From: Pseudomonadales bacterium
Lineage (GTDB): Bacteria > Pseudomonadota > Gammaproteobacteria > Pseudomonadales > Azotimanducaceae
Assembly (NCBI GenBank): GCA_028285415.1
Contig: JANQPF010000009.1
Coordinates: 744,001 to 808,000 of the forward strand
Direction: 5' to 3'
Length of the DNA stretch: 64,000 nt
In this document: piece after piece, positions 1-64,000 of the stretch
How the letters are laid out: every line of letters starts with the position of its first letter
Position numbering within the stretch: the stretch's first letter is position 1
The notes under the pieces: generated by a model
Told to the model about the DNA's origin: nothing
The model's database searches: none
The model's input: the letters and a program-made list of their open reading frames with translations, nothing else
Made by a program: the position numbers and the translations under genes

Positions 1-366
1 AATCTGGACGACATCCCGCGCCCGATCAGCCGCCACGCCACCTGCCCGGCCTGTTTCAACGAATTGCACTGCTGTCGTCTGTGCCGCCACTACGACCCCG
101 GCAAAACCGCAACCTGCTTCGAAGACCGTGCCGACCCACCGCTGCAGAAGGAAAACGCCAACTTCTGTGACTTTTTCTCGCCCAGGTTCGGCGCCTACGA
201 GAACCAGACGTCACAGAAACGCGATGCAGCCCGTTCGGACCTCGAAGCGCTCTTCGGCGCGGAGGATGACGCAGGAGACGACACGCCCGCCGAGGACGCT
301 GCCCACGACGAGCCTGCTTCCGCCGAAGACGAGGCGCGTCGCAAGCTCGACGATCTCTTCAAATGA
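1..366 (+). CDS. Cysteine-rich protein of unknown function, C-terminal part (5' truncated)
   Basis: The reading frame is open from the first base, so the true start lies before the window; the gene ends at TGA 364-366. The visible N-terminal half has paired cysteines (CPACF, then CCRLC about ten residues later), a further TCFEDR cysteine and an NFCDFF cysteine, which looks like a small zinc-binding fold. The last 50 or so residues are highly acidic and low in complexity (runs of D, E and A) and end in the basic-hydrophobic KLDDLFK, resembling a disordered tail with a short binding peptide. I do not recognise the family well enough to give a function. It ends 9 bp from the stop of the convergent gene at 376-1401. 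Confidence 0.7.
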   Translation, partial: NLDDIPRPISRHATCPACFNELHCCRLCRHYDPGKTATCFEDRADPPLQKENANFCDFFSPRFGAYENQTSQKRDAARSDLEALFGAEDDAGDDTPAEDAAHDEPASAEDEARRKLDDLFK

Positions 367-375
367 GCTTACCGG

Positions 376-1401
376 TCAGTTGCCGAGCCAGGTTGCGACG
401 GTCTGGATGAAACCGCCGTCCTTACCTTCGCTCTCCTCAAGGCGTGCGCCGGCGAGAATGCCCGGCATCGCGTAGTTGCCCTCGTGGCAGGCGTACTCAT
501 AGATGGCCGCATCACTTTTACGCAGTGGCAGCTCACCCCGCCAGACCTCGGAGTAGGCGTCTTCGTCGTCCATCTCGAACTGATAAAGAATCTCATCTGC
601 GCCAACCCGGGTGAAACGCTCCGTGACCTTGAGGTTTTCCGACGCGTAGAGAATGTGCTTGATGGCCGCGCGCACGCTCTGCTGGGGATGGAAATTGGTG
701 GTCTCCACGACGAGCGTGTCCCTTTCCCACCAGCCAATCGAGTCACCCAGCCATTTCTTGACGTGGGCCGGCGGGTGCTGGCCTTGCAAACGCACGGTGC
801 GTACGTCGTGGTTCATTTCCACCAGAATCAGCACATGGTCCTGGTTCTGCACAATCTGGTAGTTGTTGTTGTAGAGCACTGGCAGCATAGGCGGCCCGCC
901 CGTGGAACCAAAGCCGACCAAGCAGCGTTCCCCCAGGGGCCGAACCTCGGGTCCGTCGAAGCGCGTGAACTGAATCATGCGCTTCATCATGTTCCAACGT
1001 CCTTTCAGACTGTACGGGACCTCACCGTCCGCCGGATGGGTGATGATCGACGAGCGGTATTCGCCGTTCACCTGCATGAGGCGGGTACCGGGATCCATCC
1101 AGAAGGTGTTGTAACCGCCTACGTCGGCACCGGCCTGCAGCTGACCGCCCGCCTTGTCCGGATTGTCGATCGACTCGAACAACGCCGCGTTCTCCTCAGC
1201 CTGGGCCGCAGCCGCGGCTTCGCTCACGACGAGCGTCTCGAACTGCTCCGGCCGCTCCAACGTGGTGATGGTTGCACTCGTCCAGATCCCCTGTAGATCC
1301 GGATGACCAAAGTGAGTGCGCGGCGCTTCGTACTCCTGCGCACCTGCACTCGAGGCCAGACCCAGGCTGGCTGAGAGCAACGAGATCAGCAACGATTTCA
1401 C
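376..1401 (-). CDS. Secreted protein of unknown function
   Basis: I chose the GTG at 1401 over the upstream start because a clear GGAGG lies 6-7 bases before it and the protein then begins with a classic signal peptide (VKSLLISLLSASLGLASS, with cleavage near AGAQ). The mature protein has about 320 residues and opens with a THFGHPDLQGIW segment. Further conserved-looking blocks are GRWNMMKRMIQ, RCLVGFGSTGGPPMLP, NNNYQIVQNQDHV and a tryptophan-rich SIGWWERDTLVVETTNF. The pattern matches a common uncharacterised exported family of proteobacteria and acidobacteria. No catalytic motif is evident. It is monocistronic and convergent with the fragment at 1-366. Confidence 0.8.
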   Translation of the reverse strand: MKSLLISLLSASLGLASSAGAQEYEAPRTHFGHPDLQGIWTSATITTLERPEQFETLVVSEAAAAAQAEENAALFESIDNPDKAGGQLQAGADVGGYNTFWMDPGTRLMQVNGEYRSSIITHPADGEVPYSLKGRWNMMKRMIQFTRFDGPEVRPLGERCLVGFGSTGGPPMLPVLYNNNYQIVQNQDHVLILVEMNHDVRTVRLQGQHPPAHVKKWLGDSIGWWERDTLVVETTNFHPQQSVRAAIKHILYASENLKVTERFTRVGADEILYQFEMDDEDAYSEVWRGELPLRKSDAAIYEYACHEGNYAMPGILAGARLEESEGKDGGFIQTVATWLGN

Positions 1402-1541
1402 GACACACCTCCGTCCGAACGACGCCTCAGCGTACCTCAGAACCGCGCCGTGCGCACCGAGAGGCGCCCGTGTCCGACATTGACCCGGGTCGGACATAAC
1501 GCAAGAATAGGCCCATTCCATAACGACAACGAGAGACACGT

Positions 1542-1982
1542 ATGAGTATCGCGAGCCTGGACGGGATTCTGAAAATTTTCGGCGGCTCGGATCCCACTCC
1601 CGAGGAACAGGATCAGCTTGCCAAGGAAGTCATGCTGATGACGCTGGCGCGTGCAACGGCTGCCGATACCAACATCAAGGCCATTGAGGTGGAAACGGTC
1701 CGTGAGGTATTGAAAGAGCACACCGGTGAAGACTTCCCGGTCGCCGACGTGCGCGTGGCGGCGCAATCTGCCATCTATGAAAAAGCCCCGCTCGAAAAGT
1801 ACATTTCCAGCGCGGCAAAGAAGATGAGGGACGACGATCGTCTGGAGATTGCACAAGCGCTCGAAGAGGTCATCAACGCAGACGGACGCATCAGCGAGTA
1901 CGAAATCTCATTTTTCAACATGGTCGCCAACTCGCTCGCGTTGACACCCGCGCAACTGATGGGGCTGAAGCCGGAAGATTAA
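1542..1982 (+). CDS. TerB-like (tellurite-resistance TerB family) protein
   Basis: A 146-residue, probably all-helical cytoplasmic protein. Two similar helical repeats each carry an acidic pattern: ARATAADTNIKAIEVETV near residue 40 and AQALEEVINADGRISEYE near residue 110. The second, NADGRIS followed by E, is the signature of TerB/DUF533-type proteins, where acidic residues bind a metal. The family takes part in membrane-associated stress and metal responses, but the exact role is unknown. The start ATG follows GAGAGA. It is separated by 24 bp from the DUF72 gene and may be co-transcribed with it. Confidence 0.8.
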   Translation: MSIASLDGILKIFGGSDPTPEEQDQLAKEVMLMTLARATAADTNIKAIEVETVREVLKEHTGEDFPVADVRVAAQSAIYEKAPLEKYISSAAKKMRDDDRLEIAQALEEVINADGRISEYEISFFNMVANSLALTPAQLMGLKPED

Positions 1983-2006
1983 TTCTTCCGCGGACGGTAA
2001 ACGACA

Positions 2007-2816
2007 ATGACCCTGCAGTTGCGCGCCGGTACCAGCGGATACAGCTACAAAGAGTGGCGCGGCCACTTTTATCCTGAAGAACTGACTGCTGACGAATGGC
2101 TGAGCTACTACGCCAGCCAGCTGCCCACCGTCGAGATCAACAATACGTTCTACCGCATGCCGAAAACACATGTCGTGGAAGCCTGGCGCGACGCGGTGCC
2201 CGCGAACTTCCGTTTTGTGATCAAAGCTTCCCGACGCATCACCCACCAGCACCGTTTGAACAACTGCGCCGAGCCGGTGGACTATCTGGTGCAACGCGCA
2301 CGCACGCTGGGCGAGAAGCTGGGTGTGGTGCTCTTCCAGCTGCCACCTTACATGCAGCTCAATCTGGAACGGCTCACCACGTTCCAGGCGCTCCTGCCCG
2401 AAGATTTACCCGCTGCCTTCGAATTCCGCCACGACTCCTGGCTCGACGACGACGTGGACGCGGCGCTCGCCGCTCGCGGACATGCCCGTGTCGTGGCTCA
2501 CGACGAATCGACGGGTAATCTCGACGTGCCCGCCGGGGACCTGGCGTACCTGCGGCTGCGCGCGTTCAACTATACGCCGGCGGCGCTGCGTAAGTGGCAC
2601 GCACGCGTGCTCGCGAGCGGTGCAAAAGAGGCATACGTCTTTTTCAAACACGAAGACGCCGGGGCCGGACCCGCAATGGCGCGTGCGTTTCTCGAAACGG
2701 CTGCGGCAGCCAAGCCGGTGCGCGCGAAGCGCAAAGCGGCGCGACCGGCGCCCAAGGCAGCCCCCAAGCGATCTGCCGGAACGGCGCCGGCCAAGCCCAA
2801 ACGCAAAACTAAATAG
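2007..2816 (+). CDS. DUF72 (YecE-like) domain protein with basic Lys/Ala/Pro tail
   Basis: Residues 1-230 form a DUF72 TIM-barrel-like domain. They open with GTSGYSYKEWRGHFYP and VEINNTFYRMP, and contain FRFVIKASRRITH, VLFQLPP, FEFRHDSW and the C-terminal YVFFKHEDAG that are typical of YecE-family proteins. Their biochemical activity is not established. From about residue 235 to 269 there is a low-complexity extension rich in K, A, P and R that ends KPKRKTK. It resembles histone-H1-like or AlgP-like DNA-binding tails and is not part of the usual domain. The gene overlaps the 3' end of the broken LLM gene by 8 bp, tail to tail. Confidence 0.85.
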   Translation: MTLQLRAGTSGYSYKEWRGHFYPEELTADEWLSYYASQLPTVEINNTFYRMPKTHVVEAWRDAVPANFRFVIKASRRITHQHRLNNCAEPVDYLVQRARTLGEKLGVVLFQLPPYMQLNLERLTTFQALLPEDLPAAFEFRHDSWLDDDVDAALAARGHARVVAHDESTGNLDVPAGDLAYLRLRAFNYTPAALRKWHARVLASGAKEAYVFFKHEDAGAGPAMARAFLETAAAAKPVRAKRKAARPAPKAAPKRSAGTAPAKPKRKTK

Positions 2817-3868
2817 CGCGAAACACCTCAGCCCATTCCTCGATGGCCGACTCCTGGCCGTGAACGAGCTGGATGACCACCTGACCGTAACCCGCTGCCG
2901 CGAGCGTGCGCATATTGGCGACGAGTTCCTCGTGGGTGCCGCTCATCGTGGTTGCCTTTACGAGATCCGCTGAGTAGAGCGGTGCCTCTTCCGGCCGCAC
3001 GAACATCAAATGCCCTCGATGGTTCTGCAGGTACCTGGCATCCTCCGGCTCATAGCGAGCATGTTCTTTGAGATATGCCTGATGCAGCTGCCCAATTGGA
3101 CCCTCCGGGCGAACGCCGCCCATCGGACCCACGTCGTCGGACAGGTTATGCATGATGACCGCCGTCGAAGGCGCCGCCTGTGCCATGAGCTTTTCCTGGT
3201 CGGCAGCCTCGTCACCGCTCAAGACCGCGCCGAGGAAGAAGAGCGCAGCGTTGAGATCGGCAGCGTCTCTGCCCGCGGCCGACCAGTCAGCCTGCATGGT
3301 CTGCAACGCGTCTACCGCCCCGCTCATGGCGCTGAAGTTGAGCCAGCCGGCGCCCCATCTCCGCGGTCATCCGTCGACCTTTCGGACCAAACGCGGAGAT
3401 CCAGAGCGGAATGTCGTCCTCGACGTTGATGAGCCCCAGATCCGGATTGAGGAAGCGGATTTTGCGGTCCTCACCTTCGAAATCCCAGGAGATCGTCTCG
3501 CCTTTGACCAGCGCCTGCACGCGTTCGACATAGGTGCGCGTGTCTGCAAGTGGGATCGCCCCCAGACCCATGGTGCGGCGTGCGGTGAATCCGGTGCCCA
3601 CCCCGAAATCGATGCGCCCCGGCGCAATCCGGTTGAGGGTCGCCAGCGCGTTGGCGGTGACCGGCTCGATGCGGTTCGAGGGTACCAGCACTCCGGTGCC
3701 CAGGCGGATACGCTCCGTTTCCTGTGCGGCGAGCGCCATGCAGATGAAGACGTCTGGATTCAGCAGCTGCGTGTCATAGAACCAGGCAGCACTGAAACCG
3801 AGCGCCTCGGCGCGCTTGACCCAGCGCCAGCTGTCGACCTCCGAGGCCAATGCAATGGCATATTCCAT
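2809..3868 (-). pseudogene. LLM-class flavin-dependent oxidoreductase, split by a single-base frameshift
   Basis: Two overlapping minus-strand frames together make one luciferase-like monooxygenase-fold protein of about 350 residues. The N-terminal part (3868 down to about 3357) has AEALGFSAAWFYDTQ, TERIRLGTGV, RIDFGVGTGF and DIPLWISAFGPKG. The C-terminal part (from about 3353 to 2809) has GTHEELVANMRTLAAAGYGQ. At the CCCC run 3353-3356 (GGGG on the coding strand) the first frame degenerates. Removing one base there restores AEMGAGWLNFSAMSG, which joins the halves perfectly. It is therefore either a recent one-base insertion or an assembly/sequencing error in a homopolymer. If intact it would use FMN or F420 to oxidise a small organic molecule. 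It stands alone, 104 bp downstream of the TonB receptor stop. Confidence 0.85.
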
Positions 3869-3940
3869 CTTCCCCTCCTCACTAAAATCAGCGTGGAGTG
3901 TAAAGGTGGCGTTGGTGGTTTTGGAAGGCGGGGAAAGGCT

Positions 3941-3965
3941 GGCAGCCGGCCCGGGGCCGGCTGCC
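3941..3965 (-). terminator. Hairpin terminator after the TonB-dependent receptor gene
   Basis: A perfect 11-bp GC-rich inverted repeat (3941-3951 against 3955-3965) with a 3-base loop lies 8 bp past the stop codon of the minus-strand receptor gene. On the minus strand it is followed by AGCCTTTCCCC, which is only weakly U-rich. It could be an imperfect intrinsic terminator or an mRNA 3'-end stabiliser. Confidence 0.6.
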
Positions 3966-3972
3966 GGAAGGG

Positions 3973-6900
3973 TCAGAACGCGTACTTCACACCAAAGCGG
4001 ATTTCAGCACGGGATGCATCACCCACACGCGCTTCTTCCTGATCGCCGCGCTCGACGTTGTTGGGGAAGTCAACCTCGCGCAGCACGCCCCACTCGTCGT
4101 TCAGGAGGTTGGTCAGGTTGTCGATGACCATGAAGGCGGACGCCTTGCCGGGTCCAACGGGGAACTCCTGCTCGATGCGCAGATCCACTTTGCTCCACCA
4201 GGAACCGTCCTGGTCGTTACGGCGATCGCCAGGGGCCAGCACGTTGTCCTGGAAGTCGAGAAACGGCGTAAACCCGTACGGATCGATGGTGCCGTTGAAC
4301 GCAAAGCTGTAAGGCTGACCTTCATTGGCGGATGCGTACAGCGTGACAAGTGTGCGGTTGTCACCCCAGAAGGTGCGCTCGAAGTTCAACACAAACGTAA
4401 AGCGATGCTCGATGTTGTAGTTTGAGCGTGACAGCCGCTGCTCCTGCGGGTCGAAGAAGGCGCGGTTCGTATAGTTCGAGAACGCCACGGAGCTTGTCAT
4501 CGGCTGGATGTCCTCAGCATCGCTGTAGGCATATCCCAGGCGCCAGTCGATGCCGTTGTCATACGCTTTGGACAGTGCCAGCGAGACGACGGTCGACTCA
4601 TTGCCTTTGCTCGAGTTAGTGAGCGTGAAGCTCGGCTCGCGCACGCTGTCGTACTCCGGGTAACCCTCCGCGGTGGTGCCGACCCGCTCGAGGTCGCCGC
4701 GAAGCACGATGGCGGAGTCTTTGCCGCGGGTCACCAGGAGGTCACCCGAGAGGACCCAGTTTTCACCGAACTCGTACGTTGCTCCGAGCGAGTATTTCCA
4801 TTCGGAGGGGATTTCGAAATCCGGATCCAGGAAGTTCAGCTCGAAGTTGTCGCCGGTACCGCCGGCAACAGCGTTGAAGAGCTCGGAAGGCACGCCGTAG
4901 CCCGGGCCTGCCGGCACGCCGTCTTCCAGCCCGAGATAAACCACATCCGGATCGAACAGCGAGCGGGTCCCGTCCGTGTACCCGAACGAACGGCCACGTT
5001 GACCAAACTGCAAAACGTTGTTGGCGGAGAAGTTGTTGGACAGCCACACGTTCGGATCACCACCGGAGTAGAGGCCCACGCCGCCGCGAAAAGTCAGCTG
5101 CTCGTTGAAGTAGTACGTGAAGCCAACGCGCGGCTGCAGCAGGCCTTCACCATCGAGGTTGGTGGAGTTGGAGAAGCCGTAGTCGGCAACAAAGTCCGCA
5201 TTCTCTTCGGGCTTGTCGCTCGTGTCGTACCAGTCGTAACGCAGGCCAACCAGCACGTCCAGTTTGTCGCCAATGCTGAACTCATCCTGGACAAAGACGG
5301 TGTTGATTGCATATCCCCAGTCCGCCGCGGCGTCCGTCGGGTTGTTGGACGGCGCGTTGTTGTAGTAAATCGAGTCAGCAAAGCCGTTGCGGAAATTCTC
5401 AAGGGCGGTGGCGATGACGTTATCCATGTCGTCTAAAGTGTCCGAAAAGCGGATTTCCGTCTCGGTGTGCTGGACGAAGAGGTTGAAGACGTCGAGATCG
5501 TCCCGAGTGAAGCCAAAGCTCAGGGTGTGATCGCCAACCTGCCAGTTGGCGGTCAATGCGATATTGAACACTTCATAGTTCAACTGATTCGACTGGCGGC
5601 TGTCGTCACCGCCGAGATAGACGTCGACGTCAGCCAGCTCAACGCGGATTTCACCGAAGTCGGTGCCGCCAATGGAGTTCTGCCGGTTATCGAGATCGAG
5701 CGTGCCAATGCGAAACTCGGTGGAGAACGTATCGGTCCAGTCGGAATACAAGGTTCCGGCCCAGGACTCCAGCTCCGCGCCGCGCTCGTACAGGTGGTTG
5801 GAAAATTCGAATTCATCGAGGTCACTGTCGGACTCGACGATATTGAAGCCGTCGTTGTAGTTGTAGGTCACGGCAACCCGGTGGTTGTCATTGATGTACC
5901 AGTCGAGCTTCACCAGAAGCTTCTCGTCTTCGTTGTCAAAACTCGACGGGACGAACCCGGGATCGTACTGATACAGCGTGCGGGCGATGTCGAGGATCTC
6001 GTCGAGCTCCGCCTGCGTGACCTGAACTTCGTTGACCGCGCCGGAGCCGATGGCGCCACGGTCGAAGAGGTTCGCACCCTCCAGCTCTTCATAGGCGGCA
6101 AAGAAGAAGAGTTTGTCCTGAATGATCGGTCCGCCGACGTTGATGCCCCAGCGCTTTTCGTCGTAGTCACCGCTTTCAATGTCGTCGCCTTCGAGGCTGT
6201 CGGTGCGCAGATCGTCGTTCGTGAAATCGTAGAAAAGGGAGCCGAAGAATTCGTTGCCGCCGGACTTGGTCACCGCGTTGATGTTGCACGCGGTAAAGCC
6301 ACCGTAGGACGCATCGAAGGGTGCAAGCTCCACGGATACCTGCTGGATGGCGTCGTAGGAGAACGGCATCCGTTCGGTGGGATAGCCGTTCGAGTTCAAG
6401 CCAAATGAGTCATTGGTGCGTACACCGTCAACCGTCAGGCTGTTGAAGCGGCTGTTCTTACCGCCACACTGAATGGCGTTGATGTCACCCCGCGATTCGT
6501 CCACGTAGATGCGCGGATCGATGCGGAGCACGTCGGCAATGTTGCGGTTGATGGCGGGTGACGTCTCCAGCTCCTTCAGACCAAACACGGCGTTCGGTCC
6601 GGTGGCAACCTGTACCGGCAGACGTGAGCCCGTCACGACCACCTCTTCGATAGCCTGGTCCGAGCGTAGCGCAAAACCAAGCGCCGTCACCTCGCCGAGA
6701 GCAAGCACAACACCCGTTGCGGACTCTTCACTGAAGCCGGCACGGCTTGCTTTGACGGTATAGTTGTCGCCAACCTGAAGGTTGCGGACGCTGAACTCAC
6801 CATCCGCATCGGTCTCCACCACCCGGGTCAGAGATGTCTGTTCATTGCGAACGGTCACCGTTGCGTTGGCGAGCGGGTTGCCCGCCTGATCGGTCACCAC

Positions 6901-7005
6901 ACCGCGTACCGCGGTGGAGGTTTCCAATGCCAGCGCAGATGCACTTAAGAAGAAAACAACAACGGCAGCCACGGCCCTTGTCATCACTGACAAAGCGTAA
7001 TTCAT
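3973..7005 (-). CDS. TonB-dependent outer-membrane receptor, Oar-like, with N-terminal carboxypeptidase-regulatory-like domain
   Basis: 1010 residues. There is a signal peptide (residues 1-26, ending SASALALE), then a carboxypeptidase-D-regulatory-like beta-sandwich (about 30-110: GVVTDQAGNPLANATVTVRN). A TonB-plug region follows from about 120 (VVVTGSRLPV, TSPAINRNIADVLRIDPRI, FNSLTVDGVRTND). The rest is a long 22-strand-type barrel ending in RFGVKYAF with the C-terminal phenylalanine expected for BAM recognition. Two cysteines in the plug (AIQCGGKN and GFTACNINAVTK) are likely to form a disulfide. The start is ATG 7005, preceded by AAGGGGGA. These proteins import large or unusual ligands in an energy-coupled manner. 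No ExbB/D/TonB is nearby and the ligand is unknown. Palindromes lie upstream. Confidence 0.92.
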   Translation of the reverse strand: MNYALSVMTRAVAAVVVFFLSASALALETSTAVRGVVTDQAGNPLANATVTVRNEQTSLTRVVETDADGEFSVRNLQVGDNYTVKASRAGFSEESATGVVLALGEVTALGFALRSDQAIEEVVVTGSRLPVQVATGPNAVFGLKELETSPAINRNIADVLRIDPRIYVDESRGDINAIQCGGKNSRFNSLTVDGVRTNDSFGLNSNGYPTERMPFSYDAIQQVSVELAPFDASYGGFTACNINAVTKSGGNEFFGSLFYDFTNDDLRTDSLEGDDIESGDYDEKRWGINVGGPIIQDKLFFFAAYEELEGANLFDRGAIGSGAVNEVQVTQAELDEILDIARTLYQYDPGFVPSSFDNEDEKLLVKLDWYINDNHRVAVTYNYNDGFNIVESDSDLDEFEFSNHLYERGAELESWAGTLYSDWTDTFSTEFRIGTLDLDNRQNSIGGTDFGEIRVELADVDVYLGGDDSRQSNQLNYEVFNIALTANWQVGDHTLSFGFTRDDLDVFNLFVQHTETEIRFSDTLDDMDNVIATALENFRNGFADSIYYNNAPSNNPTDAAADWGYAINTVFVQDEFSIGDKLDVLVGLRYDWYDTSDKPEENADFVADYGFSNSTNLDGEGLLQPRVGFTYYFNEQLTFRGGVGLYSGGDPNVWLSNNFSANNVLQFGQRGRSFGYTDGTRSLFDPDVVYLGLEDGVPAGPGYGVPSELFNAVAGGTGDNFELNFLDPDFEIPSEWKYSLGATYEFGENWVLSGDLLVTRGKDSAIVLRGDLERVGTTAEGYPEYDSVREPSFTLTNSSKGNESTVVSLALSKAYDNGIDWRLGYAYSDAEDIQPMTSSVAFSNYTNRAFFDPQEQRLSRSNYNIEHRFTFVLNFERTFWGDNRTLVTLYASANEGQPYSFAFNGTIDPYGFTPFLDFQDNVLAPGDRRNDQDGSWWSKVDLRIEQEFPVGPGKASAFMVIDNLTNLLNDEWGVLREVDFPNNVERGDQEEARVGDASRAEIRFGVKYAF

Positions 7006-7483
7006 GTGATCCCCCTTGGATTTTTGTTAGCAGCACACAGGTGCCGCTCGCTGAGAAGCAGCGGCACTATGCGCATCGTTTGTGACGCAGAGATTACACC
7101 CGTCACAAAATTTTTGTGACCTTTTTATGAAGTTATGACAGACACGGCCAGACCGCCGGAACAGGCTGTCCGGACGCGCTCAGCCGGGCAGATCGGGGCG
7201 CCGGGAGCGCCCCAATCAGGATCAGACTTTGAGCCGCCGCTGGGCGGTGCCGTTCTGGTTTTTTTTCTGCGGTTGGCGGTTCTGATGACTCTGGCGATTT
7301 GCCAGATTACGACGCTCTTTAGCAATCAAACGGGATTCATTCCGGTTTATCACTGGATCTATCTCTCGGCAGGTACTTCCTTGGTGCAAGATAGACGAAT
7401 TCGCCCCCCTACCCCTCAATACCAGGTCACAAAAAATTCATCATCGGCGCTTTTTGTGCGTCACATCACGAGGGCGCGTGCGT
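7006..7483. other. 478-bp intergenic region with inverted repeats, no convincing gene
   Basis: The gap lies between the TonB-receptor start and the HAD phosphatase stop. A plus-strand frame can be read from 7135, but it has no ribosome site, runs on into the antisense of the phosphatase gene, and looks non-coding. The region holds a perfect 9+1+9 palindrome at 7102-7120, a 7-bp hairpin at 7195-7213 (GGGGCGC/GCGCCCC), a T8 run at about 7258-7265, and a looser inverted repeat at 7428-7458 built from the same CACAAAA half-site. It presumably carries the receptor promoter and its control sites, and the 3' end of the aconitase-HAD transcript. Confidence 0.6.
7102..7120. promoter_or_regulatory. Perfect palindrome upstream of the TonB receptor gene (candidate operator)
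   Basis: GTCACAAAA-T-TTTTGTGAC is a 9-bp perfect inverted repeat around a single base, centred about 106 bp before the receptor start codon. A TTTGTGACG half-site recurs at about 7079-7087. The spacing and symmetry fit a dimeric repressor or activator site. It is not a CRP site, in which TGTGA and TCACA are arranged in the opposite order. Confidence 0.5.
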
Positions 7484-8142
7484 TCAGGCGGTTTCGAGCA
7501 GCACCAGCAGCTCATGCGCTGAGCTCAGCACCGCGTGCCCCAGCGCCAGCACCGTCGCGTCCGGCTCCAGCTCGTCCGGAATTTGAAACACCGTCATACC
7601 GGCCGCGTGAGCCGCACGCACGCCGTTGTCCGAATCTTCGATGGCCCAGCTCCCTGGTGACCGCGCGTCCAGCGCGCTGAGCGCGGCTAAATAAGGATCC
7701 GCCGCCGGTTTACCGGCAGCCGTTTCGCCACCGCAGATGAGGTGTTTGAAATATCCATCGATCCCGGCAAGCTCGAGCTTTGTCTCTACCGTCGGGCGCC
7801 TGCTCGAGGTGGCCACCGCCATGGGAATCCCGAGCACGGTGAGTCGTTCCAGCACCTCGACGATTCCGGGCTTCAGATCAACCGGCTCATGATGGACGTG
7901 GGCGTGATAGTAATCTGTCCAGACAGCCGACATCCGCGCATAAGGAAAGTCCGGGCCGAATCCCTGCCGGATGATGCGCTCGGTTGCCTCCCAGGTGGTG
8001 CCGACGCAGCGATCGTAAACCGCCATGTCCGGTTCCCAGCCGACGTCGCGACAGGCACGCGCGAAGCAGCGGCGCGCCAGCCGCTCCGTATCCAGCAGCG
8101 TGCCGTCCATATCGAAGACGACGGCTGCCGGAGGCCGTGCCA

Positions 8143-8143
<1 letters not shown>
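7484..8143 (-). CDS. HAD-superfamily phosphatase (phosphoglycolate phosphatase / beta-phosphoglucomutase-like)
   Basis: 219 residues with all four HAD motifs. Motif I is VVFDMDGTLLDTE (residues 8-20, nucleophile Asp in DMDGT), motif II is the serine in AVATSSRRPT, motif III is the lysine in GKPAADPYLAAL, and motif IV is AIEDSDNGVRAA. The helical cap between motifs I and II is the size found in subfamily IA, which covers phosphoglycolate phosphatases and sugar-phosphate phosphatases or mutases. The exact substrate cannot be read from the sequence. Its ATG overlaps the stop of the aconitase gene by one base (TGATG), so the two are translationally coupled. Confidence 0.88.
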
Positions 8144-10809
<2,666 letters not shown>

Positions 10810-10887
10810 GAATCAAGTCTGGTGGCAAAATTTGGGGGGCGTATTTTGCCTGAATGGCCCGAAAATAAAAACGAAGTCGCGGAATAC

Positions 10888-11733
10888 TTATCTTTCCGGA
10901 GAGGACTCGGCAGCCTGCTCCTCACGGCGGAAGAGATGCGCACCGCAGCGCCAGCAATAGGTGGCTTCCCTGGAGTGCCCCTCGGCCGAGCACATCGGAC
11001 ATGTGCGCGTGTTGGCACGTCGGCGGTTCGCTTCGTTGAGCTCCATGGTCACGATGCCGGTCGGCACCGCAATGATGCCGTAGCCCATGATCATGATCAC
11101 CGTCGCGAGCGCCTTTCCAAACGTTGTCGACGGCGTGATGTCCCCATAGCCGACGGTTGTCATGGTGGTGACCGCCCAATAGATGCTTTCCGGAATGCTG
11201 CCGAACTGATCGTTCGCGCCACCTTCGATGAGGTACATGAACGATCCGAAGATGACCACAAGCGCAAGAACCGAGCTGATGAAGACCGTAATCTTGCGGC
11301 GGCTCGCCACCAGAGCCTGGGTGATGAGTTCAGCCTCACCAACGTAGCGCACCATGCGCAGCACACGAAAGATCCGCAGCACTCTGAGCACACGGATGAC
11401 AAGCAGATACTGCGTGCCGGCAAACCACAGGCTGATGTAGGTTGGGACGATGCAGATGAGATCGATGATGCCGTAGAAGCTGCGGGCATAAAGCCAGGTA
11501 TTCTGGATGCACCACAGTCGCAACCCATACTCGATCGTAAAGATGATCGTGAAGAGCCACTCGACCGCGTAGAGCCAATCGCCATACCCATCATGAATCC
11601 AGTCGACCGAATCGAGCATCACCGCCAGGACGCTGATCAGGATGAAGACGATGAGCGCTACATCAAAAGCTTTCCCGGCCGGGGTGTTCGCCTCAAAGAT
11701 GACAATACGCGCGGCGTCTTTACTGAATGCCAT
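10888..11733 (-). CDS. Voltage-gated potassium channel with C-terminal zinc ribbon
   Basis: About 281 residues from ATG 11733; a GTG at 11748 is possible but lies inside a hairpin. Six transmembrane helices can be read. S4 is a textbook voltage sensor, RVLRVLRIFRVLRMVRYV, with arginine every third residue. The pore helix and filter follow: YWAVTTMTTVGYGDITPST, with the potassium filter TVGYGD. After S6 the last 50 residues leave the membrane and carry RTCPMCSA and, about 15 residues later, YCWRCGAHLF, a four-cysteine zinc ribbon. Bacterial Kv-type channels usually lack this tail. The protein is predicted to conduct K+ across the inner membrane. It lies downstream of hsp20 on the same strand. 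Confidence 0.9.
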   Translation of the reverse strand: MAFSKDAARIVIFEANTPAGKAFDVALIVFILISVLAVMLDSVDWIHDGYGDWLYAVEWLFTIIFTIEYGLRLWCIQNTWLYARSFYGIIDLICIVPTYISLWFAGTQYLLVIRVLRVLRIFRVLRMVRYVGEAELITQALVASRRKITVFISSVLALVVIFGSFMYLIEGGANDQFGSIPESIYWAVTTMTTVGYGDITPSTTFGKALATVIMIMGYGIIAVPTGIVTMELNEANRRRANTRTCPMCSAEGHSREATYCWRCGAHLFRREEQAAESSPER

Positions 11734-11740
11734 AAAGCAG

Positions 11741-11766
11741 CGACGCACCCGGTCTAGGGTGCGTCG
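11741..11766 (-). terminator. Perfect 10-bp hairpin between hsp20 and the ion-channel gene
   Basis: CGACGCACCC (11741-11750) pairs perfectly with GGGTGCGTCG (11757-11766) around a 6-base loop. A second smaller hairpin, CGCGTA/TACGCG, sits at 11783-11798. On the minus strand these follow the hsp20 stop and immediately precede the channel ATG. They may terminate or attenuate hsp20 transcripts, or mask the channel's ribosome-binding region, which lacks a recognisable Shine-Dalgarno sequence. Confidence 0.5.
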
Positions 11767-11802
11767 TCGAGTTGTTATCCCACGCGTAAGTGTACGCGGT
11801 TG

Positions 11803-12222
11803 TTAAGACACCTTCACCTCGATGGTGCGGGGCGTCTTCGCCGGCGCCTTGCCTATACGCAGGTACAAAACACCGTCGCGGCTCGAAGCTGACACCGCTT
11901 CGGGATCGGCGTCCTCCGGCAGCTGAAAGTTGCGCACGAATCGTCCGAAGCGACGCTCTGTTCGATGCACCTTACCCGCGTCCTCTTCCTTGTGACTCTT
12001 TCTTTCTCCAGAAACCGTCAGCACGCCGTCCTGCACACTGACCGACAAATCTTCAGACGCAACGGCAGGCACCTCGACGTCAATCTGATAGTCGTGGTCG
12101 GTTTCGCGTATGTCTACCAGCGGCAGCCAGTCGGCGCGCCGGATCGGCGCCGTTACAGGGCGCTCAAAGCCTTCGAAAAAATTGTCGAATTCCCTGAAGG
12201 GGCTCCAACGAACAACGTTCAT
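11803..12222 (-). CDS. Hsp20 / alpha-crystallin family small heat-shock protein
   Basis: 139 residues from ATG 12222, chosen because GGAG lies six bases upstream; a TTG 21 bp earlier is less likely. The N-terminus MNVVRWSPFREFDNFFEGF is typical of bacterial class A sHsps. The alpha-crystallin beta-sandwich runs from about residue 35 to 125 (PLVDIRETDHDYQIDVEVP, VQDGVLTVSGERK). The conserved AxxxxGVL-type motif appears as SASSRDGVLYLRI, and the tail has the inter-dimer TIEVKVS element. It is an ATP-independent holdase that binds unfolding proteins. It is divergent from the PNPOx-family gene at 12391 and is followed by the ion-channel gene. Confidence 0.93.
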   Translation of the reverse strand: MNVVRWSPFREFDNFFEGFERPVTAPIRRADWLPLVDIRETDHDYQIDVEVPAVASEDLSVSVQDGVLTVSGERKSHKEEDAGKVHRTERRFGRFVRNFQLPEDADPEAVSASSRDGVLYLRIGKAPAKTPRTIEVKVS

Positions 12223-12308
12223 AGTATTCTCCGTCTTCTCCAATTCAATTTGCGCGGAACTTCCGCGCCACGCATCATTGATGGCGGCACTTCGGCCGAT
12301 TCAAAGGC

Positions 12309-12335
12309 CTTGAAAAAAACTTCTTTGCCCCAAGA
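12309..12335 (+). promoter_or_regulatory. Candidate heat-shock (sigma-32-like) promoter for the PNPOx-family gene
   Basis: CTTGAA (12309-12314), a 13-bp spacer and CCCCAAGA (12328-12335) resemble the -35 and -10 elements of RpoH promoters (CTTGAA and CCCCATnT). It reads away from hsp20 towards the gene at 12391. The match is partial at -10, so this is a suggestion only. Confidence 0.35.
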
Positions 12336-12353
12336 GCAGCAGTTTCCGGAACG

Positions 12354-12373
12354 CTTGTATAACACTTGTATAA
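12354..12373. repeat. Tandem CTTGTATAA repeat in the hsp20 / PNPOx divergent region
   Basis: CTTGTATAA occurs at 12354-12362 and again at 12365-12373, 11 bp apart, one helical turn. It lies immediately upstream of the AAGGAG ribosome site of the plus-strand gene and could be a regulator-binding pair or overlapping -10 elements. Confidence 0.5.
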
Positions 12374-12390
12374 AAAGGAGCACGTACGAC

Positions 12391-12810
12391 ATGACCAGCA
12401 TGAGTCAGACCGAAAAAGAAGAATTCCTGGCAGACCTGCACGTGGGCGTCATCGGCCTGAACGACGGCGACCGCGGCCCGCTGACGGTACCCATCTGGTA
12501 CGACTACACGCCGGGTGGCGAGCTGTGGGTCATCACCGGGGCCGATTCGCGCAAAGGGAAGCTCCTCAGCGAAGGCACGCGCGTGAGTCTTGCCGCGCAG
12601 ACCGAAACGGCGCCATACGTTTACGTGAGCGTCGAAGGCGTCGTGACGAGCATTGCGCCCGCGGAGGCAGAGACGCTGAAGGCCATGGCCATCCGCTATC
12701 TGGGCGAACAACAGGGCAGCGCCTACGCGGCCGGCAGTCCGCTCGAGGGACAGGTGACGGTGCGCATCCGTCCAGAGCGCTGGCTGGCCGTGGACTACAG
12801 CAAGATGTAG
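12391..12810 (+). CDS. Pyridoxamine 5'-phosphate oxidase-family (FMN/F420-binding split-barrel) protein
   Basis: 139 residues from ATG 12391 behind AAGGAG with a 10-base spacer. A second in-frame ATG nine bases later is also possible. The fold signature is clear: FLADLHVGVIGLNDGDRGPLTVPIWYDYTPGGELWVITG, then RKGKLLSEGTRVSLAAQTE and VSVEGVVTSI. This is the split beta-barrel that binds FMN, F420 or haem in general-stress and F420-dependent reductases. The substrate is not predictable. It ends 3 bp before the stop of convergent tpm. The upstream region has a heat-shock-like promoter and tandem repeats, so stress regulation is plausible. Confidence 0.85.
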   Translation: MTSMSQTEKEEFLADLHVGVIGLNDGDRGPLTVPIWYDYTPGGELWVITGADSRKGKLLSEGTRVSLAAQTETAPYVYVSVEGVVTSIAPAEAETLKAMAIRYLGEQQGSAYAAGSPLEGQVTVRIRPERWLAVDYSKM

Positions 12811-12813
12811 TCC

Positions 12814-13473
12814 CTATTCGCGCTTCTCGATGAGATAAACGCTCTCAACCGCCTGGCGCACGCCGTGCTCTGCAAAACGCGGCGGCAAATTGCTGGTGAT
12901 GATGGACTCGAGCAGATCAACCGAGCAGCGCGCGCCGAAAAGCGCCTCCACTTCGTCCGGGTGCACGGCGTGCGGCGGACCGGGCACCCGATCCTGATCG
13001 TATTCGAACGTGAGGAGCAACTGGCGGGTGCCGTCCGGAATGATACGCAGAAGGTGATCAACGTAGCGGAAGCGCATGTCCGGCGGCAGAGCAACGAGCG
13101 CACCGCGGTCAAAGAGCCCGCGGATGTCCGCGACCAGCGGCGCGGTCAGGTCAAAAAAGTCGCCGTGAAAGATCTTGACGCTGCCATCCTCGTGACAGAC
13201 GAAGCGGTCAACGACTGACTGCTCGGCACATCGACGGGCTTCGGCGAAGAACGTTTCGACCGCAATCTGCGCAAGCTCGACGCCGACCACCGGGTGGCCT
13301 GCCGCTGCAAGCCAGCGCATATCCAGGGATTTGCCGCACAGCGGCACGAAAACGGGATCATCGGGGCCGAGACCCATGCAGGGCCAGAATTCTTTGAGCA
13401 GCTGATTGTGCTCCGCCTGATGAAACGCAATCTCATTCTTCTGCCAGCGTTCCAGCCAGAATTTTGCTCGCAT
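12814..13473 (-). CDS. tpm: Thiopurine S-methyltransferase
   Basis: 219 residues, the normal length for bacterial Tpm. Signatures are the N-terminal FWLERWQKNEIAFHQAEHN, the SAM-binding segment VFVPLCGKSLDMRWLAAAGHPVVGVELAQIAVETFF, and IRGLFDRGALVALPPDMR followed by LTFEYDQDRVPGPPHAV. It transfers a methyl group from SAM to thiopurines and, in gammaproteobacteria, is linked to methylation of selenium and tellurium oxyanions. It is cytoplasmic and monocistronic, convergent with the PNPOx-family gene. Confidence 0.93.
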   Translation of the reverse strand: MRAKFWLERWQKNEIAFHQAEHNQLLKEFWPCMGLGPDDPVFVPLCGKSLDMRWLAAAGHPVVGVELAQIAVETFFAEARRCAEQSVVDRFVCHEDGSVKIFHGDFFDLTAPLVADIRGLFDRGALVALPPDMRFRYVDHLLRIIPDGTRQLLLTFEYDQDRVPGPPHAVHPDEVEALFGARCSVDLLESIITSNLPPRFAEHGVRQAVESVYLIEKRE

Positions 13474-13542
13474 ACCCTCTCCCGCAAGTCAGCGATCGCT
13501 GACCCGCTGCATCGGTGGCACGCTCACATGCTGCCGGAGCGG

Positions 13543-15279
13543 CTACTCGGCCGGGCTTTTCCCATCAGCGCGGCTTTGCGCCGGACTGACCCCAACGGCC
13601 CGACCTGCTGAACGCGGGTCCGCAGCGCCGACTATACCGTCTTTTGTCGACATTACCGAATTTGCGTCTCCGATGCCGCGACCGAGAAACGACGGCACTT
13701 CAACGAGGTTCGTGTGTCCCATCGACTGCAGCAGGCGACGGGTATCCGGCGAAAAGCCGCGCGCTTCGACGAGGATCCGATCGGGCTGCCATTGATGGTG
13801 AAAACGCGGGCTCGCCACCGCATCCGCGACGTCCATGCCATGGTCCAGCACGTTCAGAATGACCTGCAGCGTGGTGGTGATGATGGTGCTGCCCCCCGGC
13901 GATCCGGTCACCAGCAGCGGCTTGCCGTCCTGCAGTACGATCGTTGGCGTCATGGAGCTCAGCATGCGCTTGCCGGGTTCGATGGCGTTGGCGGCACGGC
14001 CGAGCAGGCCGTAAAAGTTGGGCGCGTTTTCCTTGGCGGAAAAGTCGTCCATCTCATTGTTGAGGAGAAATCCCGCTCCCGTTGTCACCATCTTGGCACC
14101 GTAAGAGAGATTGAGCGTGGTGGTGTACGCCACTGCGTTACCGTCCGCGTCCATGATGGACGCATGTGTGGTATCCGGACTTTCGAGCGGAATCTCACCG
14201 GCGCCGATGTCTTCGCTCAGGCTTGCCTTGTCAGGGTCGAAATCGGCAAAGCGCATCCGTGCATAGTCTTTACTCGTAAGCCGCGCCACCGGCACCGGGA
14301 AGAAATCCGGATCACCGAGGTATTCCGCGCGGTCCGCGTAGGCGCGCCGCTCTGCTTCGACCATGGCGTGAATGGTCGCTGCGCTGCCGAACTCGCTCGC
14401 TTTGATGTCCAGCCCTTCGAGCATGTTCAACATCTGCACCAGCAGCACCCCGCCGGACGACGGCGGCGGCATCGAAACGATGTCGTATCCCCGGTAGGTC
14501 CCGCGCACCGGCTCGCGCCAGACGGATCGATACTGCGTCAGATCCTCATGCGTGATCAGTCCACCGCCCGCCTGCATCTCGGCAACCAGCAGATCCGCGG
14601 TTCTGCCGTCGTAGAACCCCGCTCTTCCGTGCTTACGGATGCGCTTGAGCGTGGCTGCCAGATCAGGCTGACGCCAGCGCTCACCAACCGCATACGGCGC
14701 ACCGGACTTTGAGAACACCGCCATGCTCGCGGGATACTTTGCGAAGTCTTTGAGCCGCCGTTCGAACTGAGCGGCGAGATCCCGGTCGAGGACAATGCCT
14801 TTCTCAGCAAGCCGAATTGCCGGGTTGATCACGTCAGCGCGATCCATCGTGCCGTATCGTTCCAGCACTGCGAGCAGACCGTCCACGGTACCAGGCACTC
14901 CTACCGCCAGGTGGGATGCGGTAGACAGCCCCTCGACAACCTGGCGCTGCTCGTCCAGATACATGTCCCGGGTAGCCGCGAGTGGCGCCTTTTCCCGGTG
15001 GTCGTTGGTGATCACCGTACCGTCGGCAAGGTGAATGACCATGAAACCACCGCCGCCCAGATTCCCTGCGGAGGGGTAAGTCACCGCCAGCGCAAAACCG
15101 ACGGCAACGGCCGCGTCGACGGCGTTGCCGCCATCCGCCAGAATTTCCGCACCTACCTGGGATGCCCACTTCGACCGACTGGCAACCATCCCGTCGCCGC
15201 TGAATTCAGCCGCGCGCGTGGCCGCATCGAGGGGTGGGGCCAGGCACAAGATCAGCAGTCCGGCGAGCAGCGTCTTCAT
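13543..15279 (-). CDS. ggt: Gamma-glutamyltransferase (periplasmic Ntn-hydrolase)
   Basis: 578 residues with a signal peptide (residues 1-19, LLAGLLILCLAPPLDA). Like other Ggt proteins it should self-cleave into two chains. The nucleophile lies in DTTHASIMDADGNAV (Thr at about 369-370), and the substrate-binding LLNNEMDDFS and PGKRMLSSMTPTIV with GSPGGSTIITT follow. The large-chain motif NLGGGGFMVIHLADG is also present. It cleaves or transfers the gamma-glutamyl group of glutathione and related peptides in the periplasm, recovering amino acids. It is divergent from the YcaQ-type gene, with 62 bp between starts. Confidence 0.96.
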   Translation of the reverse strand: MKTLLAGLLILCLAPPLDAATRAAEFSGDGMVASRSKWASQVGAEILADGGNAVDAAVAVGFALAVTYPSAGNLGGGGFMVIHLADGTVITNDHREKAPLAATRDMYLDEQRQVVEGLSTASHLAVGVPGTVDGLLAVLERYGTMDRADVINPAIRLAEKGIVLDRDLAAQFERRLKDFAKYPASMAVFSKSGAPYAVGERWRQPDLAATLKRIRKHGRAGFYDGRTADLLVAEMQAGGGLITHEDLTQYRSVWREPVRGTYRGYDIVSMPPPSSGGVLLVQMLNMLEGLDIKASEFGSAATIHAMVEAERRAYADRAEYLGDPDFFPVPVARLTSKDYARMRFADFDPDKASLSEDIGAGEIPLESPDTTHASIMDADGNAVAYTTTLNLSYGAKMVTTGAGFLLNNEMDDFSAKENAPNFYGLLGRAANAIEPGKRMLSSMTPTIVLQDGKPLLVTGSPGGSTIITTTLQVILNVLDHGMDVADAVASPRFHHQWQPDRILVEARGFSPDTRRLLQSMGHTNLVEVPSFLGRGIGDANSVMSTKDGIVGAADPRSAGRAVGVSPAQSRADGKSPAE

Positions 15280-15341
15280 CGATTCCTCTTCATCCGATTG
15301 AGGGGGCTACGTATAGTTACGAGCGGGAGGGATTGTGACGA

Positions 15342-16583
15342 ATGGCCGGAAGCCCAGCAAGTTTGCCAACAGTGGAGATCAAAAGCGTTGACCGCGCCCG
15401 CTTGCGGCGCCTGGCGCTGGGCGCGCAGGGCCTTCTGCAGCGCGAACCGTTCGGACGTGGCATGTCCGGCGCGCGCAAAGCGATTCGACATCTGGGTTAC
15501 GTACAGATCGACACCATCTCCGTCGTGGAGCGCGCCCACCACCACGTCTTTCGCAGCCGCGTACCCAACTTCACCGCCGAGATGAGCAACCGGCTGCTCA
15601 AAGAGCGCAGCATCTTCGAGTACTGGGCCCACGCCGCCGCGTTCCTGCCGATGGAGCACTTCCGTTTTTCGCTGCCGTACAAAATCCGCTACCGGAGCGG
15701 TCAAACCCACTGGGTGCGCAGCCGCGATCGCAAGCTCATGGCAGAGCTCCTGCGCCGGATCGAGCGCGAAGGACCGCTTCGTTCGCGCGACGTCGAGCAG
15801 CCGAAGGGGTCGTCGGGCGGGTGGTGGGACTGGAAGCCTGCAAAAAAAGCCCTGGAACAGCTCTTCATGGAGGGTGAGCTGATGGTCACCGCCCGCGACG
15901 GTTTCGAAAAGACCTACGACCTCACCGAGCGGGTGTTACCGGAAGGCACCAACACGAGCTCGCCCACGCACGCGGAATTTGCCGAGCACCTCCTGGATCA
16001 GCAGCTCGCCTGCCACGGCGCCGTGACGCTCAAGGGCATCACCTATCAGCGACGCGATGCGGATCTGCGCAAGGCCGCGAAGGCGGCGGTTGAGTCGCGG
16101 CTGGCGGCGGGTGAGCTGATGCAGCTGCGCCTGGATGGCGAGACGTTTTTCACGGCTCCTGAGGTCTGGGAGGCAAAGGCACCGCGCGCGGCCCGCGCGC
16201 TGCGCATCCTGTCGCCGTTCGACAACGCGGTCATACAACGTGAGCGGCTCCTGAGCCTTTTCGACTACGACTATCAGATCGAATGTTACGTGCCCGAGGC
16301 CAAACGCCAGTACGGCTATTTCTGCCTGCCAGTTCTGTTTCAGGACCACTTCATCGGCCGGGTCGACTGCAAGGCACATCGCGCAGAAAAGCGACTGGAG
16401 CTGAAATCGCTGCACTTCTGCGAGCATCCTTTCGCGGACGGCGAGCTGATAGACGCCCTCGCGGACGCGCTGCCGGCGTTCGCGGAGTTTCAAGGCTGCG
16501 ACCGCGTCGACCTGACCGCGGTTAGTCCCACACACCTCGAGAAACCGTTACGCCGGAAGCTACAATCACAACTGGAGGTCTGA
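15342..16583 (+). CDS. Winged-helix DNA glycosylase of the YcaQ / AlkX (crosslink-repair) family
   Basis: 413 residues. The N-terminal tandem winged-helix region contains IRHLGYVQIDTISVVERAHHHVFRSRV, which carries the QxD catalytic motif (Q and D in VQID) known from YcaQ and AZL glycosylases. Further family blocks are IFEYWAHAAAFLPMEHFRF, a helix-turn-helix around RDVEQPKGSSGGWWDWKPAKKALEQLFM, and a C-terminal LSPFDNAVIQRERLLSLFDYDYQIECYVP. These enzymes unhook DNA interstrand crosslinks or excise alkylated bases. The ribosome site is GGAGGG, 10 bases upstream. The sulfurtransferase gene starts 5 bp after the stop, so the two form an operon. Confidence 0.9.
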   Translation: MAGSPASLPTVEIKSVDRARLRRLALGAQGLLQREPFGRGMSGARKAIRHLGYVQIDTISVVERAHHHVFRSRVPNFTAEMSNRLLKERSIFEYWAHAAAFLPMEHFRFSLPYKIRYRSGQTHWVRSRDRKLMAELLRRIEREGPLRSRDVEQPKGSSGGWWDWKPAKKALEQLFMEGELMVTARDGFEKTYDLTERVLPEGTNTSSPTHAEFAEHLLDQQLACHGAVTLKGITYQRRDADLRKAAKAAVESRLAAGELMQLRLDGETFFTAPEVWEAKAPRAARALRILSPFDNAVIQRERLLSLFDYDYQIECYVPEAKRQYGYFCLPVLFQDHFIGRVDCKAHRAEKRLELKSLHFCEHPFADGELIDALADALPAFAEFQGCDRVDLTAVSPTHLEKPLRRKLQSQLEV

Positions 16584-16588
16584 CTCCC

Positions 16589-17458
16589 ATGCCATACGCC
16601 AATCCACAACTACTGATCGATGCAACCACGCTGAGTGAACAGCTTGACGATCCCGGGCTGAGAATCTTCGACGCAGCGGTTTTCCTGACGCCGCAGGGAC
16701 AAGGCGGTTACGCCGTCACCAGCGGCAGGGAGAAGTACAGCGAAGGTCACATTCCGGGGGCGGGATTCGTCGATCTGACAAGTGACTGGGCCGATACATC
16801 CGGGGGGCTGAACTTCACGCTGCCGGCGATCGATCAGCTGGCAGCAGCCATCGGCAATAGCGGCATCGGCAACGCAAACCGCGTGGTGCTCTACTCGTGC
16901 GGTCACCTGATGTGGGCCACCCGGGCCTGGTGGCTGCTCCACTATGCAGGGCACGAGCACGCGGCCGTCCTGAACGGTAACCTCGGCGCCTGGCAGGCGG
17001 CAGGGTTGCCGCTCGCACAGGGTGAGGCAGCCTACCCCGTGACCACGTTCGAGCCGCGCGCGGATGCCGCGCGCTTCGCCGATACGGCCGCCGTCGAAGC
17101 CGGGATGCACGGCGAGGTCTGCACAATCAATGCGCTGACGCGGGCGCTCTATGAGGGGACTGGAGATTTCTACTACCAGCGGCGCGGTCACATTCCCGGT
17201 TCGAAGCTCATGTACTACGACGACGTGTTGCGTGACGAGTTTTTTCTGCCCACGGAGGAGCTTGGTCCCCTACTCGAAGCTCAGGGCATGTTGTCTGCGG
17301 ATCGGGTCATCACGTACTGCGGCGGCGGCATCGCCGCCACGCTCGATGCGTTTGCCTGCAAGTTGATGGGGCAGGACAACGTCGCCGTGTACGACGGCTC
17401 CCTGTCGGAGTGGGTACAGGATCCGGAGCGTCCGCTGACGACCGGCAGCGCCCCCTGA
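16589..17458 (+). CDS. sseA: Thiosulfate / 3-mercaptopyruvate sulfurtransferase, two-domain rhodanese
   Basis: 289 residues with two rhodanese repeats. The N-terminal inactive domain (about 1-150) contains YSEGHIPGAGFVDL and VVLYSCGHLMWATRAWWLLHYAGH. The C-terminal active domain ends at VITYCGGGIAAT, where Cys244 is the persulfide-forming cysteine. The CGGGIAA loop is closer to thiosulfate sulfurtransferases than to the CGSGVTA loop of classical 3-mercaptopyruvate sulfurtransferase, so the gene symbol is tentative. It follows the glycosylase gene by 5 bp. Confidence 0.88.
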   Translation: MPYANPQLLIDATTLSEQLDDPGLRIFDAAVFLTPQGQGGYAVTSGREKYSEGHIPGAGFVDLTSDWADTSGGLNFTLPAIDQLAAAIGNSGIGNANRVVLYSCGHLMWATRAWWLLHYAGHEHAAVLNGNLGAWQAAGLPLAQGEAAYPVTTFEPRADAARFADTAAVEAGMHGEVCTINALTRALYEGTGDFYYQRRGHIPGSKLMYYDDVLRDEFFLPTEELGPLLEAQGMLSADRVITYCGGGIAATLDAFACKLMGQDNVAVYDGSLSEWVQDPERPLTTGSAP

Positions 17459-17513
17459 TCGAGCGACCGGCTGGACAGCTCCCGGATCTCTACTACATTT
17501 AACTCAAACGGAT

Positions 17514-17553
17514 GTTGCGCGTGGTCATGGACGACCGATTTCATACGCGCAAC
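17514..17553. other. Nested inverted repeat (potential RNA hairpin) between sulfurtransferase and His-rich genes
   Basis: GTTGCGCGT (17514-17522) pairs perfectly with ACGCGCAAC (17545-17553). The 22-base loop holds a second small stem, GGTC/GACC. It lies 56 bp past the sulfurtransferase stop with no U-run, so it is not a classic intrinsic terminator. It could end the upstream mRNA by processing, or be a structured leader of the next gene. Confidence 0.45.
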
Positions 17554-17665
17554 GGCTCCGTCCCCGCCGCGCGTTCGTTCAGCAACCATTTAGTTTCGAT
17601 TCACTTCGGATTCAGCGCGCCAGGACTATCGTGACCTCACCCTCAATGAACCAGGAAGAGGAAAC

Positions 17666-18274
17666 ATGAAAGTCCTGACCACCCTGATGCTGTCTACGGC
17701 GCTTCTCGCGAGCGGCAGCGCTCTGGCCGATGACGATCACCGTAAGAAACACCACCGTGGCGACCGCTACGAAACCCACGAGTACAAGCGCTACCATGGC
17801 GACGATCAGCGCTACTACCGCGGAAAAGATCGTTACCATGGCAAACGCCACCACGACAAGTGGGACCGTCGCGCCGACCACCACGGCGGCAGGCTGCGTC
17901 TGGACATTCCGGTGAGCGTTCGTGGCGAAGAGAAAATTGGCTTGCGCAGGCTCGTGCGCAACCGCTACGGCATCGATACCAGGGACTATCGCCTGCGCGC
18001 CGTTGTCGTCGACAATTACAGCCACCGTCGTGCCGCGGCTCGACTGTATACGGGCGACGACTACTCACGCCTGACCTATCTGCAGCGCGGCCCCACCCGC
18101 ATCCGGGCACCGCAGGGTGATCAGCACGGACGCTGGATTCTCCACGTCGACAACGCCCGCGTCAGTAACATCCGGGTGGTGCTCGAACCGCGACGCCATG
18201 AGTACGCGCATCGCTACGAGCCGACCCGCCGAGACTGGAAGTACGACCGCTGGAGCCGGTGGATCCGCTGGTAG
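17666..18274 (+). CDS. Secreted histidine/arginine-rich protein of unknown function
   Basis: 202 residues. The signal peptide MKVLTTLMLSTALLASGSA is cleaved near ALADDD. Mature residues 1-65 are extremely rich in His, Lys, Arg, Asp and Tyr, with repeated DDDHRKKHHRGDRYETH and RYHGKRHHDKWDRRADHH clusters, which suggests a periplasmic metal-binding or disordered segment. The C-terminal 130 residues are more ordered (GLRRLVRNRYGIDTRDYRLRAVVVDN) and end in RWSRWIRW. RcnB-type nickel/cobalt proteins have a loosely similar His-rich start, but I see no firm homology. The ribosome site AGAGGAA precedes ATG 17666, and a strong terminator follows. Confidence 0.8.
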   Translation: MKVLTTLMLSTALLASGSALADDDHRKKHHRGDRYETHEYKRYHGDDQRYYRGKDRYHGKRHHDKWDRRADHHGGRLRLDIPVSVRGEEKIGLRRLVRNRYGIDTRDYRLRAVVVDNYSHRRAAARLYTGDDYSRLTYLQRGPTRIRAPQGDQHGRWILHVDNARVSNIRVVLEPRRHEYAHRYEPTRRDWKYDRWSRWIRW

Positions 18275-18296
18275 CCAAGCCGACGAACCCTGCTCA

Positions 18297-18326
18297 CCCC
18301 CGCCCATAGGCGGGGGTTTCGTTTTT
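18297..18326 (+). terminator. Rho-independent terminator after the His-rich secreted protein
   Basis: A perfect 8-bp stem CCCCCGCC/GGCGGGGG with loop CATA (18297-18316) is followed by TTTCGTTTTT. It sits 22 bp past the stop codon. The opposite strand has no T-run, so it should act on the plus strand only. Confidence 0.9.
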
Positions 18327-19039
18327 CAGCCTTTGAAATTTTCGAGCACAACCGACACCTCGGCGCCATGCTGACTGCGCATGACAAGCCCGCCGCCACG
18401 CTCGAACAACACCAGCCCATCGAGAAACTCGACCGCCGGCCCACCGAGACCCTCGAGTCCGAGCGCATGACGTACCGTGTACACGGTGAAGTCGTGCGAG
18501 ACGCAGACGTCCAGCTGCCGCGCCGCACCGGGCGCGCGGAGCTTGGCCGCCAGGACTCTGAGAATCATCTGCACGGCAAGTTCAACCGGCATCATGGCAT
18601 CCTGCGGCACGGCGTCGTCAAACCAGGCGGCGATGTATTCCGGCATGCCATCGGCCGCCATCATGCCTTTCCAGAACTTCTGCTGATCGAGCGCGTAGAA
18701 CATGCCGAGCGCTTCCACAGGACGCACCCGTCCGCCGCTGCCGCCGTGCTCAGCATGGGCGTGAAGGGTGATCTCGGCAGTCTCCATGCAGCGGGCAGGC
18801 GGGCTGGCATACCCCCGCAGGTGCACGTCTTTGGGCAGCAAAGCACCGAACTGCCGGCTCAGGCCCCGGCCGTGATCGGTGAGCGGATTCTCCAGATCGT
18901 GTATCGAGCGATCGAAAGTGCGGGCCGAGTGGCGCATGAGCACCACCGCGCGGTCTGCGCCCTCTGCGTAGACCGCCTCGATCAGACGAGCCGTCGCACG
19001 ACCGTAATGATCACTTTCCGGCAATCCTGGTTCTGACAT
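18326..19039 (-). CDS. Histidine phosphatase-family protein (phosphoglycerate-mutase fold)
   Basis: 237 residues. The catalytic RHG motif appears as RHS in AVVLMRHSARTFDR (phosphohistidine within residues 34-38). LTDHGRGLSRQFGALL and YASPPARCMETAEI supply the phosphate-pocket arginine, and the second catalytic histidine is in DVCVSHDFTVYTVRHAL. It therefore has the branch-1 histidine phosphatase layout, cytoplasmic and without a signal peptide. The substrate is unknown. RHS in place of RHG occurs in some members and need not abolish activity. It is divergent from the SDR gene at 19108. Confidence 0.85.
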   Translation of the reverse strand: MSEPGLPESDHYGRATARLIEAVYAEGADRAVVLMRHSARTFDRSIHDLENPLTDHGRGLSRQFGALLPKDVHLRGYASPPARCMETAEITLHAHAEHGGSGGRVRPVEALGMFYALDQQKFWKGMMAADGMPEYIAAWFDDAVPQDAMMPVELAVQMILRVLAAKLRAPGAARQLDVCVSHDFTVYTVRHALGLEGLGGPAVEFLDGLVLFERGGGLVMRSQHGAEVSVVLENFKG

Positions 19040-19107
19040 GGTTCTATCCTGCTGCCTCCCCGCGTATTAGTATCAATAGGTTGCTTCAGATCAAGGGGAG
19101 ATCGGAC

Positions 19108-20022
19108 ATGGGTAGACTCGACGATCGGGTAGCCGTCGTTACCGGCGCCGGCCGTGGCATCGGCCGCGAAATTGCCCTCATGATGGCGGCAGAAGGCGCC
19201 AGCGTCGTCGTCAACGACCTCGGCGCCAACACCGACGGCACGGGCACAACCAATATCGCTGACGACGTAGTGGAAGAGATCCGCGCGGCCGGTGGCAGCG
19301 CGGTTGCCAACACGGCGAGCGTCGCCGAAGTGAGCGGCGGCGAATCTCTGTTGCAGACGGCACTCGACAACTTCGGCGGCATGGACATTCTCGTCAACAA
19401 CGCCGGCATCCTGCGCGACAAAACCATCTTCAACATGGAGGAGGCGGACTGGGACGCCGTGCTTGCGGTGCATCTCAAAGGCCACTACTGCTGCTCGCGG
19501 CCGTTCGCCAGGTACCTGCGCGAAAGCGGCCGGCAGAACGGACGGATCATCAATTTCTCGAGCGTCTCGGGTCTCTTCGGCAACTTCGGCCAGGCCAACT
19601 ACGGCGCAGCCAAAGCCGGCATTGCCGGCTTCTCGCGGGTGCTTGCCATTGAACTGCGCAAGTACGGCTGTACCGTCAACACCATCTCACCCGGTGCGTT
19701 GACCCGCATGACCATACCGCTGCGCGAAAACCGCGGTGAAACCGTGGAGCAGGAAGACATCGACGCCGGGGGGCCGCAGCACATTGCGCCCATTGTGGTA
19801 TGGCTCGCGAGCGATGCCGGCAAGGGCATCACGTCGGAGATTTTTCACGCCGCCCGCGGTGGAGTTGCCATCATGCAGCAGCCGCGCATCATCAAGAGCT
19901 TTCGCAAGTCTACCGGGATGTGGCAGCTGGACGAGCTCGACGACGTTGTCCCGCAGCTGGTAGAGGCGAAAGCCGCGAACATCGAGGCGGCCGACCGGGA
20001 CGGGGTTTCAGTAGAAGTCTGA
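19108..20022 (+). CDS. Short-chain dehydrogenase/reductase, peroxisomal multifunctional-enzyme-like, with C-terminal extension
   Basis: 304 residues from ATG 19108 behind AAGGGGAG. The Rossmann nucleotide loop is TGAGRGIGREIAL, NNAG appears as LVNNAGILRD, the catalytic serine is in INFSSVSGLFG, and the Tyr/Lys pair is in ANYGAAKAGIAG. The block RDKTIFNMEEADWDAVLAVHLKGH resembles the 3-hydroxyacyl-CoA dehydrogenase module of multifunctional enzyme 2. About 50 extra residues follow the usual end of the domain (from RGGVAIMQQPR). It probably oxidises a hydroxyacyl-CoA or alcohol with NAD(P). Its 3' end overlaps the LysR gene by 15 bp, tail to tail. Confidence 0.88.
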   Translation: MGRLDDRVAVVTGAGRGIGREIALMMAAEGASVVVNDLGANTDGTGTTNIADDVVEEIRAAGGSAVANTASVAEVSGGESLLQTALDNFGGMDILVNNAGILRDKTIFNMEEADWDAVLAVHLKGHYCCSRPFARYLRESGRQNGRIINFSSVSGLFGNFGQANYGAAKAGIAGFSRVLAIELRKYGCTVNTISPGALTRMTIPLRENRGETVEQEDIDAGGPQHIAPIVVWLASDAGKGITSEIFHAARGGVAIMQQPRIIKSFRKSTGMWQLDELDDVVPQLVEAKAANIEAADRDGVSVEV

Positions 20023-20928
20023 GCCGCGATCGGTGAACCGCTCGGTCAGACTTTCGCCCAGGCGCGAGAAGAGTGCAAAGAGCTGCTGGCTGTCCCGCAC
20101 TTCGGGCCGGGCTACCAGCCAGACGTCGAGATCTATCACTTCGTCGCTGGCGAACACCGACTGCCAGTCGTCTTCCTGCCCGGCCATCCAGGACGGAAAC
20201 GCTCCGATACCCCAGCCCGCCCGCACGGCGGCGCGCTGACAGGCCACTGAGTCGCTGCGAAAGACGACGTTGTCCGGTCGGATATGCAGACCACGCCGCG
20301 CCGCACCGCGCGTCATGTAATCCCGGCTGATGCCGTCGATGTAGCGGTGTTCGTCGAGATTGTCCGGCGTCAACGGTCCATAGCGAGCGGCGTAGTCGCG
20401 CCGCGCATACACGCCCATTTCCAGCGATCCGACGCGCTTGCAGATGAGCTCCTGCTGGTCCGGCTGGACGTGCCGGAGTGCAATGTCGGCATCCCTTGCC
20501 AGCAGATTGATGGCGTCGTTCGTGACGAGCATATCGACCGTCACCTGCTCCGCGGCGATGGCGCCCATTTCTTTCAGGAGTACGTCCGGTAGCAGCTCAG
20601 CCAGAATCTCAGCAACCGACAGCCGCACACGAGTGACGGGGGCTGCGCGAAACGAATCGGACACGGCCTGCAGCGCCAGCGCGTTTTTGTGCATGACGGC
20701 AGCGGTCGTATGCAGCGCTTCACCGGCTTCGTTCAGCACCAATCCCTGCCCCGTGCGACTGAAGAGCGCAAGTCCCAGTGATTCTTCGAGCTGTTGAACG
20801 TGGCGCGCGGCCGTGGGGTGGCTGATACCGAGCGTGCGGGCTCCGCTCGAGAGGCTGCCCGATTGGGCAACAGCAACGAAAGTACGAACCAGATTCCAAT
20901 CCAGGTCAAACGCCGGATGTCCTTGCAT
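20008..20928 (-). CDS. LysR-family transcriptional regulator
   Basis: 306 residues from ATG 20928, which has AGGAG six bases upstream; a TTG at 20982 is rejected. The N-terminal winged helix is LDWNLVRTFVAVAQSGSLSSGARTLGISHPTAARHVQQLEESLGLALF, the canonical LysR helix-turn-helix. A linker helix and a periplasmic-binding-protein-like effector domain follow (from about residue 92 to the end, TRVRLSVAEILAELLP). The effector is unknown. The palindrome-rich region 20929-21116 separates it from a divergent secreted protein, which is a likely target along with its own promoter. Confidence 0.92.
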   Translation of the reverse strand: MQGHPAFDLDWNLVRTFVAVAQSGSLSSGARTLGISHPTAARHVQQLEESLGLALFSRTGQGLVLNEAGEALHTTAAVMHKNALALQAVSDSFRAAPVTRVRLSVAEILAELLPDVLLKEMGAIAAEQVTVDMLVTNDAINLLARDADIALRHVQPDQQELICKRVGSLEMGVYARRDYAARYGPLTPDNLDEHRYIDGISRDYMTRGAARRGLHIRPDNVVFRSDSVACQRAAVRAGWGIGAFPSWMAGQEDDWQSVFASDEVIDLDVWLVARPEVRDSQQLFALFSRLGESLTERFTDRGSDFY

Positions 20929-20994
20929 CTTCGCTCCTGCGGGGCGGTATTCAGAACGACTACCGCTATTAAATTTCTGCAATCCCCTTTCTAC

Positions 20995-21067
20995 GTTACG
21001 TATCTTCCCCTATTGCGAGGTTAACGTTACCTTACGTAACACTCAGAGACACATATTAAATGTCTCT
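20995..21067. promoter_or_regulatory. Palindrome-rich regulatory region between LysR gene and secreted-protein gene
   Basis: Three symmetric elements lie in 73 bp: GTTACGTA (20995-21002) against TACGTAAC (21033-21040), the palindrome TAACGTTA (21022-21029), and AGAGACA (21045-21051) against TGTCTCT (21061-21067). It is AT-richer than the surroundings. It fits a divergent promoter/operator, probably for the LysR protein and the gene at 21117. Confidence 0.5.
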
Positions 21068-21116
21068 AAGAAAGTGATTTTTAAGGCTCATTCGGAATAT
21101 ATTCAAGGACACCCCC

Positions 21117-21467
21117 ATGAAAAAGACCGCCATCATCACCGCCGCCACCGTGGCACTGGGTTTCAGCGCCGTGGCGCAGGCACAAACCAGCTCTGATGCA
21201 GAGTTCCGCGGCTTGCAGAACTGCCTCGATGCGGCAGAGAAAGAGAGCAACGGCCTCGTCCCCAGCCGCCAGTACCTGATCAACAAAGAAGGCGAGACGA
21301 ACTACTACTTCGTCAATGCCACTCGCTGGGAAGAGGGTGAACGCAACGCCATCCGCATCTCCTGCGAAACCAACCGTCAGGGCAGCCAGCTGCTGAGCAG
21401 CACGGTCCAGGACGGTCGTTACGACACCCGTGGCACCCGCGTCACGGTCGAAGTGGCACAACAGTAA
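21117..21467 (+). CDS. Small secreted protein of unknown function
   Basis: 116 residues. The signal peptide MKKTAIITAATVALGFSA is cleaved after AQAQ. The mature part of about 93 residues has two cysteines (GLQNCLDAAE and IRISCETNRQG) that could form a disulfide. The AAGGA ribosome site is seven bases before the ATG. No family is recognised. It follows a palindrome-rich region shared with the LysR gene and is trailed by a hairpin at 21479-21504. Confidence 0.8.
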   Translation: MKKTAIITAATVALGFSAVAQAQTSSDAEFRGLQNCLDAAEKESNGLVPSRQYLINKEGETNYYFVNATRWEEGERNAIRISCETNRQGSQLLSSTVQDGRYDTRGTRVTVEVAQQ

Positions 21468-21478
21468 GTTGAGCCTGG

Positions 21479-21504
21479 GCAGCAGCCGGGTGACCGGTTG
21501 CTGC
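21479..21504 (+). terminator. 11-bp hairpin downstream of the small secreted protein gene
   Basis: GCAGCAGCCGG (21479-21489) pairs with CCGGTTGCTGC (21494-21504), with one G-T pair and loop GTGA, starting 12 bp after the stop. There is no U-run after it, so termination is uncertain; it could instead stabilise the 3' end of the mRNA. Confidence 0.45.
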
Positions 21505-21690
21505 TCAGCTTCCCTGCTCAGCACCCCTCCTCCGCCACACCACCTGCCTCTGATACCATCGCGATTGCGCATCGCGCGACCCGGCCACCGCTAGACAGAA
21601 CCTCCCCAAGCGCTGCGCTGGTTGCAACGCAACACCGGCAAAACTAACCTCGCCGACACCGTTCATCCCAGGGATCCATCATCGCGTCTC

Positions 21691-22299
21691 ATGTCCATCC
21701 GTCAGCAGAACAAAACCCGCACCCGTGCCCACATCCTGGAAGCGGCGCTCGCGCTGATCACGGAACGGGGACTCGCAGCCACGACAACCCGGGAAATGGC
21801 ACAGAGGGCGGGGATCAGCTATCAGACGCTGTACAACTACTTTCCGGGTAAACACCAGGTTGTGCAGGCGCTACTGGCGGACGATCTCGGCGCCTGGGGT
21901 CTCGGCGTCGATGGGTGTATCAAACGCTACAACGGCAATCTGCCGGCGACGCTCGCAGAGATCAACCAGCTGGGGCTCGACCGGCTCGCCGGCCCGCAAG
22001 CAGACTTGTGGCGGGAGGTGGGCGCGGCCAGAACGGGGGCTCGCGCAGCGGACGAACCGCAGACGCTCAATCCGGTCAGTCACGATCGCCTGCATGCACT
22101 CCTGGCCATTGCCCAGGGAACCGGCGAACTGCGGGAAGGCATCGACCTGCACCTCCTGGCACATACGATGTTCTGCCTGTCCGACTATGCCTTCCTGCGG
22201 CATTTTGCTGCCAACGCACCGGATGCGGCGCGGACGTTTACCAACCTGCACGACCAGCTGACGCTGCTCCTGACGCCGTACCTGCGTCCGGGGCGCTGA
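21691..22299 (+). CDS. TetR-family transcriptional regulator
   Basis: 202 residues from ATG 21691, placed 13 residues before the first helix. The ribosome site is weak and an upstream start at 21622 is not excluded. The N-terminal TetR helix-turn-helix reads RAHILEAALALITERGLAATTTREMAQRAGISYQTLYNYFPGKHQVVQALL. The ligand-binding half is divergent, as usual. It has no obvious divergent partner; the closest genes are a small secreted protein upstream and a small beta-rich protein downstream on the other strand. Confidence 0.88.
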   Translation: MSIRQQNKTRTRAHILEAALALITERGLAATTTREMAQRAGISYQTLYNYFPGKHQVVQALLADDLGAWGLGVDGCIKRYNGNLPATLAEINQLGLDRLAGPQADLWREVGAARTGARAADEPQTLNPVSHDRLHALLAIAQGTGELREGIDLHLLAHTMFCLSDYAFLRHFAANAPDAARTFTNLHDQLTLLLTPYLRPGR

Positions 22300-22316
22300 C
22301 CGCCAGCGTTTGCGCG

Positions 22317-22772
22317 TCAGAAGCGACGCGTCAGGCGCAGCCCGTCTTTCGACAGACTGACCTGACTCGTCTTCTGCTGCCATACCAGGGTCAATCCCGA
22401 GTCGAGCCCGTCCTGGCGCCCGAAATACCAGTTGTCATAGATCTGCCATCCGAGAATTTCGGTATGGGCGTCGACATCGAATCGGTTGATCCCCAAGGTA
22501 TAGTTGGTGCCGACATCCAGGCTGTGCATGCTGCGCTTGACGTCCTGATTGCCGGTGTACGCGATGTCCCCATCGTCGGCATGACCCGGCATGGCAAGCA
22601 TGGCCAGCGGCAGCGCCAGCGCAGCCGGGCGCAGTGCCCGCCGCAGGGAGCCGCGCTTGCGCTTGGCCGTCTCTATCCCTGCGTCAGGTGTCCCACTCTT
22701 CGACACGTCTCTCTCAAACTGTCTCGAGTCTGTCTGCCCTGCCCCACTGTCTTTGTTGTGCTTGCTGTCCAT
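22317..22772 (-). CDS. Small protein of unknown function with internal signal-like segment
   Basis: 151 residues if the ATG at 22772 is used. Residues 1-40 are polar and low in complexity (many K, D, S). They are followed by a basic-then-hydrophobic stretch, RALRPAALALPLAMLAMPGHADD, that looks like a signal peptide cleaved near GHA. Translation may therefore start later, or the N-terminal region may be extended. The mature end of about 85 residues is strand-rich (NYTLGINRFDVDAHTEILGWQIY, GLTLVWQQKTSQVSLS) and ends in phenylalanine, LRLTRRF, as in outer-membrane proteins. No homolog is recognised. It is convergent with the TetR gene, 17 bp apart. Confidence 0.5.
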   Translation of the reverse strand: MDSKHNKDSGAGQTDSRQFERDVSKSGTPDAGIETAKRKRGSLRRALRPAALALPLAMLAMPGHADDGDIAYTGNQDVKRSMHSLDVGTNYTLGINRFDVDAHTEILGWQIYDNWYFGRQDGLDSGLTLVWQQKTSQVSLSKDGLRLTRRF

Positions 22773-22991
22773 CAGGTTGCCATCCTATTGGTCGCCACGA
22801 TCTAGATTGCCCGTCAGGCCTGCAGACTGGCTGGGCAAAAAAGGGAAAATACTTGAGAAAGAATGAAACGTGCGCCAGCGCACAGGCGACGGGCGTAAAT
22901 TATTGCGCGCCAATACCCGAAAATTGTCGGATGATCCCACTACCATTGCGTGCATTGCGTTCGCTCAGCCCAACACACCAAGGAGGGTATT

Positions 22992-24455
22992 GTGAAAAAA
23001 ATTGTCATAATTGCCATGATCATCGGTGCAGTCCTGCTGCTGCTCCCACCTGTCGTCGGCAGCCAGGCGCAGAGTCGCATCGAAGCCAGCGCCGCAGCGT
23101 GGAGTGAGGTTTCCGGCGGCTACCTTGAAGTGGCCGTCGAAGACTACGACAAAGGCTGGTTCGCAAGCTCCGCCAAGCTCAGATTCCGCTTCACCGACGC
23201 CTACATCGAGGCCAATCCCCTCTTTCAAGCCGATACCGCCGACGGTCGCCCGCTGGCGGAAATCTTTGCCGAGGGATTGACGCAGGATATCGACATTGCC
23301 CACGGCCCGATCATCCTGGGTCAGCACACCGGTTTGGGCCTCGGCGAGGTGGTGTCCATCTGGGACGGCGGCGATGAGCCGGAGCTCAAACGCCTGCTCG
23401 AGCAAACCGGCAACGACTATTTTGTACGCTCGGCGGTCACACTGGGCCTGACCGGTGCGGGTGACATCGTCGTCGATGCGCCCCCGTTTACTCTCCAGGC
23501 GCCAGCCGATGACGTCGAGCAGATTGTGTTTGCCGGCGCTGAGGCAACTGGCACCGTCGACGTGGCTACCAGCCACATTGTGATGACCGGCCAGATGAAC
23601 GGCTTCTCCGTCACCGGCTCCGATGGCGAAGCGGTTGTCGAACGGACACGCATCGACATCGACATGGCGTATCCCGAGACGGACCCATACGGCCTCGGCG
23701 GAGGCGAAGTGGTGATCGACCGCATTGTTGCCCTCTCCGAATCGCAGACCGCAATCGATCTGCAACAGGCGAAGTTCGGCTTCAATTCAAACAAAGACGA
23801 TGACAACAAAGTCAGCATGGACATCACCTACGCCGTCGACGCCATCAAAGGCGCGGACATGGATCTCAAAGATCTGAATATCACGTTCGGCATGGGCCAG
23901 CTCGATGCCGGCGCGCTGCGTGAGATACAGACGCTGTCCGCAGGCGCTACGCCGGAAGCATCAGATCCTCTGGCTGTCATGAACGTGTACCGTGAACCCA
24001 TCTACGACCTGCTGGCGGGCGGGATGACCATGCATTTCGATCCGCTGCGTTTCAACTACGACAGCCAGGCCTTCGACGCGAAGCTGAACGTGGCCACAAA
24101 ACCCGGCAACCTGCCCGAGAAGGCGGCCTTTACGCTGGACAATCCACTCATTTTCATGAACCTCTTTGCGATCACCGCAGACCTCAGCATCAATGAAAAT
24201 CTGGCCATGGAGCTTGCGGTACCGCAACTCAAGGAACAGCTGGCCGCCGGCGTGCCGGAAGGCACGGAAGTGAGCGACACCGAGCTCGAAGACATGGCTC
24301 GCGCACAGGCGCCGATGATGCTCGGCGCCCTGGTTGGACAAGGCCTGATCGTCGATGAGGGCGCCAACTACCGTGTGAGCGCAACGTACGACAATGGCGC
24401 GCTCATGGTGAACGGCACGCCGATGCCCCTGGGTGCGCTGATGGGTGGCGGCTGA
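22992..24455 (+). CDS. DUF945 / YdgA-family protein
   Basis: 487 residues from GTG 22992, chosen because AGGAGG lies five bases upstream and the protein then starts with the membrane anchor KKIVIIAMIIGAVLLLLPPVVG. It continues RIEASAAAWSEVSGGYLEVAVEDYDKGWFASSAKLRF, the usual opening of YdgA-like DUF945 proteins, and has the expected beta-rich periplasmic body with length near 480-500. The molecular function of the family is not settled; it is anchored to the inner membrane and exposed to the periplasm. It is monocistronic, 69 bp before the fusion oxidoreductase. Confidence 0.88.
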   Translation: MKKIVIIAMIIGAVLLLLPPVVGSQAQSRIEASAAAWSEVSGGYLEVAVEDYDKGWFASSAKLRFRFTDAYIEANPLFQADTADGRPLAEIFAEGLTQDIDIAHGPIILGQHTGLGLGEVVSIWDGGDEPELKRLLEQTGNDYFVRSAVTLGLTGAGDIVVDAPPFTLQAPADDVEQIVFAGAEATGTVDVATSHIVMTGQMNGFSVTGSDGEAVVERTRIDIDMAYPETDPYGLGGGEVVIDRIVALSESQTAIDLQQAKFGFNSNKDDDNKVSMDITYAVDAIKGADMDLKDLNITFGMGQLDAGALREIQTLSAGATPEASDPLAVMNVYREPIYDLLAGGMTMHFDPLRFNYDSQAFDAKLNVATKPGNLPEKAAFTLDNPLIFMNLFAITADLSINENLAMELAVPQLKEQLAAGVPEGTEVSDTELEDMARAQAPMMLGALVGQGLIVDEGANYRVSATYDNGALMVNGTPMPLGALMGGG

Positions 24456-24524
24456 AAAGCCTGCTTGCACCGGATAGACCAGCCAGCGTAGCGTTACCCG
24501 CTGAAGAAACGTCGGGAACGCTTT

Positions 24525-26522
24525 ATGAGCACACGCTGGGGCATCCTTGCCACGGGTCACATTGCGGGTACCTTTGCCGCAGCCCTGCGCGACGCTGAGG
24601 GCTGCGAACTCGTGGCCGCAGCCAGCCGCAGCGACGCCGGGGCGGCCGCCTTCGCCAGCGCATTTCCGGAGACTGCCGACCACGCCTTCCCAACCTACGA
24701 AGCGTTGCTCGAAGAGCCGCTTGTCGATGCCGTTTACGTCGCCACGCCACATCCCCTCCACGCCACGTGGGCCATCCGCGCGCTCGAGGCCGGCAAGGCC
24801 GTGCTGGTGGAAAAACCCATGGGGCTGAATCACGCGGAGTGTATGGCCATCACCGCAGCCGCGGCGCGGACCGGAGGGTTTCTCATGGAAGCCTACATGT
24901 ACCAGCTCCACCCGCAGACCCAGGCACTGCGGCAGCTGATTGCCAGCGGAGCCATTGGTGAAATGCGCCACATCGAAGCACGCTTCGGCTTCGCGGCACC
25001 TTACGATCCCGCCGCACGGCTCTTCAATCCTGAGCTCGGCGGCGGCGCCATTCTCGACGTCGGCGGCTATCCCATGTCCATGGCGCTCAGTCTCGCTGAC
25101 AGCCGGCTCACCACTCTGGAGGCCTCTGCCCACCTGTCACCCGAAGGCGTCGACGAACTGGCGAGCGCACTCCTCACTTTCGAGAACGGCGTGACCGCAC
25201 AGATCAGCACCGCAATCACGAGCGCGCTCGACAACACCGTTACCGTATACGGCACCGCTGGTAGCGTGCACCTCAATGATCCGTGGTTGCCGGGAGAAAG
25301 CTGGTCGTTCAGCGTATCCGGTGAGCAAGGTGAACGCACCGAGTCCGGCAGCAGCGCACCGCTTTACGTGCTAGAAGCCGAGCACGCCGCGGCACAGATT
25401 GCGGCTGGCCAAACCGAGTCACCCATCGTCTCGTGGGACTTCACGCTTGCCAACAACCAGGCACTGGAACAATGGCGGCAGCGGGCCGGCGTGGTCTATC
25501 CGTCGGAGCAGCCGCAGGGATTCACACCTCTGCCGCTCCCGCGGGGTGCTGACGAGATTGAGAAGCGCAATCTGCCGGGGCTCGACAAGCCGGTTGCGCG
25601 CCTCGTGATGGGCTGCGACAACCAGCCTTCCTACGCCCACGCCGCCGTCATGTGGGACGACTATGTAAACGCGGGGGGCAACACCTTCGACACAGCACAC
25701 ATTTACGGCGGCGGCAGCATGGAGTCGTTGCTTGGCGACTGGCAGAGTCAGCGCAATCTGCGCGATGAAATTGTCATCATCGGCAAAGGCGCCCACACGC
25801 CCGACAACTACCCGGACCGCGTGGCAACGCAGCTCGACGAGTCGTTGACCCGTCTGCAGACCGACCACGTGGACATCTACTTCCTGCACCGGGACAACCT
25901 CGACGTCCCGGCCGGTGAATTCATCGATGCTCTGAACGCCGAGCACAACCGCGGCCGCGTGCGCCTGCTCGGCGCCTCCAACTGGACGCTGGAGCGCATC
26001 CGCGAAGCCAACGCTTATGCGGCGGCGAACAACCTCAATGGTTTCACCGCGATATCTAACAATTTTTCTCTGGCGCGCATGGTGGAACCCGTGTGGCCGG
26101 GGGTGGAGTCGGCGTCAACCGACGAGTTTCGCAGCTTTCTCGAGGATACCCAGATTGCCCTCTTCCCGTGGTCAGCACAGGCCCGCGGCTTCTTTACCGC
26201 ATGGGGTGAGAGCGTCATCAACGACGTGGACCGGCTGCAGCCCGCCGTCACCGGCGCCCAGCCAACGGCCGCTGAATTACAAAGGGTGTGGTTCAGCGAG
26301 GAGAACTTCGAACGGCGTCGGCGCGCTGTGGAGCTTGCCGATCAGCGCGGTGTAGAGCCAATCAACGTTGCACTCGCCTACGTGCTGCGCCAGATCTTTC
26401 CGACATTTCCGCTGATTGGTCCGCGCCACCCGCAAGAGACGGCATCGAGCCTGGCGAGCCTTGCCGTCGAACTCACGAGCGACGAACTTGCGTGGCTCGA
26501 CCTGCGCGACGCCGAGGACTGA
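24525..26522 (+). CDS. Fusion of Gfo/Idh/MocA-type oxidoreductase and aldo/keto reductase
   Basis: 665 residues in one uninterrupted frame. Residues 1-330 are a Gfo/Idh/MocA dehydrogenase: the nucleotide loop WGILATGHIAGTFA at the N-terminus, YVATPHPLHATWAIRALEAGK, and the catalytic lysine in VEKPMG (Lys97), with GGGAILDVGGYPMSMAL in the C-terminal sheet. After a short linker, residues 355-665 are an aldo/keto reductase with the full tetrad: Asp389 and Tyr394 (TFDTAHIYGGG), Lys421 (IIGKGAH) and His455 (YFLHRDN). Both halves keep their catalytic residues, so two NAD(P) redox steps on one sugar or polyol are plausible, perhaps with channelling. The gene ends directly against the stop of 26523-26966. 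Confidence 0.93.
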   Translation: MSTRWGILATGHIAGTFAAALRDAEGCELVAAASRSDAGAAAFASAFPETADHAFPTYEALLEEPLVDAVYVATPHPLHATWAIRALEAGKAVLVEKPMGLNHAECMAITAAAARTGGFLMEAYMYQLHPQTQALRQLIASGAIGEMRHIEARFGFAAPYDPAARLFNPELGGGAILDVGGYPMSMALSLADSRLTTLEASAHLSPEGVDELASALLTFENGVTAQISTAITSALDNTVTVYGTAGSVHLNDPWLPGESWSFSVSGEQGERTESGSSAPLYVLEAEHAAAQIAAGQTESPIVSWDFTLANNQALEQWRQRAGVVYPSEQPQGFTPLPLPRGADEIEKRNLPGLDKPVARLVMGCDNQPSYAHAAVMWDDYVNAGGNTFDTAHIYGGGSMESLLGDWQSQRNLRDEIVIIGKGAHTPDNYPDRVATQLDESLTRLQTDHVDIYFLHRDNLDVPAGEFIDALNAEHNRGRVRLLGASNWTLERIREANAYAAANNLNGFTAISNNFSLARMVEPVWPGVESASTDEFRSFLEDTQIALFPWSAQARGFFTAWGESVINDVDRLQPAVTGAQPTAAELQRVWFSEENFERRRRAVELADQRGVEPINVALAYVLRQIFPTFPLIGPRHPQETASSLASLAVELTSDELAWLDLRDAED

Positions 26523-26966
26523 TCAGCGGCGGCGCAGGCTCACGACGTTGCTGCCGCCCACCACCTGCTGTTTCAGCTTGAAGAGGATTTCCCAGGTGCG
26601 GGTTTTACCGCCTTCATGAAGAAATCCCCTGCATCCAACGCCGCCGCCCGTTGCAAAGAGCGTGAGGGATACGCTCTGCGTACCCCCTTCATTCCAGAGC
26701 AATCCCAGATTGGGTTCACTCTCGAGCTTGGCCACGCCGTCGAGGGCAAATGCGCCAACCCGGGCGTCCAGCACGTATGTGCCCACCTCGTCCGGCGCCA
26801 CCCGGATGGAAACTGCACCGCTGAAGTCTTCCAGCAGGCGGCCGCTCAGCGTCAGTCCGCCATGGTCCTCGGTAATTTCGAGATCCACTTCGACGCGCTC
26901 GCCAATGCTCGCGCCGTCAACGAGCACAGTCCCTTTACCGTAGAAATGTCCAGGCCTGATGATCAA
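26523..26966 (-). CDS. Protein of unknown function, co-translated with the SOS peptidase
   Basis: 147 residues, no signal peptide or membrane segment, and strand-rich throughout (GKGTVLVDGASIGERVEVDLEITE, GGLTLSGRLLEDFSGAVSIRV). It begins MIIRPGHFYGKGTV and ends in a basic VVSLRRR, and looks like a small beta-barrel or lipocalin-like fold, but I recognise no family. Its ATG overlaps the stop of the YedK/HMCES-type gene by 4 bp (ATGA), so the two are translated together. It may work in the same DNA-damage setting or simply share the mRNA. Confidence 0.75.
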   Translation of the reverse strand: MIIRPGHFYGKGTVLVDGASIGERVEVDLEITEDHGGLTLSGRLLEDFSGAVSIRVAPDEVGTYVLDARVGAFALDGVAKLESEPNLGLLWNEGGTQSVSLTLFATGGGVGCRGFLHEGGKTRTWEILFKLKQQVVGGSNVVSLRRR

Positions 26967-27685
26967 AGCAGATCCCTCGCCGAATCGGCCGCCTCGTCGG
27001 CCGCAACCGGCACGGCTGCGCCAATCGGGTGCGCGCAGCGCTCATCCTTGTTACGCGCGTTGTTGACGTGCGTCGAAACCGGAATGGCATCCAGGCTTAC
27101 CGGCAGTCGCGAAGCGAAAAGGTGCTCGAGCTCGCTCGTTGGCACATCCATATCGAGCCATTGAAGCGCCTGCGCCATCGAGAGCATCACCGGCTGCCGG
27201 TGGTGCACGAACTTCAGACCGTCAGCAGCCGCGGTTGTGAGAATCGTGAAGCTCAACAGCGTCTCGTTGGATTCTTTGTTGCGCCAGGCGTCCCACAAGC
27301 CCGCGAGCAGGAGACCGCCATGCTCGTGCGAGGTGATGAAGTACGGCACCTTCTGGTTGTTCTGCCGGCACCATTCGTAAAAACCGGTGACGGGCACCAC
27401 GCAGCGGCGTTTCTGGTAGGGCTCCTTGAAGGCAGCGCTCTTGTGGGCCGTTTCCGATTTGGCATTGAACATGCTGTATTTCGTGGAAAGCTCTTTCGCC
27501 CAGAACGGCGTCAGCCACCAGCGCATGGGTACCAGCTGCGGCTCGCCATTCTCCCCGATGCGCAGCACCTCCACGGTTTCCGTGGGCGCCAGATTGAGAT
27601 TGTCTACTCCGGTATAGCGTAGCCCCACCAGATCCAGGAGCAGCTGCGACAGTGGATCAGACGTGATGTTGAAGCGTCCGCACAC
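26963..27685 (-). CDS. SOS response-associated peptidase, YedK / HMCES (SRAP) family
   Basis: 240 residues. The catalytic cysteine is Cys2 after Met removal (MCGRFNIT). NLAPTETVEVL, MRWWLTPFWAKE, NAKSETAHKSAAFKEPYQKRRCVVPVTGFYEW and the late VHHRQPVML hold the asparagine, glutamate and histidine of the SRAP active site. The enzyme forms a thiazolidine crosslink to abasic sites in single-stranded DNA and protects them during replication. It has normal family length, cytoplasmic. It is translated ahead of a small protein of unknown function (4-bp overlap), and the AhpD-like gene lies just upstream with a 1-bp gap, so the three probably form one minus-strand operon. Confidence 0.94.
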   Translation of the reverse strand: MCGRFNITSDPLSQLLLDLVGLRYTGVDNLNLAPTETVEVLRIGENGEPQLVPMRWWLTPFWAKELSTKYSMFNAKSETAHKSAAFKEPYQKRRCVVPVTGFYEWCRQNNQKVPYFITSHEHGGLLLAGLWDAWRNKESNETLLSFTILTTAAADGLKFVHHRQPVMLSMAQALQWLDMDVPTSELEHLFASRLPVSLDAIPVSTHVNNARNKDERCAHPIGAAVPVAADEAADSARDLL

Positions 27686-27686
27686 G

Positions 27687-28340
27687 TCAGACGGCCGTGT
27701 GTTTGCCTATCTGCCAGCCGCTCGCGGCCAGCGCTCTTTCAGCAAACTCGACCGGCAGCGCTTCAAGCTGCGTGGCCATGGTGTCATTCCAGCGGTTGAG
27801 GAAACCGAAGAGCGCAATCACCGCCACGATCTGCACAATCTGGCGCGTCGTGAAGTGTGCTTCGAGCGCCGAAAAGTGTTCCGGCGCGGCACCGTTGGGC
27901 ACTTCTCCAGCCGCCAGGGCTACGCCGACCAGCGCCTTCTCCGCCGCCGAGAAATGCGGCGACGAGTCATAGCGGAGAATATCGTTGAGCTTCTCTTCGC
28001 TCACGCCGAATCGATGGGCGTTATGCGAGGTGTGCGCCTGACAGTAGCGGCACCCCGCCGCCAGGCTCACGCTGTAAGCGATGAGCTGAACCTGATCCGG
28101 CGTCAATGCCTCCGCAGCGTCCGCATCCTCCGGCACAATCGCGGCAAAGTTCTGCATCATGCCTTTGAGATCGCCGCCGAATACCACCCCGGCCAGCATG
28201 GAAAACGCCATGGTCAGCTGCGGCATGTGTGCCATGGTCAGCATGCTGTTGGGTACAAAACCCATCGCCGCCTCCGCATTTGCGAGCACGGGTTCCAGAC
28301 CCGCAAGCTCACTCCGTTCGCGCGCTTCGACATGAGCCAT
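27687..28340 (-). CDS. Carboxymuconolactone decarboxylase-family, AhpD-like protein
   Basis: 217 residues from ATG 28340, with GGGGGAG upstream; a longer frame to 28484 has no ribosome site. The AhpD/CMD core is YSVSLAAGCRYCQAHTSHNAHRFG, which contains the redox CxxC and the following histidine. A second helix bundle (about residues 140-200) ends in IALFGFLNRWNDTMATQLE. Members are alkyl-hydroperoxidase-like peroxidases or decarboxylases; the CxxC favours a thiol peroxidase role. It is one base from the SRAP-type gene and likely the first gene of that operon. It is divergent from oligopeptidase B. Confidence 0.88.
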   Translation of the reverse strand: MAHVEARERSELAGLEPVLANAEAAMGFVPNSMLTMAHMPQLTMAFSMLAGVVFGGDLKGMMQNFAAIVPEDADAAEALTPDQVQLIAYSVSLAAGCRYCQAHTSHNAHRFGVSEEKLNDILRYDSSPHFSAAEKALVGVALAAGEVPNGAAPEHFSALEAHFTTRQIVQIVAVIALFGFLNRWNDTMATQLEALPVEFAERALAASGWQIGKHTAV

Positions 28341-28458
28341 CTTTGTTCTCCCCCGAGTTGGCAACGTTGAATCATTGGACAAAGCGCAAGTGTAGAGGTT
28401 TGCGTTTTGTCCTTCATTAGGGAATCCTTGCCGCCCGCTGTTTGACCCATGACCTACG

Positions 28459-30648
28459 TTGTTCCGCAAACTCCTGATCATCACCGTTGTCGCAACGGCA
28501 GCGCTTTACCTCGTCACCACTTTCAACGCCAGCCAGGACGCAGCGCGCCCTGCCGCCCAGAAGGACAACCCGATGTCTGCACAGATCGAGCCGCCGCGCG
28601 CGGCGCAGAAGCCCCACACGTTCACTCAGCACGGCATCACGGTAGAGGATCCCTGGGCGTGGCTGCGGGATCCCGATTACCCGACGGTGGACAATCCGGA
28701 GATTCTGGCTTACCTCGAAAGCGAGAACGCTTACTTCGAGGCGCACATGGCGCCCCTGAACGGTCTGGTCCAGGAGCTCTTCACCGAACTCAAAGACCGG
28801 CAGCCGAGCGAAGACGAGAGCGTGCCGTACGAGAAAAACGGCTACCGTTACCAGTGGCGTTACGAAAAAGACGCGCAGTACCGCACCTGGTACCGCGCAC
28901 CCGTGGCAGCTCCCGAGGCCTGGGCCGTGCTGCTTGACGAGCGTGAGCTCGCCGAAGGCCAGGAGTATTTTGCCCTTGGCGCGCTGGCGGTAAGTCCCGA
29001 CGGGCAGCGCCTCGCCTACAGCACCGACACCAACGGCAGCGAGCGTTTTACACTGCACGTCATCGACATCGACAGTCGCGAAGTGCTGACCGCGCCCATC
29101 GAGGCGACCCTCGGCAGCCCAGCCTGGAACGCCGCGTCTGACGCGCTGGCTTACGCGGTGGTCAATGAGCAGTGGCAACCGCTGCACATTTATCTACGCT
29201 CGCTCGGGGAGCCGGCTGCGCAGGATCCCCTGCTTTACGAGGAAGAGGATGCGGCCTACCGGGCCGGCGTTTCCGTCAGCCAGTCCGAGAAATACGTGTT
29301 CTTCACCACCAGCACGCACACCTCCTCGGAGGTGTACTTCGTGCCGCGTGACAACCTGCGGGCCACGCCAACGCTGATCGCCGCGAGACAGCCGGACTTC
29401 GAATACGAAGTCGACCACCGCGATGGCGAGTTCGTGATTCGCGCGAATCTCCGGCAACAGAATTTCGACCTCTACCGCGCACCCGAGAAGACACCGGGCA
29501 CGGAGCACTGGGAAATTCTGCTTGCCGGCGACGAGAATACTTACCTGACCGATCACCTGACATTGAAAGACTACGTGGTGGTTGAACTGCGGGAAAACGG
29601 GCTCGATCAGATGCGCGTCATCGCCGCTGATGGCGCCACGCATGACATCAGCTTCGACGAAGCGGCGTACAGCGTCGGCTTCGGCACCAACGCCAGCTAC
29701 GATACGGGGGTTGCGCGCTTGACGTATACCTCGATGGTCACGCCGCGCACGGTATACGACTACGACTTCGAGTCGCGCACGCTCTCGACGCTCAAGGTGC
29801 AGGAGATACCCTCCGGCTACGACGCCTCGCAGTTCGTCACGACGCGCCTCATGGCACCCGCCCGGGACGGCGCGCGCGTACCGGTCAGCATCGTCCACCA
29901 CCGCACGACACCCATCGACGGCTCCGCGCCGCTCTACCTCTACGGCTATGGCGCCTACGGCCTCAGCATGTCACCGAGCTTCTCGACGTCACGCATCTCG
30001 CTACTGGAGCGGGGTTTCGTTTATGCAATCGCCCATATCCGCGGTGGCGATGAGATGGGCTATGACTGGTACACCCAGGGCAAGCTCGAAAACCGCACAA
30101 ATACGTTCAACGATTTTGTCGACGTGGCAAAACACCTGATCGATGAGAACTATGCGCGAGCCGGCAACATTGCCATTGCCGGCGGCAGCGCCGGGGGCAA
30201 GCTGATGGGCGCCGTTGTCAATCAGGCACCGGAGCTGTGGGGTGCGGTTGCTGCCCATGTGCCGTTCGTGGACGTGCTCAACACGATTCTCGACGGCACG
30301 CTGCCGTTGACGCCGCCCGAGTGGAGTGAATGGGGCAACCCCATTGAGGATCCTGATGCCTTCAAGCTGATTCAGTCTTACTCACCGTACGATCAGCTGA
30401 AACCGGGTGAATATCCGCCCATGCTGGTAACCGCCGGACTGAACGACCCCAGAGTCACCTATTGGGAGCCCGCCAAATACGTCGCCAAGCTCAGAACGTT
30501 GAAGCGCGATGACAACGTGCTTCTTCTGAAAACCAATATGGGCGCCGGACACGGCGGTAAAACCGGCCGCTTCGATGCACTCGAAGAGCTGGCGGAGGAG
30601 TATGCGTTCTTCTTGACGGAGCTGGAGGCAGCAGCCCCCAGCGCGTGA
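28459..30648 (+). CDS. ptrB: Oligopeptidase B-type prolyl-oligopeptidase-family serine peptidase
   Basis: 729 residues if translation starts at TTG 28459, which gives an N-terminal hydrophobic segment (LLIITVVATAALYLVTTF) acting as membrane anchor or signal. An internal ATG at 28573 would give a cytoplasmic form. The beta-propeller domain starts near HGITVEDPWAWLRDP. The hydrolase domain has HIRGGDEMGYDWYTQGKLE, GGSAGGKLMGAVVN (Ser577), NDPRVTYWEP (Asp663) and GAGHGGKTGRFD (His698). VPFVDVLNTILD and EWSEWGNP are oligopeptidase-B hallmarks. It cleaves short peptides after basic residues. An N-terminal export signal is uncommon for OpdB and should be checked. Confidence 0.92.
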   Translation: MFRKLLIITVVATAALYLVTTFNASQDAARPAAQKDNPMSAQIEPPRAAQKPHTFTQHGITVEDPWAWLRDPDYPTVDNPEILAYLESENAYFEAHMAPLNGLVQELFTELKDRQPSEDESVPYEKNGYRYQWRYEKDAQYRTWYRAPVAAPEAWAVLLDERELAEGQEYFALGALAVSPDGQRLAYSTDTNGSERFTLHVIDIDSREVLTAPIEATLGSPAWNAASDALAYAVVNEQWQPLHIYLRSLGEPAAQDPLLYEEEDAAYRAGVSVSQSEKYVFFTTSTHTSSEVYFVPRDNLRATPTLIAARQPDFEYEVDHRDGEFVIRANLRQQNFDLYRAPEKTPGTEHWEILLAGDENTYLTDHLTLKDYVVVELRENGLDQMRVIAADGATHDISFDEAAYSVGFGTNASYDTGVARLTYTSMVTPRTVYDYDFESRTLSTLKVQEIPSGYDASQFVTTRLMAPARDGARVPVSIVHHRTTPIDGSAPLYLYGYGAYGLSMSPSFSTSRISLLERGFVYAIAHIRGGDEMGYDWYTQGKLENRTNTFNDFVDVAKHLIDENYARAGNIAIAGGSAGGKLMGAVVNQAPELWGAVAAHVPFVDVLNTILDGTLPLTPPEWSEWGNPIEDPDAFKLIQSYSPYDQLKPGEYPPMLVTAGLNDPRVTYWEPAKYVAKLRTLKRDDNVLLLKTNMGAGHGGKTGRFDALEELAEEYAFFLTELEAAAPSA

Positions 30649-30650
30649 GA

Positions 30651-30920
30651 TCAGCCGAGCGCGGTGCGCTTGGCTTTTTCTTCGTTGGCCTGTCGCAGGC
30701 GCTTACGAATGATGTTCTGCACCACGCTGACGGTGGTCCAGTCATGCAACATGGTGCGACCGCACCCCTCACAATCGACGTGCGTTTCTTCCATGACACG
30801 GTTCAACAGGTCGCTGTAGGGCAGCCGGGAGATGTGTTTACAGCTGGAGCACTCCAAGCCTACTGCGGGATCAATGCCAACGTAATCCATGGCGCGAGTT
30901 GTCCTTATCCTCAGGTCCAT
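30651..30920 (-). CDS. Small zinc-ribbon protein of unknown function
   Basis: 89 residues from ATG 30920, or 79 from ATG 30890; neither has a strong ribosome site. The core has two CxxC knuckles, LECSSCKHI and VDCEGCGRT, about 23 residues apart, forming a zinc ribbon. A basic helix follows (VVQNIIRKRLRQANEEKAKR), typical of small nucleic-acid or protein-binding ribbons. It is convergent with the oligopeptidase gene, with stop codons 2 bp apart. I cannot assign a function. Confidence 0.7.
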   Translation of the reverse strand: MDLRIRTTRAMDYVGIDPAVGLECSSCKHISRLPYSDLLNRVMEETHVDCEGCGRTMLHDWTTVSVVQNIIRKRLRQANEEKAKRTALG

Positions 30921-31073
30921 CGAAAGCTCATTCTAAATAAGCCTAGCCCGTCTCGTCCGAACGACAACGTCAAAGCGTGATTCAGCGCACAGGGGTTCCG
31001 TGATGAGGCAAGGTTATTGCTTTCTGACAGTTATACGCCGCGTCAACACATCGCCTGAATGGCCGCAAACGGG

Positions 31074-32285
31074 TCAGAGCTGAGCTTCGAGCTCCGCGCG
31101 AAATTCCGGCGCCGCAATGCTGATCAGCGCTTCCGCGCGCGCCCGCAGCGGCTTGTTTTTGATGTCCGCGACGCCGTATTCGGTCACGACCATGTCGACA
31201 TCGGTACGGAGCGCCGTCACCAGCTCCACTTTGGGCACAATCCGCGAGACGCTGCCGCGCCGGGCCGTTGCGTTCATGGCAACAATTGAGCGGCCGCCCG
31301 GAGAGGATTTGGCGGCCCGCATGAAGTCCACCGAGCCACCGGTGCCCGAGATCTGCCTGCCGCCGGCAAACTCAGCGTTGATTTGACCAAAGAGATCAAT
31401 TTCCACCGCAGAATTGACGGATACGAAGTTCGGTAGCTGCCGAATTGCCGCCACCTCGTGGGTGTGGTCGGCGCCGCGAAACACCACCGACGGCGTGTCC
31501 GCCAGCCACTCGATGAGTTCGTGACTGCCAAGCGCCATCCCGGTGATGTGTTGACCCTGATCCATGGGTTTGCAGCTGCCGTTCACATTCCCCGCTTTGA
31601 TGAGCGCCATGCCGCCATCGTCCACGAGACCGCCGTGCAGCCCCAGATCGTTTTTATCGCCGAGACGGCTCAGAATGGCGGCGGGAATTGCCCCGATACC
31701 CGTCTGCAGGCAGTCGCCATCGCGAATGAGGCCCGCGACGTGCGCCCCGATCTGCGCGGCCACCTCATCGACAGCCGGGGTGCCATAAGGCGTCAGCGGC
31801 CGTTCGGTTTCGAAGACGAGATCGATGCGTTCGGGATTGATACGCGGCGCACCCGCCGGGGCGACGAACGAGTGATTGAGCTCAGCGATGACCGTATCGG
31901 CAGAGCGCAACACCGCATCCACGAAGTCCACGTTCGGCCCCAGTCTCAACGCACCGTCCCGGTCTCGCGCAACCTGCAGGAGCGCGACGTCCACGTGGGA
32001 CGCCAGATAGTCGAATACCCAGCGCATCTGCATCGGCAGAAAGTGCAGTCGCTCGGGGTCCGCCTCCCGCAGCGTCGGTGTCATGAAAAACGTCGTCAGC
32101 CTGGCGGTGTCGTTGAAGGCGGTGAAGTCGACATCATTGAGCCCGCCGATGGGAAACTGGATGAACTCGAGATCCGCCGGCAGGGCTTGATCCCGCAGGT
32201 GATCGAGCAGTCCGGTCGGCTCGTTGCTGCTGCCGCCAACGAAAACCCGCTGGCCCGGCTGCAGGAGCGCGTTCAGATCAGCCAT
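31074..32285 (-). CDS. Acetyl-CoA hydrolase / CoA-transferase family protein
   Basis: 403 residues with two CoA-transferase halves. The catalytic glutamate sits in FVSVNSAVEIDLFGQINAEF, the same context as in 4-hydroxybutyrate CoA-transferases and acetyl-CoA hydrolases. GDCLQTGIGAIPAAIL, LGLHGGLVDDGGMALI and ISGTGGSVDFMRAAKSS are the CoA- and oxyanion-binding glycine-rich blocks. It moves CoA between acyl groups or hydrolyses acyl-CoA. The acyl specificity is unclear. Its start overlaps the stop of the small membrane protein gene at 32278-32649 by 8 bp, so the pair is an operon. Confidence 0.9.
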   Translation of the reverse strand: MADLNALLQPGQRVFVGGSSNEPTGLLDHLRDQALPADLEFIQFPIGGLNDVDFTAFNDTARLTTFFMTPTLREADPERLHFLPMQMRWVFDYLASHVDVALLQVARDRDGALRLGPNVDFVDAVLRSADTVIAELNHSFVAPAGAPRINPERIDLVFETERPLTPYGTPAVDEVAAQIGAHVAGLIRDGDCLQTGIGAIPAAILSRLGDKNDLGLHGGLVDDGGMALIKAGNVNGSCKPMDQGQHITGMALGSHELIEWLADTPSVVFRGADHTHEVAAIRQLPNFVSVNSAVEIDLFGQINAEFAGGRQISGTGGSVDFMRAAKSSPGGRSIVAMNATARRGSVSRIVPKVELVTALRTDVDMVVTEYGVADIKNKPLRARAEALISIAAPEFRAELEAQL

Positions 32286-32649
32286 CGTTGTTCGCCTTGC
32301 TCAAAAGAAACGTGATATAGGCATAAGCGCCGACGTAAAAAGCCGGCGGAAACCATACCGGCCAGAGCGTGAGAAACGTATTGTCGCCGAGCCCGAGGCC
32401 GTAGATACCGTGACGCACCCAGAGAAAGCCAAGCGCCAGCAAGACGCCGCTGGCAAACGCCATGGTGATGCCCTGGCGCGCTGAGAAGATGGCGGCGACC
32501 GCGCCGCCTGCCAGGCCGCCGAGCCAGACCGGTACGAGTACGCCCAGCAGCGTCTGTGGCGTTTTGACGATAACCACCAGAACGTACCAGACGAGGAACG
32601 CGACCCCCATGCATATGATCGTGCGCAAGCCCGACAGGACTGCCTGCAT
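32278..32649 (-). CDS. Small integral membrane protein of unknown function (about four TM helices)
   Basis: 123 residues from ATG 32649 (AAGGT upstream). A start at 32685 is possible but lacks a good ribosome site. Hydrophobic helices are at TIICMGVAFLVWYVLVVIV, LLGVLVPVWLGGLAGGAVAAIF, ITMAFASGVLLALGFLWV and WFPPAFYVGAYAYITFLL, with short polar loops. It has no motif I recognise. It is upstream of and overlaps the CoA-transferase gene. It is divergent from the helicase gene lhr, with 97 bp between starts. Confidence 0.75.
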   Translation of the reverse strand: MQAVLSGLRTIICMGVAFLVWYVLVVIVKTPQTLLGVLVPVWLGGLAGGAVAAIFSARQGITMAFASGVLLALGFLWVRHGIYGLGLGDNTFLTLWPVWFPPAFYVGAYAYITFLLSKANNDG

Positions 32650-32746
32650 GTCGTTTCTACCTTGAACCTTCCCAGGAATTGCCAACGCATCGATGTCCGT
32701 TGGCTGTCAGTAGCCATGATAAACCGAATTCTGCTGTAATCCCCAG

Positions 32747-35700
32747 ATGCTCGCCGACCTGCCATTTCATCCCAAAATCGGACAGTGGTTTCGTGACTGC
32801 GTCGGGACGCCTACCGAGGTGCAGACCGCCAGCTGGCCAATCATCGCCTCGGGCGGTCACGCCCTCGTCACGGCACCAACCGGCAGCGGCAAAACTCTGA
32901 CCGCGTTTCTCTGGTCGTTGAGCCAGTTTGCAACCGGCGATCTCGTCACCGGACGCACCCAGGTGCTCTACATATCCCCCTTGAAAGCGCTCAACAACGA
33001 CATCCAGCGAAACCTGCTGTCTCCGCTCGCAACCCTGCGCCATGCCTACGGCCTGCCTGAGGTGCGGGTGGAAACCCGCTCGGGCGACACCAGCGCTAGT
33101 GACCGCCAGCGACTGCTGCGCCATCCGCCGGACATTCTCATCACAACCCCCGAAAGTCTGGCGCTGATGCTGACGACCCAAAAAGGTCGCCAGGCGCTCG
33201 CCCACATTGAAACGCTCATCCTCGATGAGATTCACTCCATCGTCGACAACCGGCGCGGCGCGCATCTTCTGACCAACGTCGAACGGCTCGTGGATCTCGC
33301 CGGTGAGTTTCAACGCATTGCGCTTTCTGCCACGGTCTCGCCGCTGGCTGCGGTTGCCGACTATATTGCCGGCAGCGACCGCAACGGGCAGCACCGCCAC
33401 GTTGAGATTGTCAACGTGCCCGGCGAAAAGGAAATCGACTTCCGCGTGCGCTTTCCAGAAGCTGCGCGCACCGCGGCTGAGAACGGTAAGAAAATCTGGG
33501 AGCCTCTGTCGGAGACCTTCCGCGAAGTCATCGACGGCAACGAGTCCACGCTCTTTTTCACCAACAGCCGCCGCCTGGCGGAGAAGATCACGCTGAAGAT
33601 CAACGAGCCGAGCCACGAGCCTGTGGCCTACGCCCACCACGGCTCGCTTGCCCGGGAGGTGCGCACCGAAGTTGAGTCGCGGCTGAAAGCGGGGGAGCTG
33701 AAAGCCATTGTCGCCACCAATACGCTGGAGATGGGCATCGACATCGGTCATCTCGACGAGGTGGTCATGGTGCAGTCGCCGCCGTCGGTTGCGGCCACGC
33801 TGCAGCGGGTCGGCAGGGCCGGCCACGGCGTCGGGGAGGTGAGCGTCGGCACGCTGTATCCGAGCCACGCCCAGGACATGCTCGAGGCTGCGGTGCTTGC
33901 CGACGCCGTCAACGACCGGGATATCGAACCGCTTGCGCTCATGCGCGCACCGCTCGACGTGCTCGCGCAGATCATCATTTCCATCTGCGCCACCGACGCC
34001 CAGCCTGTCGACGAGGTGTACCGCCTCATCACACGGGCAAGTCCCTATCGCGATCTCAAACGGGAGCACTTCGATCTGGTTGTGGAAATGCTGTCCGGCC
34101 GCTATGCCGGCTCGAGGATCCGCGAGCTCAAACCACGGCTCGAGCACGACCGTATTCATCACACCATCAAAGCCAACCGCGGCGCGGTTCTGGCCATGTA
34201 CAACTCCGGCGGCACCATTCCCGACCGGGGTTACTATCAGATGAAACACTTCGAGACGGGTGCCACGCTCGGTGAGCTCGACGAAGAGTTCGTCTGGGAG
34301 GCCACCGTCGGCCAGACGCTGACGCTCGGCACAAAAAACTGGCAGGTACATCGAATCACTCACAACGATGTCCTGGTAAGACCCGGACGCCCCGACGCCG
34401 CGGCACCGCCGTTCTGGCGCAGCGAGTTCTTCAACCGCTCTTATCACTTTTCCAACCGCATCACCCAGTACCTGGAGATGGCGGAAGAGACGCTGGCCGG
34501 CGGTGATGCGGAAAGCCTGCAGACGCAGCTGGAAGGCGCTTCCCATTTCGATACCAGCGCTGCAACCGAGCTGGTCGACTACCTCAAGCAGCAGCGTGCG
34601 CATACCGAGGCGCCGCTGCCGCATCGCCACCACCTGCTGCTCGAGCTGGTCAATGCCGGACCCGCAGGTTACCGCGGCCCGAACCAGCCGCGTCAGCTCG
34701 TCCTCCACACCTACTGGGGTGGGCGCTTGAATCGTCCCTGGGCGCTGGCCTTCAAGACGGCCTGGCAGGAACGCTTTGGCTACAAACCTGAAATCCACGC
34801 GGATAACGACGCCATTGTCCTGCAGGTGAAAGAGCCCCCGGATCCGCACGAGCTCCTGAGCCTGGTGCGCCCGGACCGGGTGCCGGATTTGATCCGGCAG
34901 AGCCTGGAGTCGAGCGGATTCTTCGGCGCGCGCTTCCGCGAGTGTGCGGGTCGCGCACTGCTCCTCACCAAGCAGCGCTTCAATCAGCGCCTGCCACTGT
35001 GGATGAGCCGCCTGCAGGCGAAGAAACTCATGACCCAGGTGAAAGCCTTCAGCGAGTTTCCAGTGCTGCTGGAAACCTGGCGAACCTGTCTCGATGACGA
35101 GTTCGACATCCCCGCGTTGATGGATCGGCTCACCGAGATCCAGGACGGCACCATCACCTGGAGCTACGCAACGACCGAGACACCAAGCCCGTTCGCGCGG
35201 AATCTCACGTTCGGCCAGGTCAGCCGTTACATGTACGCCGACGATACGCCGGACGACGACACGATCAGCAAACTGTCGACCGACCTCATCACCGAGGCGC
35301 TCTACAACCAGGCGCTGCGACCGCGCATCCGGGCAGACATCGTTGCCGAGTTTCTCGCCAAACGGCAGCGACGCGCTGCAGGCTACGCACCGGAAAGCCC
35401 CGAGGAGTGGGCAGAGTGGTTGAAAGAACGCGTGCTCCTGCCTGCCGCCGAGCTGCCGGATGACGCCGCTTTACCCGCAGAAGCGGTGTGGATCGAGCAG
35501 GACGGGCGGCGCTGGCTCACGCATCTGGAGCTGGTCCACGGGCTTCGCGCCAGCGGCTTTGTGAGCGCAGGACCCGAGGCGCCGGTTGTGGAAGATGCGC
35601 GCGACGCCGTACAGCTGGCCCGGGAGATGCTCTCCTTCTACGGGCCGATGAGCGACGCTGAGATTGCTGCGGTGCTGCCGTCGATACCCGAGGATCTCCT

Positions 35701-37015
35701 CATCGAGGATGAGCTCTTCATCCACGGCGTGCTGCTCGAGGGTGACGACCGGGCACTTTGGTGCGACGCGGAAAACTTCGAAGCCCTGATGCGTTTTCAG
35801 CGCGCGGCACAACGCGCAGAGCTCGAACCACTCGCCGCTGAGCAGCTGCCGCCTTTCTGGAGCGCCTGGCAACGCTTCGGCGATCGCGGCGATGACAACG
35901 CACTGCTTTACGCCATCGAAACGCTGCGCGGTTGTAACGCCCCCCTGACTACCTGGCTGCATGACCTGCTTCCCGCTCGTCTGGCGGACTTTCAGGCGCA
36001 CCGCTGGGACGAGCTCTTCACGAACTTCGGCTTCAGCTGGCTCGGCACCGGCCGCGAGACGGTGACCGTGGTCTACCCGGAAGAGGTGTCTTTGTACAGA
36101 AATGCCGCCGAGCCGCCGGCATTTGCCGACGACTTCGCTGACCCGAACGCAAGCTATACGTTTCAACAGATTGCCGACGGTTCAGCCCTCGACCGGGAAA
36201 GCTTGAACGCGGAGTGGTGGCAGGCAGTCTGGCAGGGGCAGCTCGTCAGCGATACGTTGAAACCGCTGGAGCAGGGGCTCGAGCGTAAGTACAGCGTGCC
36301 GGATCTCGCGACCGCCGCGTCGAGCCGGCGCCGGCTGGCGCGAGCGCCCCTCGGCTGGAGCGGCCACTGGCGCCTGCTCGCGCCGGAGGCGTTGCCGGAT
36401 CCGCTGACGCGTCTGGAAAACGACAAAGAGAAGGTGCGCCAGCTCCTCGACCGCTACGGATTTGTCTGCCGGGAAATCGTCAATCGCGAAAACCTGGCCC
36501 GGGAAGGCGGCAGCTGGCGCTGGCGTGACGCGTTTCGTGCCCTACGCATCATGGAGCTTGCCGGTGAGGTCACCACCGGCCAGTTCTTCCTGGGTCTGTC
36601 CACTCCGCAGTTCATCTCACCACGGGCGCTTTCCGCGTTGCAGACCAACAGCCCCTCACCCAACCACTTCTGGATGGCAGCGCACGATCCGATTTCACCG
36701 TGCGGCCTGAGCCTCGACTGGGAGGATCTGCCCCAGCGACGCCTGGGGAACTTCATGAGCTTTGCCGACGGCACGCTTGCGCTGGTGGTCGAAAACCAGG
36801 GAAAAGACCTGACCTATCACGTGCCCTGGGATCACCCGGAAATGGATCAGATCAACGCGGTGCTCCTCCACTTGACGGCAACGCGCCGGCAACGGGTCAC
36901 GCTGCAGACCATCAACGGCGAACCCGCCACCCGCAGCCCCTATCTGGCCGGCCTGGACCGCCTCTTCACCGTCAGCCGCGACCACAAAGCCTGTTACCTG
37001 GAGACGCGTTTCTAA
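32747..37015 (+). CDS. lhr: Large ATP-dependent helicase Lhr (superfamily 2)
   Basis: 1422 residues, close to full-length bacterial Lhr. The Q-motif region TEVQTASWPIIASG is followed by Walker A APTGSGKT (43-50), DEIH (160-163) and SATVS (194-198). In RecA domain 2 are VATNTLEMGIDIG and the motif VI arginine finger LQRVGRAGHG (about 350). Next come the winged helix and Lhr-core domains (HNDVLVRPGR and following) and the large C-terminal Lhr-CTD with its tetrameric winged-helix repeats, ending near 1422. It moves 3' to 5' on single-stranded DNA and unwinds RNA-DNA hybrids in repair. The ribosome site is weak. It stands next to the GGDEF/EAL gene, 91 bp apart. Confidence 0.96.
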   Translation: MLADLPFHPKIGQWFRDCVGTPTEVQTASWPIIASGGHALVTAPTGSGKTLTAFLWSLSQFATGDLVTGRTQVLYISPLKALNNDIQRNLLSPLATLRHAYGLPEVRVETRSGDTSASDRQRLLRHPPDILITTPESLALMLTTQKGRQALAHIETLILDEIHSIVDNRRGAHLLTNVERLVDLAGEFQRIALSATVSPLAAVADYIAGSDRNGQHRHVEIVNVPGEKEIDFRVRFPEAARTAAENGKKIWEPLSETFREVIDGNESTLFFTNSRRLAEKITLKINEPSHEPVAYAHHGSLAREVRTEVESRLKAGELKAIVATNTLEMGIDIGHLDEVVMVQSPPSVAATLQRVGRAGHGVGEVSVGTLYPSHAQDMLEAAVLADAVNDRDIEPLALMRAPLDVLAQIIISICATDAQPVDEVYRLITRASPYRDLKREHFDLVVEMLSGRYAGSRIRELKPRLEHDRIHHTIKANRGAVLAMYNSGGTIPDRGYYQMKHFETGATLGELDEEFVWEATVGQTLTLGTKNWQVHRITHNDVLVRPGRPDAAAPPFWRSEFFNRSYHFSNRITQYLEMAEETLAGGDAESLQTQLEGASHFDTSAATELVDYLKQQRAHTEAPLPHRHHLLLELVNAGPAGYRGPNQPRQLVLHTYWGGRLNRPWALAFKTAWQERFGYKPEIHADNDAIVLQVKEPPDPHELLSLVRPDRVPDLIRQSLESSGFFGARFRECAGRALLLTKQRFNQRLPLWMSRLQAKKLMTQVKAFSEFPVLLETWRTCLDDEFDIPALMDRLTEIQDGTITWSYATTETPSPFARNLTFGQVSRYMYADDTPDDDTISKLSTDLITEALYNQALRPRIRADIVAEFLAKRQRRAAGYAPESPEEWAEWLKERVLLPAAELPDDAALPAEAVWIEQDGRRWLTHLELVHGLRASGFVSAGPEAPVVEDARDAVQLAREMLSFYGPMSDAEIAAVLPSIPEDLLIEDELFIHGVLLEGDDRALWCDAENFEALMRFQRAAQRAELEPLAAEQLPPFWSAWQRFGDRGDDNALLYAIETLRGCNAPLTTWLHDLLPARLADFQAHRWDELFTNFGFSWLGTGRETVTVVYPEEVSLYRNAAEPPAFADDFADPNASYTFQQIADGSALDRESLNAEWWQAVWQGQLVSDTLKPLEQGLERKYSVPDLATAASSRRRLARAPLGWSGHWRLLAPEALPDPLTRLENDKEKVRQLLDRYGFVCREIVNRENLAREGGSWRWRDAFRALRIMELAGEVTTGQFFLGLSTPQFISPRALSALQTNSPSPNHFWMAAHDPISPCGLSLDWEDLPQRRLGNFMSFADGTLALVVENQGKDLTYHVPWDHPEMDQINAVLLHLTATRRQRVTLQTINGEPATRSPYLAGLDRLFTVSRDHKACYLETRF

Positions 37016-37106
37016 CTCCGCCGTTGTGAGAAGAATCCCGGCAAACCAGTCGAACCCATCTAGACTGAAGATAAGCACGTGTGAGACCCAGAGGGCTGAA
37101 CCGAGG

Positions 37107-38741
37107 ATGCCGGCGAACATTCTGATCTGCGCTTACATTGCCGACCGCGACGCCGCGGATCGGGTGACGCGCCTGTGCGCGGCTCAGGGCTGGTCAGTGT
37201 GGCTACGCGACGGCAACAAAGACGACGGCCTCGACATCGCGCGCCTGCCGCGGTCACCCGAGATCATCATTTTCGACCGCGCTGAACAGCAGGCTGCCGT
37301 CGCAAGGGCGATCGAACACCTGCCCGCCGCGCATGCCATCTACATCGGCGAGGCGGCCGCCGGTAGTCTGCCCCACCGCTTCAGCCGGCTACATCCCACG
37401 GTCGTCGGGGAAACGCTCATCGACGCCGTAACGACAGCGCTCAACATTGCGCGTTTCGACCATCAGTTCTTTCAGGTGCAATCCGCAGAACCCATCACCA
37501 AGCTGCCGCATCATCAGGAGCTGCTGGAGTTCATGCAGCGTCATTCGGGAGAGCCTACCGGGCTGATGGTTGCCCAGATCGACCACGCGGAGCACCTGTA
37601 CACCAATCTGGACCCGGTCAGCAAAACCGATCTCCTGAGCGCGCTGTCAGACCATCTCATTCAGGATCTGCCACCGAGCGTCAGAGTAGGTATTTTCGAT
37701 GCAGCATCTTTTGTCATCTGGTGCGTCGGCGCCACCGACGACGTAATGATGACGCAGGCTGAATCCCTCATCGCGCGCAGTCGCGAGCCGCTGACCTTTC
37801 GCGGCGGACACCTGCACTTTTCGCTGAGCGTCGGCTTTGCGCACGATCTCACCCTTTCCGACCCACAGCGCCTTTATCAGATTGCCTGGCGCGCAATGGA
37901 GCAAGCTCAGGACGCTGGCGGCAATCAGGCGCGATCAGCAGCCGTCGAAAGCGACATCAGCCAACGCATTCCGGCTGCCCTGAAACGCGATGAGTTTGCC
38001 CTGGCATTGCAGCCACAGTGGGACATCGCCGGTACGCAGCTGCGCGGGGTGGAATCATTGCTGCGTTGGGAAGGCCTGGAGGTCGGCAATCTCGCGCCCG
38101 ACCACTTTGTCCCCATGGCCGAACGCAACGGCCAGATGGCCCGGGTTGGCGACTGGGTGCTCGAACGCGCCTGCTGCGAATCTGCCACGTGGCTGGAACA
38201 CCTGATCACGCCGATCCTGCTGGGGGTCAACGTATCCCCACAGCAGTTCGTCAACGGCGCCATCGTCAGCCAGATTGTGCGCCTCAGCCGCGATCAGTGG
38301 CTGGATCCCGGCATTCTCGAGCTGGAGCTTTCTCACAACAATCTGCTGCACGTTGTGGATCAGCACCGCAACGAGCTGTTCAAACTACGGGACATGGGTG
38401 TCCGGATTGCCATAGACAACCTTGGTACCTGTGTCGTCGACACCAACAAGCTGCTGCGCTGCCCGGCGGATACGCTGAAAATCGACCGTTCGCTCATCAG
38501 CCAGATCGAACAAGACAGCGACGCCAGAAAACTCGTAGCGCAGATCTGCCAGGTTGGCGAACGCTTCCGCCTGCGCGTGGCTGCCGTAGGCGTTGAGACG
38601 GAAGCGCAGCGCTCGCTCCTCGAGAACATGGGCTGCACCGACGCGCAGGGTTACCTCTTCTCAACGCCCGTGCCGCTGGAGGACTTTCAGCAGTTTCTTG
38701 CTCAGGCATCCAGCAACGTGGCCAAGCAGGCGAGCCACTAG
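37107..38741 (+). CDS. Degenerate GGDEF/EAL protein (FimX-like c-di-GMP effector)
   Basis: About 544 residues from ATG 37107; a GTG at 37026 would add 27. Residues 1-115 have a receiver-like shape (NILICAYIADRDAADRVT) but no clear phosphoacceptor Asp. Residues 130-280 match a GGDEF fold without a GGDEF motif. Residues 295-530 form an EAL fold. EAL is ESLLRW (316-321), NVSPQQF (375) and the lysine in LKIDRS (457) are kept. But DDFGTG is changed to DNLGTC (437-442) and the strand bearing the second Glu is LELELSHN. Loss of the metal-binding Asp suggests c-di-GMP binding without hydrolysis, as in FimX. It is convergent with the P450 gene. Confidence 0.85.
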   Translation: MPANILICAYIADRDAADRVTRLCAAQGWSVWLRDGNKDDGLDIARLPRSPEIIIFDRAEQQAAVARAIEHLPAAHAIYIGEAAAGSLPHRFSRLHPTVVGETLIDAVTTALNIARFDHQFFQVQSAEPITKLPHHQELLEFMQRHSGEPTGLMVAQIDHAEHLYTNLDPVSKTDLLSALSDHLIQDLPPSVRVGIFDAASFVIWCVGATDDVMMTQAESLIARSREPLTFRGGHLHFSLSVGFAHDLTLSDPQRLYQIAWRAMEQAQDAGGNQARSAAVESDISQRIPAALKRDEFALALQPQWDIAGTQLRGVESLLRWEGLEVGNLAPDHFVPMAERNGQMARVGDWVLERACCESATWLEHLITPILLGVNVSPQQFVNGAIVSQIVRLSRDQWLDPGILELELSHNNLLHVVDQHRNELFKLRDMGVRIAIDNLGTCVVDTNKLLRCPADTLKIDRSLISQIEQDSDARKLVAQICQVGERFRLRVAAVGVETEAQRSLLENMGCTDAQGYLFSTPVPLEDFQQFLAQASSNVAKQASH

Positions 38742-38751
38742 CTCATCCCGC

Positions 38752-40032
38752 TCAGTCCGTATCCCACGCCACCGGCAGACTGCGAATGCCCTGCAGCACC
38801 GGAACGCGTTTTTCCATCTGCACGTCACCGTTCAGTCGCAGGTTTTTCAGCCGCGGCAAAATCGCCTTCAGGAAAATCTCTCCTTCGAGTCGCGCCAGCG
38901 GCGCACCGCGGCAGAAGTGGGTGCCGTAGCCGAAGGACAGGTGACGGCGCACCTTCGCGAGATCCCGGTCGAGATTGAAGGTCATGGGATCTTCATAAAC
39001 CTCGGGATCGAGGTTCGCACCCGCCCAGAGGAGCATCACCTTGGTATCCACGGCGAGCGGGCATCCGCCAACTTCCACCTCGGTATCGTTCGTCCGGAAA
39101 AGACCCTGCACCGGTGAATCCAGACGCAGCGTTTCTTCGATCGCAATCGGAATGAGCTCGGGATCGGCGCATACGCGTTCATAGGCGCCGGGCTCGGTCA
39201 GCAGCCGGTAGATGATGTTCGACAGCATGATGGTGGTGGTGGCGCTGCCCGCGGTTTCGAGAAAGTTCATGAAACCCATGATCTTGTCTTCGGTGAGCAT
39301 CGTCCCGTCGGGACCCGGCGTCGTCAGGAACCGGCAAACGATGTTGGTGTCGTCCTGCCACTCGCCGCTCGCAAGCTTTGCTTTGCATTCGGCAAGGTGC
39401 TCGGCGTACATCTGCTGCGTGCGCATGGCGGCCTGGACACCGGCATGATCGGGACCAAGCTGCGCCAACGCGTCGGCGCGATCACCGTCCGGATCAAGCA
39501 TGGTGCCCACCATTGTGATGATGCCTTCCCGTATCCACGGAATGCGGCTCGTGCCGTCCTCGTCCTCGAGCGGAAAGCCCAGCAGCTTGTGAATGACAAA
39601 GAGCGGTAAGGTGACGGAAATGGCGTCGTGCAGATCCATGGCGCCGTCCTCGAACACCTCGTCGAGGCGTGCCTGCATGAACGCTTCCATGTCGGGAATC
39701 AGAGATTCGAAAATCTCCTTCGAGAAACAATCGGCAACGATGCGGACTTCGAACGTGTGCTCCGGGGGATCGACGCTGACGAGCACGCCAGGCGTTTCCA
39801 GATAACTCAGCGCAGGACCGTACTTACTTTTCCAGACGTCGTATCCCTTGAGGATGCTCATGATTTCACGGTGCGAGGCGACGGCGTAATGATCGCCGCT
39901 CGACGAGTGTGCGTACGGACAACCGCCGGCATGCATGCCTTCGTAGACTTTCTTGAAGTCCGTCAGAAACGGCTCTGAGTTGAAATCCACTTCCGCCCAG
40001 CCTTCCACCGGGTGCGTTTTCGGATTTGTCAT
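38752..40032 (-). CDS. Cytochrome P450
   Basis: 426 residues from ATG 40032 (GGAG eight bases upstream). ATG 40059, which abuts the TetR stop, is the alternative. It is a soluble bacterial P450: EETLR is the K-helix ExxR, HLSFGYGTHFCRGAPLAR contains the haem thiolate Cys374, and the I-helix reads ETAGSATTTIML. The usual acid of the AGx(D/E)TT oxygen-activation motif is Ala264. It is placed just after a TetR regulator and probably autoregulated with it. No ferredoxin or reductase gene is adjacent. It is likely to hydroxylate a hydrophobic substrate such as a terpene, sterol or aliphatic acid. Confidence 0.93.
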   Translation of the reverse strand: MTNPKTHPVEGWAEVDFNSEPFLTDFKKVYEGMHAGGCPYAHSSSGDHYAVASHREIMSILKGYDVWKSKYGPALSYLETPGVLVSVDPPEHTFEVRIVADCFSKEIFESLIPDMEAFMQARLDEVFEDGAMDLHDAISVTLPLFVIHKLLGFPLEDEDGTSRIPWIREGIITMVGTMLDPDGDRADALAQLGPDHAGVQAAMRTQQMYAEHLAECKAKLASGEWQDDTNIVCRFLTTPGPDGTMLTEDKIMGFMNFLETAGSATTTIMLSNIIYRLLTEPGAYERVCADPELIPIAIEETLRLDSPVQGLFRTNDTEVEVGGCPLAVDTKVMLLWAGANLDPEVYEDPMTFNLDRDLAKVRRHLSFGYGTHFCRGAPLARLEGEIFLKAILPRLKNLRLNGDVQMEKRVPVLQGIRSLPVAWDTD

Positions 40033-40059
40033 AGGTTCTGCTCCATGGTTGTCGGGCAT

Positions 40060-40689
40060 TCAGCTCAATTCGTGGGCGTATTTCTTGCGGGCGCGCGGGG
40101 TCATGGCCGGTGCCAGGACAAAAAGCGACGCGCGGCGATACTCTCTGGCGAACGCGTCATCCGGAATGAACCCTTTCATCCACATCAGAATGGTCGACCA
40201 GGTACACACCGCGAGGTTACGAGCCAGCGCTTCTTGATCGATTGCATCGCCAATTTCTCCGAGCGTGCGCATCTCTACCAGGCGTTCATTCGATTGCGTG
40301 ACGTTGTTGGTGAGCAGCGCTTCAACTATCGGCGAATCCGGCTGACCGTTGAACAGCATCAACGCCATCGCTTTTGCATACTCGGGGGTGGCGAGAATCT
40401 GCTCGGCAATGATCTCGGCGTTGCGCAGCTGATTCTCAATTCCTCTTTCACCGGAGGCTTGCGCGCGTTCAGCGAGATCAGAGAGCAGGTCTTGAAGCGC
40501 CAGCAGTATCACGTCGTCTTTGTTACCGAAACGGTTGTAGATGGTCATGAGGGACACGTCCGCGGCTTCTGCCAGGGTGCGCATCTGCAGCCCTTCATAG
40601 CCATCGCGCGCCAGCATCCGCCGGGTTGCTTCGAGCACCCGGTTGCGCTGCTCGGACTGGCGCGGTGTCAGCGGTCTCGCTTCAGCCAT
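40060..40689 (-). CDS. TetR-family regulator of the P450 / nitroreductase region
   Basis: 209 residues. The helix-turn-helix is EATRRMLARDGYEGLQMRTLAEAADVSLMTIYNRFGNKDDVILLAL. The C-terminal half is hydrophobic with TWSTILMWMKGFIPDD near the end, a TetR_C-like ligand cavity. The stop TGA is immediately followed by an ATG of the P450 frame, so the two are coupled. It is divergent from the nitroreductase gene at 40816. An inverted repeat ATATTTA-N10-TAAATAT at 40760-40783 lies between them and is its likely operator. Confidence 0.9.
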   Translation of the reverse strand: MAEARPLTPRQSEQRNRVLEATRRMLARDGYEGLQMRTLAEAADVSLMTIYNRFGNKDDVILLALQDLLSDLAERAQASGERGIENQLRNAEIIAEQILATPEYAKAMALMLFNGQPDSPIVEALLTNNVTQSNERLVEMRTLGEIGDAIDQEALARNLAVCTWSTILMWMKGFIPDDAFAREYRRASLFVLAPAMTPRARKKYAHELS

Positions 40690-40759
40690 CTGTGTTTACT
40701 TCCCTCTGCTCCGCCTGAATCCGCACAAATTTTGATTGCAACATCATCTTGTTTGCGCG

Positions 40760-40783
40760 ATATTTAGAACACGTTATAAATAT
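40760..40783. promoter_or_regulatory. Candidate TetR operator between TetR/P450 and nitroreductase genes
   Basis: ATATTTA (40760-40766) and TAAATAT (40777-40783) form a perfect 7-bp inverted repeat with a 10-base spacer in the middle of the 126-bp divergent region. TATAAA at 40775-40780 could be the -10 of the plus-strand promoter, so binding there would block it. Confidence 0.45.
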
Positions 40784-40815
40784 TTGCCGACAAGAAATCA
40801 AGAGGGAGGTCAGCA

Positions 40816-41412
40816 ATGGACGCGTTGGAAGCGATGGAAACCTGTACCGCCATGCGGTACTTCAAAGAGGAGCCGGTGCCAAAGGCAGAGCTCGAGAAGC
40901 TCATCTACGCGGCGACCCGGGCATCCAACCCCGGCAACAGCCAGGGCTGGGAATTCCTGATCATTGACGATCCGGCCATCAAAGAGCCCGTCGGTGAAAA
41001 AGTGCTGGCAGGTATGGCGCCCTTCTTCGAAGCGCGCCCGGAAGGCAGAGACGGTGTCGAAGAACGCATGCTGGTGGGCGCTGAGCACCTGGCAGAAAAC
41101 TTCGCCAAGGTCCCGGCCTGGATCGTCTGCATGGCAAGAAAGGTGTATCCGCCCCACGATCCCCAGGAGAGCTTCATGCACTCCACCATCTATCCGGCCG
41201 CGCAGAATCTGATTGTCGCCGCCCGGGCAATGGGTATCGGCACCTGCTTCACGACGTTCCCCGGCAATGCCGAGCCCGAGATTCGCGAGCTCTGCAATGT
41301 GCCGGACGATCTGCACCTGTTCGTTTACGTTGCAGTCGGTTATCCGGAACGCGAATTCATGGCGGTCAAGCGCAAGCCGCTCGAGGACGTCATCACCTGG
41401 AATCGCTACTGA
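40816..41412 (+). CDS. Nitroreductase-family flavoprotein
   Basis: 198 residues with an AGGGAGG ribosome site. The FMN-binding signature is near the start, ALEAMETCTAMRYFKEEPVP (helix with the conserved R), followed by AATRASNPGNSQGWEFLII, where the RASNPGNSQ loop contacts FMN. IVAARAMGIGTCFTTFPGN near residue 135 and a C-terminal KPLEDVI complete the fold. It is a dimeric NAD(P)H oxidoreductase; substrates in the family include nitroaromatics, quinones and enones. The next gene, a large FAD/FMN reductase, starts 1 bp after the stop, so this is an operon. Confidence 0.9.
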   Translation: MDALEAMETCTAMRYFKEEPVPKAELEKLIYAATRASNPGNSQGWEFLIIDDPAIKEPVGEKVLAGMAPFFEARPEGRDGVEERMLVGAEHLAENFAKVPAWIVCMARKVYPPHDPQESFMHSTIYPAAQNLIVAARAMGIGTCFTTFPGNAEPEIRELCNVPDDLHLFVYVAVGYPEREFMAVKRKPLEDVITWNRY

Positions 41413-41413
41413 G

Positions 41414-43375
41414 ATGTACGAACACGTTCTCAGCCCCATCACCATCGGCGGCGTCGAAGTGCCAAACCGCGTGGTGCGCACCGCACACGCGACCGGCATC
41501 GGCGCCGGGCAGATGACAGAGGACCTCATCGAATACCATGCCGCCCGCGCCCGCGGCGGCGTGGGGCTCACGATCGTCGAGATTCTCTCGGTGCACCACA
41601 CGAGTCCGGCGTCGCTGAACGCCTTCGACCCTACCCTGCCCGCGGGCTACGAGAAGCTGATGGCAGCTTGCGCGCCGCACGGCATGAAAGTGTTTCAGCA
41701 GATCTGGCACGCCGGCCACAACGGCACGCCGCTGGACGGCAGCCCGCCGTGGAGCCCCTCAGACATCCCGAGCCCCCAGGTTGGCATCGTGCCGCGACCG
41801 ATGAGCAAAGCGCAGATCGACGAAATCATCGAAGCGTACGCCGACACCGTTAAGCTCTGCAAAGATTCCGGGCTCGACGGGGTCGAGATTCACGGCGCTC
41901 ACGGCTACCTGCCGCAGCAGTTCCTCTCCACCAACACAAACAAACGGACGGACGAGTACGGCGGCAGCCTGGAAAACCGGATGCGCTTCCTGATGGAGAT
42001 CATGCGCGCCTGTCGCGAGCACGCCGAGGACGGGTTCGCCGTGGGTGTGAGGCTGGCGGCGGACGAGACCGCCGGTGGGATCGGGCCTGAAGAGAACATC
42101 GCCGTCGTCGAAGCGCTGCAAGCCGAGCGGCTCACGGATTTTGTGAACGTCTCTCTCGGCAACTACCACAGCTTCCCCAAGATGATCGGCGGCATGCACG
42201 AACCGGTGGGCTACGAGCTCGAAACGGCTGAACCCGTCACGCGCGTGACCGACGACATTCCATCCATCGTGACCGGGCGCTACCGCACGATGGAAGAAGT
42301 GGATCAGGCGATCCGCACCGGGCAGGCGGATCTCGTCGGCATGACCCGTGCCACCATTGCCGACCCGGATCTCGTCAACAAAACGAGAGCCGGCCAGGAA
42401 TCGCGCGTCCGTCCCTGCATTGCCTGCAACCAGGGCTGCGTCGGCCAGCTCCTGAGCCCACTACGCAAAGTTGGCTGCGCCGTCAACGCTGGGGCCGGTT
42501 TCGAGACGAAGTGGGGAGATGACAAGCTCAAAGCAGTCGACACGCCCAAGCACATTCTGGTCATCGGTGGCGGTCCAGCAGGCATGGAAGCGGCGCGGGT
42601 TGCTGCAACAAGGGGGCACGAGGTGACGCTCACCGAAGCCATGCCCGACCTCGGCGGCACATTGGACCTTGCCAGCCGGGCACCCACCCGCCAGCAGTTC
42701 AAAGATTTTCTCCTATGGCTGCAGGACGAAATCTACGCGGAAGGCGTCAACGTCCAGCTATCAACCTATGTCACGGAAACAGATCTGGCCGGCTTCGACG
42801 CCGATCACGTCATCCTCGCCACCGGCGCAGAGCCCCGCATGGACGGCCTGCAGATGTCACATCCCGGCGAGCCGATCGAGGGGTTTGAGCTCGACCACGT
42901 GGTTTCCAGCAACGAGCTCTTCTTTGATACCTCGGTAGCCAGCGCCACCCATGCGCTGGTGATCGACGACGTGGGACACTACGAAGGCCTCGCCGCTGCC
43001 GAGCACCTCGCCAACGCGGGCGCCAAGGTCACCATGGTGACACGCCTGCCAACGCTTGCACCGGAAGTGCGCTCAGCGCTCATGGTCGACCCCGCGCTCG
43101 AGCGCCTCGCCGGCAGAGACTTCACCTACCACGTTGGCACACGTGTCCTTAAAACCGATGGCCAGTCTGCCACCCTGCAGGCGGTGACCGGCGGGGACGT
43201 CTGGTCAGTCAACGCTGACCAGGTGGTATTCATCTCGCTCAACCGCCCGCGCAACGAGCTGATTGAGGCGATCGAGACGGCGGACCTGCCGTACACGCTG
43301 GTCGGCGATGCCAACGCGCCGCGGTTTCTGGTGCGCGCGGTGGCGGAAGGCAACGCCGCGGGACGATCCGTTTAG
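41414..43375 (+). CDS. Old Yellow Enzyme / 2,4-dienoyl-CoA reductase-like flavoprotein (FMN, 4Fe-4S, FAD)
   Basis: 653 residues from ATG 41414, directly after the nitroreductase stop. The frame runs on upstream without function. Residues 1-330 are an OYE TIM-barrel: PNRVVRTAHATG, FQQIWHAGHNG, GLDGVEIHGAHGYLPQQFLS, GGSLENRMRF. The cluster RVRPCIACNQGCVGQLL with GCAVN supplies the [4Fe-4S] cysteines (about 335-355). Residues 375-653 are the FAD/NAD module, HILVIGGGPAGMEAARVAA and VILATGAEPRMDG. Members pass electrons from NADPH through FAD and the cluster to FMN to reduce enoyl- or dienoyl-thioesters or cyclic enones. It probably serves reductive steps in unsaturated-ring or acyl breakdown. Confidence 0.92.
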   Translation: MYEHVLSPITIGGVEVPNRVVRTAHATGIGAGQMTEDLIEYHAARARGGVGLTIVEILSVHHTSPASLNAFDPTLPAGYEKLMAACAPHGMKVFQQIWHAGHNGTPLDGSPPWSPSDIPSPQVGIVPRPMSKAQIDEIIEAYADTVKLCKDSGLDGVEIHGAHGYLPQQFLSTNTNKRTDEYGGSLENRMRFLMEIMRACREHAEDGFAVGVRLAADETAGGIGPEENIAVVEALQAERLTDFVNVSLGNYHSFPKMIGGMHEPVGYELETAEPVTRVTDDIPSIVTGRYRTMEEVDQAIRTGQADLVGMTRATIADPDLVNKTRAGQESRVRPCIACNQGCVGQLLSPLRKVGCAVNAGAGFETKWGDDKLKAVDTPKHILVIGGGPAGMEAARVAATRGHEVTLTEAMPDLGGTLDLASRAPTRQQFKDFLLWLQDEIYAEGVNVQLSTYVTETDLAGFDADHVILATGAEPRMDGLQMSHPGEPIEGFELDHVVSSNELFFDTSVASATHALVIDDVGHYEGLAAAEHLANAGAKVTMVTRLPTLAPEVRSALMVDPALERLAGRDFTYHVGTRVLKTDGQSATLQAVTGGDVWSVNADQVVFISLNRPRNELIEAIETADLPYTLVGDANAPRFLVRAVAEGNAAGRSV

Positions 43376-43746
43376 GCGGGGAGACCATCAGCAGTTAGAA
43401 TGAACACATGTTTGCTGTGTTCTTCTTAGCTGCGGCGGTCGAGATCAGTGGTCCCGACGTCGAGCTATGCACACAATCCGTGCGCGAACTTTTCGCGGTC
43501 ATGGACAAACGAGCCGAGGCCCTCGACGAAGCCACCCGTCCCTCCACGCGCATGAATAGAACGTTTTCCGAGTCACGCGGCGGCGCGCGCGTCGAGCGGT
43601 ACAACAAAGAGATCAAGACACTCCGCCGGAAGCTCGAGGAGCAGCAGTGCACGGTCCGGTTTGTGCACTCGGACGAAGCAGACAGCCCACCTGAATAGAT
43701 TCCGGTTGCCGCCAGGAGCGCGCATGAGGAGATCGCAGCCAGGCGC
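43376..43746. other. 371-bp gap with one doubtful small ORF
   Basis: This lies between the OYE-like gene and the VOC gene. It contains the 96-residue frame described separately. Outside that frame (43376-43407 and 43699-43746) I see no terminator hairpin with U-run, no repeat and no RNA gene. Confidence 0.5.
43408..43698 (+). CDS. Possible small protein of unknown function
   Basis: 96 residues. It begins MFAVFFLAAAVEISG, a weak signal-like start with no positive charge, then is charged and helical with KEIKTLRRKLEEQQCTVRF, which could form a coiled coil. It has two cysteines and an acidic end. There is no recognisable ribosome site before ATG 43408 and no family resemblance. Kept because the amino-acid composition is protein-like and no other gene overlaps it, but it could be chance. 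Confidence 0.38.
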   Translation: MFAVFFLAAAVEISGPDVELCTQSVRELFAVMDKRAEALDEATRPSTRMNRTFSESRGGARVERYNKEIKTLRRKLEEQQCTVRFVHSDEADSPPE

Positions 43747-44187
43747 TTATCCGGCCACTTCTACCAGCTCGATCACGTTTCCTTCAGGGTCGTCGAAGAA
43801 GCAGAGCTTGACCCCGATCGAGCCGCTTGTGAGATCACGGTCCGACCGTAGCGTTGCACCATTGGCTTCTGCCTTTGCCAGCACCTCGTCGAGGTTGCTG
43901 CAGTAGAACGTCAGATACGCAATGCCCGTGCGTTCGGTCAGATAGTCCACCCGGGGCGTACGGTTACTCGGCACCGAGGGATGCATCAGCTTGATGACTT
44001 CGCCGTTCGGCGTCTCAAGCCACACGTTCACATACCCTTCGGCACTGGTCGTGAGACCCCGTGACAGCTCAGCGGCAATGTCCGCACGGCGGACTTCCGT
44101 GCAGCCGAGCACATCACAGTAAAACTGGTGCATCAATTCCAGGTTGAGCACCGGAATGCCCACCTCCATTGCAGCGATCTGATCCAT
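43747..44187 (-). CDS. VOC-superfamily (glyoxalase/bleomycin-resistance/dioxygenase fold) protein
   Basis: 146 residues from ATG 44187, which has GGGAGG five bases upstream; 44208 is rejected. Two beta-alpha-beta-beta-beta modules are visible. The first is AAMEVGIPVLNLELMHQFYCDVLGC and the second ERTGIAYLTFYCSNLDEVLAKAEANG, ending LCFFDDPEGNVIELVEVAG. The terminal glutamate of VIELVE and a histidine in the first module (MHPSVP region) are possible metal ligands. It may be an isomerase, lyase or ring-cleavage enzyme. It lies divergent from the DUF35-thiolase operon, which suggests a related pathway. Confidence 0.85.
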   Translation of the reverse strand: MDQIAAMEVGIPVLNLELMHQFYCDVLGCTEVRRADIAAELSRGLTTSAEGYVNVWLETPNGEVIKLMHPSVPSNRTPRVDYLTERTGIAYLTFYCSNLDEVLAKAEANGATLRSDRDLTSGSIGVKLCFFDDPEGNVIELVEVAG

Positions 44188-44249
44188 GAGGCCTCCCACC
44201 TTCGTCACGTGTTACAGTTTATGGTTCACGGGAAGGGGAACAAAGGCAA

Positions 44250-44675
44250 ATGGGCCAACAGGTTTCGGTGAATCCGTTTGTCCTCGACATCGACGGCGAC
44301 GAGCCGTGCCTCGTCGGCGGACGCTGCGTGGACTGCGGCAACGTCACCTTTCCGCGCTACGCCGGCTGCCCGAAGTGCGCGGGCTCCAACATCGAACCGA
44401 TTGAACTCGGGCGCGAAGGCACGCTGTGGGCCTGGACGGTGCAAGGGTTTCCACCCAAGTCGCCACCCTATCTCGGCGCCAACGATGCCAAAGACTTCCA
44501 TCCGTTCGGGGTCGGCTACGTCGAGTTACCCGAGGTGATTGTCGAGGCGCGCCTGACCGAGTCCGAACCTGGCAAGCTCAAAGAGGGGATGGCAATGAAG
44601 CTCACTATGGAATCCCTCTTCAAAGACGAAGAAGGCAACGACGTTGTCACCTACGCGTTTGCGCCGGCGGAATAG
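44250..44675 (+). CDS. DUF35 zinc-ribbon / OB-fold acyl-CoA-associated protein
   Basis: 141 residues. The rubredoxin-like zinc ribbon is GGRCVDCGNVTFPRYAGCPKCAGS (two CxxC pairs about 11 residues apart), then an OB-fold (GTLWAWTVQGFPPKSPPY and HPFGVGYVELPEVIVEARL). DUF35 proteins pair with thiolase-like enzymes; in steroid degradation they form ChsH2-Ltp2-type aldolase or hydratase complexes that bind CoA thioesters. Consistent with this, the thiolase-like gene follows after 14 bp and an enoyl-CoA hydratase after that. Confidence 0.92.
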   Translation: MGQQVSVNPFVLDIDGDEPCLVGGRCVDCGNVTFPRYAGCPKCAGSNIEPIELGREGTLWAWTVQGFPPKSPPYLGANDAKDFHPFGVGYVELPEVIVEARLTESEPGKLKEGMAMKLTMESLFKDEEGNDVVTYAFAPAE

Positions 44676-44689
44676 ACTGGAGAAAACTG

Positions 44690-45847
44690 ATGCAAAGTGA
44701 TGTGGCCATTGTCGGCATCGGCATGCACCCTTTCGGGCGCCACGAGGGCGTGACGGGCATGGAGCAGGGCGCCCACGCCGTGCGCGAAGCCTGCAAAGAT
44801 GCAGGGATCAGCTGGCAGGATCTGCAGTTTGCCGTTGGCGGCAGCGCCGCCGCCGGCAATCCGGACACCATGGTTTCCATGCTGGGCCTCACGGGGCTGC
44901 AATTCGTCAACGTCAATAACGGCTGTGCCACCGGCGGGACGGCACTCTCGACAGCCTACAACACCATCAAAGCCGGCATGGCAGACCTTGGCATTGCCAT
45001 CGGTTTCGACAAACACCCGCGCGGCGCTTTTGCGAGCGACCGGCCGGTGCATCCGGTCGACGGCGGCCGGGACTGGTACGGCGGCAGCGGCATGGCCATC
45101 AATCCACAGTTCTTCGCGATCAAGATCAACCGCTACATGGGCAAGCACGGCATTTCGCATCAGACGCTGGCGCGGGTAGCCGCCAAGGCGACACGCAACG
45201 GCTCAATGAATCCCATGGCGTGGCGCAAGCAGCCGTTCAGCGAGGACGAGATCCTGCAATCACAGATGCTCGCCTATCCGCTGACGCAGTACATGTTCTG
45301 CTCTCCGGGCGAAGGCGGCGTTGCGCTTGTGCTCAGCCGGTCAGATCAGGCTCACAAGTACACCAACACGCCGATTTATCTGAATGCTGCCGTCATGCGC
45401 TCGCGCCGTTTTGGCAGTTTCGAAGTCAAAGCTTCCTGGCTGCCGAAGGACGATGAGGTGGGCCCCACCGCGGACGCCTCGAGGGCTGCCTTTGAGCTGG
45501 CCGGCATCGGGCCTGAGGATGTGGACGTTGCCCAGCTGCAGGACACCGAATCGGGCGCTGAGATCATGCACATGGCTGAGAACGGTTTCTGCGAAGACGG
45601 TGAACAGGAGTTCATGCTCGAGCGCGGTGAAACCGAAATCAACGGACGCCTGCCCATCAACACCGACGGCGGCTGCATTGCCAACGGTGAGCCAATCGGT
45701 GCGTCCGGTTTGAGACAGGTCTACGAAAACGTGCTGCAACTCAGAGGCGGAGCCGGACCCCGCCAGGTGCCGAACGATCCGAAGGTGGCCTACACCCATG
45801 TCTACGGTGCGCCGGGAATCAGCGGTGTTACCATACTTTCAAAATAA
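44690..45847 (+). CDS. Thiolase-like protein (SCP-x/Ltp2 type), probably an acyl-CoA aldolase subunit
   Basis: 385 residues from ATG 44690 (TGGAG upstream). The thiolase fold is plain: SDVAIVGIGMHPFGRHEG at the N-terminus, VNNGCATGGTALSTAYN with Cys79, and INTDGGCIANGEPIGASGLRQVYE. But the GHP histidine is Glu334 (NGEP), and the C-terminal CxG cysteine motif is replaced by HVYGAPGISG. Canonical thiolytic chemistry is therefore unlikely. Ltp2-like proteins also depart from GHP at this point and act as retro-aldolases with a DUF35 partner. A similar carbon-carbon cleavage on a side-chain CoA ester is my inference. Confidence 0.88.
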   Translation: MQSDVAIVGIGMHPFGRHEGVTGMEQGAHAVREACKDAGISWQDLQFAVGGSAAAGNPDTMVSMLGLTGLQFVNVNNGCATGGTALSTAYNTIKAGMADLGIAIGFDKHPRGAFASDRPVHPVDGGRDWYGGSGMAINPQFFAIKINRYMGKHGISHQTLARVAAKATRNGSMNPMAWRKQPFSEDEILQSQMLAYPLTQYMFCSPGEGGVALVLSRSDQAHKYTNTPIYLNAAVMRSRRFGSFEVKASWLPKDDEVGPTADASRAAFELAGIGPEDVDVAQLQDTESGAEIMHMAENGFCEDGEQEFMLERGETEINGRLPINTDGGCIANGEPIGASGLRQVYENVLQLRGGAGPRQVPNDPKVAYTHVYGAPGISGVTILSK

Positions 45848-45867
45848 CGTTCACGAGAGGGGAACCC

Positions 45868-46659
45868 ATGGACAAGCAATTCGGTGACGTCCACGTCAGC
45901 GACGCGGGCGATTTTGTTGCCGTCGCGGAAATTCAGCGCGGTCCGAACAACTTTTTCGATCAGGATCTGATCGCCAGTCTGGCCGACGCGTTCGAAGAAC
46001 TGGACGAAGATCCGAGCTGCCGCGTCATTGTGCTCTGCTCCGAAGGTAAACACTTCTGCGCGGGCGCCAATTTCGGCTCGCGGGAAGGCCAGGAGGAGCG
46101 CGCGCAGCGAACCGCCGAAGACGGCAATCCGCTCTATCGGGAAGCGGTGCGACTGTTCCGCAACAAGAAGCAGGTCATTGCCGCTGTGCAAGGGGCTGCG
46201 GTGGGCGGCGGCTTCGGGCTTGCGATCATGCCGGACTTTCGCGTGGCCTGCCCGGAAGCCCGCTTCACGGCAAACTTCGTGAAGCTGGGGTTCACTCCCG
46301 GCTTTGGCCTTACGCACACCCTGCCGCGCATCATCGGCGAGCAGGCAGCCACCGACCTCTTTTACACCGGTAAACGCATCGGCGGCGAAGAAGCCCATGC
46401 GCTCGGCATTGTCGATCGGCTGGTGCCACTGGCTGAGGTGCGCGAAGCAGCCATTGCTTACGCCAAAGAAATTGCCGAGAACGCGCCCCTGGCGCTCATT
46501 TCTCTGCGTGAGCAGATGCGGGGTGATCTCGCGGATGCGGTGCAGAAAGCCACCGACCGGGAAGGCTTCGAGCAGTTTCACCTGCAGCGTACGAACGATC
46601 ACAAGGAAGGTGTCAAAGCGGTGGCCGAGAGACGACCCGGAGACTTCACCGGGACCTGA
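45868..46659 (+). CDS. Enoyl-CoA hydratase/isomerase-family protein with altered catalytic residues
   Basis: 263 residues, crotonase fold. The oxyanion holes are intact: KHFCAGANFGS and GAAVGGGFGLAIMPD. Where classical hydratases have the first catalytic Glu (E144 in the rat enzyme) this protein has Phe137 in ANFVKLGFTPGFG, and the second (E164) is Asp163 in AATDLFYTG. It still binds acyl-CoA but probably does not hydrate by the standard mechanism; isomerase, hydrolase or retro-aldol chemistry are options. It is the third gene of the DUF35-thiolase operon, 20 bp after the second. Confidence 0.88.
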   Translation: MDKQFGDVHVSDAGDFVAVAEIQRGPNNFFDQDLIASLADAFEELDEDPSCRVIVLCSEGKHFCAGANFGSREGQEERAQRTAEDGNPLYREAVRLFRNKKQVIAAVQGAAVGGGFGLAIMPDFRVACPEARFTANFVKLGFTPGFGLTHTLPRIIGEQAATDLFYTGKRIGGEEAHALGIVDRLVPLAEVREAAIAYAKEIAENAPLALISLREQMRGDLADAVQKATDREGFEQFHLQRTNDHKEGVKAVAERRPGDFTGT

Positions 46660-46694
46660 AAAGAGGGCGAGCAACAACGCCCTGAACCGCTCTG

Positions 46695-47477
46695 TCAGCG
46701 CTCCGGAGCTTGCAGCGTCACTCCGCCGTCTACAATCAATGTCTGTCCGGTGACATAGCGGGATAAATCGGAGACAAGAAACAGCACGGCGTTGCCGATA
46801 TCCCAGCCACTACCCTCTATCTGCAGTGGTGCCGCCAGTCTTCGTTTTTCGCGTTGTTCATCCGTCATGCCGCCCGCCGTCACCATCGGGGTGTATACGG
46901 GACCGGGTGCCACGCAGTTGACCCGGATGCCGTCAGCGGCATGATCCACCGCCATGGCGCGCGTCAGTGCAATTACCGCCCCTTTGGAAGTGGAGTAAGC
47001 CGTGAGCCCTCGCGGTCGCAATGCGGATATGGATGAGACGTTCACAATCGCGCCGCCACCGCGTTCCCGCATGACGGGAATGACATGCTTTGACATCAGG
47101 AACATGGAATTCACGTTCACACGCATCACCGTGTCCCACCGCGCCGGGTCCTCATCAACCACGGAATGACGGCTGCCGATACCCACGTTGTTGTCGAGAA
47201 CATCCACCCCGCCGAACGTCTCGCAGGCATGGTCGACAACGCGGCGGCAATCTTCCTCACGCGTGACGTCCGCTGCACAGGCGTTCGCCATCCCGCCTTC
47301 CTCATGAATCATCTCGACGGTACGCCGCGCCAGGTCCTCGTCCCGGTCGACCGCAATCACCCGGGCACCCGCGCGAGCGAACAAGATCGCCGCCGCGCGC
47401 CCATTACCGATGCCCTCGCCGCTGGCACCGGCGCCGGAGACGATCGCCACTTTGTCTTTCAAGCCGGTAATTTCCAT
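46695..47477 (-). CDS. Short-chain dehydrogenase/reductase
   Basis: 260 residues from ATG 47477 (GAGAGG upstream). A longer frame to 47672 is non-coding. Nucleotide loop VSGAGASGEGIGNGRAA, then DVLDNNVGIGSR in place of NNAG, catalytic serine in NVSSISALRP, and the Tyr/Lys motif in TAYSTSKGAVIALTRAM. It ends RYVTGQTLIVDGGVTLQAP, the standard SDR end. NAD(P)-dependent oxidation or reduction of an alcohol/ketone. It is the last gene of the minus-strand run that begins at 52199, 43 bp after the aminotransferase. Confidence 0.9.
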   Translation of the reverse strand: MEITGLKDKVAIVSGAGASGEGIGNGRAAAILFARAGARVIAVDRDEDLARRTVEMIHEEGGMANACAADVTREEDCRRVVDHACETFGGVDVLDNNVGIGSRHSVVDEDPARWDTVMRVNVNSMFLMSKHVIPVMRERGGGAIVNVSSISALRPRGLTAYSTSKGAVIALTRAMAVDHAADGIRVNCVAPGPVYTPMVTAGGMTDEQREKRRLAAPLQIEGSGWDIGNAVLFLVSDLSRYVTGQTLIVDGGVTLQAPER

Positions 47478-47520
47478 TGCTTCGAAACCTCTCTCAGCTA
47501 CCCTGGCAAATGGATGCGAG

Positions 47521-48783
47521 CTAAGCCGCGTCTCCCGCAGCCACCCGATCACACGCCAGGCGCAGGCGTCTGGCGGCCTCGGCAAAATCACTCTCCGGCG
47601 TCCACGGGTAGGCGATGCGTACGTGTTCCGACTCACCCAGCGGCGTAAATCCTCGACCGTTGTTGACCGCAATACCTTCGCTGACGGCGGTACGCCAGAG
47701 CAACTCGCGATCGATGCCGGGTTTCAAGTGCGCCCAGATATAGAAACCGCCTTCCGGCACCTGCCAGTCCATGAACGCGGCGAGCCCCGCCTGCAGCATC
47801 GCGTCGTTCATCAAGTCTCGTTTGCGTTTGTAGATATCACGCATCTTGCCAAGGTGAGTGTCGTAGTGGCCGCTCAAGAGGAACTCGCCAAACGTGCGCA
47901 AGCCAAACTGGTTCTGGCCCATGGCAAAGCGCATGCGGCCGAAAAGCGACAGCAGATCGGGGCGGGCATGGATATAACCCACGCGGATGCCGGTTGCGAC
48001 AGTTTTGGAGAACGAACCCACCGTGATGACCCCCCAGCCTTCCGCCATCGCGGATAGCGCCGCAGGCGGCGGCTCATCGAACCAGAGCTCGCGATACGCT
48101 TCATCGTCCAGCACCATCGCATCGTGCTGACAAGCCAGCTCCAGGAGACGCACACGTCGGGCTTCGGACAGCGTCACGCCCGAGGGATTCTGAAACGCCG
48201 AGATGGTGTAGATGAGCTTGGTCCGCTTTCCCGCCGCGGCAAGCTCATCGAGAAGTCTCTCGAGCGCGGCCACATCCATGCCCTCCCCGTCCATGGGCAC
48301 GCAGCGCACTTCAGCCCCGACGCCGCGGAAATTGTGCAGCGTTCCCATATAGGTAGGGCTTTCGGCAATGATCACATCACCCGCATCGATCAGCGAGCGC
48401 ACAACCAGGTCGATGGCGCCTGCTGAACCGTTGGTGAGCTGAAACCAGTCCGGCTCAACGGCAAACCCTTCGAGAGCGCTGCGCCGTTCGGCTAGCCAGG
48501 CACGAATGCCTTCAGGGCCCTGCCCGAATCCGTAGCGAAGCGCCAGGTCTCCCGGCCGCGACAGCACCACGTCAGCCGCGTTGGCCAGCGCTTCCTTGGG
48601 CAGCGATTCCGCATCAGGAATACCGACGGCCAGGTAAAGCAGATCCCGCTTGGGTTCAACGTCCTTTGGCAGATCCCACTCGCCGGGGGTCCCGAACAAC
48701 GGTGCGGAAAAACGATTGGCCACGTCCAGCGGCGTGCGCTCGCCCCACTTTGCGGCAAGCTGTTGTGCAACTTCGTAACTCAT
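47521..48783 (-). CDS. PLP-dependent aminotransferase (fold type I, class I/II, 2-aminoadipate/MocR-like)
   Basis: 420 residues. LYLAVGIPDAESLP and LRYGFGQGPEGIRAWLAERR open the family pattern. LTNGSAGAIDLVVRSLIDAGDVIIAESPTY binds the cofactor phosphate, IYTISAFQNPSGVTLS and VLDDEAYRELWF give the Asn and Asp/Tyr, and TVGSFSKTVATGIRVGYI carries the Schiff-base lysine in SFSKT. It resembles 2-aminoadipate transaminase and the effector half of MocR regulators, without a winged helix. It moves an amino group to or from a keto acid. It overlaps the TetR gene by 4 bp (ATGA). Confidence 0.9.
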   Translation of the reverse strand: MSYEVAQQLAAKWGERTPLDVANRFSAPLFGTPGEWDLPKDVEPKRDLLYLAVGIPDAESLPKEALANAADVVLSRPGDLALRYGFGQGPEGIRAWLAERRSALEGFAVEPDWFQLTNGSAGAIDLVVRSLIDAGDVIIAESPTYMGTLHNFRGVGAEVRCVPMDGEGMDVAALERLLDELAAAGKRTKLIYTISAFQNPSGVTLSEARRVRLLELACQHDAMVLDDEAYRELWFDEPPPAALSAMAEGWGVITVGSFSKTVATGIRVGYIHARPDLLSLFGRMRFAMGQNQFGLRTFGEFLLSGHYDTHLGKMRDIYKRKRDLMNDAMLQAGLAAFMDWQVPEGGFYIWAHLKPGIDRELLWRTAVSEGIAVNNGRGFTPLGESEHVRIAYPWTPESDFAEAARRLRLACDRVAAGDAA

Positions 48784-49400
48784 GACTTTGCTTTATCCAG
48801 ACTCTCGAGCAGTTGTTTGACCTGAAGCTCAGCGCGCTTCAGCGAAAACGTTTTCGGATCGGCAAGGTATAGCAAAGTCAGTCCGCGCAGAAGTCCGAGA
48901 ATTGTCGCTGCGGCTTCGCGGACTACCAGGTCTTCACGCAGCTCGCCGTTTTCCACCCCTTCCTGAATGAGGTTTCCGACCGCGCGAATGGTCTGCTTGT
49001 TGAAGTCGGCAATCTCACCGCGCATCTCCGGTACCGCGCCGAGGGATTCCCCCATGACGAGATAGAGCGCCCGCAGATGGGGATTGTTACGGGACAGCCG
49101 GCTCAGGAACACTTCGACGTAGCGCTCGAGCCCGGCCACCACCGTTTCGGTCTTGGACACTTCAGTCATCGACTCGCGGGTGAACGATCGATAAATCTCA
49201 TCCAGCACCGCACGCAGAAGCGCCTGCTTGGAACCGAAGCGGTTACTGACGAGGCCGCCGGTGTACCCCGCGCGGTTGCCGATGTCATTGAGGGTGGTGC
49301 GCACGTATCCCTGCTCCGCGAAAAGCTCAATGGCTGCCTGGATCATGCGCCCGTCCGATTCGGCCTTGCGCTCAGCCTGAGTTCGGCGCGCGGTGTTCAC
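48780..49400 (-). CDS. TetR-family regulator inside the catabolic operon
   Basis: 206 residues. DNA-binding region MIQAAIELFAEQGYVRTTLNDIGNRAGYTGGLVSNRFGSKQALLRAVL. The recognition helix carries an unusual GGLVSNRFGSK. The C-terminal domain has VNGELREDLVVREAAATILGLLRGL, typical of TetR regulators of lipid or xenobiotic genes. It overlaps both the upstream monooxygenase gene and the downstream aminotransferase gene by 4 bp, so it is made with the operon it probably controls. A likely site is the repeat region at 52240-52271. Confidence 0.9.
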   Translation of the reverse strand: MNTARRTQAERKAESDGRMIQAAIELFAEQGYVRTTLNDIGNRAGYTGGLVSNRFGSKQALLRAVLDEIYRSFTRESMTEVSKTETVVAGLERYVEVFLSRLSRNNPHLRALYLVMGESLGAVPEMRGEIADFNKQTIRAVGNLIQEGVENGELREDLVVREAAATILGLLRGLTLLYLADPKTFSLKRAELQVKQLLESLDKAKS

Positions 49401-50551
49401 AGGCCCGGCGCCTCGTCATCGAGGCCCATCATGACGCGCCCGGCAAGCTCCATCACCGTCTCTGAGACCATCATGTGCTGCGAGGCCACGTGGACGTCAC
49501 GGAAGTGCTGCTGCAGACAGGAGGTTTCGAACACGGAAGAGCCGCCCACGATGGAGTACATGCGGTCGATCACCTTGACTGCGGTATCCATCGCATGGAC
49601 GTTCGCCGTTCTCAGTGCCCGCCGGTCGTGAATGTCCGGCTCACGGTCCTGGATCTTCTCCCAGATCTCATCGATAGTGTTGTAAAAAAGCGCCCGTGCG
49701 GCGCGCAGCTCCGTATCGACGACGGCCACGTCGCGGTGCAGGATGGGCCGCTGGGAAAGCGTCCGCTGGCTGCCCTGGGGCGTTTTTTCCTTCGCAAGCC
49801 CGATAACTTCCTGGATCGAAGCCCGAGCCATGCCCATGGCGATTGCGCCACAGGGCGTCGAGAGAATACCGAAGCGAGGGAAACGGAAAATCGGCTCATG
49901 CGCGTACGTCCTTGCACCGCTCAGGCTGCCCATGCGTTCTGCCGGCACCCAGACGTCTTCGGCGACATAGTCGCTGGAGCCCGTGCCACGCAGCCCGGAT
50001 ACGTGCCAGTTGTCCATGATCTCAATCTCTTCGGGCTTGAACACCGCCCGATTCACTGCCTCATCGCCGGCTACGGGATCGCCGTGCGCATCCACCTCCG
50101 TCAGCGCACCGCAAATCCAGTGCGCGTTGTGACAGCTGGAACCCCACTTCCAGTGTCCGTTAATCAGGTAGCCGTCCTGCCCATCGCGGGGTTGACGGAT
50201 TGCCGTGCCGCTCGGCGCAAAGACGCTGCTGACGATCACCCGGGGATCATGCGCAATCCGGTCGCGCTGCTCGGGCGGCAGCGACGCAACGTGAAGATGA
50301 GAGGTGTAACAGATGAACGTACACCAGGCGGCGGAGCCGTTGCCCGTTGCCAGCGTCTCAACCAGCTCACAGGCGGCGCGCGGGCCGATGTTTAGCCCGC
50401 CGGTTGCCTCCGGGGCGCAGGCCCTATAGAACCCCTCCCCCGCCAGACGATCCGCGAGCTCCTGGGGCAGGCACCGGTTGTCGTCGATCTCGCGGGACCG
50501 CTCGATCAGCTCGGGCACATACGACGCGGCTTTCTCAACCAATGGATGCAT
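49397..50551 (-). CDS. HsaA-like acyl-CoA-dehydrogenase-fold flavin monooxygenase
   Basis: 384 residues, GGAG five bases before ATG 50551. N-terminal helices (MHPLVEKAASYVPELIERSREID, EGFYRACAPEATGGLNIG), beta domain with YLINGHWKWGSSCHNAHWICGA and DNWHVSGLRGTGSSDYVAEDVWVP. The C-terminal bundle ends SCLQQHFRDVHVASQHMMV. The WKWGSxCxxAxW stretch in place of a CoA site marks the group-D FMNH2 hydroxylases such as HsaA, which need a separate flavin reductase. It probably hydroxylates an aromatic or N-containing substrate. It overlaps TetR by 4 bp; the TauD gene is 11 bp upstream. Confidence 0.9.
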   Translation of the reverse strand: MHPLVEKAASYVPELIERSREIDDNRCLPQELADRLAGEGFYRACAPEATGGLNIGPRAACELVETLATGNGSAAWCTFICYTSHLHVASLPPEQRDRIAHDPRVIVSSVFAPSGTAIRQPRDGQDGYLINGHWKWGSSCHNAHWICGALTEVDAHGDPVAGDEAVNRAVFKPEEIEIMDNWHVSGLRGTGSSDYVAEDVWVPAERMGSLSGARTYAHEPIFRFPRFGILSTPCGAIAMGMARASIQEVIGLAKEKTPQGSQRTLSQRPILHRDVAVVDTELRAARALFYNTIDEIWEKIQDREPDIHDRRALRTANVHAMDTAVKVIDRMYSIVGGSSVFETSCLQQHFRDVHVASQHMMVSETVMELAGRVMMGLDDEAPGL

Positions 50552-50562
50552 GACTTCTCCGT

Positions 50563-51381
50563 TCAGATGATGGGCGTGCGACGCAGCGTGCGCGGCTCTT
50601 CTTTCGCAAACGGCAGCCGTGCGTGGGCCACGAGCAGGTTGTGCCAGACAATGAGATCGTCCGGCTGCCAGCGGTGGCGATAGGTGCAGATTTCCTGCGC
50701 ATGCGCCTCGCCAAACGCGGTCAGCTCGTTGTAGAAGGCTATACCCTCGTCACGATCGATCCCTTCGAAGTCCAATGTGCTCTGCGAGTGCAGCAGCGCC
50801 CGTCTGCCCGTCGCGGGATCCTGCCAGACCCAGGGTCTCACTTTCGTCGGCGACCCCGGCGTCGGCTCGGTGTCCCAATCCCGATACTCCCGGGCGGCTA
50901 TTTTCGTGTGGTCGTAAAGGTGTTTGCACTGGATGCCGTCCACCCGGGTTTTCATCTCCGGCGGCAGCGCATCGTAGAAAGCCACGGCACTGCGGAAATG
51001 GGTTTCGCTTCCCGAGGCTGGCACTTCAATGCCGTAGAGCATCAGCGCCTTCAAAGGCGGGTCGTAAAACAGGTGATCGTGATGGAAGTGGATGGCGCCT
51101 TTGCCGAGCACGCCATCGGGACGCACGTTGGAGACGTACTGCATGCCCGGCTTTTTTGACTGCCCCGGCGCACCGGCACGGTCGGTGACCTCACCAATGG
51201 CGCTGGCCAGCGCGTACTGATGTTCTTCCTCGAAACCCGCGACGTTGGTTTTAACCAGGTTGTACTCGTTGAAGAGATCAACGAATGCGGCAAGCACGAC
51301 GTCTTGCAGGAAATCAGCTGCTTCGAGATCGAATACCTCGACACCCAGGCCACACTCGAGCGGCTGCGAATGCAGAATCAT
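50563..51381 (-). CDS. TauD/TfdA-family Fe(II)/2-oxoglutarate dioxygenase
   Basis: 272 residues from ATG 51381. A GTG at 51384 is also possible; the stop TGA of the upstream gene shares the base, as TGATG. The metal triad is HFHHDHLF (HxD near residue 99) and the distal His in LIVWHNLLVAHARLPF, with the 2-oxoglutarate arginine in EPRTLRRTP at the end. The middle is normal for the family: LMLYGIEVPASGSETHFRS and ALPPEMKTRVDG. It oxidises a substrate with O2 and 2-oxoglutarate, often cleaving C-S, C-O or C-N bonds after hydroxylation. It belongs to the six-gene operon. Confidence 0.9.
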   Translation of the reverse strand: MILHSQPLECGLGVEVFDLEAADFLQDVVLAAFVDLFNEYNLVKTNVAGFEEEHQYALASAIGEVTDRAGAPGQSKKPGMQYVSNVRPDGVLGKGAIHFHHDHLFYDPPLKALMLYGIEVPASGSETHFRSAVAFYDALPPEMKTRVDGIQCKHLYDHTKIAAREYRDWDTEPTPGSPTKVRPWVWQDPATGRRALLHSQSTLDFEGIDRDEGIAFYNELTAFGEAHAQEICTYRHRWQPDDLIVWHNLLVAHARLPFAKEEPRTLRRTPII

Positions 51382-52199
51382 CACCCACCTACCTTTTCCG
51401 CAATGGCGGCGTAGTTGTCGAGGACGGGCAAAACCTTGTCTGCGCCTCTGGACGGGATGCCCATGATGATCCGGTCGGCACCCGCCTCGGCGTACACTTC
51501 CGCCTGGCCCGGGTCGAGGAGGAGCACCGTCACGGATAGATCCTCACGCCCTTCCCCCCTGGCCTTCTCGTTGAACTCCCGAACATGGTCAGGCAGGTCA
51601 GGGACATCCGAACGCGGCAGCCAGCCGTCGGCATAACGGAAGGCGCGGTTGAAAGCGCCGGGATAGGTACCGCCGACCAGCACCGGCGGGTTGGGTTTCT
51701 GCCGTGGCTTGGGCCAGGCATCCATGGGGCCGAAGTTGACGAACTCGCCCGCGTACTCGGGCACGTCGTCACGCCATATGGCCTGCATCGCCTCGACCCG
51801 TTCGCGCATGAGCTTGAAGCGGCGACCCGGATCCGTGGTGCCGTGGTTGGCCATTTCTTCGATGTTCCAGCCCGCGCCGATCCCGAGCACAAAACGCCCG
51901 TTGCTGATGACGTCGAGGCTCGCCACCAGCTTGGCCGTCTGTATCGGATCACGCTGGATGATGAGACAGATTCCTGTGCCGAGCAGCACGTTCGAAGGTA
52001 CCGTGGCGGCCGTTGCGAGGTACACGAACGGGTCCATCGCCTCGTAGTACATCCGCGGCAGCTCGCGGTCCGTGGATTTCGGCAGATGGGAGTGCTCGGC
52101 AATGAACAGCGAATCCAGCCCGCGGGACTCGAGCTCGGGAACGAGCTCCGGTCCGGAAATCGTGTTTTCTGTTGCAAACAACAGTGTCCCGACCTTCAT
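51381..52199 (-). CDS. LLM-class flavin monooxygenase (F420-type / luciferase-like), first gene of the operon
   Basis: 272 residues with a strong GGAGGAG ribosome site. TIM-barrel pattern: MKVGTLLFATENTISGPEL, RGLDSLFIAEHSHLP, VLLGTGICLIIQRDPIQTAKL, GRFVLGIGAGWN, then PPVLVGGTYPGAFNRAFRYADGWLPRS. The layout is that of the TIGR03619-like F420 group, although F420 use cannot be told from FMN by sequence alone. It may open the pathway by adding oxygen to its substrate. Its start is 104 bp from the divergent deacetylase gene. Confidence 0.9.
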   Translation of the reverse strand: MKVGTLLFATENTISGPELVPELESRGLDSLFIAEHSHLPKSTDRELPRMYYEAMDPFVYLATAATVPSNVLLGTGICLIIQRDPIQTAKLVASLDVISNGRFVLGIGAGWNIEEMANHGTTDPGRRFKLMRERVEAMQAIWRDDVPEYAGEFVNFGPMDAWPKPRQKPNPPVLVGGTYPGAFNRAFRYADGWLPRSDVPDLPDHVREFNEKARGEGREDLSVTVLLLDPGQAEVYAEAGADRIIMGIPSRGADKVLPVLDNYAAIAEKVGG

Positions 52200-52239
52200 T
52201 GTCTTCTCCTCCTCAGACTTTCATGGCAATATGAGAACG

Positions 52240-52271
52240 CTAAGTTAGTTTACAGCCACTAAGTAAGTTAC
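52240..52271. promoter_or_regulatory. Direct and inverted repeats in the divergent promoter region (candidate TetR operator)
   Basis: CTAAGTTAGTTTAC (52240-52253) is repeated as CTAAGTAAGTTAC (52259-52271), starts 19 bp apart. Within them TTAGT (52245-52249) and ACTAA (52258-52262) form an inverted repeat. The stretch is far more AT-rich than its surroundings and sits in the 104-bp gap between two divergent operons. Confidence 0.6.
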
Positions 52272-52303
52272 ACATCTTCGATTGAAATGGAAAGGTGAAG
52301 GGA

Positions 52304-53152
52304 ATGGATCAGAAAATCAGCGTGTGCCTGTCTTTCGACTTCGATGCGATATCCATCTGGGTCGGGCCGAAGGGGACACGTTCACCCAACCTGATCTCGC
52401 GCGGGGAGTTCGGCGCACGGGTCGGCGCCGAGCGCATGCTGAAACTGCTGACCGACGAGGGCATACCGAGCACCTGGTTCATACCGGGTCACACCATCGA
52501 CACCTTTCCGGAAATCTGCCGCGAGATTGCCGACGCCGGGCACGAAGTGGGCTACCACGGCTACTGCCACGAAGGTCCCACCTCAAAGCGTCCGTTCGAG
52601 GAGGAACGCGACATCCTGCGCCGCGCCATCGCATGCATCGAGCGCATCAGCGGCAAGGCCCCGGTAGGCCACCGGTTGCCCGGAGGAAATCTCGGGGAAC
52701 GCTGGACTAACCTCCTCATCGAGCACGGGATCCGCTACGACAGCTCCATGGCCCCACACGACTTTGCGCCGGTCTATCACCGGCTTGGTGACGTACCGCG
52801 CACAGACGGTCCCTACGAGTTCGGCAGGGAAGTTGATCTCGTCATCCTGCCGTTCGATTGGAACATGGACGACGCGCCCTACTTCAGCTACGAGCCCGGG
52901 TCGGGCCGTCCGGGTCTGCGTTCACCGGCGGAAGTGCTGGAGATCTGGAAGGACGAGTTCGACTACCTGTACCACCGCATCGGTGAAGGCGTGTACGTCC
53001 TGACCATGCACCCGCAAACGACGGGCAAAGGCAGCCGCATGCTCATGCTGGAACGGCTGATCGGGCACATCAAGGAACACGAGCACATCGAGTTCAAAAC
53101 GCTGGCGGACGTGGCGGACGAGTTCCGCGCTGCCAATCCCATTGCAAGCTGA
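52304..53152 (+). CDS. NodB-fold polysaccharide deacetylase / PuuE-like amidohydrolase
   Basis: 282 residues from ATG 52304 (AAAGG upstream); GTG 52295 is less likely. The NodB motif 1 acids are in VCLSFDFDAISIW. Motif 2 HxxxxH is HEVGYHGYCHE, motif 3 arginine is in VGHRLPGGNLGE, and VYVLTMHPQTTGKGSRM holds the late histidine. The length and the HPQ...GKGSRM block are closer to the cytoplasmic PuuE allantoinase and HpPgdA-like group than to secreted chitin deacetylases; there is no signal peptide. It probably hydrolyses an amide or cyclic amide. It heads a plus-strand set, followed after 11 bp by an SDR. Confidence 0.9.
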   Translation: MDQKISVCLSFDFDAISIWVGPKGTRSPNLISRGEFGARVGAERMLKLLTDEGIPSTWFIPGHTIDTFPEICREIADAGHEVGYHGYCHEGPTSKRPFEEERDILRRAIACIERISGKAPVGHRLPGGNLGERWTNLLIEHGIRYDSSMAPHDFAPVYHRLGDVPRTDGPYEFGREVDLVILPFDWNMDDAPYFSYEPGSGRPGLRSPAEVLEIWKDEFDYLYHRIGEGVYVLTMHPQTTGKGSRMLMLERLIGHIKEHEHIEFKTLADVADEFRAANPIAS

Positions 53153-53163
53153 CGGAGCATCCC

Positions 53164-53943
53164 ATGACCAACTTTTTCGACCTCAGCGGCAAAGTAGCGC
53201 TTGTCACCGGCGGCAGCCGCGGCATTGGCCTTGCGATTGCCGATGCGTTCGCACAGGCGGGCGCAGACGTGGCCATCTGGGACATTGACGCTGAGCGTAA
53301 CAACGCGGCCAAAGCGCAGCTCGAAACTCATGGCGTACGCGCCATGGCGCTGAACGTCGACGTCCGCGATGAGCTTGCCGTCATGAGCGGCGTCAACGAG
53401 GTCGTTGCGACGCTGGGGCGTATCGACGTGCTCATGGCCAACGCGGGCGTCAGCGGCAACGTACCCTCTTTTCTGGATCTGAGCCTCGAGCGATTTCGTG
53501 AAGTCACCGCGGTCAACGCCGACGGCTGGTTCCTGACCTGCCGCGAGGTGCTGAAGCACATGAAAGAACGCGCGGACAACGGTGATCCCGGCGGCTCCAT
53601 CATCGGTCAGTCGAGCCTGCAGGCGCTGCACGGTGCGCCGGGCAACGAAGCCTATGCGGCCAGCAAAGGCGCGGTGCTCGCCATGATCAAGACTATCGCC
53701 GTCGAGTTCGGCCGCTATGGCGTGCGCGCCAACGCAATCATGCCCGGATTCATCAAGACTGATATGAACAAGCGCAACCACGACAACGTGGCGCTCTACG
53801 AAAAAGTCATCAAGCGCATGCCAATCCGGCGCTGGGGCGAACCGGAGGACGTGGCAGGGCTCGCGGTATATCTGGCATCGGACGCCGCCCGCTACCACAG
53901 TGGGACGGCCATCGAGCTGGATGGCGGCTACGCCGCGATGTGA
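53164..53943 (+). CDS. Short-chain dehydrogenase/reductase
   Basis: 259 residues with GGAG six bases before the ATG. TGGSRGIGLAIADAFA is the nucleotide loop, VLMANAGVSGN the NxAG motif, SIIGQSSLQALHG holds the catalytic serine, EAYAASKGAVLAMIKT the Tyr/Lys pair, and the end is YHSGTAIELDGGYAAM. NAD(P)-dependent; substrate unknown. It lies 11 bp after the deacetylase gene and 97 bp before the HDAC-fold gene, in the plus-strand arm of the divergent locus. Confidence 0.92.
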   Translation: MTNFFDLSGKVALVTGGSRGIGLAIADAFAQAGADVAIWDIDAERNNAAKAQLETHGVRAMALNVDVRDELAVMSGVNEVVATLGRIDVLMANAGVSGNVPSFLDLSLERFREVTAVNADGWFLTCREVLKHMKERADNGDPGGSIIGQSSLQALHGAPGNEAYAASKGAVLAMIKTIAVEFGRYGVRANAIMPGFIKTDMNKRNHDNVALYEKVIKRMPIRRWGEPEDVAGLAVYLASDAARYHSGTAIELDGGYAAM

Positions 53944-54039
53944 CGGGGAAACTTGATACGCGCGCCTCGCGGGAAACAGCATCGACACCAGGGATTGGCC
54001 GTTGCGCTAATATGTGGCTGCAGCAGGAGAAACCACTCG

Positions 54040-54954
54040 ATGCATATTTACAGTCATCCGATCTACGCCAGACACGAGGTTGCGCCCGGCCACCCGGAAC
54101 GCCCGGAACGGATCACCTACCTGCTCGAACACCTCGAGGCCACCGGATTCGCCGCCGACCACACCGCGCGCGTACCAACCCCCGCCTCAACTCAGGATTT
54201 GACGCGGGCGCACAACGCCGAGCATCTCGCCTTCATCCAGCAGATGGCGCCAGCCGAAGGTGTCGTGCCGCTCGATCCCGATACGTGGATGGGAACGTCG
54301 AGCCTCGAGGCTGCTGAGATGGCGTCAGGCGCGCTTTGCAACGCGGTAGAGGATGTCACCGGCGGTACAACCCGACGCGCGTTCTGTGCCGTACGGCCGC
54401 CGGGACACCATGCCGAACGGGACGCGGCCATGGGATTCTGTATCTTCAACAGCGTGGCGGTGGGGGCCCTGAAAGCGCTGGCGGAAACTGATATTGAACG
54501 TGTCGCCATTCTCGACTTCGGCGTGCATCACGGCAACGGCACCGTGGACATTTTCCGCGACAACCCCGCAGTGCTCGTCTGTTCGAGCTTCCAGCATCCG
54601 CACTACCCGAACCGGCTGTTCGACATCGACCGCCCCAACATCGTGAACTCACCGATGCCCGCCGGCGCTGATGGCAATTTGTTCCGGGCAATCATCGAGC
54701 GCGACTGGTGGCCTGCGCTCGAGGCACATCAGCCGGAGCTGATTTTCGTATCAGCCGGGTTCGACGCCCACGCCCGGGACCCGCTGGCGAACATCAACCT
54801 CGTGGAGGATGACTTTGCCTGGGTGACCCGCGGCATCGTCGCCATGGCGGATCAGTTCAGTGAGGGCCGCATCGTGTCCACCCTCGAAGGCGGCTACGAT
54901 CTAAGGGCGCTGGCGGTAAGCGCCCATGCCCACCTCGAGGCACTTGCTGAGTAA
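54040..54954 (+). CDS. Histone-deacetylase-fold amidohydrolase (acetylpolyamine/acetoin-utilisation type)
   Basis: 304 residues from ATG 54040 (AGGAG about 10 bases upstream). An in-frame extension to 53953 is non-coding. HDAC motifs in order: GHPERPERITYL near the start, RPPGHHAERDAAMGFCIFN with the tandem histidines, AILDFGVHHGNGTVDIF with the Zn-binding Asp and His, FVSAGFDAHARDPL with the second Asp, and LEGGYDLRAL with the catalytic-loop GGY. Bacterial members remove acetyl or longer acyl groups from polyamines and other small amides. Its position after a second deacetylase is striking. The convergent enoyl-CoA hydratase ends 5 bp away. Confidence 0.93.
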   Translation: MHIYSHPIYARHEVAPGHPERPERITYLLEHLEATGFAADHTARVPTPASTQDLTRAHNAEHLAFIQQMAPAEGVVPLDPDTWMGTSSLEAAEMASGALCNAVEDVTGGTTRRAFCAVRPPGHHAERDAAMGFCIFNSVAVGALKALAETDIERVAILDFGVHHGNGTVDIFRDNPAVLVCSSFQHPHYPNRLFDIDRPNIVNSPMPAGADGNLFRAIIERDWWPALEAHQPELIFVSAGFDAHARDPLANINLVEDDFAWVTRGIVAMADQFSEGRIVSTLEGGYDLRALAVSAHAHLEALAE

Positions 54955-54959
54955 GCGCG

Positions 54960-55748
54960 CTATTCGCCTTTGAATTCAGCGTCGCGTTTCTCGAGAAAAG
55001 CGGCCACGCCTTCACCGAAGTCTTGTGAACTGCCGGCTTCGTTTTGCAGCTGCGCTTCGAGTTCGAGCTGTTGCTCGAACGAATTGCTCCACGTCTGCCA
55101 GTAGGCTTTGCGGATGAGCGCCAGGGAGCGCGGTCCGTTGGCGAGCTGGTTCGCGACCTGCATGGCGCCGTCCATCAGCGCATCGTTGTCCTCGTAGAGT
55201 CGATTGACGATCCCCCACTCCTGTGCCTGTTCCGCCGGGAGTCGCTCCGCAAGCATGGAAAGCTCCATCGCCCGGCCCCAACCCACGAGCCGCGGCAGCA
55301 TGAACGTCGAACCACCATCCGGGATCAAGCCGATGCGGGCAAACGCCTGCAGGAAGTAACCCGCTTTAGACGCGCAGACGATGTCACCCATCATGGCAAA
55401 ACTCATGCCCACACCGGCCGCGGCGCCGTTGACGGCTGTGACAATGGGCATCTCCAGACCCCTGAGCTCAAACAGCAGCGGGTGATAGCTGTTGCGCAGT
55501 GAGCTGCCCGCACCCTTGCGCTTGCCGTCGTCGTCCCCGGCATCATCCTGCAGGTTCGCTCCCGCACAGAAGCCGCGACCGTTACCCGTCAACAGCAGGC
55601 AGCGCGCCCCGTTGGACTTGGACTTGATCTCGCCGAGAGCATCAGCGAAGTCCAGCAGCATCTGCCGCCCCACCGCGTTCATGACCTCGGGATGGTTGAA
55701 TTTCAGAACCGCCACGCGGCCTTCAAAATCGAGTTGCATGCGACTCAT
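54960..55748 (-). CDS. Enoyl-CoA hydratase/isomerase, PaaG-like
   Basis: 262 residues. Oxyanion-hole blocks GRGFCAGANLQD and NGAAAGVGMSFAMMGDIV; active-site region FARIGLIPDGGSTFMLPRLVG. The IPDGG block resembles PaaG-type isomerases, in which aspartates replace the two hydratase glutamates, so double-bond isomerisation of an enoyl-CoA (as in phenylacetate or unsaturated-acid breakdown) is the likeliest reaction. It follows the isoaspartyl peptidase gene by 28 bp on the minus strand, and is convergent with the HDAC-fold gene. Confidence 0.9.
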   Translation of the reverse strand: MSRMQLDFEGRVAVLKFNHPEVMNAVGRQMLLDFADALGEIKSKSNGARCLLLTGNGRGFCAGANLQDDAGDDDGKRKGAGSSLRNSYHPLLFELRGLEMPIVTAVNGAAAGVGMSFAMMGDIVCASKAGYFLQAFARIGLIPDGGSTFMLPRLVGWGRAMELSMLAERLPAEQAQEWGIVNRLYEDNDALMDGAMQVANQLANGPRSLALIRKAYWQTWSNSFEQQLELEAQLQNEAGSSQDFGEGVAAFLEKRDAEFKGE

Positions 55749-55776
55749 TCGTTTTCCTCTCTGTTACACCAGTTAT

Positions 55777-56817
55777 CTATCCGGCCGCGTCTTCGCTGCC
55801 GCCGTGGATGCCAATTGTCAGTTTGCCATGGACATCGATGCTGCCCCGGTACATACCCTGCGTATTGAACGGCATGGCAATGTTGCCCGCAGGATCCATG
55901 ATGATGACCCCACCGGTTCCGCCGTTGGGTAACAATTCGTCAAACAAGACCTGCCGCCCCGCCTCACGAACGTCAAGATTCCCGTAGCGCATCCGCGCGC
56001 AGATGTCGGCCGCCACGTTGTAGCGAATGAAATACTCGCCGTGGCCGGTGGCCGACACCGCGCAGCTGCGATTGTCCGCGTACGTCCCGGCTCCGATGAC
56101 GGGCGAGTCACCCACCCTGCCCCAGCGTTTAGCCGTCATGCCGCCTGTGGAAGTGGCGGCAGCAAGATTGCCGTTGCGATCCAGCGCGACCGCGCCGACC
56201 GTGCCCCATTTGTGCGGTGCAACCAGGTCCGTCAGCGTCGCTTGCCCGTTGCGCTCACGCTTGACGCGCTCGAGCGCCTCGCGACGCCGCGGAATTGTGA
56301 ACGTATCGTTGGTCACCGGCACCATGCCGATACTCCGGGCAAAAGCCTCCGCGCCGGCACCCGTCAACATCACGTGTTCCGATTGATCCATCACCGCCCG
56401 CGCGAGCCGTATCGGGCTCTCGACCGTGCTTACCCCGGCCACGGCACCGGCATTGAGATCGGCACCCGACATGATGCTGGCATCGAGCTCGTGCCGGCCA
56501 TCCCAAGTCATCACCGCACCAACGCCGGCGTTGAAGAGCGGCGAGGCTTCCATGAGCGTCACCGCCGCGACCACCGCATCCAGACTCGTGCCGCCAGCAC
56601 GCAAGCGCTCATGCCCCGCACGGAGCGCAGCAGTCAGCGCATCCTCGTAGGCGCTGCGCTCGGTGTCCGTCATCTTCCGTATGTCGATCGTGCCAGCGCC
56701 GCCGTGAATGGCGATGGCCACCGGCGCATCGTCCGACCAGACCGGCGTCGACCAGCCCCAGGCAAACGCAACGGCAAGCCACAGTGCTAAGCTCGTGACG
56801 CTGACAGAATGTCTCAA
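55777..56817 (-). CDS. iaaA: Isoaspartyl peptidase / L-asparaginase (periplasmic Ntn-hydrolase)
   Basis: 346 residues from TTG 56817, supported by GGGGGA six bases upstream and by the signal peptide it creates (SVTSLALWLAVAFAWGWSTPVWSDD). AIAIHGGAGTID is the family start, the two subunits separate before Thr206 in HKWGTVGAVALDRNGNL, and STGGMTAKRWGRVGDSPVIGAGTYAD with SATGHGEYFIR forms the binding pocket. It cleaves isoaspartyl dipeptides or asparagine after self-processing. It begins only 12 bp from the serine hydrolase gene on the other strand. It is followed on the minus strand by the PaaG-like gene, 28 bp away. Confidence 0.94.
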   Translation of the reverse strand: MRHSVSVTSLALWLAVAFAWGWSTPVWSDDAPVAIAIHGGAGTIDIRKMTDTERSAYEDALTAALRAGHERLRAGGTSLDAVVAAVTLMEASPLFNAGVGAVMTWDGRHELDASIMSGADLNAGAVAGVSTVESPIRLARAVMDQSEHVMLTGAGAEAFARSIGMVPVTNDTFTIPRRREALERVKRERNGQATLTDLVAPHKWGTVGAVALDRNGNLAAATSTGGMTAKRWGRVGDSPVIGAGTYADNRSCAVSATGHGEYFIRYNVAADICARMRYGNLDVREAGRQVLFDELLPNGGTGGVIIMDPAGNIAMPFNTQGMYRGSIDVHGKLTIGIHGGSEDAAG

Positions 56818-56829
56818 GGTGTTCCCCCA

Positions 56830-58209
56830 ATGTTGTTTGTACGCCGGCTTCTGGTTCTCCTATCGCTCGGCACGTTGCTCCCCGCAGCGCTCGCTCATGC
56901 GCAGCTGCCCGAGCGGCTTGCCGGCGAGCTGACCGAAATACAGCGCGCCCATAACATTCCCGTATTAGCTCTGGCATTGCAAATCGATGGCCGCGTAGTC
57001 TCCAAAGTGATGGGAGGAACGCCCGCTACGCCGCTCCGCTGGGGTTCGATCACCAAAACCATCACCGCATTGACCGTCCTCGAGCTCGCCGCCCGGGATC
57101 AGGTGGACCTGCAGGCGCCGCTTTCAAACTACGTGCCCGTCGAGCACTGGGCCAATCCCTGGCGCGCGAGTCATCCGGTTCGCGTCATCGATCTGCTGGA
57201 GCTGCGGGCAGGTTTTCCCGACCTCTCCGCCGCGGAGTTCAATTTCAACGAGCCCGTCGATCTCGAGACGGCGCTGGCGCTCAACCCCGCCCACCGGATC
57301 ACGCACTGGCCCCCCGGCATCCAGCACGGCTACTCGAATCTCGCGCCGGGGCTGACGCAGCTCCTGATCGAGCGCGTCACCGGCAAACCCTACGCAAGCG
57401 TGGCGAGGGAGCTTGTCTTCGAGCCGGTGGGCATGGCGGACGCAGGGTTTGCTCCCGATACCCGGTTACCGGGCGGCTTCGAGGACGACGGCACCACGCC
57501 TATTCCGTACTGGCACATGACGTTTCCGGCATACGGTGCGCTGAACGCGCCTCTCAACGACATGATCAGGCTCCTCGACGCGCTGCAGTCGCTGCCGGCA
57601 GCAAAGGCGGCGCGCCTGTATCGGCCAGGCGGGCGCCAACTCGCGCCGGACTTCACCTTCGATTACGCGGCGGGACTCTATCCGCGCGTGCGGCAGGGGC
57701 GCATCTGGCATACCCACGGCGGAGATGCCGACGGCTACCGGTCGAGGCTGGCAACCTTGCGCCCGGAGCAGAGGGCATACATTGTCAATATCAACGTCGA
57801 CAATCCGGCGGTGCTGCGCCGCATCGAACGCCTGCTGGAAGCGGCACTGACTCGGGATATGCCGGCAGTCCCACCGCCTGCAACCGTTGAGGTAAACCTC
57901 GACGGCCTGGCCGGCACCTACTACCCATCGTCCGCGCGTTTCGGCATTGACGCCTGGCAGTCAGGCAGCAGGCCAACGGCAACCGTCGCCGCCAGGGGCA
58001 GCACGCTGACCTTCACACGCAACGGTCGCACCACCACGCTGTGGCCGGTGGCACCCGGACAGTTCCGGCGGGACCACGATCCCGCTGCAACCGTCGTCTT
58101 CGTTCGCGATGAGGACGTCCTCTACCTGCAGGGGGAGCTCGGCAACTACGCGCGCGTCGACGCCTGTCCAGATTTCATGCGTGCAATCCCGCAGTGCGAT
58201 CAACGATAA
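56830..58209 (+). CDS. Periplasmic serine hydrolase, beta-lactamase / penicillin-binding-protein-like
   Basis: 459 residues from ATG 56830 with AAGGTG eight bases upstream. Signal peptide MLFVRRLLVLLSLGTLLPAALAHAQ. The SxxK motif is SITK (Ser73, Lys76), the second motif YxN is HGYSNLAPG, and the third is HTHGGDADGYRS in place of KTG, as in class-C-like esterases (EstB, D-aminopeptidases). A C-terminal domain (about residues 355-459) adds a small beta-barrel. It probably hydrolyses an ester or amide. It is head-to-head with the isoaspartyl peptidase gene and followed after 28 bp by the second HsaA-like gene. Confidence 0.9.
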   Translation: MLFVRRLLVLLSLGTLLPAALAHAQLPERLAGELTEIQRAHNIPVLALALQIDGRVVSKVMGGTPATPLRWGSITKTITALTVLELAARDQVDLQAPLSNYVPVEHWANPWRASHPVRVIDLLELRAGFPDLSAAEFNFNEPVDLETALALNPAHRITHWPPGIQHGYSNLAPGLTQLLIERVTGKPYASVARELVFEPVGMADAGFAPDTRLPGGFEDDGTTPIPYWHMTFPAYGALNAPLNDMIRLLDALQSLPAAKAARLYRPGGRQLAPDFTFDYAAGLYPRVRQGRIWHTHGGDADGYRSRLATLRPEQRAYIVNINVDNPAVLRRIERLLEAALTRDMPAVPPPATVEVNLDGLAGTYYPSSARFGIDAWQSGSRPTATVAARGSTLTFTRNGRTTTLWPVAPGQFRRDHDPAATVVFVRDEDVLYLQGELGNYARVDACPDFMRAIPQCDQR

Positions 58210-58237
58210 TCCGCTCGTCGTAACGAGGAGAGTCGTT

Positions 58238-59386
58238 TTGGACGTTGTTGCCACCACGCGTAGCTTTGCCGACGCCATCAACGCCGCCGCTCCGGAAATG
58301 GAGCGCGAATGTCGCATGGATCCGACGCTTGCCAGAAACATGGCGAGCGCAGGCCTCTTCCGCCAGCTGGTTCCCGAGCAATACCAGGGTTTGGAAGTCC
58401 ACCCTCAGAATTTTTTCGACAGTCTCGCCGCCGGGGCTTACTACGACGGTGCCACCGGCTGGTGTCTCATGATCGGCAACACGACGGGGCTTTTGAGCGG
58501 CTCGCTCGCCCCCGAATGGGCTCAGTCGATCTACGGTGACCATCCTGATCACGTGACCGTTGGCGTGACCGCGCCGATTGGACGCGCTGAGGAAAACGCG
58601 GACGGTCTGACGATCAACGGTCGCTGGCCGTTCGGCAGCGGCAGCCAGATTGCGCAGTGGATCTGCGGCGGGGCCACCATTTACGACAACGGTGAGCCAC
58701 GCAAAAGCGAGCGCGGCATACCTGAGACGGTGCTTGCGTTTTTCCCCGCTGATGAAGTGACCATCCACACGGATACCTGGGACACCTCGGGTTTGCGAGG
58801 CACGGGCAGTCATGACATTGAGGTATCGAACGCCAAGGTGCCGGAAGGCCGCTGGGTGGTGCTGGGTAAAAAGCCCAGAGTGGATACGCCGCTGTATCGA
58901 TTCCCGACCTTCGGCCTGCTGGCTCTCGGCGTCAGCGCGGTGTCCATCGGCATCGGCGAGCGCGCGATCGATGAGTTCATCGAGCTGGCCGGGGCGAAAA
59001 CGCCCACAGGATCGTCACGCTCCCTGGCCAATCGACCCATCGTGCAGAAAGACCTTGCGATGGCCCAGGCTGAGCTTGCCAGCGCCCGCGCATTGACCCG
59101 CGAATACATTGACGCTGCCTGGACCCAGGCCAACGAAAGCGGGCGCCTGACGCTCGAAACGAAATCCCGATTGCGTATGGCTGCCGGCAACAACGCGTGG
59201 TCCGCCGTCAACGTGGTCGATCGCCTTTACCATGCCGCCGGCGGCACCTCAATTTACCGCAAATCCAGGCTGCAACAGTGTTTCCGCGACGTGCACGTGC
59301 CCACGCAACACATCATGGTGGCCCAGCCAATTTTCGAGGTGATCGGCAAGGTTGCCCTCGGCATGGAGGTGAACCAGCCGCTCTAG
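58238..59386 (+). CDS. HsaA-like acyl-CoA-dehydrogenase-fold flavin monooxygenase (second copy)
   Basis: 382 residues from TTG 58238, chosen because AGGAG lies seven bases upstream. The only in-frame ATG upstream would fall inside the previous gene. It matches the gene at 49397-50551 in layout and motifs: LTINGRWPFGSGSQIAQWICGG, WDTSGLRGTGSHDIEVSNAKVP, SSRSLANRPIVQKDLAMAQAEL, and the ending SRLQQCFRDVHVPTQHIMV. It is likely an FMNH2-dependent hydroxylase needing a reductase supplied elsewhere. It lies 28 bp after the serine hydrolase gene. Confidence 0.87.
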   Translation: MDVVATTRSFADAINAAAPEMERECRMDPTLARNMASAGLFRQLVPEQYQGLEVHPQNFFDSLAAGAYYDGATGWCLMIGNTTGLLSGSLAPEWAQSIYGDHPDHVTVGVTAPIGRAEENADGLTINGRWPFGSGSQIAQWICGGATIYDNGEPRKSERGIPETVLAFFPADEVTIHTDTWDTSGLRGTGSHDIEVSNAKVPEGRWVVLGKKPRVDTPLYRFPTFGLLALGVSAVSIGIGERAIDEFIELAGAKTPTGSSRSLANRPIVQKDLAMAQAELASARALTREYIDAAWTQANESGRLTLETKSRLRMAAGNNAWSAVNVVDRLYHAAGGTSIYRKSRLQQCFRDVHVPTQHIMVAQPIFEVIGKVALGMEVNQPL

Positions 59387-59454
59387 CAACCCTGGGCAAA
59401 CTATTTGTCACCTGGCAGCGACATAGCTCGTGGGATAAACCAACGGAAGCTGAC

Positions 59455-60285
59455 ATGAACCGTCTGATCATCGTTTCTCTTCTTGCCTGCAGCGCCGCCG
59501 GCTGCGTGATTGTGGCTGACGTCGACACCGACTGGGACTTCGGCGGCACCTGGGTCGAACGCAAACAGGACCTCGGGGACGTGCAAAGCATCGAGTTCGA
59601 CGCACCGGGAACGCTGTACATCACTCAGGGCAAAACCGGCGCGCTGCGCCTCGAAGGGAATGAGCAATCCCTGGAAAGCCTGCAGATCGACCAGCGCGAG
59701 GGGACCCTCGTGATCTCTCAGTCCGGCGAGGGTTACCAATGGTACGAGATCCGCGGCAAACACCAGAACCCCATATACAGCCTGGAAATCGACACGCTTG
59801 CGGAACTGCGCCACGACGGACGCGGCACCGTGAACATCGGTCCGTTTACGCTCGAAAGCGTGCGGATTGCAAGCGGCGACTACGCCAAAACCTACGTCGC
59901 GTCGCTGAACGCGCGCGACGTCGAAGTACGCGCGGCCGATCACGCCAACATTCAAGTCCAGACGCTCGACAGCGACTCCATGACGCTCAGGGCAGAAGAC
60001 CACGCGGACGTCTATGTGGCCGATGCCAACGTGCTCGACTCGGACCTTCGCGCGGACGATCACGGCGAAATCTGGCTTGCCGGGCGCACAGACAGCCTGG
60101 ACGCGCGAATTGACGGACACGGCGACATCGAGGCCGACGAATTCAAGAGCGCCATCGCAGAAGTGACGGCCAGCGACTACGCTCGCGCCGCCATCCATGT
60201 TGCCGACGAGGTCACCATCGATGAAAGTGACAGGGCCCGGGTCATCGTCAGCGGGCCGGTGGACGTGCCGCCTCCCGGAGACTAG
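59455..60285 (+). CDS. DUF2807 (head GIN-domain) lipoprotein
   Basis: 276 residues from ATG 59455 (GGAAG upstream). The start MNRLIIVSLLACSAAGC carries a lipobox-like end (Cys at 17 in SAAGC, or Cys 12), so the protein is probably lipid-anchored. The rest is a right-handed beta-helix-type repeat, SIEFDAPGTLYITQGK, LRLEGNEQSLESLQI, VRIASGDYAKTYVASLNARDVEVRAADHANIQVQTLDSD, with DHA/DHG/DYA turns recurring every 18-20 residues. This matches DUF2807 proteins, whose role in the envelope is unknown. It ends 62 bp before the beta-barrel gene. Confidence 0.88.
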   Translation: MNRLIIVSLLACSAAGCVIVADVDTDWDFGGTWVERKQDLGDVQSIEFDAPGTLYITQGKTGALRLEGNEQSLESLQIDQREGTLVISQSGEGYQWYEIRGKHQNPIYSLEIDTLAELRHDGRGTVNIGPFTLESVRIASGDYAKTYVASLNARDVEVRAADHANIQVQTLDSDSMTLRAEDHADVYVADANVLDSDLRADDHGEIWLAGRTDSLDARIDGHGDIEADEFKSAIAEVTASDYARAAIHVADEVTIDESDRARVIVSGPVDVPPPGD

Positions 60286-60347
60286 ATGCTTGCAATTGCC
60301 GCCCGACGATGGAGCATAGGCGCGTCATCCAACGATGAGGCGGCAAC

Positions 60348-61580
60348 ATGTGGAACCTGCGGCTGTTAAGCCTGCTGGTTATTGTGACGGGCTTACTGAC
60401 GAGCCCACCGGCCAACGCCACGCTCGAAGACATTGCTGCCAGCGCAACCGATGGACAGCGCAATCTGCTGCGTCTGGTGGTTGCGCTCAGGCGGCTGCAG
60501 CAGGCTGATGCGCTGCCTCAGGAACTCGCTGACGTGGTCGCGGAACTGGATGCCACCGACCCGGCATCCCTCACGGCAATCCGAACGCTCAGGAGCCTGC
60601 TTCCCGACGTCAATCGCCTGCAGATTGTTCGCGATCGTGCCGCCGTTGCGCGCGCAAGCCTCGGCCTGCACGACCATCAACGCGCCGCCCAGTGGGGGCG
60701 GTTCGGGGCGAGAGAAAGCGCCACAGGCGCGGATCGAGACCGGCTACAGCTGTGGGTGGAGCGACTCGAAGACGATGCTGAGCAGCGTGCGCGCGACGGT
60801 TTCGACGGCTTTGACGCCGATACCGCCGGCACCAGCATCGGTCTGGAATATGAGCTGACGGAAAACCTGTCCGCAAGCATCAGCCTTGGCAACTACGACG
60901 CGACGGTCGTCTCTGACGTCTTTGGCCGGGACCGCCAGGACGGCAGGGAAGCGTCACTCGGCATCGGCTATCGTCTGGGTGATCACCACTTGAGCGCAAC
61001 CTTCAGTGCGGTAGCCACCGATACCAACCGCACCCGCGGCATCATCGTCAACGCGCCTTCGGGTCTACGCTTCCTTCGCCTGCAGGCTGACATCGATGCA
61101 ACCCAGCACGCGCTCTCGCTGGGCTACGCGGGCATTCTGGCAAGCGGTGACTACTGGCAGCTGTCGCCTTATGCCGGCGCCACATACGCGCGGCTCGAGA
61201 CGGACGACTACGAAGAACGCAGCTCGAGCGGCTCGCGTCTGCAGGTCTCCAGCGAAACCGAGGTGCAGGTCCTCGGCAGCGCGGGTCTCAGCATGAGCTG
61301 GCACGCAATCCGCGGCGGCTGGCTGTTTGCCCCGCAGCTGTCTGCCGCCGTAGAGCACGACTTTCGTGCGGACCCCACCGTCACGACCACCCGCCTGGGC
61401 AACGCCGCGCCGCGGTTCCAGACAGAGGGATTCGACATCGAAGAAACGCGGTTCCGTTTCGGGGTCGGGATGCATTTCATGCACGAGCGTGGTTTTGGCG
61501 TGGGGCTGTACTACGACGGCCAGCGTAAGGGCGACTATCGGTACGATGCCGCTATAATCAGCCTACAAATGACATTTTGA
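60348..61580 (+). CDS. Outer-membrane protein with C-terminal autotransporter-type beta-barrel
   Basis: 410 residues. Signal peptide LRLLSLLVIVTGLLTSPPANA. Residues 25-120 are a helical, charged passenger with no adhesin repeats. The last 270 residues are a beta-barrel: GLEYELTENLSASISLGNYDA, LGIGYRLGDHHLSATFSAVA, HALSLGYAGILASGDYWQLSPYAGATYARLE, FGVGMHFMHERGFGVGLYYDGQRK, ending in ISLQMTF with terminal Phe. It could be a small autotransporter or an outer-membrane protein of the same barrel type. The passenger is too short to suggest a function. The CDF gene starts 10 bp later. Confidence 0.85.
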   Translation: MWNLRLLSLLVIVTGLLTSPPANATLEDIAASATDGQRNLLRLVVALRRLQQADALPQELADVVAELDATDPASLTAIRTLRSLLPDVNRLQIVRDRAAVARASLGLHDHQRAAQWGRFGARESATGADRDRLQLWVERLEDDAEQRARDGFDGFDADTAGTSIGLEYELTENLSASISLGNYDATVVSDVFGRDRQDGREASLGIGYRLGDHHLSATFSAVATDTNRTRGIIVNAPSGLRFLRLQADIDATQHALSLGYAGILASGDYWQLSPYAGATYARLETDDYEERSSSGSRLQVSSETEVQVLGSAGLSMSWHAIRGGWLFAPQLSAAVEHDFRADPTVTTTRLGNAAPRFQTEGFDIEETRFRFGVGMHFMHERGFGVGLYYDGQRKGDYRYDAAIISLQMTF

Positions 61581-61590
61581 GTGTTCGGCG

Positions 61591-62463
61591 TTGAATCACG
61601 ATCACGGTCATCATCAGCAAGACGCCCGCCTGCTGGGCAGGGCGTTCTTCCTGATTGCAGGTTTCATGGTGATCGAGCTCATTGCCGGTCTCATGACCAA
61701 CGCCCTGGTGCTCCTGGCGGACGCCGGTCACATGTTTCTCGACGCGACTGCTCTGGGCCTGTCCTGGTGGGCAGCGCGCGTGTCCGCCAAAGGCTCTGAT
61801 CAGAAGCTCAGCTATGGCTACCACCGCTTCCAGGTGTTGGCGGCGTTTATCAACGGTCTCACGCTTGTGGCCCTTGTCGTGTGGATCGGAATTGAGGCCG
61901 TCTCGAGGCTGGCAGCGCCCGAACCCATTCTGCCGCTACCCGCGCTAGCGGTGGCCGCGGTGGGTTTTATCGTCAACATCGTCGCGTTTCGCTGGCTGCA
62001 CGGTGCTTCCGACAACGCCAACGTGCGCAGCGCAGCCCTCCACGTAATGGGAGATCTGCTGGGTTCCGCCGCCGCCATCATCGCCGCCATCCTGGTGTAT
62101 TTCTTCGGCTGGCTTTATGCCGATCCGGTGCTGACGCTGCTCATCATCGTCATACTGGGTCGAGGCGCTTACCGGGTGATCAAAGAATCCGCCCACATTC
62201 TCCTGGAAGGCGTGCCGACGGGCGTGGATCTCAACGCGATCAAGCGCGAACTCAACGCATTGCCGCAGGTGGTCGACGTCCACCACGTGCATGCCTGGGC
62301 GCTGACGGCGGAGCGACCGCTGCTGACCCTGCACGCGCTGGTGGCCGAGCACACGCCGGTCCACAGCGTCACGCAGGAGATCAAAACGGTCTTGAACGAG
62401 AGCTTTGGCATCCATCATTCGACCATTCAGGTTGAGACCGGGCCCTGCCCGGACGATCACTGA
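61591..62463 (+). CDS. Cation diffusion facilitator (CzcD-like Zn/Co/Cd exporter)
   Basis: 290 residues, apparently from TTG 61591. No ATG lies near the start, and the ribosome site is weak. The N-terminus is His-rich (MNHDHGHHQQDAR). Six TM helices carry the metal site: LLADAGHMFLDATAL (TM2) and ALHVMGDLLGSAAAIIA (TM5). The cytoplasmic ferredoxin-like domain is at the C-terminus (LPQVVDVHHVHAWALTAERPLLTLHALV and HHSTIQVETG). It exports divalent metal in exchange for protons. It follows the beta-barrel gene by 10 bp and precedes dgkA by 43 bp. Confidence 0.93.
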   Translation: MNHDHGHHQQDARLLGRAFFLIAGFMVIELIAGLMTNALVLLADAGHMFLDATALGLSWWAARVSAKGSDQKLSYGYHRFQVLAAFINGLTLVALVVWIGIEAVSRLAAPEPILPLPALAVAAVGFIVNIVAFRWLHGASDNANVRSAALHVMGDLLGSAAAIIAAILVYFFGWLYADPVLTLLIIVILGRGAYRVIKESAHILLEGVPTGVDLNAIKRELNALPQVVDVHHVHAWALTAERPLLTLHALVAEHTPVHSVTQEIKTVLNESFGIHHSTIQVETGPCPDDH

Positions 62464-62506
62464 CGGTTCAGGCAGTGCAGATAGCGGGCAGATAGAGGTA
62501 CGGACA

Positions 62507-62884
62507 ATGGCAAAACCCGGCTACACCGGATTGACGAGAGTCATCAAGGCGACGGGGTATTCCTGGAAGGGCTTTCGCGCCGCGTGGGAAAATGAATCGG
62601 CGTTTCGTCAGGAATGTACGCTGGGGCTGCTCATGCTGCCGTTCGCATTTGTCATCGGCCAGAGCATGTTTCAGGTTGCGCTCCTGATTGCGGTGCTGGC
62701 CGTGGTGCTGATCACCGAGCTCCTGAATTCAGCGGTTGAGGCGGTCGTCGATCGCGTTGGACACGAGCATCATGACCTCGCCGGACGCGCCAAGGACATG
62801 GGCTCAGCCGCGGTGTTCGTCAGCCTGGCGCTTGTTGTCATCGTCTGGACGATGATGGCCATCAAGAATTTTGTCCTGCTCTAA
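62507..62884 (+). CDS. dgkA: Diacylglycerol kinase
   Basis: 125 residues from ATG 62507 (GAGG upstream), the normal DgkA size. Family pattern: GYSWKGFRAAWENESAFRQE with the catalytic Glu, then three TM helices (LMLPFAFVIGQSMFQVALLIAVLAVVLITELLNSAVEAVVDRVG and AAVFVSLALVVIVWTMMAI) and the ATP-site block HHDLAGRAKDMGSAAV. It is an inner-membrane homotrimer that phosphorylates diacylglycerol to phosphatidate, recycling lipid used for osmoregulated glucans. It is last in the apparent beta-barrel-CDF-dgkA run. Confidence 0.96.
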   Translation: MAKPGYTGLTRVIKATGYSWKGFRAAWENESAFRQECTLGLLMLPFAFVIGQSMFQVALLIAVLAVVLITELLNSAVEAVVDRVGHEHHDLAGRAKDMGSAAVFVSLALVVIVWTMMAIKNFVLL

Positions 62885-62889
62885 GCCCG

Positions 62890-64000
62890 CTAGACCGGCG
62901 CTTTGTCCGGGAACTCCTCCCGCAGCACACGCTTCAGGATCTTGCCGCTCGGATTGCGCGGGATCTCGTCGACGAATACCGCTGCCTTGGGCTGCTTGTA
63001 ACCTGCCAGCTTACCCTGACAATAGTTGATGACGTCCGCCTCGGTGAGGTCCGGATCGCTCTTGACGACAATCGCCAGCGGGGACTCCCCCCATTTCTCA
63101 CTTTCCTGACCAATGACCGCCGCTTCGACGATGCCGGGATGAGAGGCCAGCACGCCTTCAATTTCCGCCGGATAAACGTTTTCGCCGCCGGATATGATCA
63201 TGTCCTTGATGCGATCCTGGATGGCAACGAAGCCCTCCTCGTCCATGGTGGCGACGTCACCGGTACGCAGCCAGCCATCGACGAGCGTTTCCGCCGTGGC
63301 ATCGGGGCGATTCCAGTACTCACGCATGATGTGCGCACCCTTCACCCAGACTTCACCCGCCTCGCCGATCGGCATGTCGCGACCGTCCTCGGCGGCAATC
63401 TTCACTTCCGTGTGAAAAAACGCGCGTCCGGTGGACTCGGGTTTGCGCAGCGCGTTGTCGGCATCCATGAGGCACGCGGGACCGCAGGATTCGGTCAACC
63501 CGTACACCTGCAGGACACCAACGCCGAGTTCGTGATATTTCTTGGTCAGAGACACCGGCACGGGCGCTGCGCCGGTCATCATCCAGCGCAAGGTGGAGTA
63601 GTCGTACTGATCGTACGGGACCTGCAGCATGAAATTGAGCATGGCCGGCACCGCGAGGCCCGTGGTGATCTGCTCGTCCTGGATGAGCTGCCAGGCGCGG
63701 TTCGGATCGAACGCGCGCATGACGATACTGGTTGCACCACGCCATACGTTCACCGCCAGCGGCGTCAGCGCGCCGACATGGAACATCGGCAGGCAGGCGA
63801 GATAGCGATCTTTGTCCTGATATTCCGCCGTCGCGCCAATGGTCATCAGTCCCCAGATGGCCGTGTTGTGGGTATGCACAACGCCTTTCGGCAGACCGGT
63901 CGTTCCCGAGGTATACATGATGTAGAGCATGTCGTCGTCGGAACCGCCAACGGTTGGCTCAGCGTCGTCTCCCGCGTCGCGGAACGCGCGGTAGTCGGTC
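62890..64000 (-). CDS. AMP-dependent acyl-CoA synthetase/ligase (N-terminal part beyond the window)
   Basis: The frame is open from the right edge (64000) to TAG at 62890, giving about 370 residues. It enters with [23 protein letters not shown], the ATP-binding P-loop. [12 protein letters not shown] holds the acid of motif A5, [15 protein letters not shown] and [18 protein letters not shown] form the A7-A8 hinge, and the end is [16 protein letters not shown] with the catalytic lysine. It activates a carboxylic acid to the acyl-CoA. The context of enoyl-CoA and thiolase-like genes suggests a fatty, aromatic or steroid acid. The start codon is not in the window. Confidence 0.93.

Follow-up and report, generated by a model that had tools for sequence, protein, structure and literature searches.

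The window, a 64,000-nucleotide stretch of DNA from a member of the Pseudomonadales, carries an accessory block (38752-53943) lying between two core genes, an EAL gene and an HDAC-fold gene, and within this block apparently lie two TetR-type switches, each with a putative operator. A first-pass annotation had recognized nine genes and set the limits of the locus at 46695-54954. All nine lie on the strands and belong to the families given there, and the overlaps, gaps and shared 104-bp divergent region it described are confirmed from the coordinates, but the block extends back to 38752 and includes a further TetR gene and a separate palindrome for it, together with P450, nitroreductase, OYE, VOC, DUF35/thiolase and crotonase genes.

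At the left end, the minus strand encodes a cytochrome P450 (38752..40059; Pfam p450), a putative member of the TetR2 regulon, and the TetR2 repressor (40060..40689; Pfam TetR_N), which has 63% homologues near the OYE-NTR genes in G352 and G354 (G352 to G355 denote four genomes of the genus). A 79% homologue of the P450 is found in G352, where one contig carries both it and the OYE-NTR genes and a TetR2-type palindrome stands in front of it. Divergent from these, on the plus strand, are the nitroreductase-family protein NTR (40816..41412), whose BluB/FbiB-C-terminal family matches are weak and all under cut-off and whose 82-85% orthologues directly precede OYE in G352 and G354, and OYE itself (41414..43375; Pfam Oxidored_FMN), an FadH/BaiCD-type flavin reductase that matched the mycofactocin-OYE_2 and BaiCD models under cut-off. 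There follow a VOC/glyoxalase-fold protein (43747..44208, minus strand; Pfam; 65% in G355, beside ECH1 and AAT) and, on the plus strand, a DUF35/ChsH2-type OB protein (44250..44675; Pfam OB_ChsH2_C), the likely partner of the adjoining SCP2-type thiolase (44690..45847; Pfam Thiolase; nearest solved relatives SCP2-thiolase and a benzoylsuccinyl-CoA thiolase subunit), and the crotonase ECH1 (45868..46659; Pfam ECH_1; 90% in G355, beside AAT).

The right-hand part is divergent, with 104 bp separating LLM from the NodB ATG at 52304. On the minus strand lie an LLM-class oxidoreductase (51381..52199; TIGR03619, F420-type; 84-87% orthologues in G353 and G354), a TauD-family 2-oxoglutarate/Fe dioxygenase (50563..51384; Pfam TauD), an HsaA/Rv3094c-like flavin-dependent monooxygenase (49397..50551; family match; 68-70% in G353 and G354), the TetR1 repressor (48780..49400; family match; 77% orthologue in G353), the class I, LysN/kynurenine-AT-like aminotransferase AAT (47521..48783; family match) and, as the last gene of the TetR1 operon, SDR1 (46695..47477; Pfam). 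Three junctions (LLM/TauD, HsaA/TetR and TetR/AAT) are 4-bp overlaps; the TauD/HsaA gap is 11 bp, and that between AAT and SDR1 is 43 bp if SDR1 starts at 47477. The plus strand carries a NodB-fold C-N hydrolase (52304..53152), HP0310/PuuE-like and a putative cyclic imide/lactam hydrolase, with 82-90% orthologues in G352, G353 and G354, and, 11 bp on, its tandem partner SDR2 (53164..53943; 72-78% orthologues in the same three genomes). The likely start of the HDAC-fold amidohydrolase gene (54040..54954, plus strand) lies 96 bp beyond SDR2. This gene had been counted as a second deacetylase fold of the locus, but it has a match in 37/40 genus genomes, whether or not they carry the cluster, and its homologues lie near the same core neighbours, including ECH2; as a core gene outside the recurring set it was rejected as a pathway member, although in this one genome it may be co-transcribed with NodB-SDR2 across the 96-bp gap.

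Palindrome 1, TTAGTTAGT-N8-ACTAACTAA (52241-52266), lies between LLM and NodB and constitutes the putative TetR1 operator (TAAGTTAGT-N8-ACTAAGTAA, 52241..52266, unstranded); four genomes (the window's, G352, G353 and G354) have it ahead of NodB and/or LLM, the NodB promoter of G354 having only a weak variant. It is the single such site in the window, arose in 0 of 100 shuffles and is absent from the other loci scanned. Palindrome 2, TTTAGAAC-NN-GTTATAA, precedes the P450 or nitroreductase genes of OYE loci in four genomes, among them the P450 genes of G352, G353 and G354, and had no match of at least 13 positions in other loci amounting to about 1.76 Mb. The putative TetR2 operator in the window, TTTAGAACACGTTATAA (40763..40779, unstranded), matches at 15/15 positions, but since the operator patterns were derived from the same sites, a perfect window match arises by construction, and the evidence is that the patterns recur at corresponding promoters and are missing elsewhere, judged against background sets that overlap one another and include a few short protein-alignment rows. 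A promoter scan found no sigma-70 site in the divergent LLM/NodB region. Because the gene set largely recurs and the palindrome of the shared promoter is found in relatives, a single TetR-type switch, as supposed in the first-pass annotation, is plausible for its genes minus HDAC, that is, for the TetR1 set; elsewhere in the block, the other TetR is accompanied by a palindrome of its own. TetR homologues of 43-45% identity occur in the window genome (G000), G353, G354 and G355, and these could bind palindrome 1 instead of TetR1.

Close orthologues of NodB, SDR2 and OYE occur in the same 4/40 genus genomes, in rearranged loci; those of SDR2 (72-78%, E <= 1e-90) and OYE (81-87%, E <= 1e-150) are limited among the 40 to G352, G353 and G354. 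G353 repeats the orthologues of NodB, LLM, TauD, TetR, AAT, HsaA and SDR2, at 68-90% identity, within about 9.2 kb and in a different order, and the gene set is therefore more than a chance assembly. Moreover, two G353 contigs break off inside OYE with complementary parts, so that the upper and lower sets most likely form one locus there. Smaller arrangements recur as well: the window shares the NodB-SDR2 tandem and the NTR-OYE pair with G352 and G354, the divergent NodB/LLM pair with G353, and the LLM-(LLM2)-TauD run with G353 and G354. In its fragmented assembly, G352 has NodB, SDR2 and OYE and no close LLM, AAT, HsaA or TetR1; G354, likewise fragmented, has no TetR1 orthologue and no AAT. 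AAT orthologues are found in G353 (83%) and G355 (74%) and in none of the other 37 genus genomes (E <= 1e-60). Since G355 has AAT, ECH1 and VOC, together with LLM2, without close NodB, SDR2 or OYE, AAT may serve another task. Within those loci of the relatives that were examined, no DUF35 protein, thiolase or close SDR1 orthologue was seen. An amidase gene and two further PuuE-like genes lie a few kb from the OYE-NTR genes of G352, and in G354 (L119) two molybdenum hydroxylase genes are paired at a distance of 6-7 kb from SDR2-NodB. The four carriers may form one clade (p-AU 0.26 in a 35-row tree built from the core HDAC gene, G347 and G349 being left out on account of an in-frame stop), and if so, the argument from co-occurrence would be weaker.

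Conservation across genera had been set as a check on the locus; within the genomes searched, close relatives lie in one genus only. A short-pattern search for LLM, which reaches close relatives, returned 63 loci in a set of 84,980 species (one genome per species). Two, at 83-87% identity, lie on the same contigs as the G353 and G354 loci (G353:C29, G354:C6); in the remaining 61, identity did not exceed 49%. Comparison of 14 window proteins with all 63 loci by tblastn yielded no second block; apart from generic SDRs, additional LLMs and a thiolase, matches were confined to L023 (a NodB-like protein of 36%, 7.5 kb away) and L022 (a TauD-like protein of 25%). AAT was found in the window's own genome only among 369 genomes of the class (E <= 1e-100) and on no plasmid (E <= 1e-60), and NodB in 4/244 genomes of the order (E <= 1e-30), namely the window's own and three at 37-41%. 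OYE matched 167 plasmid records, all below 60% identity, the best of which (47%, L193) has no other block gene nearby except a 33% SDR. We found no bacterial description of a catabolic route of this kind in the open-licence literature, which is weak evidence because only open-licence papers were covered.

Among the oxidative enzymes, LLM had been taken as a third oxygenase. It scores 213.1 bits against the F420-dependent LLM family TIGR03619 (cut-off 166.9), and the window genome has an F420 operon with npdG, cofE, cofD and cofC above cut-off (G000:C20, the comparison covering these genes). Considering this family score and these F420 genes, LLM may act as a reductase rather than an oxygenase, and we rejected the assumption of three oxygenases. 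The HsaA-like protein, whose nearest solved relative is Rv3094c, stays below the cut-off of the HsaA 3-HSA monooxygenase model NF045629 (164.5 against 450). TauD has what, judged by eye, we take to be iron- and 2-oxoglutarate-type motifs, kept in three orthologues, and comparison of the P450 gave no substrate hint. The genes annotated within the block (38752-53943) include no amidase, molybdenum hydroxylase, NicC-like monooxygenase or flavin reductase.

For NodB, the nearest solved structure by sequence is HP0310 (E 4.6e-62), and a Foldseek search with the predicted model gave the same protein as best match (3qbu, E 9.5e-19, 36% identity on the fold alignment); as the model is of low confidence (mean pLDDT 62.8), only its best matches were used. 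The metal and catalytic residues D12, D14, H86, H90 and H247 given for HP0310 in the part of its description drawn on here (PMC3084791) align with invariant residues, the set D14, D16, H87, H91 and H238 (alignment numbering) being invariant in 6/6 sequences. The same part describes HP0310 as having no open polysaccharide groove, as inactive on the typical polysaccharide and N-acetyl substrates tested and as probably binding a small molecule (PMC3084791), and a partial account of the fungal cyclic imidase HxnM, which acts after the SDR HxnW, names HP0310 as the closest of its known structural homologues (PMC9304392). Since NodB falls far below the cut-off of the PuuE allantoinase model TIGR03212 (73.8 bits against 424.6), its family does not fix the substrate. 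This enzyme is best read as a putative hydrolase of cyclic imides or lactams that would open a nitrogen-containing ring; of the stepwise opening of a nitrogen-containing compound proposed earlier, this part stands, and the part given to HDAC as a second C-N hydrolase does not.

Taking the genes together, we suggest, with about as much confidence as doubt, that the block encodes a catabolic route of two regulons, by which an N-heterocycle that probably bears a carbon side chain is degraded via a cyclic imide or lactam. TetR2 would probably control the upper set (P450, nitroreductase and OYE-type reductase), and TetR1, acting in both directions from one operator, the lower set (LLM-TauD-HsaA-TetR1-AAT-SDR1 and NodB-SDR2). 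Hydroxylation of the substrate would fall to P450, TauD and the HsaA-like flavin monooxygenase; OYE with NTR, and likewise the F420-type LLM, would reduce double bonds of the ring or provide reduced cofactor. SDR2 would oxidize a ring carbinol adjoining the nitrogen, giving a lactam or cyclic imide, and the NodB-fold zinc hydrolase would open this ring by cleaving its C-N bond. The amino or keto acid so released would pass to the aminotransferase and the carbon skeleton to the crotonase and the DUF35-thiolase pair. The block offers a defined, testable gene set for such a catabolic route, together with two candidate operators.

Ring saturation with imide hydrolysis has been described for the fungal nicotinate pathway, and the portion of that work used here places the NodB-fold imidase HxnM after the SDR HxnW in the hxn system of Aspergillus nidulans, whose one regulon also has the OYE-type reductase HxnT, flavin monooxygenases and a 2-oxoglutarate dioxygenase, all with counterparts in the block (PMC9304392). 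The window block, too, encodes imidase, SDR and OYE-type reductase together. We put forward only tentatively that it is a bacterial, independently assembled counterpart of the hxn logic, whereby a ring, aromatic or unsaturated, would first be hydroxylated and reduced (P450, OYE, nitroreductase, F420-linked LLM), an SDR would form the cyclic imide and a NodB-fold imidase would open it, with F420 chemistry and two TetR regulons added. In contrast to hxn, the NodB and SDR2 genes are bacterial and lie side by side, OYE is of the long FadH/BaiCD type, no molybdenum nicotinate hydroxylase or NicC-type enzyme is present among the annotated genes, and a P450, an F420-type LLM, an aminotransferase, a thiolase and TetR switches are added. 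If the imide route is true, it would represent bacterial ring saturation and imide hydrolysis in a member of a Pseudomonadales genus with F420 genes.

The matches of OYE to the BaiCD and mycofactocin OYE models, albeit under cut-off, the DUF35-thiolase, crotonase and P450 of the block and an acyl-CoA ligase in G353 would also suit a non-ring or carbocyclic, terpenoid- or steroid-like substrate with one amide or N-acyl group, NodB removing the acyl group and AAT taking the freed amino acid; DUF35-thiolase, crotonase, P450 and acyl-CoA ligase are typical of terpenoid and steroid side-chain oxidation. We regard this as rather doubtful, given the several further C-N hydrolases on the G352 OYE contig and, for HP0310, the lack of an open polysaccharide groove and of activity on the N-acetyl substrates tested in the account at hand (PMC3084791).

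It is unlikely, by a slightly greater margin of doubt, that two or three unrelated catabolic modules, NodB-SDR2-OYE-NTR as against AAT-ECH1-VOC(-LLM2-ligase), stand side by side by chance: G355 does have AAT-ECH1-VOC-LLM2 without close NodB, SDR2 or OYE, and G352 and G354 have NodB-SDR2-OYE without AAT (G352 also without close LLM or HsaA), but both sets share one locus in the window and most likely in G353, and one palindrome lies between NodB-SDR2 and the AAT-containing operon. P450s, TetR control, patchy distribution and the distant likeness of AAT to MppQ could suggest a tailoring cluster for a secondary metabolite; we consider this very improbable, as no synthase, synthetase or scaffold-building enzyme is found among the annotated block genes, and the relatives carry CoA-type degradation genes and MFS transporters.

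Returning to catabolism of an N-heterocycle, bacterial pyridine degradation (pyr genes, Arthrobacter) also uses an LLM-type enzyme in an N-heterocycle pathway; it is not known to have an imidase-SDR pair or an OYE. In the Rv3093c-Rv3094c-Rv3095 cluster of Mycobacterium tuberculosis, an HsaA/Rv3094c-like monooxygenase adjoins a predicted flavin reductase and a repressor (PMC9904262); the window LLM, however, belongs to TIGR03619 and not to the Rv3093c subfamily, and the rest of the window set is not described in the portion of that report used here. The cyclic imide hydrolase of Pseudomonas putida YZ-26, as described in the hxn paper (PMC9304392), also counts among the closest known systems. 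Finally, plasmids of two Paenarthrobacter strains of the iprodione/hydantoin type (ddaH; PMC9869045, seen in part) carry a 44% NodB homologue, while their other genes differ from those of the block; in the iprodione-degrading strain it stands beside hydantoinase/oxoprolinase and amidohydrolase genes, and in the second strain beside a nitrilase-family gene, and our guess is that this plasmid homologue is ddaH.

The accessory block at 38752–53943 is most likely a catabolic cluster, organised as two regulons, that acts on an N-heterocycle whose ring would be opened via a cyclic imide or lactam; to date it is known from one genus. All nine genes described in the first-pass annotation were found at the positions it gave, with three 4-bp overlaps and two gaps (11 and 43 bp) at the junctions, and a divergent region of 104 bp if the ATG at 52304 is taken as the start of the gene for the NodB-fold enzyme (NodB); the long frames listed for SDR1 and HDAC begin too early, their likely starts being 47477 and 54040, respectively. 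Whereas these genes stand as listed, the limits proposed for the cluster do not, since the block continues to the left of SDR1 with genes for a P450, a second TetR-type repressor (TetR2, 40060–40689), a nitroreductase-family protein (NTR), an OYE/FadH-type reductase (OYE), a VOC protein, a DUF35 protein, a thiolase and a crotonase (ECH1). It sits between the end of the EAL-domain gene (38741) and the HDAC start; no integrase was noticed among its annotated genes, and its base composition is not distinct. The host genome (G000, 5.97 Mb; the window is G000:C2:744001–808000) has Pseudomonadales metagenome-assembled genomes (L010, L011) as its closest named relatives.

The inclusion of HDAC in the cluster was not borne out: searches of 40 genus genomes, the window's own included (E <= 1e-60), located HDAC in 37, with 51–62% identity outside the window's own genome, near core neighbours. 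ECH2 adjoins HDAC, or is separated from it by at most an SDR-like gene or a short gap, in 13 of the 14 loci read in other genomes, the 14th (L125) stopping at a contig edge; the core EAL-domain gene lies on the opposite side in four of seven longer loci and is missing in three. Adjoining ECH2 in the window (55777–58209), two genes, one resembling by eye an isoaspartyl peptidase and the other a serine beta-lactamase-fold protein, occur in the same order in another genome of the genus (G351, L123).

The nearest solved structures to NodB are HP0310 (E 4.6e-62), 3rxz and PuuE allantoinase, and a fold search with a low-confidence model agrees. Five residues named for HP0310 as zinc ligands or nearby residues (D12, D14, H86, H90 and H247; PMC3084791) all line up with invariant positions in NodB; the same paper describes HP0310 as inactive on typical polysaccharide substrates, with a small-molecule pocket being likely. 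In the fungal hxn pathway (PMC9304392), the OYE HxnT reduces, the SDR HxnW makes the imide and the imidase HxnM opens it; HP0310 is given there as the closest known structural homologue of HxnM, whose identity to a homologous cyclic imide hydrolase of P. putida is 64.2%. The window resembles this arrangement: its NodB-fold enzyme is followed after 11 bp by SDR2, and the block also encodes an OYE-type reductase. Although the sets of enzyme kinds are similar, the block lacks the hxn first steps and has additional enzymes, and we therefore do not class it as a member of that pathway. A 44% NodB homologue is carried on plasmids of two iprodione-degrading Paenarthrobacter strains, adjoining a nitrilase-family gene in one and hydantoinase/oxoprolinase and amidohydrolase genes in the other; hydantoin-ring cleavage in Paenarthrobacter is assigned to ddaH (PMC9869045), which the plasmid homologue may or may not represent. 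A second NodB-type gene (L073:9994–10800; G000:C2, ~698 kb), ~44% identical to the first, lies beside a crotonase-like gene, and 44–46% relatives of the first also occur in G348, G352, G353 and G356, all of the same genus.

Among the redox enzymes, LLM scores above the cut-off of TIGR03619, a family named F420-dependent, and the genome carries an F420 operon, npdG-cofE-cofD-cofC (L132; G000:C20, ~7.3–10.6 kb), all four genes of which score above the cut-off of one or more NCBIfam models; on these grounds the chances that LLM acts as a reductase or dehydrogenase and that it acts as a monooxygenase are judged about equal. The HsaA-like protein, nearest to Rv3094c and then to HsaA, HpaH-C2 and XiaF among solved structures, scores under the HsaA cut-off and is best read as a flavin-dependent monooxygenase; no flavin reductase was seen in the block. 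Homologues of this protein occur in 18 of the 40 genus genomes at E <= 1e-100, making it a less specific marker, with 68–70% identity in G353 and G354 and 55–61% in 15 further genomes. In all four loci read from those 15 (L139–L142) an LLM gene directly adjoins the HsaA-like gene, and the two may form a two-component monooxygenase pair there; a CoA ligase-like gene, judged by eye, lies nearby. TauD motifs, which we take to bind iron and 2-oxoglutarate, are kept in three orthologues, and for the aminotransferase AAT the nearest matches are multi-substrate, aminoadipate and kynurenine aminotransferases.

Close orthologues of NodB (82–90%), SDR2 (72–78%) and OYE (81–87%) occur in the same four of 40 genus genomes (G000, G352, G353 and G354). 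Several genes from the left part of the block are linked to the right part through these relatives. A single G352 contig holds OYE (85%), NTR (85%), TetR2 (63%), P450 (79%) and an MFS transporter, and G354 has TetR2 (63%), NTR (82%) and OYE (81%). Since the G353 OYE (87%) is divided over the ends of two contigs (residues 1–617 on C279, the final 32 on C29), and C29 also bears NodB, LLM, TauD, TetR1, AAT, HsaA and SDR2, both halves of the block most likely form one locus in that genome. Close LLM orthologues (84–87%) were restricted to G353 and G354 among 205 other family genomes searched, G352 having none, and G352 also lacks an HsaA homologue at E <= 1e-100. AAT is found in G000, G353 and G355 (three of 40); G355 has AAT (74%), ECH1 (90%) and VOC (65%) with a second LLM gene (LLM2), and is without close NodB, SDR2 or OYE. 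Gene order is not constant among the carriers: the NodB–SDR2 tandem is shared by G000, G352 and G354, the divergent NodB/LLM pair by G000 and G353, the LLM–TauD order by G000, G354 and G353 (with LLM2 in between in the last), TauD–HsaA adjacency by G000 and G354, and TetR1–AAT adjacency by G000 and G353. Because the HDAC tree does not settle whether the four carriers are a single clade, we regard the co-occurrence of NodB, SDR2 and OYE as suggestive of a functional link and the reshuffled order as the stronger sign. The G352 contig with OYE and NTR (G352:C486, L147) also has genes for an amidase, two PuuE-like deacetylase-fold proteins, an Amidohydro_3 protein and a molybdopterin oxidoreductase; in G354 (G354:C150, L119:77–2733) a two-subunit molybdenum hydroxylase lies 6–7 kb from SDR2–NodB, with CoA-transferase III and MmgE/PrpD genes in between.

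Two palindromes are putative operators, their binding proteins being inferred from position. The TetR1-type palindrome, TAAGTTAGT-N8-ACTAAGTAA (52241–52266; 16/18 positions), lies in the divergent promoter, the single matching place in the window (0 expected). Matching palindromes are found between NodB and LLM in G353 (15/18), before NodB in G352 (17/18) and before LLM in G354 (17/18), the G354 NodB promoter having a weak variant only; ~1.6 Mb of other loci held no further site of at least 14/18, except overlapping copies of known sites. No close orthologue of TetR1 (48780–49400) was found in G352 or G354; homologues at 43–45% occur in G000, G353, G354 and G355. The putative TetR2-type operator, TTTAGAACACGTTATAA (40763–40779), lies in the TetR2 promoter, 36 bp before NTR. 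At a threshold of at least 13/15 no other site was found in ~1.76 Mb, and the motif also precedes P450 genes in G352 (two sites), G353 and G354.
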